This document shows, in pieces, positions 1-36,380 of a stretch of DNA of 36,380 nucleotides. Position 1 is the first letter of the stretch. Each line of letters starts with the position of its first letter. Below the pieces are notes generated by a model. That model ran no database searches and was not told where the DNA came from. It saw only the letters and a list, made by a program, of their open reading frames with translations. The position numbers and the translations under genes were made by a program. The stretch is from an uncultured Elusimicrobia bacterium (GTDB lineage: Bacteria > Elusimicrobiota > Elusimicrobia > Elusimicrobiales > UBA9959): NCBI GenBank assembly GCA_903879915.1, contig CAIRNJ010000112.1, positions 1 through 36,380 on the forward strand, given 5' to 3'.

Positions 1-87
1 CCGTGCCCGCCCCTCATCACTCGGGCTCGGCGCTACGCAAGCCGAGCCCTCCGCGAAGGTTTTGTCAGCCCGGCCCGCGCCCGGCCC
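1..87. repeat. Partial copy of structured repeat element (copy 1)
   Basis: Bases 1-64 match 25343-25406 with a single mismatch (position 6), and 9-64 are identical. The block contains the 9-bp inverted repeat GGGCTCGGC (23-31) and GCCGAGCCC (41-49) around a 9-base loop. Bases 65-87 correspond to the right outer arm of the complete copy but have diverged. The left half lies outside the window. The element sits directly before the promoter region of the phosphatase gene. It is not obviously coding; what it does is unknown. Confidence 0.8.
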
Positions 88-119
88 TCAGCCTTTACGA
101 AGTCTTTTTTTATTTTTTG

Positions 120-125
120 TACAAT
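120..125 (+). promoter_or_regulatory. -10 box (TACAAT), probable leaderless promoter
   Basis: TACAAT lies six bases before the ATG at 132, inside an AT-rich stretch (101-125) that contrasts with the GC-rich surroundings. There is no Shine-Dalgarno sequence before the ATG, so transcription probably starts at or next to the start codon. No convincing -35 box was found. Confidence 0.45.
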
Positions 126-131
126 TGGTCC

Positions 132-848
132 ATGAACTTTATGAAAAAACGGTTGGTGCTGCTTTTCGTAGCGCTGGCTTTTGCGGGGTGTTCTCCCGCT
201 TTACGGGCCGCAGGCAAACGAGCGCATCTCGTAACGCTGCACGTTTATTACGTGCCTTCCGAACAATATAAGACCATCGAGTTCGCGCCTCCCCCCGCCC
301 CGGATTCCGCCGCGCAGAATGCCGACCGCGCCGTTATCATGGACTGGCAGGCTAAGCGCACCGAGGCCGACTGCGCCAAGGCCAATGAAACGGCCAAGGC
401 CGGGTACGATTCGTTCTGGGGAGCGAAAAGCCCTTTCCCCGCGCCGCTGCCGCCCGAAGTAAAAGAATTTTTCAGGCACGTGGGCTCCGACCTGGAAGAC
501 GCCGTCACCAACCTGAAGGACCGCTACCGGCGGCCCAGGCCTTATGCCGCCTATCCCGGCCAGGCCGTGCCGTGCATTGAAAAAAGCCGGGGTTATTCCT
601 ATCCCAGCGGCCACTCCACTTTCTCGCGGGTCTTCGCCAGCGTGCTGACGGATATAATGCCGGAGCGCAGGGACGAGTTCTTCGCCAAGGCCGACGAGAT
701 AGCGCTGGACAGGGTGATAGGCGGCGTGCATTTCCCCTCCGACATCGCCGCCGGCAAGGCGTTCGGCGACCAGTTCCACGCCGAGCTTCTTAAGTCGGAA
801 GTTTACCGCGAGGATATAGAGAAAGTAAAAACTTTCCTGATAAAATAA
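132..848 (+). CDS. Class A acid phosphatase-like (PAP2 superfamily) lipoprotein
   Basis: This is probably a periplasmic phosphomonoesterase or phosphatidic-acid phosphatase-type enzyme. The N-terminus has a basic start, a hydrophobic stretch and the lipobox LAFAGC with the lipid-modified Cys at about residue 20. The three PAP2 phosphatase motifs are present in order: KDRYRRPRP at about 129-137, PSGH at 158-161, and R194 with GGVHFPSD (His200, Asp204). These residues bind phosphate and form the phospho-histidine intermediate in the family. The spacing and sequence look more like PhoN-type class A acid phosphatases than lipid phosphatases, because there is no multi-pass membrane core. The start at 132 was chosen from the signal sequence; ATG 141 is an alternative. 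The reading frame stays open upstream through the repeat element, but that part does not look coding. trpS follows after three bases. The exact substrate cannot be told. Confidence 0.88.
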   Translation: MNFMKKRLVLLFVALAFAGCSPALRAAGKRAHLVTLHVYYVPSEQYKTIEFAPPPAPDSAAQNADRAVIMDWQAKRTEADCAKANETAKAGYDSFWGAKSPFPAPLPPEVKEFFRHVGSDLEDAVTNLKDRYRRPRPYAAYPGQAVPCIEKSRGYSYPSGHSTFSRVFASVLTDIMPERRDEFFAKADEIALDRVIGGVHFPSDIAAGKAFGDQFHAELLKSEVYREDIEKVKTFLIK

Positions 849-1853
<1,005 letters not shown>

Positions 1854-1870
1854 GAGGGCCGGGGCTTGCC

Positions 1871-2593
1871 TTACTGCAGCGTCTCCCTGCCGTTGATCGT
1901 CAGGCTGGTGAATTCCGCGTAGGCGCCCTGCGGGTTCCCTTCGGCCAGGCCGCTCACGAAAAATTTCTGCGACGGCGCGGCCGCCGCGTCCTCCGACTCC
2001 ACGCGCAGCGCCTGCCTGAATTCCTTGCCGTCCAGCGAATAAGAAACAGCGAAAGAATTGCCGGACCGGTCGAAGCGCAGGGCCTTCGCCTCTTTGGGGA
2101 TCTTTACCGCCGATTCCTTCAGCGGCGGGGCGGTTATCAGGAAAGCGTCGTCGTCTGGTTTGGGGCCGTTGCGCCGCTGTACCAGCAGTTTCAGCACGGC
2201 GGCCGGGCTGCCCAGGGACGGCCTTACGTATTCGCCCCCTGCCCAGACGCCGAAGGAAAACCTTTTCAGCCTGCCGGCGGGAACCTTGAAGCGGACGTGC
2301 GCTTCCGCGCTCCAGTTGCGGCCCGTTAGCTCCCTTGAAAGTATCAGGCCGGGGGAACGGCCGTTGAAGGGCATATCGTATGTATCGTCCTGTCCGGCGC
2401 CCAGCCGGTAGGAAAGCTCGCCGGAGGAGACGCTGTGCTCGCCGAAGGCGTCGTTCCAGCTGGTCCAGGTTTCCCAGTCGTCAATGGAGAAAGCGCCCTT
2501 TTTGTAGAGGGCAGGGTTGAACATGCAGCCGGCCAGCACCAGCAGCGCCGGCAGCAGCAGGTTCGTTGAGCGGCCCTTGAAAAAAGTGTTCAT
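1871..2593 (-). CDS. Putative lipoprotein with concanavalin/laminin G-like fold
   Basis: A 240-residue secreted protein with a lipoprotein signal (LVLAGC, Cys near residue 23). The body alternates short beta-type stretches with features such as SLDGKEF, common in LamG/concanavalin-like carbohydrate-binding or glycosidase-accessory domains (about residues 45-235). I see no catalytic motif. It lies downstream of the beta-barrel gene on the same strand, separated by a terminator, so its transcription is probably independent or by read-through. Function unknown; the fold assignment is an inference from sequence style only. Confidence 0.7.
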   Translation of the reverse strand: MNTFFKGRSTNLLLPALLVLAGCMFNPALYKKGAFSIDDWETWTSWNDAFGEHSVSSGELSYRLGAGQDDTYDMPFNGRSPGLILSRELTGRNWSAEAHVRFKVPAGRLKRFSFGVWAGGEYVRPSLGSPAAVLKLLVQRRNGPKPDDDAFLITAPPLKESAVKIPKEAKALRFDRSGNSFAVSYSLDGKEFRQALRVESEDAAAAPSQKFFVSGLAEGNPQGAYAEFTSLTINGRETLQ

Positions 2594-2609
2594 CGTTTTA
2601 CTGAATTAA

Positions 2610-2641
2610 AAACGGCCTGTTTCGCGGGAAACAGGCCGTTT
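2610..2641 (-). terminator. Intrinsic terminator after the beta-barrel gene
   Basis: A perfect 14-bp stem, AAACGGCCTGTTTC (2610-2623) and its complement (2628-2641), with a 4-base loop. Read on the minus strand the stem is followed by a short T run (TTTTT). It lies 34 bases past the stop of the 2676-3293 gene and before the start of the 1871-2593 gene. Confidence 0.85.
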
Positions 2642-2675
2642 ATCCGGCCGGTTCTGCGCGGCCGGGCGGCGCGGG

Positions 2676-3293
2676 TCAGAACGCCAGGCCTACGCCGAAG
2701 TTGATCTCCAGGCCGTCGAAGTTCTTCAGGTCCGCTACGCCGGCCCCGGCGCCGAAAGGATTGCTGACGGTGGCTTTCCTGACGAACCTGTAGCCCACGC
2801 CCAGGGTAGCGTGGCTCTCGATCTTACCCGAGGAGGTGTAGGTGATCCTTCCCATCGGCGAAAGGAAGGGGCTGGTTACGGGGGCGGTAGTTCCCGTAGA
2901 GTCAAGATCTCCGCTGGTAGCCGCGCCCAGCCAGAGGCCGAAATCGATGCCGAGGCTGTCCGTGTTCAAAGTCCGGAAAAAGGCGGTTATGCCCTGGAAA
3001 GTCACAACATGGTTGGCGGTGACCAGCGCGGCGCCGACCTTGTCCTCGGCCCTTACCTGCAGTTCTTCCACCCTGTAGCCCATCGTCAGGGACTCGTCCA
3101 TCTTTATGTTCAGCCCGTAGCCGGTGCCTATGCCCTGGTAGCGGGAGTCGGTAGGCATATAATACGAGCCGATAATGTCGAAGCCCATTCCCGCGGAGGC
3201 CCCGCTTTCGGCGCGGGAGCCGGCGGCGGAAGCCGTCTGCAGCGAGAAAGCCGTTAATGAAAGAACTAGCGCCAGTTTTGGTAAGTGTTTCAT
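2676..3293 (-). CDS. Outer-membrane beta-barrel-like protein
   Basis: A 205-residue secreted protein. Residues 1-23 are a typical cleavable signal peptide ending TASA|AG. The remainder is rich in Gly, Thr and aromatic residues with alternating polar/apolar stretches, and the protein ends in Phe after GVGLAF, the usual C-terminal signature of proteins folded into the outer membrane by the Bam machinery. The start is supported by a strong AAGGAG at 3299-3304, five bases away. It has its own promoter at 3343-3371 and a strong terminator at 2610-2641, so it looks like a single-gene, well-expressed unit. The specific family is not recognised; it could be a small porin-like or structural barrel. 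Confidence 0.75.
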   Translation of the reverse strand: MKHLPKLALVLSLTAFSLQTASAAGSRAESGASAGMGFDIIGSYYMPTDSRYQGIGTGYGLNIKMDESLTMGYRVEELQVRAEDKVGAALVTANHVVTFQGITAFFRTLNTDSLGIDFGLWLGAATSGDLDSTGTTAPVTSPFLSPMGRITYTSSGKIESHATLGVGYRFVRKATVSNPFGAGAGVADLKNFDGLEINFGVGLAF

Positions 3294-3342
3294 TTATTCT
3301 CCTTAATCATATAAAGGTCCGCCGGCCGCGGCGGTTTCAGGA

Positions 3343-3371
3343 ATTAAAATATATAGGGACCGCGTTGTCAA
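3343..3371 (-). promoter_or_regulatory. Sigma70-type promoter for the beta-barrel gene
   Basis: On the minus strand, TTGACA (3371-3366) is followed by a 17-base spacer and TTTAAT (3348-3343). The -35 box contains the TGA stop codon of dtd. A GC-rich hairpin-capable sequence (around 3321-3336) lies in the short leader before the AAGGAG ribosome binding site. Confidence 0.7.
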
Positions 3372-3835
3372 GACCGCCCGGGTTTCTTTTTGCCGTCGGC
3401 GGCGCTGTCCAGCCAGATGGTGACGGGGCCGTCGTTGAGGATCTCCACTTCCATGTCGGCGCCGAACACTCCGGTCTTTACCGGCACGCCCGTTCCCGCC
3501 AGGGACGCCGTGAAGTACTCATAAAGGTGGTTCGCTTCCGCGGGCTTCGCCGCTTTCGTGAAATCCGGGCGCCGGCCGCCGGCGGTGTCCGCGTAAAGCG
3601 TGAACTGGGAGATGACCAGGGCTTCGCCTTTTATATCGAGCACCGATTTGTCGAACTTCCCGGCGGCGTTGGAAAAGATCCTCAGGTTGGCGGTCTTCGC
3701 GGCCAGGAAATCGGCGTCCGCCTCCGAGTCCCCTTCCCCCACGCCCAGGAAAAGCACCAGGCCCGGCCCGATGGCCCTGTGTTCGCGGCCGGCTGTTACC
3801 CCGCCCCGCTTTACCCGCTGTATGAGCGCGCGCAT
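3368..3835 (-). CDS. dtd: D-aminoacyl-tRNA deacylase
   Basis: Hydrolyses D-amino acids (and misattached glycine) from tRNA, a chiral proofreading step in the cytoplasm. The 155 residues match the DTD family: N-terminus MRALIQRV, the SQFTLYAD motif (SQxxL, catalytic Ser/Gln region) at about 75-82, and the cross-subunit Gly-cisPro motif within NDGPVT near 133-138. Length is close to the usual 145-150 residues, with a short charged tail. A TATAAT on the minus strand (3852-3847) lies 11 bases before the ATG and may be the -10 box. Confidence 0.95.
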   Translation of the reverse strand: MRALIQRVKRGGVTAGREHRAIGPGLVLFLGVGEGDSEADADFLAAKTANLRIFSNAAGKFDKSVLDIKGEALVISQFTLYADTAGGRRPDFTKAAKPAEANHLYEYFTASLAGTGVPVKTGVFGADMEVEILNDGPVTIWLDSAADGKKKPGRS

Positions 3836-3876
3836 AGTCCGGCCTTATTATATTCAATTTGCCGGCGGCGCCGCAC

Positions 3877-3905
3877 TTGATACGCCGTTGCCCGATAGTT
3901 ATAAT
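3877..3905 (+). promoter_or_regulatory. Near-consensus sigma70 promoter for the Lrp/AsnC-domain gene
   Basis: TTGATA (3877-3882), a 17-base spacer, and TATAAT (3900-3905). Shortly after the expected start of transcription there is a 6-bp stem GCGGGC/GCCCGC (3915-3931), then the ribosome binding site TAAGGA (3949-3954) and ATG at 3962. Confidence 0.75.
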
Positions 3906-3961
3906 AGGTGGCAGGCGGGCCCGAGGCCCGCTGGAACTACCGAAGGCTTAAGGAAAATATT

Positions 3962-4195
3962 ATGGTTACCGGACTTGTGCTTGTGAAACTTCTGCCGGGC
4001 AAGGAACAGCAGACCCTGGCTAAACTGCGCTCGCTGGAATGCGTGGTCCATATGTCCGCCGTGTTCGGCCGCTGGGACCTGGTGCTGGATATGGAAACGG
4101 AAGACCTGCCCTCCCTTTCGAACGTAGTGGTGCAGAAAATACGTTCCATACCGGGCGTGCTGTCCACTGAAACCCTGGTCACGACCTCGCTGTAG
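3962..4195 (+). CDS. Stand-alone Lrp/AsnC effector-binding (RAM) domain protein
   Basis: A 77-residue protein made only of the ligand-binding alpha-beta domain of Lrp/AsnC regulators, with no DNA-binding helix-turn-helix. It begins VTGLVLVKLLPGKEQ and contains the typical centre where the effector sits (HMSAVFGRWDLVLDMET), ending with the VxxKIRSIPGVLSTET strand-helix pattern. Free-standing copies are known to form ring-like oligomers and bind amino acids or partner Lrp proteins. ATG 3962 is chosen over an upstream in-frame ATG (3908) because TAAGGA lies seven bases before it and 3908 would be at or ahead of the transcription start. Its partner or ligand is unknown. Confidence 0.85.
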   Translation: MVTGLVLVKLLPGKEQQTLAKLRSLECVVHMSAVFGRWDLVLDMETEDLPSLSNVVVQKIRSIPGVLSTETLVTTSL

Positions 4196-4291
4196 AACGT
4201 CGCCGGGCGGCCCAGGAACGCGCGTTTACCCGCAGCGTTGCTTTTTCCGGCAGCCTGCAGCCCGGCCGCCGCCGGGAGCGGGTGGGAATTT

Positions 4292-4819
4292 ATGAAGATA
4301 AACAATAATGTACTTGCTGTCTTTCTTGCCGCGGTCCTTTGCGGCCTCTGCTGCGCGGAGGAAAAAAGCGGGACCCCGGGGATAGTTTCTCTGACCATGC
4401 CCGATGGTTCCATGGTGGAGGCGGAACTCGCGCTCACCCCCCAGGCCCAGGAGCGCGGGCTGATGTTCCGGGAAACGCTGCCCGACAGCGCGGGCATGCT
4501 GTTCGCCTTCAAAGAGGACGGGCCCAGGACTTTCTGGATGAAGAACACCTACATAAGCCTGGATATAGTGTTCCTCGACGGGAACATGAAGGTCAGGAAC
4601 ATCTTTCACAGGGTGCCGCGGTCGAACCCGGAACAGCCGGAGATAGAGGTGGCCAGAGTTTCAGCCCCCGCTAAATTCGTGCTGGAACTGGCGGCCGGCA
4701 AGGCGAAAAAATGCCGCCTGAAGCCGGACTACGTGATAAAGGCGTCCCCCTCCCTGATAACGAAAGCGGCCGCCCCGCGCGCCGCTCCCAAAGGCAAGGC
4801 CGCGGCAGGCGGCAAGTGA
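4292..4819 (+). CDS. DUF192 family exported protein
   Basis: A 175-residue protein with a signal peptide or lipoprotein-like leader (residues 1-22, ending CGLCCAEE) followed by a DUF192 domain. The family hallmarks are clear: QERGLMFRETL, GMLFAF, FWMKNTYISLDIVFLDG, and a C-terminal ELAAGKAKK segment. DUF192 domains are small beta-rich proteins found in bacteria and archaea, often exported and sometimes linked to solute-binding or envelope functions, but no activity is established. The Ala/Lys-rich tail (from about 155) looks disordered. The start was chosen at the ATG that gives a complete signal sequence. The 96 bases upstream hold no recognisable promoter. Confidence 0.9.
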   Translation: MKINNNVLAVFLAAVLCGLCCAEEKSGTPGIVSLTMPDGSMVEAELALTPQAQERGLMFRETLPDSAGMLFAFKEDGPRTFWMKNTYISLDIVFLDGNMKVRNIFHRVPRSNPEQPEIEVARVSAPAKFVLELAAGKAKKCRLKPDYVIKASPSLITKAAAPRAAPKGKAAAGGK

Positions 4820-4832
4820 CCCTGCTTCCCTT

Positions 4833-5381
4833 TTAATGCTTTTTTTGCGCTTCTTTCGTGGCGTTCTGGATTATTGAGGAAATATCCGGCGTGCCGGCCC
4901 CTTCGGGCATCAGGGAGGCCGGGGAGGTCCCGTTCTCGCCGGGGATGCCGAAGCCTTTCGCGGGCTGCATCCTAGGGATGACGGTGGCGGCGGCTTTTTT
5001 AGGCGCGGGTTTCACCGCCGCAGCGGGCGCGGCCGTGGCCTTTTTTACTTCCGGCGCCGCGGGCGCGTCCTCGGCCGCGGCTTCCGCCTCGGCTTCCCTG
5101 GCGTAGCCGGCGTTGGTCTGTTTGAACATCTCGATGGAGCCGCCCCCGCCGAGGGATTCAGGCCTGCTGGCCGGGTTATAGCCGGGGTTGGGGGTGGCGC
5201 TGCGGATAGTGTTGTCGGCCTTGAAGGGATCGGCCTCGGCGGCCGGCGGCGGCGCCTCCTCCGAATTGCCCCTTATGTAATGCTTTATCCCGAAAATAAG
5301 GGCAAGGGTAAGGAGGACGCCCAGAATTATCAGCTTTGCCAGTGTAAACCCTTCGTTGCGGTGCGGAGTGTAATCGTTCAT
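4833..5381 (-). CDS. Membrane-anchored Ala/Pro-rich protein with pilin-like N-terminus
   Basis: A 182-residue protein of no recognised family. The N-terminus, NEGFTLAKLIILGVLLTLAL, follows the type IV prepilin pattern (short basic leader, G|FTL, then about 20 hydrophobic residues). However, the position-5 Glu of true pilins is Lys here. After one membrane helix (about 12-32) the rest is low-complexity, rich in Ala, Pro and Lys, consistent with a disordered periplasmic stretch. The ATG is preceded by GAGG at a reasonable distance. It may be an atypical pseudopilin, or simply a membrane-tethered linker protein that happens to resemble one. Confidence 0.65.
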   Translation of the reverse strand: MNDYTPHRNEGFTLAKLIILGVLLTLALIFGIKHYIRGNSEEAPPPAAEADPFKADNTIRSATPNPGYNPASRPESLGGGGSIEMFKQTNAGYAREAEAEAAAEDAPAAPEVKKATAAPAAAVKPAPKKAAATVIPRMQPAKGFGIPGENGTSPASLMPEGAGTPDISSIIQNATKEAQKKH

Positions 5382-5428
5382 AGAACCTCGCGTGACCCGC
5401 TGCCGTAACGCGCGGGACGGTTTTTTTT

Positions 5429-5458
5429 AGTCTACATTAATTACGCGCGGTATTTCAA
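5429..5458 (-). promoter_or_regulatory. Possible promoter of the pilin-like gene
   Basis: On the minus strand TTGAAA (5458-5453), an 18-base spacer and TAGACT (5434-5429). A run of eight A follows on the minus strand in the leader. Moderate match only. Confidence 0.4.
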
Positions 5459-5497
5459 TCGGGCCGGTCCGCGTTTCTTCCCGTCTTTATTTTTATG

Positions 5498-5503
5498 TAG
5501 AAT
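5498..5503 (+). promoter_or_regulatory. -10 box (TAGAAT), probable leaderless promoter
   Basis: TAGAAT ends seven bases before ATG 5511, and there is no ribosome binding site in the preceding AT-rich stretch. The upstream -35 region is weak. Same arrangement as at 120, 12688, 18328 and 25251. Confidence 0.4.
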
Positions 5504-5510
5504 AAATCTA

Positions 5511-5837
5511 ATGGGCATTTGGACCAACGCTTTTAAACTGCCGAACCATCCTGACGTTACCGCCGGGGAAAAGGTTTACCTGTCCGGGCTGGCGGACAAG
5601 GTCCGCGGCCGGAAGATGGAATTCACCACCGCGCTGGCCATGGAGAGCACCAAACCGCTCCATAATCTGGGCGCCCAGGCGCTGATCTTCCTTACTCCGA
5701 TACTCTCCGAGCTGTTCGGCCGCGCGGAGTCGGAAAGAATAATCAAGCTGCTGGAAAACCCCAAAGCTGTGGATTTCTTTTTACAAGAACTTAACGGAAC
5801 CTCTAACGGAGCCAATCATGTCAAAAAAAGACCTTGA
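5511..5837 (+). CDS. Small helical protein of unknown function, overlapping the MutL-family gene
   Basis: A 108-residue protein that I do not recognise. It looks mainly alpha-helical and soluble, with a segment of hydrophobic character (LGAQALIFLTPILSELF, about residues 53-69) and no signal peptide or cysteine. Its last 20 bases overlap the start of the MutL-family gene in another frame, which implies translational coupling and probably a linked function. The likely start is the ATG right behind a TAGAAT box. It may be an adaptor or accessory subunit for the ATPase that follows; that is inferred from position only. Confidence 0.7.
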   Translation: MGIWTNAFKLPNHPDVTAGEKVYLSGLADKVRGRKMEFTTALAMESTKPLHNLGAQALIFLTPILSELFGRAESERIIKLLENPKAVDFFLQELNGTSNGANHVKKRP

Positions 5838-7611
5838 GATCATAATCGCCACGGACTGCGGCAGTACCACCACTAAAGCCATCCTGATAGAGAAAAAAGG
5901 CGACACTTACCGCCAGACCTTCAGGGGCGAAGCCCCCACCACGGTGGAGGCTCCGTTCGAGGACGTCACCAAAGGCGTGCTCAACGCCATCACCGAGGTG
6001 GAGGAACTTTCCGGCCGGAAGATCCTGGACGGCGAAAAGATCCTGACGCCCAACAACGGCAACGTAGGCGCGGATATCTACGTTTCCACCTCTTCGGCCG
6101 GCGGCGGCCTGCAGATGATGGTGGCCGGGGCCGTCAAGGCCATGACCGGCGAATCGGCGCAGCGCTGCGCGCTGGGCGCCGGCGCCATCGTGATGGACGT
6201 GCTGGCCTCCAACGACGGCCGCGCGGACCACGAGAAGATAGAGCGCATCCGCCAGCTGCGGCCCGACATGATGCTGCTTTCCGGCGGCACCGACGGCGGC
6301 AGCGTGACCCACGTGGTGGAGCTGGCGCAGTTCCTGAAGGCCGCCGACCCCAAGCCGCGCCTGGGCGCCTCCTATAAGCTTCCCGTAATTTACGCCGGCA
6401 ACAACAAGGCGCAGGGGCAGGTAAAGGAGATCCTGGACTCGAGCACGGCGCTGATCGTCACCGAGAACCTGCGGCCTTCCCTGGAGAAAGAGAACCTGAT
6501 GCCGGCCCGCCACAAGATCCACGACATTTTCCTCGAGCACGTGATGCAGCAGGCCCCCGGCTACCCTAAGCTGATGAAGATGGTGGGCGCGCCTATCATG
6601 CCCACCCCCGCGGCCGTAGGCGTGATGACGGAGAAGTTCGCCAAGGCCAATAATTTCAACGTGCTGGCCGTGGACATCGGCGGCGCCACCACCGACGTGT
6701 TCTCTGTCTTCTCGGAAGTATTCAACCGCACCGTCAGCGCCAACCTCGGCATGAGCTACTCCATCTCCAACGTGATGGCCGAGGCCGGGCTGCCCAATAT
6801 CCTGCGCTGGCTGCCTTTCAGCCTCGACGAGCAGGACCTCAGGAACCGCCTGAAGAACAAGATGATACGCCCCACCACCATCCCGGCTACGGTTGAGGAC
6901 CTGCAGGTGGAGCACGCCGTGGCGCGCGAAGCGCTGCGCCTGGCCTTCGACCAGCACAAGGCGCTGGCGGTGGGCCTGAAGGGCGTGCAGCAGGAGCGCT
7001 CCATCTCCGACGCTTTTGCCCAGACCTCCAGCGGCCAGAGCCTCATCAGCCTGATGAACCTTAACTACATCATCGGTTCGGGCGGGATCCTCGCGCATTC
7101 CCCCCGCCGCACGCAGTCCATGCTTATGATGATAGACGCCTACCAGCCGGAAGGCGTTACCATGATAGCCGTCGACTCCATCTTCATGATGCCGCACCTG
7201 GGCGTGCTGGCGCAGATAAGCGAGAAAGCGGCCCTCGACGTGTTCTACCACGATTGCCTGGTGCGGCTGGGCACCTGCCTGGCCCCGAAAGGCCTGGACA
7301 AGGAAGGCCAGGTCATAATGGACTGGGAACTCGTCGAGGAGGGCGGCCGGCGCCACAGCGGCGAGCTGCGCTTCGGCGATATCCTGCACGTCCCGTTCGA
7401 ATCCCCCAAGGGCAAGGCCATCGTGAAGCCGGCCAAGGGCTTCGACATGGGCGCCGGGCCCGGCAACAAGGTGGAAGCGAATATAGAGGGCGGCGTGGTG
7501 GGCGTGGTGCTCGACGGGCGCGGCAGGCCGTTCGACCTGGCCAAGACGCCGGCCAAGCGCATCGCCGACCTCAACAAGTGGTACAAGGCGATGGACATGT
7601 ATCCGGTGTAA
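5818..7611 (+). CDS. MutL/GlmL-family ASKHA ATPase (glutamate mutase L-like)
   Basis: A 597-residue member of the family that includes MutL/GlmL, the protein encoded beside the B12-dependent glutamate mutase and thought to act as its ATP-driven reactivation or assembly factor. The actin/Hsp70-type nucleotide fold is visible: phosphate-1 loop ATDCGSTTTKAI at 11-22, a Gly-rich stretch SSAGGGLQMMVAGA near 98-111, GGTDGG near 161, and the second phosphate loop VDIGGATTD at 285-293. It is longer than the clostridial GlmL proteins I recall (about 460 residues); residues from about 480 form an extra C-terminal domain. ACGGAG precedes the ATG. No mutase subunit gene (MutE/GlmE, MutS/GlmS) is in the window, so glutamate mutase reactivation is not supported here. 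The partner is probably one of the neighbours. Confidence 0.88.
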   Translation: MSKKDLEIIIATDCGSTTTKAILIEKKGDTYRQTFRGEAPTTVEAPFEDVTKGVLNAITEVEELSGRKILDGEKILTPNNGNVGADIYVSTSSAGGGLQMMVAGAVKAMTGESAQRCALGAGAIVMDVLASNDGRADHEKIERIRQLRPDMMLLSGGTDGGSVTHVVELAQFLKAADPKPRLGASYKLPVIYAGNNKAQGQVKEILDSSTALIVTENLRPSLEKENLMPARHKIHDIFLEHVMQQAPGYPKLMKMVGAPIMPTPAAVGVMTEKFAKANNFNVLAVDIGGATTDVFSVFSEVFNRTVSANLGMSYSISNVMAEAGLPNILRWLPFSLDEQDLRNRLKNKMIRPTTIPATVEDLQVEHAVAREALRLAFDQHKALAVGLKGVQQERSISDAFAQTSSGQSLISLMNLNYIIGSGGILAHSPRRTQSMLMMIDAYQPEGVTMIAVDSIFMMPHLGVLAQISEKAALDVFYHDCLVRLGTCLAPKGLDKEGQVIMDWELVEEGGRRHSGELRFGDILHVPFESPKGKAIVKPAKGFDMGAGPGNKVEANIEGGVVGVVLDGRGRPFDLAKTPAKRIADLNKWYKAMDMYPV

Positions 7612-7671
7612 GAACTGTCGGGGGTCGGGAGTCAGGAAAAAATTCCGCTTGGTTTTTTTAAGGAGAAATAT

Positions 7672-8796
7672 ATGGCGCACGCTTACACACCCGGTCTTAA
7701 GGTCATTCCCTGCACGGTGCTCAGGAAGAAAAGGCTGCTGCCTATTCCGGGCAAGGTGCTGGCGGAGCTGGGTAAAGAGGTGGAGGCCCTGGATATTGTG
7801 GCGCAGACGCAACTGCCCGGCAAGGTCTTCTCCGTCAACGTCGCCAACCGCCTGGCGGTGGGCCCCGAGGAGATCCCCGGCTTCATGCTCAAGAAGGAAG
7901 GCGACCCGATCCGGAAGGGCGAGATCCTCGCCGAGAACAAGCCCCTCGTTAAATGGTTCAAGACCGTAGTGGAGTCCCCGGTGGAGGGCACCGTTGAGAC
8001 CATCTCCACCGTGACGGGGCAGGTGCTGCTGCGCGAGCCGCCGAAAGTGCTGCCCATCAAGGCGTACGTAAAAGGCAAAGTGGTGGAAGTTACCCCCAAT
8101 TTCGGCGTGACCGTGGAGTCGGAAGGCACGTTCATCCAGGGCATTTTCGGCATAGGCGGCGAGACCAACGGCGAGATAGCGGTGGCCGTGGGCAGCCCCG
8201 ACGAGGACCTGACCCCGGAAGGGCTCAACGAGACGCACAAGGGGAAGATCGTCATCGGCGGCAAGCACGCGGGCCTGGCCACCATAAAGCGGGCGGTGGA
8301 ACTGGGCGTGCACGCCATCGTGGTGGGCGGCATCCACGACCGGGACCTGCGGCAGCTGCTGGGCTACGATATCGGCGTGGCCGTTACCGGCACCGAGCAG
8401 ATCGGCGTGACGATCATCGTCACCGAGGGCTTCGGCATGATCCCGATGGCCGAATACACTTTCAAGCTGCTTTCCTCCAGGAACGGAGAAAGGGCATCGG
8501 TTTCCGGCGCCACGCAGATCCGCGCCGGCGTAATGCGGCCCGAGATCCTGGTGCCCGGCTATCCGAAGAACGTGACCACCTGCAAGAAGGAACAGGGCCG
8601 CGGCTGGATAGAACCCGGCGACCCGGTGCGCATAATCCGCGAGCCCCATTTCGGCGTCATCGGCATCGTGAAGTCGCTCCCCCCCGAGCTTACCAAGGTG
8701 GGCAGCGAATCGCACGTGCGCGTGCTGGAAGTGGACCTCCCCGGCGGCGAGACGCTGGTGATCCCCAGGGCGAACATAGAAGTGCTTGAAAAGTGA
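7672..8796 (+). CDS. Barrel-sandwich hybrid plus KOW-domain protein, MutL-associated, function unknown
   Basis: A 374-residue cytoplasmic protein. Residues about 20-150 hold two stretches resembling lipoyl/barrel-sandwich hybrid folds (LPIPGKVLAELGKEVEALDI, then SPVEGTVETISTVTGQVLL), but without a lipoyl- or biotinyl-lysine motif. The middle (about 185-290) looks like an alpha/beta domain (GVHAIVVGGIHDRDLRQLL, GVTIIVTEGFGMIPMAEYTF, SGATQIRAGVMRPEILVP). The C-terminus (about 310-374) has the PGDPVRIIREPHFGVIGIV pattern of a KOW/SH3-like barrel. A clear AAGGAG lies at 7660-7665. The gene follows the MutL-family gene at 60 bases. I recall proteins of this design beside glutamate mutase L-like genes in Chloroflexota, but cannot check. 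No function is known to me. Confidence 0.8.
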   Translation: MAHAYTPGLKVIPCTVLRKKRLLPIPGKVLAELGKEVEALDIVAQTQLPGKVFSVNVANRLAVGPEEIPGFMLKKEGDPIRKGEILAENKPLVKWFKTVVESPVEGTVETISTVTGQVLLREPPKVLPIKAYVKGKVVEVTPNFGVTVESEGTFIQGIFGIGGETNGEIAVAVGSPDEDLTPEGLNETHKGKIVIGGKHAGLATIKRAVELGVHAIVVGGIHDRDLRQLLGYDIGVAVTGTEQIGVTIIVTEGFGMIPMAEYTFKLLSSRNGERASVSGATQIRAGVMRPEILVPGYPKNVTTCKKEQGRGWIEPGDPVRIIREPHFGVIGIVKSLPPELTKVGSESHVRVLEVDLPGGETLVIPRANIEVLEK

Positions 8797-8837
8797 CCCC
8801 CCTTCGGTCCGGGCCTGGTCCTTCTCCGGCGTCCGCG

Positions 8838-8868
8838 CGAAGCTATGGCGGTTCGGGCCATAGCTTCG
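8838..8868 (+). promoter_or_regulatory. 12-bp perfect hairpin just before the radical SAM start codon
   Basis: CGAAGCTATGGC (8838-8849) pairs perfectly with GCCATAGCTTCG (8857-8868) around a 7-base loop. The stem ends seven bases before ATG 8876. It lacks a proper T run afterwards, so it is a poor intrinsic terminator. No Shine-Dalgarno sequence lies between the stem and the ATG. It may end or process the upstream transcript, or control translation of the next gene. Confidence 0.6.
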
Positions 8869-8875
8869 TCATCTT

Positions 8876-10258
8876 ATGAAGATCATCCTGATAAACCCCA
8901 TCAACAGAAGCTATGTGATCATGCCGTCGCTGGGGCTAGGCTACCTGGCCAGCGAACTGCTCAAAGACAAGCATGAGGTGAGGATACTCAACTGTCTTAA
9001 GGAAAAGCTAACTTACGCCTCCTTCGCGGACCTGGTGCGGAAAGAACCTTTCGACATCTACGGTTTCCAGATGTTCTCCTACGATTTCAGTTCGCTGAAG
9101 AAACATCTCGAGATCGTAAAATCCATTAACCCGGCGGCCGTCACCGTCGCGGGCGGGGCGCATCCTTCGGGCGATCCCGCAGGGACCCTTAAGGCCCTTA
9201 AAGACCTGGATTTCGCTTTCCGCGGCGAGGCGGAGATAGGCTTCCGGAAACTTGCAGGGCATCTGGCGGCCGGCGGCCTGGACAAAGACCGGGCCGGGGT
9301 GCCCGGGCTGATCTGGCGGGACGGCAAGGAAGTGAAGGTCAACCCGCCCGGGCTGGTGGAAGACCTGGATTCCCTCTCTTTTCCCGCCTGGGACCTGCAG
9401 CGGCCCGACGAATATCCCCGCGCTCCGCACGGCGCGTTCGCCAAGAATTTTCCCACGGCGCCGCTGATCATAACCCGGAGCTGCCCGTTCCAGTGCACTT
9501 TCTGCGCCGGCAAAAGCATTTCGGGGACCCGGCTGCGCAAGAGAAGCATCGACAACGTCATCGCCGAAATAGAATACCTGAGCGATAACTTCGGGGTCAG
9601 GGAAATACATATCGAGGACGAATGTTTCACCATCCATAAAGCCCTGGTCCTGGAATTCTGCGGGAAGCTCTCCCGGAGCCGGGCGAAGGTCACGTGGGGG
9701 CTTCCGTCGGGCATAAGGCTGGACAGCATCGACCGCGACATGCTCAGGGTCATGGAGGAGGCGGGGTGCTATTCCGTAGCCGTCGGCGTGGAGTTCGGCT
9801 CGCAGCGCATCCTGGACCTGGCGAAGAAGAAGCTTACGCTGCAGATGATCCGGGAAAAAGTGGCGCTGCTCAACGAGACGAAGCTGAAGGTCACCGGCTT
9901 TTTCATGCTGGGCTTCCCCGGGGAGACGAAAGAAGAGATGCAGGCCACCATCGACCTGGCCCTTGAGCTGGACCTGGACCGGGCGCAGTTCAATAATTTC
10001 ATGCCGCTGCCGGGCAGCGAGCTGTGGGACGAGCTGGAAGAAAAAGGCCTGCTCGGGAACATTGATTTCGACAAGTTCTTCGTGCATAACGTGGCCTACT
10101 CCGGCACGGTGAGCCCGCAGGAACTGAAGCGGCTGCAGCGCAAAGCCTACCTGCGCTTTTACCTGAGGCCCGGGATAATCTTTAAACTTATAAAAGAGGT
10201 AACGTCGCTGGGACACCTGAATTATCTGTTCACCCGGTTCATCGACGCCGTCAAATGA
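8876..10258 (+). CDS. B12-binding domain radical SAM protein
   Basis: A 460-residue enzyme with an N-terminal cobalamin-binding-type Rossmann domain (about 1-150; begins KIILINP and contains GLGYLASELL and the VAGGAHPSGDP stretch) and a radical SAM barrel (about 190-400). The [4Fe-4S] cluster motif is C203, C207 and C210 in SCPFQCTFC. Later parts show the usual EDECF, GVEFGSQ and GFFMLGFPGET segments of the family. Such enzymes typically do methylations or carbon-skeleton changes on lipids, natural products or cofactors. The reaction cannot be told here. The stop overlaps the start of the GT-C glycosyltransferase by four bases (ATGA), so the pair likely acts on a cell-envelope or lipid-linked substrate. 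Unrelated to the flanking unknown operons by sequence. Confidence 0.9.
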   Translation: MKIILINPINRSYVIMPSLGLGYLASELLKDKHEVRILNCLKEKLTYASFADLVRKEPFDIYGFQMFSYDFSSLKKHLEIVKSINPAAVTVAGGAHPSGDPAGTLKALKDLDFAFRGEAEIGFRKLAGHLAAGGLDKDRAGVPGLIWRDGKEVKVNPPGLVEDLDSLSFPAWDLQRPDEYPRAPHGAFAKNFPTAPLIITRSCPFQCTFCAGKSISGTRLRKRSIDNVIAEIEYLSDNFGVREIHIEDECFTIHKALVLEFCGKLSRSRAKVTWGLPSGIRLDSIDRDMLRVMEEAGCYSVAVGVEFGSQRILDLAKKKLTLQMIREKVALLNETKLKVTGFFMLGFPGETKEEMQATIDLALELDLDRAQFNNFMPLPGSELWDELEEKGLLGNIDFDKFFVHNVAYSGTVSPQELKRLQRKAYLRFYLRPGIIFKLIKEVTSLGHLNYLFTRFIDAVK

Positions 10259-12642
10259 AGAAACTGAAGAAACCTCCCGCGCCCGTCAAAGAGCCCGAGC
10301 TTCGGCCGGTTCTCCCCGCGCTCGCGGTGCTGGCCGTGCTGGGCGTATGGGGCTGGGCGGTCGTCTCCAACTACTTCCGGCGCTTTCCTTTTTTCGGCCA
10401 AGAATTCCAGGACGCCCTTTTCTCGCTGACCCCCGCGGTCTTCTGGTACGGCTTCCTTCAGCAGTTCCTTAATATAGCGCTGGCCGCGTGGGTGGCCGCG
10501 GCCGCTTTCGGGACCGGCCTTTTTATTCTAGGGCGGCTGAAGCTCGCCATGGAGGACCCGGCCGAGAGGTTCGTCTTCGCCGAGGGCATCGGCCTGGTGG
10601 TCCTGACCTACCTTACGTACGGCCTGGGCTTCGCCGGCCTGCTTTATAAGGGCGTGTTTTACGCGGTCCTGGCGGCGCTGACCCCCCTCCTCTTCCTGCA
10701 GCCCGGCGCCGGGGTCCCGTCGCTGGCGGGCGTGGTCAGGTCGCGCCCGCTGAGCATCGTGCTGTTCCTGCTGACCGCGGCCGGCGTGCTGCTGAATTTC
10801 GTGCTGGCGCTTTCGCCCGAGTTCTTCTACGATTCGCTGGTCTATCACCTGGCTGTGCCGCAGTATTACATCCTGAGCCACAGGATAGTGAACATGCCGC
10901 AGACGTTCTTTTCCGATTTTCCGCTGAATATGGAGATGCTGTACCTTATCGGGCTGCTGCTCGGAGATTCCGTCCTCGCCAAGCTGCTGCAGTTCCTGAT
11001 GGGAGCGTTTTCCGCTTTCGCCGTGTATGCCTTCGCGAAGAAATATTTCAACAGGGAAACCGGCGTTCTCGCGGCGGCCATCTTCTATAGCATGCCGATG
11101 GCTGCCATCTGTTCGCGCAGCACGGGCACCGAGCTCGGGGTTACGTTCTTCCAGCTGCTGGGCTTCTGGGCGCTCTATAATTACCTTTATAGCGGGCCCC
11201 GGCTTGCCGTCTGGCTTGTCTTTTGCGGCGTTTTTTCCGGGATGGCGTGCGGCATGAAATATACCGGCGTGTTCTCGCTGGCGGCCATAATGGCGCTGCT
11301 GGCGCTCAAGCTTTACCGGGAAGGGGCGGATGTTAAGGGCATCGCGAAGAAGGTGGCCTTGACGGCCCTTGCCGCCGGCCTGCTGCTGGCGCCGATACTC
11401 ATAAAAAATTACGCGTACACGAAGAATCCCGTGCACCCGTACCTGTCCGGCATCTTCGGCCGGGTGGGCATCAGCGACGATAAAATGCAGATACTCATGG
11501 CCGAGACCAGCAAGCGCAACGGCTTCAAGCTCGGCGAGTACCTGAAGCTGCCCTGGGACCAGACGATGAACGGCAACACGGACGAGTCGTTCAGCGGCCC
11601 GGTGTTCCTGCTGTTCCTCCCCCTGCTGTTCCTGTTCAGGAACATAAACCCGAAAGCTAAATACCTGGCGGCCTATTTTGCGCTGATGTACCTGATGTGG
11701 AGCGGGATCTCGTATTACCTGCGGTATTTCCTGCCGGGCCTGGCGGTGCTGAGCCTGCTGACCGCGTATTTCCTGGTCAACAACGCGCTCAACAAATATC
11801 TGAAAGGCCTGCTGCTGGCCGCGGCCGCGTTCGGGGTGGGAGTGAATTTCTACTGGTCGGTGCTTTCCGCCAGCCTCGGCGACAGGCTGCCGGTGATCGA
11901 CGGCCGGGAAACGAAGGACGCTTACCTGGGCCGGGGCCACGTAGGCTATCCCTCCCCTTATTACAAGACGATCGTCTACCTGAACGCGACCCTGGACTCG
12001 GACGCGAAGGTGCTGTTTATAGGCGAGAACCGCGGCTATTACTCCGAGCGGCTGTTCGTGGCCGGCGCCGTGCACGACGACGCGATGCTGCTCAGGTGGA
12101 TAAAAGGCTGCAGGAACGAAGACGAACTTTACGCCGTCCTCGGCAGGGAAAAGGTCACCCATCTGCTGGTGAACCTGCGGGAAGGCACCCGGGTGCAGAG
12201 CTATAAAATATACACCTGGGACGCGCGGGAGCTTAAGCTCTTCAACCGGTTCTGGAAAAAATACGTGAAGGACGTCCATATGGAAGATGACGTCTATCTC
12301 TACCGGCTCGCTGCCGGCCCGGCCCCGGCGCCGGTGAATACCGTTTTCCTTATGTACATGCACGACTTGTTCTCCGTGCAGGAAAGCGGCGGTTCTAACG
12401 AGCGGGCGGCCGCGGCCGGGAACCTGCTGAAAGAGTTCCCGGAGGCCGCCGCGGAGTATTCGAACGGGATAAAACTGAGCCAGTACCTGGCCTATTTCGA
12501 CGGCCTTATGAACATGTCCCTGCTCGAGTACGCCAGGGGCAATAAAGCCGCCGCGCTGCAGCTGCTCCAGTTCGCGATGAAGAACAGGCCCGATCAGAAG
12601 AAGTATTTCGACCTGTACATCGCTCTCTCTCAACCTAAGTAG
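10255..12642 (+). CDS. GT-C fold membrane glycosyltransferase (PMT/ArnT-like)
   Basis: A 795-residue integral membrane protein. About 12 or more hydrophobic helices fill residues 20-545. The first large periplasmic loop holds the acidic/aromatic segment SPEFFYDSLVYHLAVPQYY (about 183-201), typical of GT-C enzymes that take a sugar from a polyprenyl-phosphate donor, with the Asp as probable catalytic residue. Residues about 550-795 form a periplasmic domain; the last 90 or so look helical and TPR-like. The start overlaps the stop of the B12 radical SAM gene by four bases. The likely role is periplasmic glycosylation of a lipid, protein or polysaccharide; donor and acceptor are unknown. Confidence 0.82.
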   Translation: MKKLKKPPAPVKEPELRPVLPALAVLAVLGVWGWAVVSNYFRRFPFFGQEFQDALFSLTPAVFWYGFLQQFLNIALAAWVAAAAFGTGLFILGRLKLAMEDPAERFVFAEGIGLVVLTYLTYGLGFAGLLYKGVFYAVLAALTPLLFLQPGAGVPSLAGVVRSRPLSIVLFLLTAAGVLLNFVLALSPEFFYDSLVYHLAVPQYYILSHRIVNMPQTFFSDFPLNMEMLYLIGLLLGDSVLAKLLQFLMGAFSAFAVYAFAKKYFNRETGVLAAAIFYSMPMAAICSRSTGTELGVTFFQLLGFWALYNYLYSGPRLAVWLVFCGVFSGMACGMKYTGVFSLAAIMALLALKLYREGADVKGIAKKVALTALAAGLLLAPILIKNYAYTKNPVHPYLSGIFGRVGISDDKMQILMAETSKRNGFKLGEYLKLPWDQTMNGNTDESFSGPVFLLFLPLLFLFRNINPKAKYLAAYFALMYLMWSGISYYLRYFLPGLAVLSLLTAYFLVNNALNKYLKGLLLAAAAFGVGVNFYWSVLSASLGDRLPVIDGRETKDAYLGRGHVGYPSPYYKTIVYLNATLDSDAKVLFIGENRGYYSERLFVAGAVHDDAMLLRWIKGCRNEDELYAVLGREKVTHLLVNLREGTRVQSYKIYTWDARELKLFNRFWKKYVKDVHMEDDVYLYRLAAGPAPAPVNTVFLMYMHDLFSVQESGGSNERAAAAGNLLKEFPEAAAEYSNGIKLSQYLAYFDGLMNMSLLEYARGNKAAALQLLQFAMKNRPDQKKYFDLYIALSQPK

Positions 12643-12687
12643 CGGCGGGCGAGAATGTTTCTTGCCGCTAATCCTGATAAAAATGTA

Positions 12688-12693
12688 TATTAT
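12688..12693 (+). promoter_or_regulatory. -10 box (TATTAT), probable leaderless promoter of the membrane operon
   Basis: TATTAT lies seven bases before ATG 12701 in an AT-rich patch without a ribosome binding site. A TTGCCG at 12662-12667 is a possible -35 box but the spacer is 20 bases. An overlapping alternative is TATATT at 12686-12691. Confidence 0.4.
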
Positions 12694-12700
12694 GAACGTT

Positions 12701-13966
12701 ATGATAAAAAACAAACTCGGTTTCGCTTTAGTTCTATTGTTCGCGGCCGCGAATACGTTCGCGGCCAAACCCGGCCCGGCCGCTAAAAAGGCCACCGCGG
12801 ATCCCCTTCTCCCCGTCGCCGGCCTGACGGTCATAGACATGCCTTACGACGTCGGAGGAACGGCTCTGCTTAAATGGGACGTTCGCCCTTCGGACACGCC
12901 CGACGTGACCTACCAGGTCTATGTTTCCTCCCTCGAGACCGGCGGCTGGATAAAAGCCGAAGAGTTCCCCGCGGATACCCGTACCGGCAAGGACATCGAT
13001 CTCCCTTTCTGGGCCTGGGACACTTCCGTAAAAGAGCACGCGGTGAAGGTGGAGCTTAACAATTACTACGGCGAGGCGCAGTCCACCGGCTCGCTCTTCC
13101 ATTTTAAAGTGGCGGCGGTCAGGGGCAGGAATACCGCCGAGAGCGAAGTCGTTTCCGTCGTGACGCTCAGCAACTGGTTCAGGCTGGACCGCATGAACAA
13201 CCTGGTCCTGCTGCTGATCCTCATCGTCGCTTTCTTCTGGGCGGTTTCCCACGCCAAGCGCAAAGGGCTGTTCATCCGCCGCATAGCCGGCCTGGACGCC
13301 ATCGACGAGGCCATCGGCCGCGCCACCGAGATGGGCAAGCCCATCTATTACATGACCGGCATCGGCTCGATGAGCCAGATCTCCACCATCGCTTCCGCGT
13401 TCATCCTGGGCGAAGTTTCCAAAAAGGTCGCGCAGTACGACAGCCAGATCAAGGTCCCCCATTACGACCCCATCGTGATGACGGTCTGCAAGGAAGTCGT
13501 GAAGCAGTCCTATATGGAAGCGGGCCGCCCCGATTCCTACCGCGACGACATCAACTTCTTCGTCAGCCAGGACCAGTTCTCCTACGCCGCCTCGGTGGAC
13601 GGCATGATCTCGCGTGAAAAACCCGCCGCCTGCTTCTTCATGGGCTACTTCATGGCGGAGTCCCTGCTGCTCGCCGAAGTCGGCGCCACCTCGGGCGCCA
13701 TCCAGATAGCGGGCACCGACGTCGAGCACCAGCTGCCTTTCTTCTTCACGGCCTGCGATTATACGCTGATGGGCGAAGAGCTCTACGCGGCCGGGGCCTA
13801 TCTTTCCAAGGAACCAATGCTGATGAGCGCTCTCAAGGTGCAGGACCTGGGAAAACTGATAGTGATGGTGTCCGTGCTGTTCGGCATCATCTTCGTCGGG
13901 GTGGGCGCCTGGCGCCACTGGGACCCGTTCGTACAGGTGATCCTTAATATGTTCAAGGCCTACTAA
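12701..13966 (+). CDS. DUF6754-like membrane protein with periplasmic FN3-like domain
   Basis: A 421-residue protein heading a four-gene operon. It has a classic signal peptide (residues 1-21) and a periplasmic beta-sandwich resembling fibronectin type III (about 35-150: GTALLKWDVRP, VTYQVYVSS). A membrane helix follows at about 168-186, then a basic segment (HAKRKGLFIRR) that places the next domain in the cytoplasm. The 200-residue alpha/beta domain (GKPIYYMTGIGSM, KPAACFFMGYFMAESLLLAE, GAIQIAGTDVEHQLPFF) is what I recall as DUF6754. The last helix (387-405) returns to the membrane. The start 12701 gives an exact signal peptide and fits the -10 box; in-frame ATGs at 12683 and 12692 are less likely. 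No enzyme motif is evident; function unknown. Confidence 0.75.
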   Translation: MIKNKLGFALVLLFAAANTFAAKPGPAAKKATADPLLPVAGLTVIDMPYDVGGTALLKWDVRPSDTPDVTYQVYVSSLETGGWIKAEEFPADTRTGKDIDLPFWAWDTSVKEHAVKVELNNYYGEAQSTGSLFHFKVAAVRGRNTAESEVVSVVTLSNWFRLDRMNNLVLLLILIVAFFWAVSHAKRKGLFIRRIAGLDAIDEAIGRATEMGKPIYYMTGIGSMSQISTIASAFILGEVSKKVAQYDSQIKVPHYDPIVMTVCKEVVKQSYMEAGRPDSYRDDINFFVSQDQFSYAASVDGMISREKPAACFFMGYFMAESLLLAEVGATSGAIQIAGTDVEHQLPFFFTACDYTLMGEELYAAGAYLSKEPMLMSALKVQDLGKLIVMVSVLFGIIFVGVGAWRHWDPFVQVILNMFKAY

Positions 13967-13968
13967 CC

Positions 13969-14637
13969 ATGAAACTGATAAAAAAACAAATACCGCTGGC
14001 TATAGTGTTCGTCTTCGGCGTGCTCACGCTGATCTCTTACTACATCCCCCATAAGAAATCCGTGGATTTCATGGAGATGATGAACAAGTGGGAGAATATC
14101 GTGGCCGCGTTCGCCTTCTTCCTGGGGCTTATCAGCCTCTTCTATTCGCATTACAGCAAGATAGCCAGGAAAGTGGACGGCTGGGGCTACAGCCTGTTCG
14201 TCTACATCGGCTTCCTGGCCATGGTCGTCCCCGCGATATACTGCCACGGCAAGCAGATGGACGCCGCCGGCAAGACCGCGCTGGGCTGGTCTTTCAGCTT
14301 CATCTATAACCCGCTGAGCGCCACGATGTTCGCGATCCTCGCCTTCTACATCGTGTCTACCGCGTACCGCTCGTTCAGGATAAAATCCCTGCAGGCCTTC
14401 GTGCTGTTCGTGGCCGCGTTCATCCTGATCCTCGGCAAGGTGCCGCTGGGGCAGATTATCTGGACCTCGGTGCTGGGCTGGACCGGCGCGGGCGTGGACC
14501 AGGTCATAGACTGGATCATGAGCTATCCCGCCGTGGCCGGCAAGCGCGGCATCATGATAGGCATCGCTATCGGCGCCGTGGTCACCTCGTTCAAGATCAT
14601 CTTCGGCATCGAAAGACAATACATGGGGAAGGACTGA
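13969..14637 (+). CDS. Polytopic membrane protein of unknown function (operon gene 2)
   Basis: A 222-residue integral membrane protein with about six hydrophobic helices (near 8-26, 43-60, 73-92, 107-128, 137-160 and 193-212). Polar loops carry several Lys/Asp residues but no recognisable motif. It starts two bases after the stop of the DUF6754-like gene and stops four bases before the next gene, so the four genes are one transcription and probably one assembly unit. I do not recognise the family. A structural or channel-forming subunit of a membrane complex is possible. Confidence 0.8.
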   Translation: MKLIKKQIPLAIVFVFGVLTLISYYIPHKKSVDFMEMMNKWENIVAAFAFFLGLISLFYSHYSKIARKVDGWGYSLFVYIGFLAMVVPAIYCHGKQMDAAGKTALGWSFSFIYNPLSATMFAILAFYIVSTAYRSFRIKSLQAFVLFVAAFILILGKVPLGQIIWTSVLGWTGAGVDQVIDWIMSYPAVAGKRGIMIGIAIGAVVTSFKIIFGIERQYMGKD

Positions 14638-14641
14638 ACAT

Positions 14642-15466
14642 ATGCTTAAGGAAAAACTCCAGAAATTTTTCAAGTTGGACAGGCGGTGGATCTTCCTGCT
14701 GCTGGCTATCGTGCTTTTCGCTCCCATCATAAAGCCCATCGGCCTGCCGAACAAGACCATCTCCCGGGACGTGCAGAACGCGTACAGCTACATGGACACC
14801 CTGGCTCCCGGCTCCTTCGTGCTTTTCTCGCTGGACTACGACCCCTCGACCAGGCCGGAACTGCAGCCGCAGGCCATTGCGATGATCCGCCACGCTTTCC
14901 AGAAGAACCTGCGCGTAGGCGTTGTCACCTATATAGCCGGCGCCACCGGCCTTATCCAGCAGGCTTTCGAGAAAGTGCCCAAGGAATACAACAAGGTTTA
15001 CGGCAAAGACTACGTGATCTTCCCGTACATGGCCAACGCCGTGGCCGTGCTGACGCAGATGTCCTCCGATTTCTACGGCATCTACGACAAGGACCAGGAC
15101 GGCACCGACGCCAGGACCCTGCCGGTGATGCAGGGCATTAAGAATTATAAGAACATGGCGCTGGTGGTGAACATCACCGGCACCTCGATGCTGGATATCT
15201 GGGTGGCTTACGTGGGCGACAAGTACAAGGTGCCGGTCATCGGCGGCGTGACGGCCATCAGTCAGCCGGGCTACGGCCCTTACCTTCAGACCGGCCAGCT
15301 TAAAGGCCTTATCGGCGGCATGAAGGGCGCGGCGGAGTACGAGTCCCTGATCAAGCAGCCGGGCAAAGGCACTTCCGGGATAGATTCCCTGAACCTGGCC
15401 CACCTGCTGGTGCTGGCGCTCATACTGACTTCCAATATCATACTTTTGATAATTAAGTATCTGTAA
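14642..15466 (+). CDS. Twice-anchored Rossmann-like domain protein (operon gene 3)
   Basis: A 274-residue protein. The Lys-rich N-terminus (MLKEKLQKFFK) should stay in the cytoplasm. A helix at about 17-35 then leads to a domain of about 210 residues predicted outside, and a C-terminal helix (about 252-271) returns. The domain alternates strands and helices (GSFVLFSLDYDPS, LRVGVVTYIAGATGLI, MALVVNITGTSML, VPVIGGVTAISQPGYGPYL, GMKGAAEYESL). Its layout runs parallel to the cytoplasmic domain of the first operon protein. No catalytic motif is recognised. AAGGA precedes the start by about eight bases. Function unknown. Confidence 0.78.
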   Translation: MLKEKLQKFFKLDRRWIFLLLAIVLFAPIIKPIGLPNKTISRDVQNAYSYMDTLAPGSFVLFSLDYDPSTRPELQPQAIAMIRHAFQKNLRVGVVTYIAGATGLIQQAFEKVPKEYNKVYGKDYVIFPYMANAVAVLTQMSSDFYGIYDKDQDGTDARTLPVMQGIKNYKNMALVVNITGTSMLDIWVAYVGDKYKVPVIGGVTAISQPGYGPYLQTGQLKGLIGGMKGAAEYESLIKQPGKGTSGIDSLNLAHLLVLALILTSNIILLIIKYL

Positions 15467-15515
15467 ACCGCGGTCCGCGGAGGACCCGGGCGGAAAACGT
15501 TCATAAGAGGTGACT

Positions 15516-16256
15516 ATGTCAGAAACATGGATGATAGCGGGCGCGTGGATCGCCGCGGGCCTTACGATATTTCTTTTCAGTTTCCTTTACAAGGATAACC
15601 CTTTCTTCAAGATCGCGGAACATCTTTACCTGGGCGCCGGCATGGGCTGGTGGTTCCAGGTCTATGTTTACAACATCCTGGGGCCAAAGGTCTGGACGCC
15701 GCTCGTGGTCAACCACGACTGGATGGTCCTGATCCCCGCCGTCCTGGGGATCTCGCTGGTCACGCAGTTCATCCCCAAGATCTCGTGGATCTCGCGCTAC
15801 GGCTTCACGTTCCTGATGGGTTACGGCTCCGGCCTGGCCATCCCGGCCAGCCTCTCCACGGACTTCATCAACCAGATCGGCGGCACCATAAAGCCGCTCT
15901 CGATGATGGCTTCCATGACCCCGTTCGCCATCTTCAACTCGCTGCTGATCGCGTTCGGCGTGGTCTGCGTGCTGTTCTATTTCTTCTTCTCCGTCGAGCA
16001 TAAGGGCCACGTTAAGACGGTTTCCAACATAGGCATCTACTTCCTGATGATCTATTTCGGAGCGGCCTTCGGCAACACGGTCATGGCCCGCTTCTCGCTG
16101 CTGTACGGCCGGTTCGACGACCTGTATACCTTCTCGGACAAGCATTATTTCTACGCTTCGCAGCTGATAATGCTGGCCATGGTGGTTTACTTCCTGATCC
16201 ATAATTTCATGGGCAAGGACAAGAAGGAAATTGCCGAAGACGAGGCCGCGGGCTGA
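15516..16256 (+). CDS. Polytopic membrane protein of unknown function (operon gene 4)
   Basis: A 246-residue integral membrane protein with about seven helices and a short charged cytoplasmic tail (GKDKKEIAEDEAAG). Gly-rich, aromatic stretches such as LYLGAGMGWWFQVYVYN (about 36-52) and FTFLMGYGSGLAIPASLS (about 93-110) may line a cavity, but no known transporter signature is evident. ATG 15516 is preferred to GTG 15510 because the Shine-Dalgarno sequence AAGAGGTG overlaps the GTG. It is the last gene of the operon, followed by a strong terminator. Function unknown; it probably forms one complex with the three genes before it. Confidence 0.8.
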   Translation: MSETWMIAGAWIAAGLTIFLFSFLYKDNPFFKIAEHLYLGAGMGWWFQVYVYNILGPKVWTPLVVNHDWMVLIPAVLGISLVTQFIPKISWISRYGFTFLMGYGSGLAIPASLSTDFINQIGGTIKPLSMMASMTPFAIFNSLLIAFGVVCVLFYFFFSVEHKGHVKTVSNIGIYFLMIYFGAAFGNTVMARFSLLYGRFDDLYTFSDKHYFYASQLIMLAMVVYFLIHNFMGKDKKEIAEDEAAG

Positions 16257-16280
16257 GCGGTACCGCAGCAGCATAAAAGA

Positions 16281-16311
16281 AAGCGGCTGCCGGTTTTCCC
16301 GGCAGCCGCTT
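16281..16311. terminator. Bidirectional intrinsic terminator
   Basis: A perfect 13-bp stem, AAGCGGCTGCCGG (16281-16293) and its complement (16299-16311), loop of five bases, with T-rich runs on both strands. It separates the membrane operon (plus) from the convergent parvulin-like gene (minus) and can serve both. Confidence 0.9.
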
Positions 16312-16341
16312 TTCTTTGTATCCGCGCCGTCAGTCCGACGG

Positions 16342-17208
16342 TTACGGCATCACTTCTATCTTGGCTTTCTGCCGCAGTTCCACCGCGAGTTCCGGCAGCT
16401 TCTGGGAGAGGGCCTGGTTGAGCATCATAACTTTCAGCTCGTCCTTGATCTTCTCGAATTCGGCCGGCTGCGGCTGCCTGTGCTCTTCCACGTAGAAGAT
16501 GCTGAAGCCTTTGCCCGTGGGGAAGACTTTGCTGTACTTCTTGGCTTCAAGGCTGAACAGTTCTTTTTCTATTTCGGGAAGCAGCGTGCCCTTGGTGATG
16601 TAGCCGAGGCTGCCGTTGTCCTTCTTGAGCTTGGCGTCGGCCGATTTCATGGCCGAGAGCTTGCCGAAGTCCGCGCCTACCGCCAGGGATTCGAGAGCGG
16701 CGTCCGCCTCGGCCTGGGTGTTGACGAAGATCTGGCTTACTTTCACGGCTTCGGGCGTGACCAGCTTTTCCTTGTTGGTGTCGAAGAAGTTCTTCACGTC
16801 CTCGTCCGTTACGGCCACTTTCTTTATGGACGTTACGGTGTCGCGGACCGTAAGCTGGCGGGTGAACAGGTCCTTAAGGTCGGCGTCCGTCCAGCCCACT
16901 GATTTCAGGTTCTTCTCGAACTGTTCCTTGTCCATGTCGGCGGACAGCGCGGTTATCCTCGCTTCGACCTCTTTGGGGTCGGCTTTAATGTTGAGCCGGG
17001 CGGCTTCGTCCAGCACCAGTTTCTCGTCTATCAGTTCCGAAAGGCCGGCCGCGCCGTGCTGCCACCAGAGCTTGGTGGTAAGGTCGCCGGCGGTGATAGT
17101 CTTTCCGTTCACTACGGCTATTATGCTTTTTTCGGGCTTAACGGTGGCGGCCTGAAGGCCCGTCGCGCAAAGCGCGAAGACCGCGGCCAGTAGTATTGTT
17201 CTTTTCAT
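16342..17208 (-). CDS. Periplasmic parvulin-type peptidyl-prolyl isomerase/chaperone (SurA/PrsA-like), catalytic histidines replaced
   Basis: A 288-residue secreted protein: signal peptide (1-20), a SurA-N-like helical chaperone domain (about 25-145) and a parvulin domain (about 150-245) with GADFGKLSAMKSAD and GSLGYITKGTLLPEIEKELFSL. It should help fold exported or outer-membrane proteins. In active parvulins two histidines sit in the ASHILV and GYHII strands. Here these read VSQIFV (Gln159) and GFSIFYV (Ser236), so isomerase activity is doubtful and a chaperone-only role is likely. The ribosome binding site AAGGAGG lies at 17219-17225. The MscS gene is 32 bases upstream on the same strand. 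Confidence 0.87.
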   Translation of the reverse strand: MKRTILLAAVFALCATGLQAATVKPEKSIIAVVNGKTITAGDLTTKLWWQHGAAGLSELIDEKLVLDEAARLNIKADPKEVEARITALSADMDKEQFEKNLKSVGWTDADLKDLFTRQLTVRDTVTSIKKVAVTDEDVKNFFDTNKEKLVTPEAVKVSQIFVNTQAEADAALESLAVGADFGKLSAMKSADAKLKKDNGSLGYITKGTLLPEIEKELFSLEAKKYSKVFPTGKGFSIFYVEEHRQPQPAEFEKIKDELKVMMLNQALSQKLPELAVELRQKAKIEVMP

Positions 17209-17240
17209 TTGATCCTTTCCTCCTTGGTTCTTTGTCCCCG

Positions 17241-18320
17241 CTAACCGGGAACCTGCTGACTAACAAATAGGGTCTGGGTGGGATAGGCGAAGCTTATGCC
17301 TTCGGCCCGGAAATCTTCGGTTATCCTGAGGAGTATTTCCTCGTGGGTCCTGGCGTAGAGCGCGTAGTCGCCGCTGGTCACGTAATACACGGTCTCAAGG
17401 TCGAGCGAGGAGGCCGCGCAGGCGGCCAGGTGGGAGCGGTCGAATTGCGCGGCGGGCACGGAGGCTACCGCTGCTTTTATTATAGCCGTAGCGCGGCGCA
17501 GTTTGTCAGCGGGCGTCTGGCAGGTGACGCCCAGTTTGAAAGCCACCCGGCGCCGTGCCATCTGGTTGTAGTTGCGCAGGCCGCCGGAGAGCAGCTTGGA
17601 GTTGGAAATTATTATCAGCTCCCCCGAAAGGCTGCGGACGCGGGTGGATTTTATGCCGACATGTTCTATGTTCCCTTCGATATCGTCGACCGTGATATAA
17701 TCGCCCGTCTTGAAAGGCCTGTCGAGCAGTATCACGAAAAAGTTAAAAAGGTCGCCCAGTATGGCCTGGGCGGCCAGCGCCACGGCCACGCCGCCTATGC
17801 CGAGCCCGGCTACCAGCGTGGTGATGTTCACCCCGAGGTTGTCCAGAACGAAAAGTACCGCCGCCGCCCAGACCAATACCTTGAGCAGCACCTGGGCGCC
17901 GTACATCACGGAATCCTTCGCCTCGTCGGACAGGCCGCGGTCACCCACCGCTTTTTGTATCCAGTAGGAGAGCAGGTCCTGGATTATGGTGACGGCCCTG
18001 TAGGTGAAAACTACGAGCAGCAGGATGTTCAGGGCCGTGTTGAAAGCGGGGGTGCGGTGCAGGTAATGCGTGGCCACGAAAAAAGCCACCAGGAAGTATT
18101 CCAGGCGCTTGAACTTCTCCAGCATAGCCACGGCCAGGTCGTCCAGGTCGGTTTCCGTGTTTTTGGCCAGCGCTTTAAGGCGGGCGATGCCCGCGGTCTT
18201 TATCAGCTGCAGCAGCGCCCAGGCCGCCGCAAAAGCCGCCAGGGCGCATAAAAAGGCCAGCGGGGTATTGCCAAGTATTTCAGTTTCACTGAACCATCCC
18301 GGAAAAAAGCCAGTTCCCAT
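17241..18320 (-). CDS. MscS family mechanosensitive channel
   Basis: A 359-residue inner-membrane channel that releases solutes during osmotic downshock. Four hydrophobic helices precede the MscS pore helix (about 170-195: LVAGLGIGGVAVALAAQAIL, with the Gly/Ala packing pattern), followed by the conserved LGDLFNFFVILLDRPFKTGD and the beta domain. The cytoplasmic C-terminal domain is complete. Promoter: TATAAT (18333-18328) seven bases before the ATG, with TTTACA 19 bases further upstream, and no ribosome binding site. The four minus-strand genes from 20422 to 16342 are closely spaced but the channel has its own promoter. Confidence 0.94.
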   Translation of the reverse strand: MGTGFFPGWFSETEILGNTPLAFLCALAAFAAAWALLQLIKTAGIARLKALAKNTETDLDDLAVAMLEKFKRLEYFLVAFFVATHYLHRTPAFNTALNILLLVVFTYRAVTIIQDLLSYWIQKAVGDRGLSDEAKDSVMYGAQVLLKVLVWAAAVLFVLDNLGVNITTLVAGLGIGGVAVALAAQAILGDLFNFFVILLDRPFKTGDYITVDDIEGNIEHVGIKSTRVRSLSGELIIISNSKLLSGGLRNYNQMARRRVAFKLGVTCQTPADKLRRATAIIKAAVASVPAAQFDRSHLAACAASSLDLETVYYVTSGDYALYARTHEEILLRITEDFRAEGISFAYPTQTLFVSQQVPG

Positions 18321-18327
18321 AGTATAT

Positions 18328-18358
18328 ATTATAGCGGATTTCCCCCCGTTCGTGTAAA
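18328..18358 (-). promoter_or_regulatory. Promoter of the MscS gene, probable leaderless start
   Basis: TTTACA (18358-18353), 19-base spacer, TATAAT (18333-18328), then seven bases to the ATG at 18320. The interval has no Shine-Dalgarno sequence. Confidence 0.55.
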
Positions 18359-18383
18359 GGCCGGGCCGCGGCCGGAGCGGGCG

Positions 18384-19241
18384 TTATCTCCCGTCGCGGT
18401 CTATCTTTATCAGGGCTTCCGCGGCGTAGGTCCGCACCCACCTGTCGGGGTCTTTCAGGGCGCCGCTGAGGGCTGGCACCGCGCTTTTTGCCCCCGCGCC
18501 GGTCTTGCCCAGCGACATTACGGCGCAGGAGCGGACTTTGGGATTGCGGTCCTTCATGGCTACGGACAGCGCGCCCACTATCATCTTCGTCCTGCTCTCC
18601 AGTTCCCCCATCTTCTGAGCGGCCCGTATGCGCACTTTGGGGTCGGTGTGGTGCAGCTCCCTGTAGAGGGGCGGCAAAGTTTTCCTGATGGCCGCGCCTA
18701 TGTCCCCCAGCGCGTTGGCGGCGTAGCCGCGCACGGTAGGGTGGCGGTCCCTCAGCGACTTGATCAGCTCGGGCACGGCTTCCCTGGCCTCGAAACCGAT
18801 GTGCCCCAGGGCGTTGGCGGCGTAGCCGCGCACATAGTCGCTGGGGTCGGACAGCGCGTTGGCCAGCGCCGGGATGCCGTTGGCGGCGTCGGGGCCGATC
18901 TTGGCCAGGGCGTCCGCCGCGTAGCCGCGCACCACGGGGTTAGAGTCGGTCAGCAGGTTAGCTATCTCGAGAACGGCTGTTTTCGCTCCTGAGCGCATTT
19001 CGCCTAACTTGTAGGCGGCAAACGCGCGCTTGCCCAGATCGGGACTCTTCAGCTGGTCGGCCAGCCGGTCCACCTCGGCCGCCGGGCCGGTGGAGACGGC
19101 GGGCGGGCGGGCGGCGGCCTTAGCCTGGGCGGCGGCCGCGGGAACGGAGGCCGCCGGCGCCTTGGCGCTGTCTTTGGGCGCTGCGGCGCAAAGGGCCAGG
19201 CACAGGCAGCAGCAGGGGGCGTATAAAAGGCGGTTTCGCAT
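18384..19241 (-). CDS. Exported HEAT-repeat (PBS lyase-like) protein
   Basis: A 285-residue protein starting at the ATG at 19241 (signal peptide RNRLLYAPCCCLCLALCAAA; one of the cysteines could be lipidated). After an Ala-rich linker (about 25-60) come about six HEAT-like helical repeats. Three consecutive units carry nearly identical cores VRGYAADALAKIG, VRGYAANALGHIG and VRGYAANALGDIG at a 33-residue period, so part of the array arose by recent duplication. HEAT solenoids are protein-interaction scaffolds; the partner is unknown. The longer frame to 19610 lies over the ATP-grasp gene and lacks coding character. The start is 17 bases after the ATP-grasp stop, so the two are probably cotranscribed. 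Confidence 0.82.
   Translation of the reverse strand: MRNRLLYAPCCCLCLALCAAAPKDSAKAPAASVPAAAAQAKAAARPPAVSTGPAAEVDRLADQLKSPDLGKRAFAAYKLGEMRSGAKTAVLEIANLLTDSNPVVRGYAADALAKIGPDAANGIPALANALSDPSDYVRGYAANALGHIGFEAREAVPELIKSLRDRHPTVRGYAANALGDIGAAIRKTLPPLYRELHHTDPKVRIRAAQKMGELESRTKMIVGALSVAMKDRNPKVRSCAVMSLGKTGAGAKSAVPALSGALKDPDRWVRTYAAEALIKIDRDGR
18712..18932 (-). repeat. Tandem 99-bp coding repeats in the HEAT gene
   Basis: The 23-base string at 18712-18734 is identical to 18811-18833, and matches 18910-18932 with few changes. The period is 99 bases (33 codons), encoding successive VRGYAAxAL helices. Confidence 0.85.
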
Positions 19242-19258
19242 ATTTTTCGGCGGCAGGC

Positions 19259-20422
19259 TCAAGAACGCTGTTCCTGTATGAAGTCTACCGCGTCCATGAT
19301 GTCTTCCAGTTTTTCGGCCCTTACTATGTAGACGCAGTCTCCCATGGCGCGGGCCAGCACAGGCGGCAGTTCCTGGTACTGCATCACCATGGCGCCCAGC
19401 TTGTTCATTATCTCCTCGTGGGAGTGCCGGTACGGCAGCCGGTATTTTCGGCCTATATGGCAGCAGTGATATTTCCTGTCGTAATCCAGCGTCAGCGGCG
19501 CGCCGGTCATGACCCGCGCCCAGACCGCGTACAGGTCCAGGTCGCAGGAGTAGTTGAACATGTCCAGCGTGAAGCCGCCCGGCGGTCGGATATTGACCTC
19601 CAGCGCGCACAGCGAACCGTCCCTGCGCCGGAAGAACTCGAAATGGAAGAATCTTTCCCGCACCTTGAACCCGTCGGCGAGCTTGCGGCCTGCGGCCTCG
19701 AGGTCGGCGGGGATCTTCCGCGCGGAATAATAATAGATGTGGGAATCGGCCAGGACTGATTCCATTACGCCTTCGCCGTAGACGTGCGAGGTGCAGAAAA
19801 CTATTTTCCCGCCGGCGTCCGTGAGGCCGTCGAAGGTCACTATGTCGCCGTCTATGAATTCCTCGGCGATGAACTGCCGGTCAGGCTTGCCGGCGAAGAA
19901 GTCGCGCACCTGGGCGGCGTTCCCGAGCTTGTAGGTGAAAGCGGCGCCCATGCCGTCGTCGGGCTTCACGATAACGGGGAAGCCGGCGGCGTGCGCCAGC
20001 GCCAGGACGTCAGCCGGCTCCTGCACCAGGCGGCCGCGGGCGTGCTGTATCCCGGCGGCGTGGAAGATCTTTTTCATCCGCGACTTGTGCCGGATGTCGG
20101 CCACGCTGTCGGCCTGTACGCCTTGTATGCCGAAGTCAGTGCGCAGCCGGGCTTCGGTTTCCAGCCAGTATTCGTTGAGCGAGTCTATGCGGTCTATATG
20201 GCCGAAGCGCTCCGTAAAGAAGCCGCAGGCGGCTTTGAGCCCGTCGTAGTTGTGCAGGTCGTCCACCTTGTAATACCAGTCCAGCGCCTCGCGCAGCTCC
20301 GGGCGGAGCTCGCCCAGGTCAGGCTCGCCGATGGCCAGCACGGTGAAGCCGGCCTCTTTCAGCCGCCGGCAGAAAAGATAATAGTTAGGCGGGAAATGCG
20401 GCGAGAGGAAAACGAAATTCAT
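19259..20422 (-). CDS. ATP-grasp carboxylate-amine ligase-like protein
   Basis: A 387-residue cytoplasmic enzyme of the ATP-grasp superfamily. It begins with a pre-ATP-grasp Rossmann domain (MNFVFLSPHFPP, about 1-110). The ATP-binding part shows FPVIVKPDDGMGAAFTYKL (about 148-166), FIAEEFIDGDIVTFDG (about 186-200) and the metal-binding strand CALEVNIRPPGG (about 272-283, with Glu and Asn as Mg2+ ligands). Such ligases join a carboxylate to an amine or thiol through an acyl phosphate. The substrate is unknown. AAAGGA lies a few bases before the ATG. The gene is divergent from the esterase at 20562. Confidence 0.9.
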   Translation of the reverse strand: MNFVFLSPHFPPNYYLFCRRLKEAGFTVLAIGEPDLGELRPELREALDWYYKVDDLHNYDGLKAACGFFTERFGHIDRIDSLNEYWLETEARLRTDFGIQGVQADSVADIRHKSRMKKIFHAAGIQHARGRLVQEPADVLALAHAAGFPVIVKPDDGMGAAFTYKLGNAAQVRDFFAGKPDRQFIAEEFIDGDIVTFDGLTDAGGKIVFCTSHVYGEGVMESVLADSHIYYYSARKIPADLEAAGRKLADGFKVRERFFHFEFFRRRDGSLCALEVNIRPPGGFTLDMFNYSCDLDLYAVWARVMTGAPLTLDYDRKYHCCHIGRKYRLPYRHSHEEIMNKLGAMVMQYQELPPVLARAMGDCVYIVRAEKLEDIMDAVDFIQEQRS

Positions 20423-20534
20423 AGAGGTCCTTTACTGTATATCAATTTTAGCATACTGGCAGTAGGCGGACATATTCCCCCGCGGCATAAAAAATCAGCC
20501 CGACCGGACGTTAATTTACTAAAATTAATCCCGT

Positions 20535-20540
20535 TATACT
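20535..20540 (+). promoter_or_regulatory. Possible -10 box of the esterase gene (TATACT)
   Basis: TATACT lies 21 bases before ATG 20562, with AGGATG as ribosome binding site between. No good -35 box. The 139-base gap between the divergent ATP-grasp and esterase genes holds this box and nothing else clear. Confidence 0.35.
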
Positions 20541-20561
20541 TCCGCAGCCCAGGATGACAAC

Positions 20562-21359
20562 ATGCAAATCAACTACCACAAGATCTTCAGCCACAACCTT
20601 GGTCATGATTTCGAATTTAAAACTTACGGTGTGTCCGGCAAGCCGGTGATGGTATTCCCCACTTCCTGCGGGCGGTTCTATGATTACGAGGACCATGGGA
20701 TGATTGGCGCCCTTGCCGAGTATATAGAGTGCGGTGATATCATGGTCGTAGCCGTGGACGGGCGTGACCATGAGTCCTGGTATAAACCGGTGCGCGACGA
20801 ATGGATAGGCATCCGGCACGGGCACTATGAGGCCTGCATCAACCGTGAAGTCATTCCATTTATGCGGCAGAACTTCAATGTGACGGAAAAATACATGGCT
20901 ACCGGCAATAGTTTCGGAGCTTTTCACTCAGCGAATTTTTTTCTGAAACACCCGGATTATTTTGATTCGGCTATGTGCCTGAGCGGGGTGTACCGGATGC
21001 AGGGCGAGCTGGGCGGCTACTTCGACCACGGTATTTTTTTCAACGAGCCGCTCAGCTACCTGCCGAACCTGAATCACGAGTCTACGCTCGCCCGGCTGCG
21101 CGAAGGCTATATCGTTATCGCGCACGGGCTGGGCGCATGGGAGACTTTCAACGACCAGGCGGCGGAGCTGGCTGGTCTCCTCGGTTCCAAAGGGGTGACC
21201 TGCTGGTACGACCGCTGGGGCGCCGAATGGCCGCATGACTGGAATACCTGGCTGGCCCAGGTGAAGAAGTACCTGCCGATGTTCAAGGAAGGCGTGGCGT
21301 TCCACGACGGCACCCTGAAACTGACCGGCCCCAACCGCCGCATAAACCCGCTCCCGTAA
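20562..21359 (+). CDS. Alpha/beta-hydrolase fold esterase (putative esterase family)
   Basis: A 265-residue cytoplasmic protein of the putative esterase/EstD-like group. The nucleophile elbow reads TGNSFGA with Ser117 (GxSxG). MVFPTSCGRF (about 30-39) matches the first strand and oxyanion region, and WPHDWNTW near 225 supplies the probable catalytic His. Some members are acyl or carbohydrate esterases and others are non-catalytic; the triad looks intact here. It is a single gene, divergent from the ATP-grasp gene, convergent with the RES/Xre pair, and no terminator was seen after it. Confidence 0.88.
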   Translation: MQINYHKIFSHNLGHDFEFKTYGVSGKPVMVFPTSCGRFYDYEDHGMIGALAEYIECGDIMVVAVDGRDHESWYKPVRDEWIGIRHGHYEACINREVIPFMRQNFNVTEKYMATGNSFGAFHSANFFLKHPDYFDSAMCLSGVYRMQGELGGYFDHGIFFNEPLSYLPNLNHESTLARLREGYIVIAHGLGAWETFNDQAAELAGLLGSKGVTCWYDRWGAEWPHDWNTWLAQVKKYLPMFKEGVAFHDGTLKLTGPNRRINPLP

Positions 21360-21375
21360 TACGGTGAAATAATAC

Positions 21376-21912
21376 CTATTTCCACGGTAGAGCAGGCCGT
21401 GGAGCGAAGTAGTGGCTGCCCCCCCGGCCAGCCCCTCGGTTTACTTCTTGTTTCCAAAGTCTGGGATCGAAATAGAAGGGCTGAGGTTTGCTGATCTTCA
21501 GATGGTGAAAATCAGGGTGCAGTGGATTTATCAGGTAGTCGTATTCGACGGGAATTACTGTCGAGGGGACGCGCAGGAGTGCCGATTCCTTTTTTTGCGC
21601 CCACTTTGTCCCTATATCCATGGTCTGTTTCGGAACTGGGAACGCATGCCAGTTGGAAGGCAGGGATGCTGACTCCAGTGGTTTTATCCGTATATGCGCG
21701 GGGATGGTGATCTTAAAATAGACGAAATCCAGTGCGGCGGCGCCGGACTCAAGGTGTACGAATTTTTCCAATGCGGCAAGGGCAAGTGTTTGGGAGGCGT
21801 ATACTGCCTTTGTGCCGGGATGGTTCCAGCGTCCGCCATATAGATATGCCCCGTCGCCGGAAAAGGCCTCTGAGGCATATTTTGTTTTTTCTATGCGCCA
21901 GATGTCTGTCAC
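21376..21912 (-). CDS. RES-domain toxin
   Basis: A 178-residue toxin of the RES/Xre toxin-antitoxin type. Known relatives degrade or phosphorolyse NAD+. Family features are present: MTDIWRIEK start, YGGRWNHPGTKAVYAS (about 25-40), LALAALEKFVH with Glu49, and VPSTVIPVEYDYLINPLHPDF near the C-terminus. The expected Arg (28), Tyr (38), Glu (49) and Ser of the active site can be identified. The last 20 residues or so (GAGRGGSHYF...) go beyond the usual end. The start overlaps the antitoxin stop by four bases (ATGA), typical of this module. Confidence 0.93.
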   Translation of the reverse strand: MTDIWRIEKTKYASEAFSGDGAYLYGGRWNHPGTKAVYASQTLALAALEKFVHLESGAAALDFVYFKITIPAHIRIKPLESASLPSNWHAFPVPKQTMDIGTKWAQKKESALLRVPSTVIPVEYDYLINPLHPDFHHLKISKPQPFYFDPRLWKQEVNRGAGRGGSHYFAPRPALPWK

Positions 21913-22373
21913 GGAAGGACTCCGAACTCTATACGGTTGAGCAGTGTCTGAACTTGCTCGTAACCGGGTTCGGTGTCCAGGATGTCCAATGGCACCTGGT
22001 TACCCAGGCCGGGCTGACTGCGGCGCAGCCATGGTAAAGCGTTTTCCGGTGTTCCCAGGACTTTGTTTGCCAGTTCCCAGACCTGCTTTAATCTGTATAG
22101 CCTGTCCCCGGACATAGATGAGAGTTTCGCGTGGGCCTTCTTTATGCGCAGCAGGGTTTTATCGCTAATGCCTATCAAGTGCGCGAAGGATTTGTCCGGC
22201 ATCTGATAAGCGTCCTGCACGTTCACTATCTCGGAGTAGTTGAACCCGCGCCGTATGGTCAGGATAATGTTGTTCTCCCCCGCCATGCTGCCCGTATACA
22301 GCCGCTGCGGCTCCGCCGAAGCGGCTGTTCGCATGATCTTTTTCCCTCTCACCCCGCTAATTCGATGTTTCAT
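21909..22373 (-). CDS. Xre/MbcA/ParS-type antitoxin of the RES pair
   Basis: A 154-residue protein with a helix-turn-helix-like region (MPDKSFAHLIGISDKTLLRIKKAH, about 58-81) and the C-terminal toxin-binding domain of the MbcA/ParS group (LGTPENALPWLRRSQPGL, PLDILDTEPGYEQVQTLLNRIEFG). It should neutralise the RES toxin and repress its own promoter. A second in-frame ATG at 22334 is preceded by GAGGG and may be the true start; ATG 22373 has no ribosome binding site. The promoter and operator at 22388-22423 lie directly upstream. Confidence 0.92.
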   Translation of the reverse strand: MKHRISGVRGKKIMRTAASAEPQRLYTGSMAGENNIILTIRRGFNYSEIVNVQDAYQMPDKSFAHLIGISDKTLLRIKKAHAKLSSMSGDRLYRLKQVWELANKVLGTPENALPWLRRSQPGLGNQVPLDILDTEPGYEQVQTLLNRIEFGVLP

Positions 22374-22387
22374 GGCTTTTACATTAC

Positions 22388-22423
22388 TGTCTATATTGTA
22401 ATAGACAAATGTCCATATGTCAA
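22388..22423 (-). promoter_or_regulatory. Autoregulated promoter/operator of the RES/Xre pair
   Basis: On the minus strand TTGACA (22423-22418), a 17-base spacer and TACAAT (22400-22395). The -10 box is the exact centre of a perfect inverted repeat, TGTCTAT-N6-ATAGACA (22388-22407), the likely Xre operator. Further GACAT/ATGTC half-sites lie in the spacer (22404-22421). The -35 box contains the TGA stop of the gene upstream. Confidence 0.85.
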
Positions 22424-22953
22424 TCCCAAAGGTTTTTATCTTCTAAAGTCATTAATTTCTTGATGAAAAGGTTAATCAGCACAATAAAATTAGAAAGAAT
22501 AACCACGCCTATTGCGGCGCAGGATTGTTTTGTCAGGATGCTGAAATCATTATGAACGGCTGCGAGTATCATGCCGGTGAATATATGGCTGTGTTCATTT
22601 AATCTTTGCGAAAAAACATGGTGGTAAAATATACCACTCAGCGAAATTGAAACGATCCCGAGTAAGATAATAAGCAAAGGCCAAAGAAGTGAAATATTCT
22701 TGGGAGTTAACCTTTTTAGAAAGATTGTGTAGCTTCCTAAAACTATGTATGGGAAATTATCTGCAACTAGGTTAATCAGTGCAAGTCCCGCCAAGTCCTT
22801 TGCCGCCAAATCTCCTGTAAATGCGAAATAGAAAAAAACATATATATGGTAGAGAACAGGCAAGCAAATGATGCTAGCTATGATTTTTCTAAGTACTCCA
22901 ATACCATCAGGCATCATTGTCTGCGAAGTAGTGTTAATGTTTCGGGTGACCAT
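22420..22953 (-). CDS. AT-rich orphan membrane protein
   Basis: A 177-residue protein with about four hydrophobic helices (near 21-45, 56-78, 88-110 and 145-166). I do not recognise it. Its codons are AT-rich and contain many Ile, Asn, Phe and Lys, unlike all its neighbours, which points to horizontal acquisition. No ribosome binding site precedes ATG 22953, and a later ATG is possible. The stop codon lies inside the -35 box of the toxin-antitoxin promoter, so the three genes may have arrived as one cassette. Confidence 0.6.
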   Translation of the reverse strand: MVTRNINTTSQTMMPDGIGVLRKIIASIICLPVLYHIYVFFYFAFTGDLAAKDLAGLALINLVADNFPYIVLGSYTIFLKRLTPKNISLLWPLLIILLGIVSISLSGIFYHHVFSQRLNEHSHIFTGMILAAVHNDFSILTKQSCAAIGVVILSNFIVLINLFIKKLMTLEDKNLWD

Positions 22954-23025
22954 GTGAATTAACGCGAAGGCTGAAAACGTTGGGATCTATGTTTAATCTA
23001 AAACTATAATAGCAAATGCTTAATA

Positions 23026-23051
23026 AAGAAGCCGGCTTTCGCCGGCTTCTT
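23026..23051 (-). terminator. Intrinsic terminator after RNase R
   Basis: An 11-bp perfect stem, AAGAAGCCGGC (23026-23036) and GCCGGCTTCTT (23041-23051), 4-base loop, T-rich on the minus strand (TTTATT). The same stem occurs at 25463-25489. The stretch between this and the orphan gene (22954-23025) is AT-rich and shows no gene. Confidence 0.85.
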
Positions 23052-23075
23052 TTATCGGGAAAGGCTCTCCCCCTC

Positions 23076-25244
23076 TTAACGCCTTCTTTTTTTACGGGTG
23101 GCCGGCTTCCAGTTGGAGGCGGGCTGATTAGACGCACTGGACCCTGAGGGGCCTGCTCCGCCTGAGCGTCCTCCGCCTGAACGGCCACCGCCCTTGCGGC
23201 CTCCGTTCGGACGTCCGCCGGTGCTGCCCCCGGGGCGGCCTCCGCTGAATTTACGCTCGGCGGGGCGGGCGCCCAGGCGGCGCACGTCGGGGCGGCGGCT
23301 TTCGGGGCGGCCTGCCTGCTGCGGCTTGCGGGCCTCGCCCGGCGCCGCGGCCTTCATCTGGGACTGCGGGTAAGCCAGGTCTATCTGCCCCTTGGCCGTG
23401 TCCACGCCCGCTATCTGTACCCGTACTTCGTCTCCCGGCGCGAAACCGGCCGCGCGCAGCAGGCCTTCGGCCCCGGTATCGCCCAGCCGCACGAAAGCTC
23501 CGGCGCCGGTCACGGCCGTCACCACGCCGTCCATCTCCGTGCCCACCTGGGCCTTTAGCAGCTCGGCGCGCAGAATATCCGTGGACTTGTGCTCGGCTTC
23601 GGCCGCCATGCGCTCGCGCTCGGAGCAGTGCACGCCCGCCCCCTCCAGCGAGGCCATGGAATACACCAGCCGCTTGCCCGTGAGCAGCTGCTTGATGGCC
23701 CGGTGCGTCATCAGGTCCGGGTAGCGGCGGATGGGCGAGGTGAAGTGGCAGTACGCCTTGGCCGCTATGCCGAAATGCCCGGCGGAAACAGGCGAGTAGA
23801 CGGCCTGCTTCATGCTGCGCACTATCAGCGAATTCATGATGGCTTCTATAGGGTTGCCTTCCGCCTGGTGCAGCACGTCCTGGATGTTCTTATGCAGGTT
23901 GCCGCCGATAAGGTGCCCGGCGCTCAGGCCCAGGGAGCCCAGCGTTTCGGCCAGGGTCTTTATCTTTTCCGGGTCCGGCTCGTCGTGGCGCCGGTGCAGG
24001 AAAGGTATCTGCGCGGCCATCAGCTCGGTGGCCGTGGATTCGTTGGCCAGCAGCATGAACTCTTCTATCAGCCGGTGGCTTTTCAGCCTGGGGCGCAGCA
24101 CCACCTTGAGCGGCATGCCCTGCGCGTCGGTCTCTACCTTGTATTCCGGCAGGTTGAAGTCCAGCGCGCCGCGCTTTATCCTGCACTTGTTGAGCACGCC
24201 GGCCAGCTCGCCCATCCGCTTGATCATGTCCCCCACCTGCTTGGTGACATTGGGCACTTTCTTGCCGTTGAGCAGCTCCTCCACCTCGTCGTAGGTGAAG
24301 CGGCGGCAGGAGCGTATGACGGTGTTGACCATGCGCCTGTGCGTTACTTTGCCGGCGGGGTCTATGTCCATGAAGATGGACAGGGTGAGCCGTTCCTGCT
24401 CGGGCACCAGGCTGCACAGGTTATTGGAAAGCGAAGGCGGCAGCATGGGCACTACCCTGTCGGGCAGGTACACGCTGGTGGCGCGCTCGTAGGCTTCCGC
24501 GTCCAGCGCGGTCTTTTCCTTCACGTAGTAGCTGACGTCGGCTATATGCACGCCCAGGCGCACCAGCCCGGCGTCCAGCCGCTCCAGCGAAACGGCGTCG
24601 TCGAAATCCTTGGCGTCGGCCCCGTCTATGGTCACTACCGGCAGGTCGAAAAGCTCTTCCCTGCCCTGCCACTGTTCCGGCTTGAGCTCCAGGCCCCACG
24701 CGGCGCTCTGGGCCAGGGTTTCTTTTTTGAAAGTTTCGCTGATGTTGCGCGCCCGCAGCAGCGAAGTTATGCGCGCGCGGATGTCGCCGGAGTCGCCTAT
24801 TATCTCGGTCACCAGCCCGGCCGCGCCGGCTTCGGGCGTGGGCCAGCGGGTGATCTCCAGCACGGCGAAAGCTTCTTCTACGGGTTTAACTCCCGGGGCG
24901 AAGCCGGTCACGAACGCCGGGGGCGCGTCCCCCTTCTCGGGGCAGACCGCCCAGCCTTTGCGGTCGTGCTTGAGCACGCCTACCAGCGTGGTATGGGCCC
25001 GTTTGACGACGCGCACTATGGAACCCGCGAGCTTGCCGGAGGATTCGCGGCGGACGCTGGCCTGCACGCGGTCGCCGTCCATGGCCAGGGCGAGGCTTCT
25101 GCCGCCCAGGAACACGTCGCTGCCGCCGGGCGTTTCCGTCAGTAAAAAAGCGAAATTGCCGTGATGCTGTATCACGCCTTCCATTACGGCTTCCTGCCCG
25201 CCGGAGGCTCCGCGCTGCTGCTGTCTTTGCCAATGTTTTCTCAT
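23076..25244 (-). CDS. rnr: Ribonuclease R (RNB family exoribonuclease) with Arg/Gly-rich tail
   Basis: A 722-residue 3'-5' exoribonuclease of the RNase II/R family. The order is: cold-shock-like RNA-binding domains (about 20-170; VIQHHGNFAFLLTE, VGVLKHDRKGWAV), the RNB catalytic domain (about 200-530) with TIDGADAKDFDDAV holding the metal-binding aspartates and HIADVSYYV, then an S1 domain (about 570-640). The last 80 residues are Arg-, Gly- and Pro-rich (RGG-like) and end KKRRR; such tails bind RNA or ribosomes. ATG 25244 is chosen because a TATTAT box ends six bases before it; ATG 25184 with AGGAAG is an alternative. Confidence 0.95.
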   Translation of the reverse strand: MRKHWQRQQQRGASGGQEAVMEGVIQHHGNFAFLLTETPGGSDVFLGGRSLALAMDGDRVQASVRRESSGKLAGSIVRVVKRAHTTLVGVLKHDRKGWAVCPEKGDAPPAFVTGFAPGVKPVEEAFAVLEITRWPTPEAGAAGLVTEIIGDSGDIRARITSLLRARNISETFKKETLAQSAAWGLELKPEQWQGREELFDLPVVTIDGADAKDFDDAVSLERLDAGLVRLGVHIADVSYYVKEKTALDAEAYERATSVYLPDRVVPMLPPSLSNNLCSLVPEQERLTLSIFMDIDPAGKVTHRRMVNTVIRSCRRFTYDEVEELLNGKKVPNVTKQVGDMIKRMGELAGVLNKCRIKRGALDFNLPEYKVETDAQGMPLKVVLRPRLKSHRLIEEFMLLANESTATELMAAQIPFLHRRHDEPDPEKIKTLAETLGSLGLSAGHLIGGNLHKNIQDVLHQAEGNPIEAIMNSLIVRSMKQAVYSPVSAGHFGIAAKAYCHFTSPIRRYPDLMTHRAIKQLLTGKRLVYSMASLEGAGVHCSERERMAAEAEHKSTDILRAELLKAQVGTEMDGVVTAVTGAGAFVRLGDTGAEGLLRAAGFAPGDEVRVQIAGVDTAKGQIDLAYPQSQMKAAAPGEARKPQQAGRPESRRPDVRRLGARPAERKFSGGRPGGSTGGRPNGGRKGGGRSGGGRSGGAGPSGSSASNQPASNWKPATRKKRRR

Positions 25245-25250
25245 GCCTCT

Positions 25251-25256
25251 ATAATA
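25251..25256 (-). promoter_or_regulatory. -10 box (TATTAT) of the RNase R gene
   Basis: TATTAT on the minus strand ends six bases before ATG 25244. The intervening AGAGGC is too close to the ATG to be a normal ribosome binding site, so a leaderless mRNA is likely. No clear -35 box. Confidence 0.4.
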
Positions 25257-25299
25257 CAAATTTACTGCGGCTTTCGTCCGTTAGCTCGGCGCTCGGCGC

Positions 25300-25428
25300 G
25301 GGTGCCGTGGTACCGGGTTATCAAAACGCGGGGTCGGCCACACCGTGGCCGCCCCTCATCACTCGGGCTCGGCGCTACGCAAGCCGAGCCCTCCGCGAAG
25401 GTTTTGCTAACCCGGTACCACGGCGCCC
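25300..25428. repeat. Complete structured repeat element (copy 2), clover-leaf-like
   Basis: A 129-base non-coding element. The outer arms 25301-25320 and 25408-25427 are complementary at 19 of 20 positions and continue inward (TCAAAACGCGG with CCGCG...GTTTTG, 3-base bulge). Two hairpins sit inside: CGGCCA/TGGCCG (25335-25351) and GGGCTCGGC/GCCGAGCCC (25365-25391). The inner part also occurs at 1-64. It lies between the RNase R promoter and the hydrogenase operon terminator. No transposase and no clear target duplication was seen. Confidence 0.85.
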
Positions 25429-25462
25429 ACGCAGGTGATAGCGCCGTAACGCCGGGGAAATA

Positions 25463-25489
25463 AAGAAGCCGGCGGTTTGCCGGCTTCTT
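25463..25489 (-). terminator. Intrinsic terminator of the hydrogenase operon
   Basis: Stem AAGAAGCCGGC (25463-25473) with GCCGGCTTCTT (25479-25489), 5-base loop, T-rich on both sides. It lies 25 bases past the stop of the last operon gene (minus strand). Confidence 0.85.
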
Positions 25490-25513
25490 CTTTCTGCTTT
25501 AACTGCAGTCTGG

Positions 25514-25915
25514 TTATTTGTAATGCCTGGTCAGCGCCGCGCGGCTGGTGTGGGCCAGCTCGAAGTCCTGGGTCATTATCAGCGCGTCCTTGGGGCAGGT
25601 CTCCACGCACTGGGCGCAGTACACGCAATGGTCCAGGTGCATGAAGCAGTCGAATTTCCTTTTGGCGGGCACCGGGGGCTGACCCTCCGCCTGTACCGGC
25701 GCCGGGGGCTGCTCGGCCGAGAGCTTTATCTCTATGGCCTTGGCCGGGCAGACGCGCACGCACATCTGGCAGCCGATGCACTTGGGCGAGTCGAAGTCGA
25801 TGCGGCCGCGGAACCTTTCGGTGATCTTCGCTTTTTCGAAAGGATAGGCGCAGGTGGCGGGCTTCTTGAACAGATGCCTCATTACTTCACCGAAGACTCT
25901 TGCGGGTTTTATCAT
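25514..25915 (-). CDS. NuoI-like 2[4Fe-4S] ferredoxin subunit of group 4 hydrogenase
   Basis: A 133-residue electron-transfer subunit that should carry electrons between an external donor such as ferredoxin and the small subunit. Two [4Fe-4S] motifs are present: Cys46, 49, 52, 56 (CIGCQMCVRVCP) and Cys97, 100, 103, 107 (CVYCAQCVETCP). The N-terminal LFKKPAT...YPFEKAKITERFRGRI is typical of NuoI/MbhN-type proteins that dock to the membrane arm. A Pro/Ala/Gln-rich insert (about 66-86) lies between the two clusters. It is the last gene of the operon, starts six bases after the H-like gene, and precedes the terminator at 25463. Confidence 0.93.
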   Translation of the reverse strand: MIKPARVFGEVMRHLFKKPATCAYPFEKAKITERFRGRIDFDSPKCIGCQMCVRVCPAKAIEIKLSAEQPPAPVQAEGQPPVPAKRKFDCFMHLDHCVYCAQCVETCPKDALIMTQDFELAHTSRAALTRHYK

Positions 25916-25921
25916 GACGGG

Positions 25922-26872
25922 TTATCCTAATTTGTACTTTAAGAGAATATCGACGAGTATCTGGAACATCGCCACCGGGGCCAGGTATTTCCAGCAGAAG
26001 TTCACCATCTGCTCTATGCGTATGCGGGCCATCAGCACTTTCAGCAGGGCCAGCAGGAAGGTGACGAACAGCGTTTTTAACAGGAACACGGGGATGGCCG
26101 CCCAGCCCGTCACGCCCAGCGAACCGCCCAGGAACACGGCGTTGAGCAGCGCCGCGCCCACTACCAGTTCCATGTCGATGGCCAGGTAGAAGAAGCCCAG
26201 CAGGCGGCCGGAATATTCCGTGAACTGCCCGCCCACTATCTCGTTCTTTGAATGCGGGATGTCGAACGGCATGCGCTCGAGCTTGCCCTGCAGGGCCAGG
26301 ATGGCCGCCAGGAAGCCGGGCAGCTGCGCCGCTATCAGCAGCGGTTTCGCCGCGTAGAACGCCGAGATCTCGGTGAGGTTCCAGGAGCCGGCGAGGATGG
26401 CCGGGCCGATGATGGAAAGCATCAGCGGCACTTCGTAGGCGAAAAGCTGCGTCATAACGCGCATGGCGCCCACCGTGGCATAGGGGCTCGTGGAGCTCCA
26501 GCCGGCCAGGAAGAACGTGACCGTGGGGATGGTGAGCAGGTAGATCACCGCCACCATGTCGCCCTGGAAGCTGTACAGCGCGTGCGCGCCCACCGGGATG
26601 GAGACGATGGCGGTCATCACGGCGGCCATCGCGAAGAAAGGCAGCAGCCTGAACATCTTCGAGTCGGCGGCGTCGGGCACGATCACTTCCTTGGCCAGCA
26701 GCTTCAGGAAGTCGGCCAGCGGCTGCACCCAGGGCGGGCCCATTCTGTTCTGGAAGCAGGCGCAGAGCTTCCTGTCCACCCATTGAAGGGAAAGGCCGTA
26801 GAGGGCCAGGAACAGGAAGCCCGGGAAGATTATTATGTAAGCCAGCGAAGGCAGTATTGAATCCGATGTCAT
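25922..26872 (-). CDS. NuoH-like membrane subunit of group 4 hydrogenase
   Basis: A 316-residue integral membrane protein with about eight helices that links the peripheral arm to the ion-pumping arm. Conserved pieces are WVDRKLCACFQNRMGPPWVQPLADFLKLLAKE (about 31-62) and LERMPFDIPHSKNEIVGGQFTEYSGR (about 197-222), the loop that in complex I and hydrogenases contacts the catalytic subunits. DIPHSKNE replaces the more usual DLPEAE of complex I. It lies between the large-subunit gene (21 bases upstream) and the ferredoxin gene. Confidence 0.95.
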   Translation of the reverse strand: MTSDSILPSLAYIIIFPGFLFLALYGLSLQWVDRKLCACFQNRMGPPWVQPLADFLKLLAKEVIVPDAADSKMFRLLPFFAMAAVMTAIVSIPVGAHALYSFQGDMVAVIYLLTIPTVTFFLAGWSSTSPYATVGAMRVMTQLFAYEVPLMLSIIGPAILAGSWNLTEISAFYAAKPLLIAAQLPGFLAAILALQGKLERMPFDIPHSKNEIVGGQFTEYSGRLLGFFYLAIDMELVVGAALLNAVFLGGSLGVTGWAAIPVFLLKTLFVTFLLALLKVLMARIRIEQMVNFCWKYLAPVAMFQILVDILLKYKLG

Positions 26873-26893
26873 GGTTTCCTTGAACTCCCGATC

Positions 26894-28087
26894 TTAAAGC
26901 TTGGAGAAGTCGATGCCGCGGTGCTTGTAATGCTCGATGCCCAGCTTGCGCAGCTCTTCCCAGCCGTATACCGCCATTTTCCCTTTCTTCTGGTCCCAGA
27001 CCGCGGCGCGGTCGGTGCAGGACATGCAGGGGTCGATGGCGGCGATGACCAGCGGCACGTCGGCCAGCCACCCGCCTTCCAGCATGTAGGACACGCTCTG
27101 CAGGTTCGCCATCGTCGGGGCGCGCACTTTCAGGCGCTCGGGCTTGTCGGTGCCGTTGGACTTCAGGTAATGGATGTCCTCGCCGCGGGGCGCCTCGTAG
27201 TGGTTCACGGCTTCGCCGGGGGCTATCTTCATCGGCACCTTCACCGAGATGGGGCCTTCCGGCAGGTTGTTTATCACCTGGTTGATCATCTTGTAGGATT
27301 CCACCAGCTCCAGCGCGCGCACCACCAGGCGCCCGAAGACGTCGTTGGTGTTGTGCGTGATCAGCTTGAAATCCAGCTTGTCGTAGAGCAGGTAGGGCTC
27401 GTCCTTGCGCACGTCGCGGGCTATGCCGGAGGCGCGGGCGGTGGGGCCTACGGCGCCGCGCTCGAGGGCCACTTCGGGCGGCAGCCGGCCCACGTCGGCG
27501 GTGCGGGCGGCTATCGTAGGCTCTTCGAGGGCCAGCTTTATGTAATACTGGGTGCGGCCTTCCAGGAATTTGATGCGCTTGAGCACTTCGGCCTTCTGCT
27601 CGGCCGAAACGTCGCGGCGCACGCCGCCTATGGTGTTGATCGAGTAGTGCACGCGGTTGCCGCTCAGGAGCTCCAGGCAGTCCAGCACCTGCTCGCGGTC
27701 GCGCCACGTGTACATGAACAGCGTCTCGAAGCCCATCTCGTAGCCGGCCACGCCCAGCCACAGCAGGTGGCTGTGCACGCGCTCCAGCTCCGCTATCAGC
27801 GTGCGGATGGCCAGCGCCCGCTGCGGAACCTCGGCCTTGGCCAGTTCCTCGACGTTGGTGATATAGGTTGTGGTGTGCGAGTGCGAGCAGATGCCGCAGA
27901 CGCGCTCTATCAGGTAAAGGTTCTGGATGTAGGTGCGGCTCTCGGCGGCCTTCTCCATGCCGCGGTGGTTGTAGCCCAGGTTTATCGTCGAGCCTGAGAT
28001 CTGCTCGCCTTCGAGCACCAGCATGAAATTCTCGGGCTCTTTGAGGGCGGGGTGCTGCGGGCCGAACGGGATGGTTATTTTTGCCAT
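26894..28087 (-). CDS. Group 4 [NiFe] hydrogenase large subunit (NuoD-like)
   Basis: A 397-residue catalytic subunit. Complex I NuoD proteins lack the nickel ligands, but this one has both motifs: ERVCGICSHSH with Cys64 and Cys67, and DPCMSCTDR with Cys354 and Cys357. All four metal-binding cysteines are therefore present, so a [NiFe] site that makes or consumes H2 is expected. The C-terminal motif ends in Arg rather than His, as in group 4 enzymes of the HycE/Mbh type. About 37 residues follow Arg360 and are the likely peptide removed by a maturation endopeptidase. The gene starts one base after the C-like gene. No hyp maturation genes or protease are in the window. Confidence 0.93.
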   Translation of the reverse strand: MAKITIPFGPQHPALKEPENFMLVLEGEQISGSTINLGYNHRGMEKAAESRTYIQNLYLIERVCGICSHSHTTTYITNVEELAKAEVPQRALAIRTLIAELERVHSHLLWLGVAGYEMGFETLFMYTWRDREQVLDCLELLSGNRVHYSINTIGGVRRDVSAEQKAEVLKRIKFLEGRTQYYIKLALEEPTIAARTADVGRLPPEVALERGAVGPTARASGIARDVRKDEPYLLYDKLDFKLITHNTNDVFGRLVVRALELVESYKMINQVINNLPEGPISVKVPMKIAPGEAVNHYEAPRGEDIHYLKSNGTDKPERLKVRAPTMANLQSVSYMLEGGWLADVPLVIAAIDPCMSCTDRAAVWDQKKGKMAVYGWEELRKLGIEHYKHRGIDFSKL

Positions 28088-28088
28088 G

Positions 28089-28583
28089 TTATTTCGTCTC
28101 CGACTTAAGAAGGGCGGCCTGCTGGGCCAGGTAATCCTCGGTCTTCCAGTCCTTGCGCAGCGGGTACTGGCCTACGGGGAAGTCTTCGGCTAAAGGGTAG
28201 CGGCGGCCGGGCGGCAGGCCCAGCACTTTTATGCCGAGCGTGTCCTCGAGCTCTTTCTCGTAGGAAACGGCCACGGGGAAAACGGCCAGGATGCTGGGGA
28301 TCTCGGGTTTGGCGCGGGGCGTTCTTACCTTCACGGTCACCAGCATGGCGTTGTTGTTCATGTGGTAGCAGGCGCCCAGGTTCTCCCCCTCGTCGAAACC
28401 GGTCACGGTGGACAGGTACTGGAAACCCTCGGCCTTCATCCAGGCCAGGACCTCGGGCAGCGCGGCGGGCGCCAGGTCCAGCCACACGCGGTTCCTGCGC
28501 TGCACCAGCGCGTTCGTGACGGAGCCGGGGAACTTCGCTTCCAGCGCCGCTTTAATTTTTTCTTCTTGGGTAAATTCGGTCAT
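28089..28583 (-). CDS. NuoC-like subunit of group 4 hydrogenase
   Basis: A 164-residue soluble subunit of the complex I 30-kDa/HycE-N family that packs against the large subunit. Visible family pieces are LAPAALPEVLAWMKAEGFQYLSTVTGFDEG (about 36-65), a central strand pair (MLVTVKVR), and VSYEKELEDTLGIKVLGLPPGRRYPLAEDFP (about 106-136). C and D are separate genes here, as in most complex I operons and unlike the fused HycE. Six bases separate it from the small-subunit gene. Confidence 0.92.
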   Translation of the reverse strand: MTEFTQEEKIKAALEAKFPGSVTNALVQRRNRVWLDLAPAALPEVLAWMKAEGFQYLSTVTGFDEGENLGACYHMNNNAMLVTVKVRTPRAKPEIPSILAVFPVAVSYEKELEDTLGIKVLGLPPGRRYPLAEDFPVGQYPLRKDWKTEDYLAQQAALLKSETK

Positions 28584-28589
28584 TTTTCC

Positions 28590-29033
28590 TCACTTCGACG
28601 CTGCTTCCACGCTCTGTATCATCTTCACCACGCCGTCTATTATAGCCTCGGGCCGCACGGGGCAGCCGGGGATGTACACTGAAACGGGTATCACCTGGTC
28701 CAGGCCGCCGGGCACCACGCCGTAGCAGCCGTCGAACACGCCGCCGGAGCAGCCGCAGGCGCCCACGGCCATCACGAACTTGGGGTCGGGCATCTGGTCG
28801 TAGATGGTCTTCAGGCGCTTGGCCTGCTGCCGGGTAACGGGGCCGCTGACCACCAGCACGTCGGCGTGCCTGGGCGTGGCCTTGAGCAGTATGCCGAAGC
28901 GCTCTATATCGTACTTGGGCGTCAGGGCGTCCACAACTTCAATGTCGCAGCCGTTGCACGCGCCGGAATTGAAATGCAGGATCCAGGGGGATTTGAGCAG
29001 CGACCAGGTTATGAGTTTGTCTATCGTTTTCAT
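28590..29033 (-). CDS. Group 4 [NiFe] hydrogenase small subunit (NuoB-like)
   Basis: A 147-residue subunit carrying the [4Fe-4S] cluster next to the active site. Ligands are Cys26 and Cys29 (SGACNGCDIEV), Cys93 (GACGCSGG) and Cys124 (PGCPVRPE). The CNGCDIE spacing is that of group 4 hydrogenases; complex I NuoB instead has adjacent cysteines (CC). This independently supports the hydrogenase assignment of the operon. It begins three bases after the A-like gene. Confidence 0.95.
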   Translation of the reverse strand: MKTIDKLITWSLLKSPWILHFNSGACNGCDIEVVDALTPKYDIERFGILLKATPRHADVLVVSGPVTRQQAKRLKTIYDQMPDPKFVMAVGACGCSGGVFDGCYGVVPGGLDQVIPVSVYIPGCPVRPEAIIDGVVKMIQSVEAASK

Positions 29034-29036
29034 TTT

Positions 29037-29372
29037 TTAGTCCACGAAGAGTATCGCGAGGATTATGGCCACGGCGGCCACGTAGCCGAAAACCAGCCCC
29101 AGGCCCGCCGACAGGGGGTTGAAGCTCCAGGTCGCGAGCATCAGCCCGGCCACGTGCAGCAGCGTGAAGAAGATGGCGAACGGGAAGAAGCCGTGGTAGT
29201 CGGGATCGACTTTGCCCTCGGGGACGTCTTCACCGCAGCCGTAGGCGTTGTGCTTGGCCGAGCCGGGTACGCGCTTGGGCGCCGCCGCCAGGGGAGTAAG
29301 GAACTCCGCCAGCGCCAGCGAGAAAAGCAGCGAGATAATGAAAACCACAGGCGGGAAAAGTAGTATGTCCAT
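29037..29372 (-). CDS. NuoA-like membrane subunit
   Basis: A 111-residue protein with three membrane helices. Its loop AYGCGEDVPEGKVDPDYHGFF (about 43-63) matches the NuoA loop with its conserved Cys (YECG...), and the following helix FPFAIFFTLLHVAGLMLATW matches the second NuoA helix. The FDxE acidic pair of NuoA there is replaced by LHVA. NuoA belongs to complex I and F420H2 dehydrogenases and is not a usual subunit of Mbh, Ech or Hyc hydrogenases. It starts four bases after the K-like gene. Confidence 0.85.
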   Translation of the reverse strand: MDILLFPPVVFIISLLFSLALAEFLTPLAAAPKRVPGSAKHNAYGCGEDVPEGKVDPDYHGFFPFAIFFTLLHVAGLMLATWSFNPLSAGLGLVFGYVAAVAIILAILFVD

Positions 29373-29376
29373 GGCT

Positions 29377-29682
29377 TTATCCTTTAAGGCTGTCCAGTTT
29401 CCAGATGTCGGCGGAACCGCTGAGGCGGTGGGCCTTTACCAGCAGGGCCAGCCCCGCCGCTACTACTACGACCTCCACCACTATCATGGTGATGATCAGC
29501 GCCTGCGCCAGCATCAGGTTGCTGGTGAGGGCGCCGGCCGAGATCACGGCCAGCATGGCGGCCTTGGAAACTATTTCCAGGCCGATCAGCTGGCGGATGA
29601 TGCTGCGCGACACCAGCATCCCGTAAAGACCGACGAAGATCAGCAGGGTTATAAAATACCAGTCCAGGGAGAAAGCGCTCAT
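29377..29682 (-). CDS. NuoK-like membrane subunit
   Basis: A 101-residue protein with three helices of the NuoK/MrpC family. The family core with helix-embedded glutamates is visible: RQLIGLEIVSKAAMLAVISAG (about 29-49) and a second Glu in TMIVVEVVVVAAGLALLV (about 70-87). These glutamates take part in proton movement in complex I. ATG 29682 overlaps the stop of the J-like gene by four bases (ATGA) and has AGAGGA upstream, so the longer frame to 29802 is rejected. Confidence 0.93.
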   Translation of the reverse strand: MSAFSLDWYFITLLIFVGLYGMLVSRSIIRQLIGLEIVSKAAMLAVISAGALTSNLMLAQALIITMIVVEVVVVAAGLALLVKAHRLSGSADIWKLDSLKG

Positions 29683-30188
29683 TTGGTTGTCCTCTCTTCG
29701 GCGGCGGCCGGGCGTTTCTTCGGGAAAATGGATTTGATCACGAACACGCCGGCGGCCAGCATCACTATCTGGCCGAGCAGGTCGGGCCGGCGCACGTCCC
29801 ACAGCGCGGAGCCGATGGTCCCGCCGGGCGCGGCCATCAGCTTCCAGTCCGAGACCCCCGCGAAGAACGCCGGCACATAGTACCAGGCGGCTATCGCGAA
29901 GATGGCCAGGGCGAGGGGCAGGGCCTGGAAGACGGCCCGGCCCTCGGGGTTGCGCTCAGCCTCGGCGCGCACCAGGCTGACCCCGGCGATGAACAGCACG
30001 GTGATAAGGCCCGCGCAGACCGAAAGCTCGAACACCGCCGCCCAGGGCGCGTTGAAGTCGAAGAGTATCAGCGAGGCGAAAACGCTGACCAGCGCCAGCA
30101 TTATGGCGGAGGTAAGCAGCTTGCGGGCCATTACCGCCCACACGGCGGACAGTACTGCCAGCATGAACAACAGGTTATGGGAGGTCAT
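29679..30188 (-). CDS. NuoJ-like membrane subunit
   Basis: A 169-residue protein with five helices of the NuoJ/MbhD-type family. The third helix (SVCAGLITVLFIAGVSLV, about 56-73) is the region where complex I NuoJ has its characteristic pi-bulge helix. The central loop is longer than usual and includes a periplasmic-type stretch FFAGVSDWKLMAAPGGTIG. Four-base overlaps at both ends tie it to the N-like and K-like genes. Confidence 0.85.
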   Translation of the reverse strand: MTSHNLLFMLAVLSAVWAVMARKLLTSAIMLALVSVFASLILFDFNAPWAAVFELSVCAGLITVLFIAGVSLVRAEAERNPEGRAVFQALPLALAIFAIAAWYYVPAFFAGVSDWKLMAAPGGTIGSALWDVRRPDLLGQIVMLAAGVFVIKSIFPKKRPAAAEERTTK

Positions 30189-31615
30189 AAGATTATCCTT
30201 TCAGCCGCCATCCTGACGTAAGAATAAAAGTAGGGGAACAGCAGGCCCGCCGCCACGATGATGGCGCTCATCAGCACCGCCGGGGCCAGCAGCTGGGGCG
30301 AGACCTCGGGCGCCGCGCCGGCCTCGGCAGGCTTCTTGCCGAAGAACACTTTTTTCTGCATCATCATGAAATAGGCCAGCGTGACTATGCTGAACAGCAG
30401 GGCCAGCACGGCGTAGGTCTTGAAGCCGGATTCCCACAGCGCCAGGATGATGAGCAGCTTGCTCCAGAACCCGGACAGCGGCGGCACGCCGGCGGTGGAG
30501 AGCAGCGCGATGACCGAGGTCCAGGAGGTCCAGGGCATCGAATGCTCCAGCCCCCCCAGTTTCGTCATGTCGGTGGTGCCCGCGGACCTCTCCACGCTGG
30601 CGCTGTTGAGGAACAGCACCGTTTTGAAAGTGGCGTGGTTGAACAGGTGGAAGATGGCGCCGATCACCGCCAGCGGCGTGCCCAGCCCCGCGGCCAGCAC
30701 GATGTAGCCAACCTGGCTGATGCTGGAGAAGGCCAGCATCCGCTTGAAATCCTTCTGCCTGAGCGCGGCCAGCGCGCCCACGGCGATGCTCAGCATGCCG
30801 AGGAACATGATGCCGCTGGAAAGGCCCTGGGCCCTGCCGTCGAAGAAGTTCATCAGCGTGGCGGTCTTGAGCACGGCGTACACGCCGGAGATCTTGGTAA
30901 CGATGCCGCCCAGGTGGGCGGAGACCGGGGCGTAGGCGCCCTGGTAGGCGTCGGGCGTCCAGGTGTGGAAAGGCGCCACGCCGGACTTGATAAGGAAGCC
31001 CAGCATCATCAGCGCCACGCCGAAGGTCACGGGGCCGGCGGGCAGGCCGGAGGACATGGCCGTGCGCAGGCTCTCGTAGCTGAGGCTGCCCAGCGTCAGG
31101 AGCAGTATCGAGATGCCGGCCATAATAAGGGCCGAGGCCGGGAAGGTAAGCAGGAAGTATTTCAGCGCGCCTTCCACGCCGCCCAGCGTCTCGTCCACGG
31201 TTATCAGGGCGAACGAGGTTACCGCCAGCACTTCTATGAACACGTACAGCGTGAAGAAGTCCGACGTGGTGACGATGCCGCACATGGCCGCCACCGAGAC
31301 CATCAGCAGCGAATAGTACGCGCCGCGGTTGGGCATGGCTTCCGGCAGGTAGTTGGCGGAGAAGAAGGTGACGCACAGGGCCACCAGGTAGATCAGTCCC
31401 ACCAGCAGCAGCGACAGGCCGTTGCCGGGCACGGAGATGAAGCCGCTCGCGATCACCGAAGGCCGCAGGCACAGCCAGGCCAGGTTGGCCAGCCCCGCCA
31501 GCAGCGTGGCGTTGGCGAAGAGGTCGGCCAGTTTCGGCTTCGACTTCGGGAGGAACGGGATGACGACCGCGGTGAATAGCGGGATATAAAGATAAGCGAG
31601 CAGTCCCTTGTCCAT
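30185..31615 (-). CDS. Antiporter-like membrane subunit (NuoN/MrpD type)
   Basis: A 476-residue protein with about 14 helices, one of three antiporter-like subunits that pump protons or sodium. The half-channel core is present: LIKSGVAPFHTWTPDAYQGAYAPVSAHLGGIVTKISGVYAVL (about 208-249) with the conserved Lys in SGVAPFHTW and in IVTK, and FNHATFKTVLFLNSASVER (about 328-346). It overlaps the L-like gene by one base (TAATG) and the J-like gene by four. Confidence 0.93.
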   Translation of the reverse strand: MDKGLLAYLYIPLFTAVVIPFLPKSKPKLADLFANATLLAGLANLAWLCLRPSVIASGFISVPGNGLSLLLVGLIYLVALCVTFFSANYLPEAMPNRGAYYSLLMVSVAAMCGIVTTSDFFTLYVFIEVLAVTSFALITVDETLGGVEGALKYFLLTFPASALIMAGISILLLTLGSLSYESLRTAMSSGLPAGPVTFGVALMMLGFLIKSGVAPFHTWTPDAYQGAYAPVSAHLGGIVTKISGVYAVLKTATLMNFFDGRAQGLSSGIMFLGMLSIAVGALAALRQKDFKRMLAFSSISQVGYIVLAAGLGTPLAVIGAIFHLFNHATFKTVLFLNSASVERSAGTTDMTKLGGLEHSMPWTSWTSVIALLSTAGVPPLSGFWSKLLIILALWESGFKTYAVLALLFSIVTLAYFMMMQKKVFFGKKPAEAGAAPEVSPQLLAPAVLMSAIIVAAGLLFPYFYSYVRMAAERIIL

Positions 31616-33489
31616 TATTTAAGCCCTCCGGCCAGTAATATGTAAACGACCGCGCCGATTATGGTCAAAGCCATGTAAAGCGGGTAGGAGCCGGTGTGGA
31701 AGCGGCTGATGGCGCGGCCCGAGCCGCCGGCCACGGCGCTGGGCATGGCGTCTATCAGCCAGTCGAAGCCGCGGTCGATCCGGGAAAGCAGGTTCGAGAA
31801 CGGCGGCACCACGCGGTCCATGACCTGCTCGTACAGGTCGAAGGCGCGGTTCTCGGCCAGCGCGTAGGTCTCTTTAAGCACCGGCGCGTAGTGGATGTGG
31901 TCGGAAGCCTTATTGGCCTTCCCCCCGCCGGCGGCCAGGCCCAGCATGTGGTTAATCACGGCCGCCAGTATCACTATCACCGACAGGAAATAGAGCTTGT
32001 CCGGGTGGAAGCCCGAGAGCTCGCCGAAGTTCTGCAGGCCGAGCGTGGTCAGTGCCGGGGCGATGAATTTCTCTATCGGCAACTGCGCGCCGAAGCCGAA
32101 GGCCAGGCAGACCGCGGCCAGGCCCAGCATGGGCAGCAGCATGGAGATGGGCGCCTCGCGCGTCTCGCTCAGGGCCTCGGGCCGCTTGCCGAAGAAGACC
32201 GAGTGTCCGAGCTTCAGGAAAGAGGCGAGCGTAAGGAAGGAGCCGAGTTCGGCGGCGAAGAAGAATACCGTGTAGCCGGTCTCCAGCGTGCCTTTGTACA
32301 CCAGCTCCTTGGAGAAGAAGCCGTTGAGGGGCGCTATGCCGGAGATGGCCGCGGCCGCGATGATGAAGCACAGGCCGGTGACGGGCATCACGCTGAACAG
32401 CCCGCCCAGCTTGGAAAGGTCGCTGGTGCCGGTCTGGCGTTCCACCGAGCCGGCCGTCATGAACAGGCAGGATTTGTAGGTGGCGTGGTTGATCATGTGG
32501 AACAGGCCGCCGGCGATGCCGATGGGGTTGAGCGTGCCGATGCCGAGGATCATGTACCCGGTCTGGCTGACGGCGTGGTACGAGAGCAGGCGCTTGTAGT
32601 CGGACTGCACCAGCGCCATCATAACGGCCACCAGGATGGTGACCGCGCCCAGCGTCATCAGCAGCAGCTGCATGCTCCCGTTGAGCGTGAAAAGGAAGAT
32701 GCTGGCGCGCGCCAGGAAATAGATGCCCAGCAGCTTGTCGATGGCCGCCGGCACGTAGGCCATGAACGGCGCGCTGGAGTCGGTGGCGGCGTCGGGGATC
32801 CAGGTGTGGAACGGGAAGGCGCCGGCCTTCGAGACCGCGCCGACGAGCAGCAGCAGGTACGCGAACAGCGACCAGCCGTAGTCCAGCGTGAGCTTGTTGG
32901 CTGAAATTTCAGACATGCTCATGGTGCCGGCGATGTAGCCGGTGATGCAGACGCCGGCGAGCAAGCAGAGATCCGTGACCGCGTTAATAAGGAAAGCCTT
33001 CATGGCGGTGCGGCGCGCCGCGTGGCTGTTCTGGGACAGCGCGATGAAGGTGTAGAGGAACACCAGCAGGCCTTCCCAGAAGAACAGCATGGCCACCATG
33101 TTGTCGGCCATCACGGCCCCGGCCGCGAACGCCTGGGTCATCAGCAGGTTGAAGTAGAACCACTTCGCGCCGCAGTTCTCCCCTTTGCCTTTGAAGGACC
33201 AGGGGTAGCTGAAAGAGTACAGGGAGATGGCCAGCGAGAACAACGAGACGGCCAGCAGCAGAAAGGCGCTGAGGCTGTCCGCGCGGAGCGTGAAGGTTAT
33301 GGCGTCGTTGAGCCAGGCCAGCGACAGCGGCTCGGGCCGGGTCACGAAGATGCTCGCGGCGGCCAGCATGGAAACGCCGGCCGCGAGAACCGCCAGCGTC
33401 TCTTTAAGGTAGCGCGTACGTCCGGCCGGGATCAACAGCACCAGCGCCGAAGCCAGCGGCAGTATTATAGGTATGAGTATAAGGTTCAT
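31615..33489 (-). CDS. Antiporter-like membrane subunit with lateral-helix extension (NuoL type)
   Basis: A 624-residue protein with about 16 helices. The core motif is SKAGAFPFHTWIPDAATDSSAPFMAYVPAAIDKLLGIYFL (about 220-259), with MINHATYKSCLFMTAGSVERQTGT near 336-359. The long C-terminal part (from about 520; NRAFDLYEQVMDRVVPPFS...ALTIIGAVVYILL) corresponds to the NuoL lateral helix and last helix that clamp the membrane arm. TDSSAPFMAY takes the place of the MAGPTPVSAL seen in complex I NuoL. It overlaps the first gene of the operon by four bases. Confidence 0.92.
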   Translation of the reverse strand: MNLILIPIILPLASALVLLIPAGRTRYLKETLAVLAAGVSMLAAASIFVTRPEPLSLAWLNDAITFTLRADSLSAFLLLAVSLFSLAISLYSFSYPWSFKGKGENCGAKWFYFNLLMTQAFAAGAVMADNMVAMLFFWEGLLVFLYTFIALSQNSHAARRTAMKAFLINAVTDLCLLAGVCITGYIAGTMSMSEISANKLTLDYGWSLFAYLLLLVGAVSKAGAFPFHTWIPDAATDSSAPFMAYVPAAIDKLLGIYFLARASIFLFTLNGSMQLLLMTLGAVTILVAVMMALVQSDYKRLLSYHAVSQTGYMILGIGTLNPIGIAGGLFHMINHATYKSCLFMTAGSVERQTGTSDLSKLGGLFSVMPVTGLCFIIAAAAISGIAPLNGFFSKELVYKGTLETGYTVFFFAAELGSFLTLASFLKLGHSVFFGKRPEALSETREAPISMLLPMLGLAAVCLAFGFGAQLPIEKFIAPALTTLGLQNFGELSGFHPDKLYFLSVIVILAAVINHMLGLAAGGGKANKASDHIHYAPVLKETYALAENRAFDLYEQVMDRVVPPFSNLLSRIDRGFDWLIDAMPSAVAGGSGRAISRFHTGSYPLYMALTIIGAVVYILLAGGLK

Positions 33490-34925
33490 TGCAGGTTCAC
33501 CCCTAAGTTGGTTGTGAGCAGCTGAGTGTAGGAAGACGGATAATAGATCAGCGCGCCCAGCGCGAGACCGATGAGCGCCAGCGCCATTACGCTGGCCACC
33601 ATGGTATAAGAGCCTTCTTTGGGGCTGTCGTGGCCGGCCGCCTCACCCAGGAAGATCTTGTAGAACAGGCGCACGAGATAGAGCAGGGTCATTACCGCGC
33701 CGGCCAGGAACATCAGCAGCACGGCCAGGTTCCCGTTCTGGGCGGCGCCCGAGAACACCAGGAATTTGCTGAAGAAACCGCCGAAGGGCGGTATGCCCAT
33801 CACGGACAGCGAGCACAGGGCGAAGGCCACGCCGGTGACCGGCATGGAGGCGAACAGCCCGCCCATCCTGGTGATGTCCGTGGTGTGGGTGTTCTGCTCG
33901 ATGATGCCGGCGGCTAGGAAGAGCCCGCCCTTGGCCACGCTGTGCATCAGGATGTAGAGCAGCGCGCCCGCGAAAGCGGTGCTGTTGCCCGAGGCGAGCC
34001 CCAGGAAAATAAAGGCTATCTGGCTCACGGTGGAGTACGCTATTATCCGCTTGATGTCGGTCTCCACCATGGCGGCGCCGGCCGAGACCAGGGCGCTGGC
34101 GCCGGCGATGTAAAGCACCGCCGTGGAGAAACCGTCGGGCGCCGCGAAGGTGACGCCGAAAATGCGGGCGTAGGCGTAAACGCCGATCTTGACCAGCACG
34201 GCCGCGTGCAGCAGCGCGGTCACAGTGGAGGGCGCTACGCCGGCGTCGGGCAGCCAGGTGGAGAAGGGCAGCGTGGCCGATTTCGAAAGTATGCCCACCA
34301 GTATGAACGCGGCGGCCGCCATCGAGATCGCCTCGCCGTGCAGCACGTTCATGTCCAGCGTGCCGTAGTCGAAGTACACCATGATGATGCCGACGAGCAT
34401 GCACAGCGCGCCGAAGATGGTGACCAGGATGGTCTTGTTGGCCTTGGCCACGTCCTTATCGGAGCGGAAAAAGCCCACCAGCCGCCAGCTGGCGAAGCCG
34501 GTCATTTCCCAGAAAATGTACATCCACAGGAGGTTCGCGGAGAACACCAGGCCCATCATCGAGCCCAGGAACAGCACCACCATCACGTAGTATTCGGTCT
34601 GGTTGTCGTAGTGGGAGATATAATCCAGCGAGTAGATCAGGATCACCATGCTGACGAAGGAGGAGATGGCGGCCATGAAGACGGAGAGCATGTCGGCCTG
34701 CAGGATGAAGTCGAAGCCCAGCGGGAAGGGCACGGCCATCGTTACTGTCTGGCCGGCGCAGACCGGCCAGAAGAGGGCCGCGGCCGCCAGAAAAGTACAG
34801 AGACCCAGCAGCACGGACAGCGAGTTCCGGGCCGGGGTCGAGATCCGGTCGGCGAACGGGATGGCGAAAGCGCCTATGACCGGGAGAGCTACTGCGGTTA
34901 TAAGAAGTTTTGTGTAGAGATCCAT
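33486..34925 (-). CDS. Antiporter-like membrane subunit (NuoM/NuoL type), first gene of the operon
   Basis: A 479-residue protein with about 14 helices. The core motif is SKSATLPFSTWLPDAGVAPSTVTALLHAAVLVKIGVYAYARIF (about 214-256), and LMHSVAKGGLFLAAGIIEQ lies near 327-345. It starts at ATG 34925 behind AAGGAA (34936-34931) and a TATAAT box, so the 11 hydrogenase genes run from here as one transcript. FSTW instead of FHTW and the VAPSTVTALLHAA pattern make it closest to NuoL/MbhH-like pumps, but by length it is M-like. Confidence 0.92.
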   Translation of the reverse strand: MDLYTKLLITAVALPVIGAFAIPFADRISTPARNSLSVLLGLCTFLAAAALFWPVCAGQTVTMAVPFPLGFDFILQADMLSVFMAAISSFVSMVILIYSLDYISHYDNQTEYYVMVVLFLGSMMGLVFSANLLWMYIFWEMTGFASWRLVGFFRSDKDVAKANKTILVTIFGALCMLVGIIMVYFDYGTLDMNVLHGEAISMAAAAFILVGILSKSATLPFSTWLPDAGVAPSTVTALLHAAVLVKIGVYAYARIFGVTFAAPDGFSTAVLYIAGASALVSAGAAMVETDIKRIIAYSTVSQIAFIFLGLASGNSTAFAGALLYILMHSVAKGGLFLAAGIIEQNTHTTDITRMGGLFASMPVTGVAFALCSLSVMGIPPFGGFFSKFLVFSGAAQNGNLAVLLMFLAGAVMTLLYLVRLFYKIFLGEAAGHDSPKEGSYTMVASVMALALIGLALGALIYYPSSYTQLLTTNLGVNLQ

Positions 34926-34930
34926 ATGTT

Positions 34931-34948
34931 TTCCTTAATCTTATTATA
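34931..34948 (-). promoter_or_regulatory. Promoter -10 box and ribosome binding site of the hydrogenase operon
   Basis: On the minus strand TATAAT (34948-34943), then AAGGAA (34936-34931), then ATG at 34925. The leader would be only about 11 bases. No convincing -35 box. The 103-base gap to the upstream gene (34926-35028) is AT-rich near this end and shows no gene; a 4-bp stem near its far end is too weak to call a terminator. Confidence 0.5.
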
Positions 34949-35028
34949 CAAAAATGAAAAACCGCGGATTTATAAATTAACTTATCCAGCTATAAGCACG
35001 GCTAATACCAACGCCGGGGAACGGCTTT

Positions 35029-36378
35029 TTACAGCGGTATGTTCCCCGTCCGCTCGTGCGTTCCGGGAATGCGCTTCCCCTCCAGCACGCGGAAAGCCTC
35101 TATCAGGCGCGGCCTGGCCAGCGCGGGCTCGATGATCTCGTCCAGAGAACCCATCGAGGCGGTCTGGTAAGGCGAGGCGAACTTGTCGGAATATTCTTTC
35201 GCCAGCTTTATCCTGAGCGCTTCGCGCTCCTCTTCCTTGGCCTCTTTGATCTGCTTCGAATAAAGGATCTCGATGGCGCCGCGCGGGCCCATCACCGCTA
35301 TTTCCGCGCTGGGCAGCGAGAAGTTAAGGTCGCCGTGCATCAGCTTGGAGCTCATGGCTATGTAAGCCCCGCCGTAAGCCTTGCGCAGCACCAGCGTGAC
35401 CTTGGGCACCGTGGCCTCCGCGTAGGCGTAAAGGAGTTTCGCGCCGTGACGGATGATGCCGCCGTGCTCCTGCGCCACGCCGGGCCAGTAGCCGGGCACG
35501 TCCACCAGGGTCAGTATGGGGATGTTGAAATTATTAAGGAAGCGGATGAAGCGGGCCGCCTTGTCCGAAGCGTTTATGTCCAGCGCGCCGGCCATGTGGG
35601 CCGGGTTGTTGGCGATAACGCCCACTACCTGCCCCCCCAGCCTGAGCAGCCCCACCACGATGTTCTTCGCGTAGTCGTGGTGCACTTCCAGGAACTTGTG
35701 GTCGTCGGCGAGCCACCAGATTATATGGTGCACGCGGTAAGGCTTGCGGGGATCCACTTCGCAGAGCTTCTCCAGCAGCGGGATCTTGCGGTTCTCCGCG
35801 TCCTTGGTCTCGTGCGCGGGCGGCGCGTCGTAGCGGTTCTCCGGCAGGAAACTGAGCAGTTCTTTCACCTGCCTGAAGCAGTCCGGTTCGGAGTTGGCCA
35901 CGAAATGGCACACGCCCGACTTGGAGGCGTGGGTCATGGAGCCGCCCAGGGTCTCGAAGTCCACCGACTCGCCGGTGGCGGCTTTCACCACTTCGGGCCC
36001 GGTCACGAACATATGGCTGATGCCCTTCACCATGAAAACGAAATCGGTGAGCGCTGGCGAGTAGACGGCGCCGCCGGCGCAGGGGCCGACTATGATGGAG
36101 ATCTGCGGAATAACGCCGGAGCATTTGGTGTTCTGGTAGAAGATCTCGCCGTAGCCGTCCAGGCTGTCCACGCCTTCCTGAATGCGGGCGCCGCCGGAAT
36201 CCAGTATGCCGACCACCGGCATGCGGGCTTCCATCGCCATGTCCATAATGCCGGCTGAACGCAGATAACACTGAATCCCACCATCCCAACCCTTAAGTGG
36301 TTGAAAATTAATATACTGGAAATTCTTCTTAATGATCGAATCAGCCGGAACCTGATTAATATCCGGATCCGTAATCAA
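35029..36378 (-). CDS. Acyl-CoA carboxylase carboxyltransferase subunit (PccB/MmdA-like), N-terminus replaced or truncated
   Basis: From about residue 44 to the end the protein is a biotin-dependent carboxyltransferase (propionyl-CoA/methylmalonyl-CoA type). Visible pieces are GILDSGGARIQEGVDSL, GPCAGGAVYSPALTDFVFM, VTGPEVVKAATGE, VDVPGYWPGVAQEHGGIIRHGAKLLYA, RKAYGGAYIAMSSKLMHGD and AEIAVMGPRGAIEIL. It could serve a carboxylase or a sodium-pumping decarboxylase; the biotin carrier and other subunits are not in the window. Family members are about 515 residues; roughly the first 110 are missing. Residues 1-43 (from about 36250 to the edge) are unrelated, AT-rich and in frame. The frame opens with TTG near the window edge, so the true start is probably outside. 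Confidence 0.85.
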   Translation of the reverse strand: MITDPDINQVPADSIIKKNFQYINFQPLKGWDGGIQCYLRSAGIMDMAMEARMPVVGILDSGGARIQEGVDSLDGYGEIFYQNTKCSGVIPQISIIVGPCAGGAVYSPALTDFVFMVKGISHMFVTGPEVVKAATGESVDFETLGGSMTHASKSGVCHFVANSEPDCFRQVKELLSFLPENRYDAPPAHETKDAENRKIPLLEKLCEVDPRKPYRVHHIIWWLADDHKFLEVHHDYAKNIVVGLLRLGGQVVGVIANNPAHMAGALDINASDKAARFIRFLNNFNIPILTLVDVPGYWPGVAQEHGGIIRHGAKLLYAYAEATVPKVTLVLRKAYGGAYIAMSSKLMHGDLNFSLPSAEIAVMGPRGAIEILYSKQIKEAKEEEREALRIKLAKEYSDKFASPYQTASMGSLDEIIEPALARPRLIEAFRVLEGKRIPGTHERTGNIPL

Positions 36379-36380
36379 TA

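Follow-up and report, generated by a model that had tools for sequence, protein, structure and literature searches.

A four-gene membrane cassette headed by a DUF6754 protein and its soluble gene partners, including a MutL-family ATPase, in Elusimicrobiota

The window, which is the whole stretch of 36,380 nucleotides analysed here, carries a run of genes on the plus strand that ends in four membrane protein genes, here called g1 to g4. A trio of soluble proteins (5511-8796) comes first, then the genes of a radical SAM protein and of a PMT glycosyltransferase, and then g1, all on the same strand. The features are as follows.

5511-5837, plus strand: P0002, soluble protein of 108 aa without a known family, leading the conserved upstream trio
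5818-7611, plus strand: MutL/GlmL-like ASKHA-type ATPase of 597 aa, assigned by a PF13941 match and alignment
7672-8796, plus strand: P0001, soluble protein of 374 aa, with a weak NqrA-type match and placed here by co-occurrence
8876-10258, plus strand: B12-binding radical SAM protein, a variable insert in the gene run and not part of the core
10255-12642, plus strand: PMT_2-type glycosyltransferase, a frequent, non-universal neighbour outside the core
12701-13966, plus strand: g1, 421 aa, assigned by a PF20539 profile match, an AlphaFold model, FN3 structural matches and topology
13969-14637, plus strand: g2, 222 aa, six TM helices, N-in/C-in by charge, without a known family
14642-15466, plus strand: g3, 274 aa, a predicted Rossmann-like domain between two TM helices, without a known family
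15516-16256, plus strand: g4, 246 aa, about seven TM helices, without a known family
16279-16313: bidirectional intrinsic terminator, separating g4 from a convergent SurA-like gene

The first-pass annotation had described four open reading frames at 12701-16256, and the ORF coordinates bear this out, with intergenic gaps of 2, 4 and 49 bases. The last gap is counted to the ATG at 15516, the start of g4, which has AGAGGTG upstream; the listed ORF opens at GTG 15510. The strong terminator noted after g4 was also recovered, with 15 pairs, activity predicted in both directions and a folding z-score of -5.65; none of 200 shuffled sequences was as stable. The promoter proposed before g1 turned out weak and unconvincing: there is a single 9/12 match at 12662-12691, in a region that has 8 matches where 4.0 +/- 1.6 were expected. 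Only 58 bases separate the start of g1 from the preceding gene, which runs in the same direction, and the transcript may therefore originate before the 5' region of g1 itself. An operon starting at g1 was likewise not supported, as the conserved unit also has P0002, the MutL/GlmL-like ATPase and P0001 upstream.

The product of g1 is composed of a signal peptide, an FN3-like extracytoplasmic domain, a TM helix, a cytoplasmic DUF6754 domain and a second TM helix. The assignment of the head gene to DUF6754 was clearly confirmed, as g1 scored 370.4 bits against PF20539 (Pfam curated cut-off 27) and its residues 157-400 cover nearly the whole model. An AlphaFold model built from an alignment of 36 sequences (mean pLDDT 82) predicts the DUF6754 domain as a six-strand alternating alpha/beta fold with a Rossmann-like order of elements, flanked by the two TM helices. 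The outer part gave many FN3 structure matches (E near 1e-3, target TM-scores up to 0.75) and no Pfam FN3 hit. By the positive-inside rule the DUF6754 domain is probably cytoplasmic. This domain is far better conserved than the FN3 part (mean conservation 0.85 vs 0.50). A search of plasmids and phages yielded no g1 relatives, and none were confirmed among viral contigs.

The g3 protein was modelled in the same way, from a 36-sequence alignment (mean pLDDT 92, pTM 0.85). Again a six-strand alternating alpha/beta, Rossmann-like domain is predicted, set between two TM helices, which is probably extracytoplasmic according to the positive-inside rule. The two anchored alpha/beta domains of the first-pass annotation thus stand as anchored domains in the AlphaFold models of g1 and g3, with the qualification that charge places them on opposite sides of the membrane. 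Both domains show the same order of elements in the models. Nevertheless, hhalign revealed no sequence relationship and a profile permutation test scored below the shuffled mean; paralogy of g1 and g3 is therefore not claimed. A ligand pocket at the C-terminal ends of the strands was also considered, and conserved residues were not enriched there (p 0.17 and 0.79). Structure searches with g3 gave weak matches, with a best E of 1e-3 and TM-scores of at most 0.48 (at most 0.38 by query). The GPCR entries among them, which presumably stem from fused crystallisation domains in those structures, were not taken as a GPCR relationship.

A transmembrane sensor or regulator would fit the presence of domains on either side of the membrane. 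The outer FN3 and Rossmann-like domains would sense a signal and the ATPase would be under the control of the inner g1 domain; a variable outer FN3 part above a conserved inner g1 domain fits this as well. However, a sensor would not require two polytopic subunits, and the core has no kinase, cyclase or DNA-binding partner. We regard this role as very unlikely.

The remaining two proteins are polytopic. g2 has six TM helices with both termini inside by charge, and g4 has about seven hydrophobic segments, of which five are strong and two weaker (these two read by eye). Topology and the AlphaFold models thus agree with the protein types described at first, namely an FN3-plus-cytoplasmic-domain protein, a six-helix protein, a twice-anchored Rossmann-like protein and a seven-helix protein. 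Neither single-sequence searches of g2, g3 and g4 against Pfam and NCBIfam nor searches with their homologue sets against Pfam gave anything above a curated cut-off, and no credible relative of the three was found among known structures (PDB). In the profile searches run, none of g1 to g4 matched a characterised transporter or enzyme family, a result that would have counted against the first-pass reading. Several specific candidates were rejected. CrgA was considered for g2 (18.1 bits, cut-off 24.8). An ABC transporter was dismissed for g1 to g4, which match neither an ABC ATPase nor an ABC permease domain. A TRAP transporter was dismissed as well, with no DctM-type match in g2 or g4; the lone DctM of the carriers searched sits on contigs other than that of the cassette.

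The distribution of the cassette was surveyed in 295 genomes of the phylum of the window (Elusimicrobiota), many of them fragmented assemblies. DUF6754 was detected in 46 of the 295, mostly in one family and in two others, and control genomes were negative; all carriers belong to this phylum. Forty loci were fetched, of which one is cut by a contig end. The other 39 hold 40 complete cassettes, and each of the 40 contains all four genes, so that the expectation that the genes stay together in relatives holds within the phylum. At locus L055 the last two genes are swapped (g1-g2-g4-g3). At L064:7390-8166 (genome G022) g3 is split by a frame change, possibly an assembly error. A second whole cassette is present in two lineages, in tandem in G132 and as a diverged copy on a separate contig in G189 and G272; the extra G132 cassette groups with cassettes from other families. 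Many supported splits are common to the gene trees of g1 to g4; each comparison has 2-8 conflicts, and g1 is involved in most of them. Because all 40 cassettes are complete, the cassette is duplicated as a whole and the gene trees largely agree, g1 to g4 very likely encode one four-subunit membrane complex, as the first-pass annotation had suggested. It is true that most sampled carriers come from one family, as would be seen if g1 to g4 were merely co-inherited neighbours with no physical assembly. Yet the duplication of whole cassettes and the recurrence of the same genes in carriers of three further families argue against this, and we consider it highly improbable.

The conserved gene set extends beyond the cassette. 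At locus L036, from another family, P0002, the MutL-like ATPase and P0001 stand directly before g1, and all seven genes are contiguous. P0001 was detected in 47 and MutL above cut-off in 48 of the 295 genomes, and both sets nearly coincide with the cassette carriers. Beyond the home family, P0001 is present in 3 of 4 cassette carriers compared to 0 of 245 other genomes (p = 1.6e-6, Fisher's test, relatedness ignored). In the 295 genomes, P0001 and the cassette-type ATPase occur essentially only alongside the cassette. Apparent exceptions are mostly contig ends: in G283 and G278 g1 starts at a contig edge, and in G285 the contig ends after P0002 and MutL. G152 is the sole genome with cassette and P0002 in which P0001 and MutL were not found (assembly 94% complete). 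The MutL family member of G260, which lacks the cassette, is of a different kind. Together, the seven genes P0002, ATPase, P0001 and g1 to g4 likely represent one functional unit. Two irregularities were noted, an in-frame TAG within the P0001 relative at L097:7405-8448 (G283) and a clostripain-type peptidase (C11) gene between P0001 and g1 at L101:5237-6550 (G278), in a block of ORFs on the same strand.

The ATPase is a member of the MutL family (PF13941), as judged from its score of 425 bits, above the cut-off, and from the phosphate-binding motifs DCGSTTTK and DIGGATTD, which are intact and conserved in the alignment. Its core is the best-conserved part of the whole system. It remained below all three GlmL-type cut-offs (e.g. 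234.7 vs 475 for NF040745 and 168.9 vs 204 for TIGR01319) and carries a C-terminal part reaching beyond the GlmL models. Glutamate mutase (PF06368) was absent from all 20 cassette genomes tested and was found in the control G260, the only genome with a high-scoring GlmL, which has no cassette. Methylmalonyl-CoA mutase was present in just 3 of 20 carriers. Hence, the ATPase was not taken as a GlmL equivalog and a B12 mutase was rejected as its partner; its constant companion is the cassette system. MutL-family proteins in such genomes may be labelled glutamate mutase accessory proteins despite the missing mutase, which is likely a misannotation.

In P0001, a possible N-terminal barrel-sandwich region of NqrA type is followed by a conserved central portion and a KOW-like tail (the tail read by eye). 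Its residues 51-112 align weakly with NQRA_N (17.4 bits, cut-off 25), and an assignment as an NqrA/RnfC type protein was rejected at this score. The alignment nevertheless bears on the idea of an enzyme complex in the membrane, coupled for instance to redox chemistry or to ions, in which the GlmL-like ATPase would act as a reactivating chaperone and P0001 as an NqrA-like carrier subunit. Family annotation treats GlmL relatives as accessory ATPases of B12 enzymes, and polar residues are conserved in the g1 and g3 domains. However, no Fe-S, flavin or biotin motif was seen by eye, the NqrA match lies under its curated cut-off, and conservation does not cluster at the ends of the strands, the place expected for a pocket. 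Such an enzyme complex appears unlikely.

Further genes recur around the unit. The PMT glycosyltransferase is present in 29 of 41 regions compared. A SurA-like PPIase (30 of 41) and an MscS-type channel (29 of 41) occupy 16342-18320 of the window and are convergent with g4. A machine for building the envelope or handling proteins (export of lipid, glycan or protein) would agree with the frequent PMT and SurA-like neighbours and with GT-B glycosyltransferase halves, which often top the structural matches of g3. But other families lack these neighbours or have them at another place, and they lie outside the core. The g3 matches are weak and its domain is apparently extracytoplasmic, where nucleotide sugars are absent. 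A GT-B enzyme was rejected for g3, which has one Rossmann domain where two are required and gave no confident structural match. The envelope role is distinctly unlikely.

The radical SAM gene with a B12-binding domain (8876-10258), between P0001 and PMT, is in the run of few relatives only. An operon resembling a membrane-bound complex I or hydrogenase (25514-34925, minus strand; ferredoxin-like, NADHdh, 49-kDa, 20-kDa and antiporter-like subunits) is often near the cassette in relatives. A carboxyl transferase domain protein (35029-36378) is close to it in some, followed there by phosphopantetheinyl-transferase and polyketide-synthase-like genes. At L058:2546-4499 (G189), TatT and DctP stand directly before the second cassette; in the further genomes examined DctP is remote from the cassette, the only DctM of G189 is on another contig, and a TRAP link was rejected.

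In seven genomes the gene run includes oligopeptide ABC transporter (Opp) genes: between P0001 and g1 in G005 (where the run spans two contigs), G009, G010, G014 and G281, after P0001 in G062, and mixed in among the trio in G283. In G021, G152 and G156 they are adjacent. Strong SBP_bac_5 genes are near the cluster in 7 of 54 cases, which gives p of about 2e-6 to 3e-5 if loci are independent, and of about 0.1-0.2 when they are reduced to two events. Since SBP_bac_5 was not matched in 9 of 48 carrier genomes, the cassette does not require Opp. Opp proximity is a lead towards solute or peptide transport, weak if independent events are counted.

The analysis shows gene membership, order, co-occurrence, charge-based topology and predicted folds, while physical assembly, docking and ATP coupling are inferred. 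As best explanation of the whole, we tentatively favour an inner-membrane complex of g1 to g4 that works with the ATPase, P0001 and P0002 to move a solute. The four proteins would assemble into one obligate complex, with g2 and g4 as membrane core. g3 would present its Rossmann-like domain outside, and g1 its conserved Rossmann-like domain inside and the FN3-like part outside. The three cytosolic proteins may serve this complex. ATPase and P0001 might bind g1 at its highly conserved cytoplasmic side and could spend ATP on driving, gating or reactivating the complex. The single most likely activity, possibly peptide-related, would be to carry a solute across the membrane, which is a guess. Transport as such is a possibility we hold with some reserve, as the cassette contains no recognisable transporter domain and structure searches returned weak matches only. 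No known kind of system fitted, though the function may yet prove a remote variant of a familiar one. Provided that the seven genes belong to a single system, they encode a conserved membrane machine undescribed in the family databases and open literature searched, where no paper naming DUF6754, PF20539 or PF13941 was found.

Compared with known systems, DUF6754 (PF20539) is a domain of unknown function whose model excludes the FN3 part, g2 to g4 and the soluble trio. P0001 weakly resembles the N-terminal domain of NqrA, subunit A of the Na+-translocating NADH:quinone reductase, but the rest of NqrA is unmatched. The oligopeptide/dipeptide ABC transporter (SBP_bac_5, BPD_transp_1, oligo_HPY) sits in or beside the gene run in several genomes, whereas g1 to g4 have no ABC domain and are found without that transporter in most genomes. 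The ATPase shares its Pfam family and the intact motifs with GlmL/MutL, the methylaspartate (glutamate) mutase accessory protein, but differs from it (PF13941, NF040745, TIGR01319) by low scores, a longer C-terminus and mutase-less genomes. ASKHA ATPases of the GlmL/MutL kind have so far been linked to B12 mutase reactivation. An undescribed class of ATP-dependent membrane machine, in which one of them would instead drive or gate a complex of four membrane subunits bearing Rossmann-like domains on either face, is still doubtful; if true, an ASKHA ATPase powering a membrane complex so composed would amount to a new form of energy coupling.
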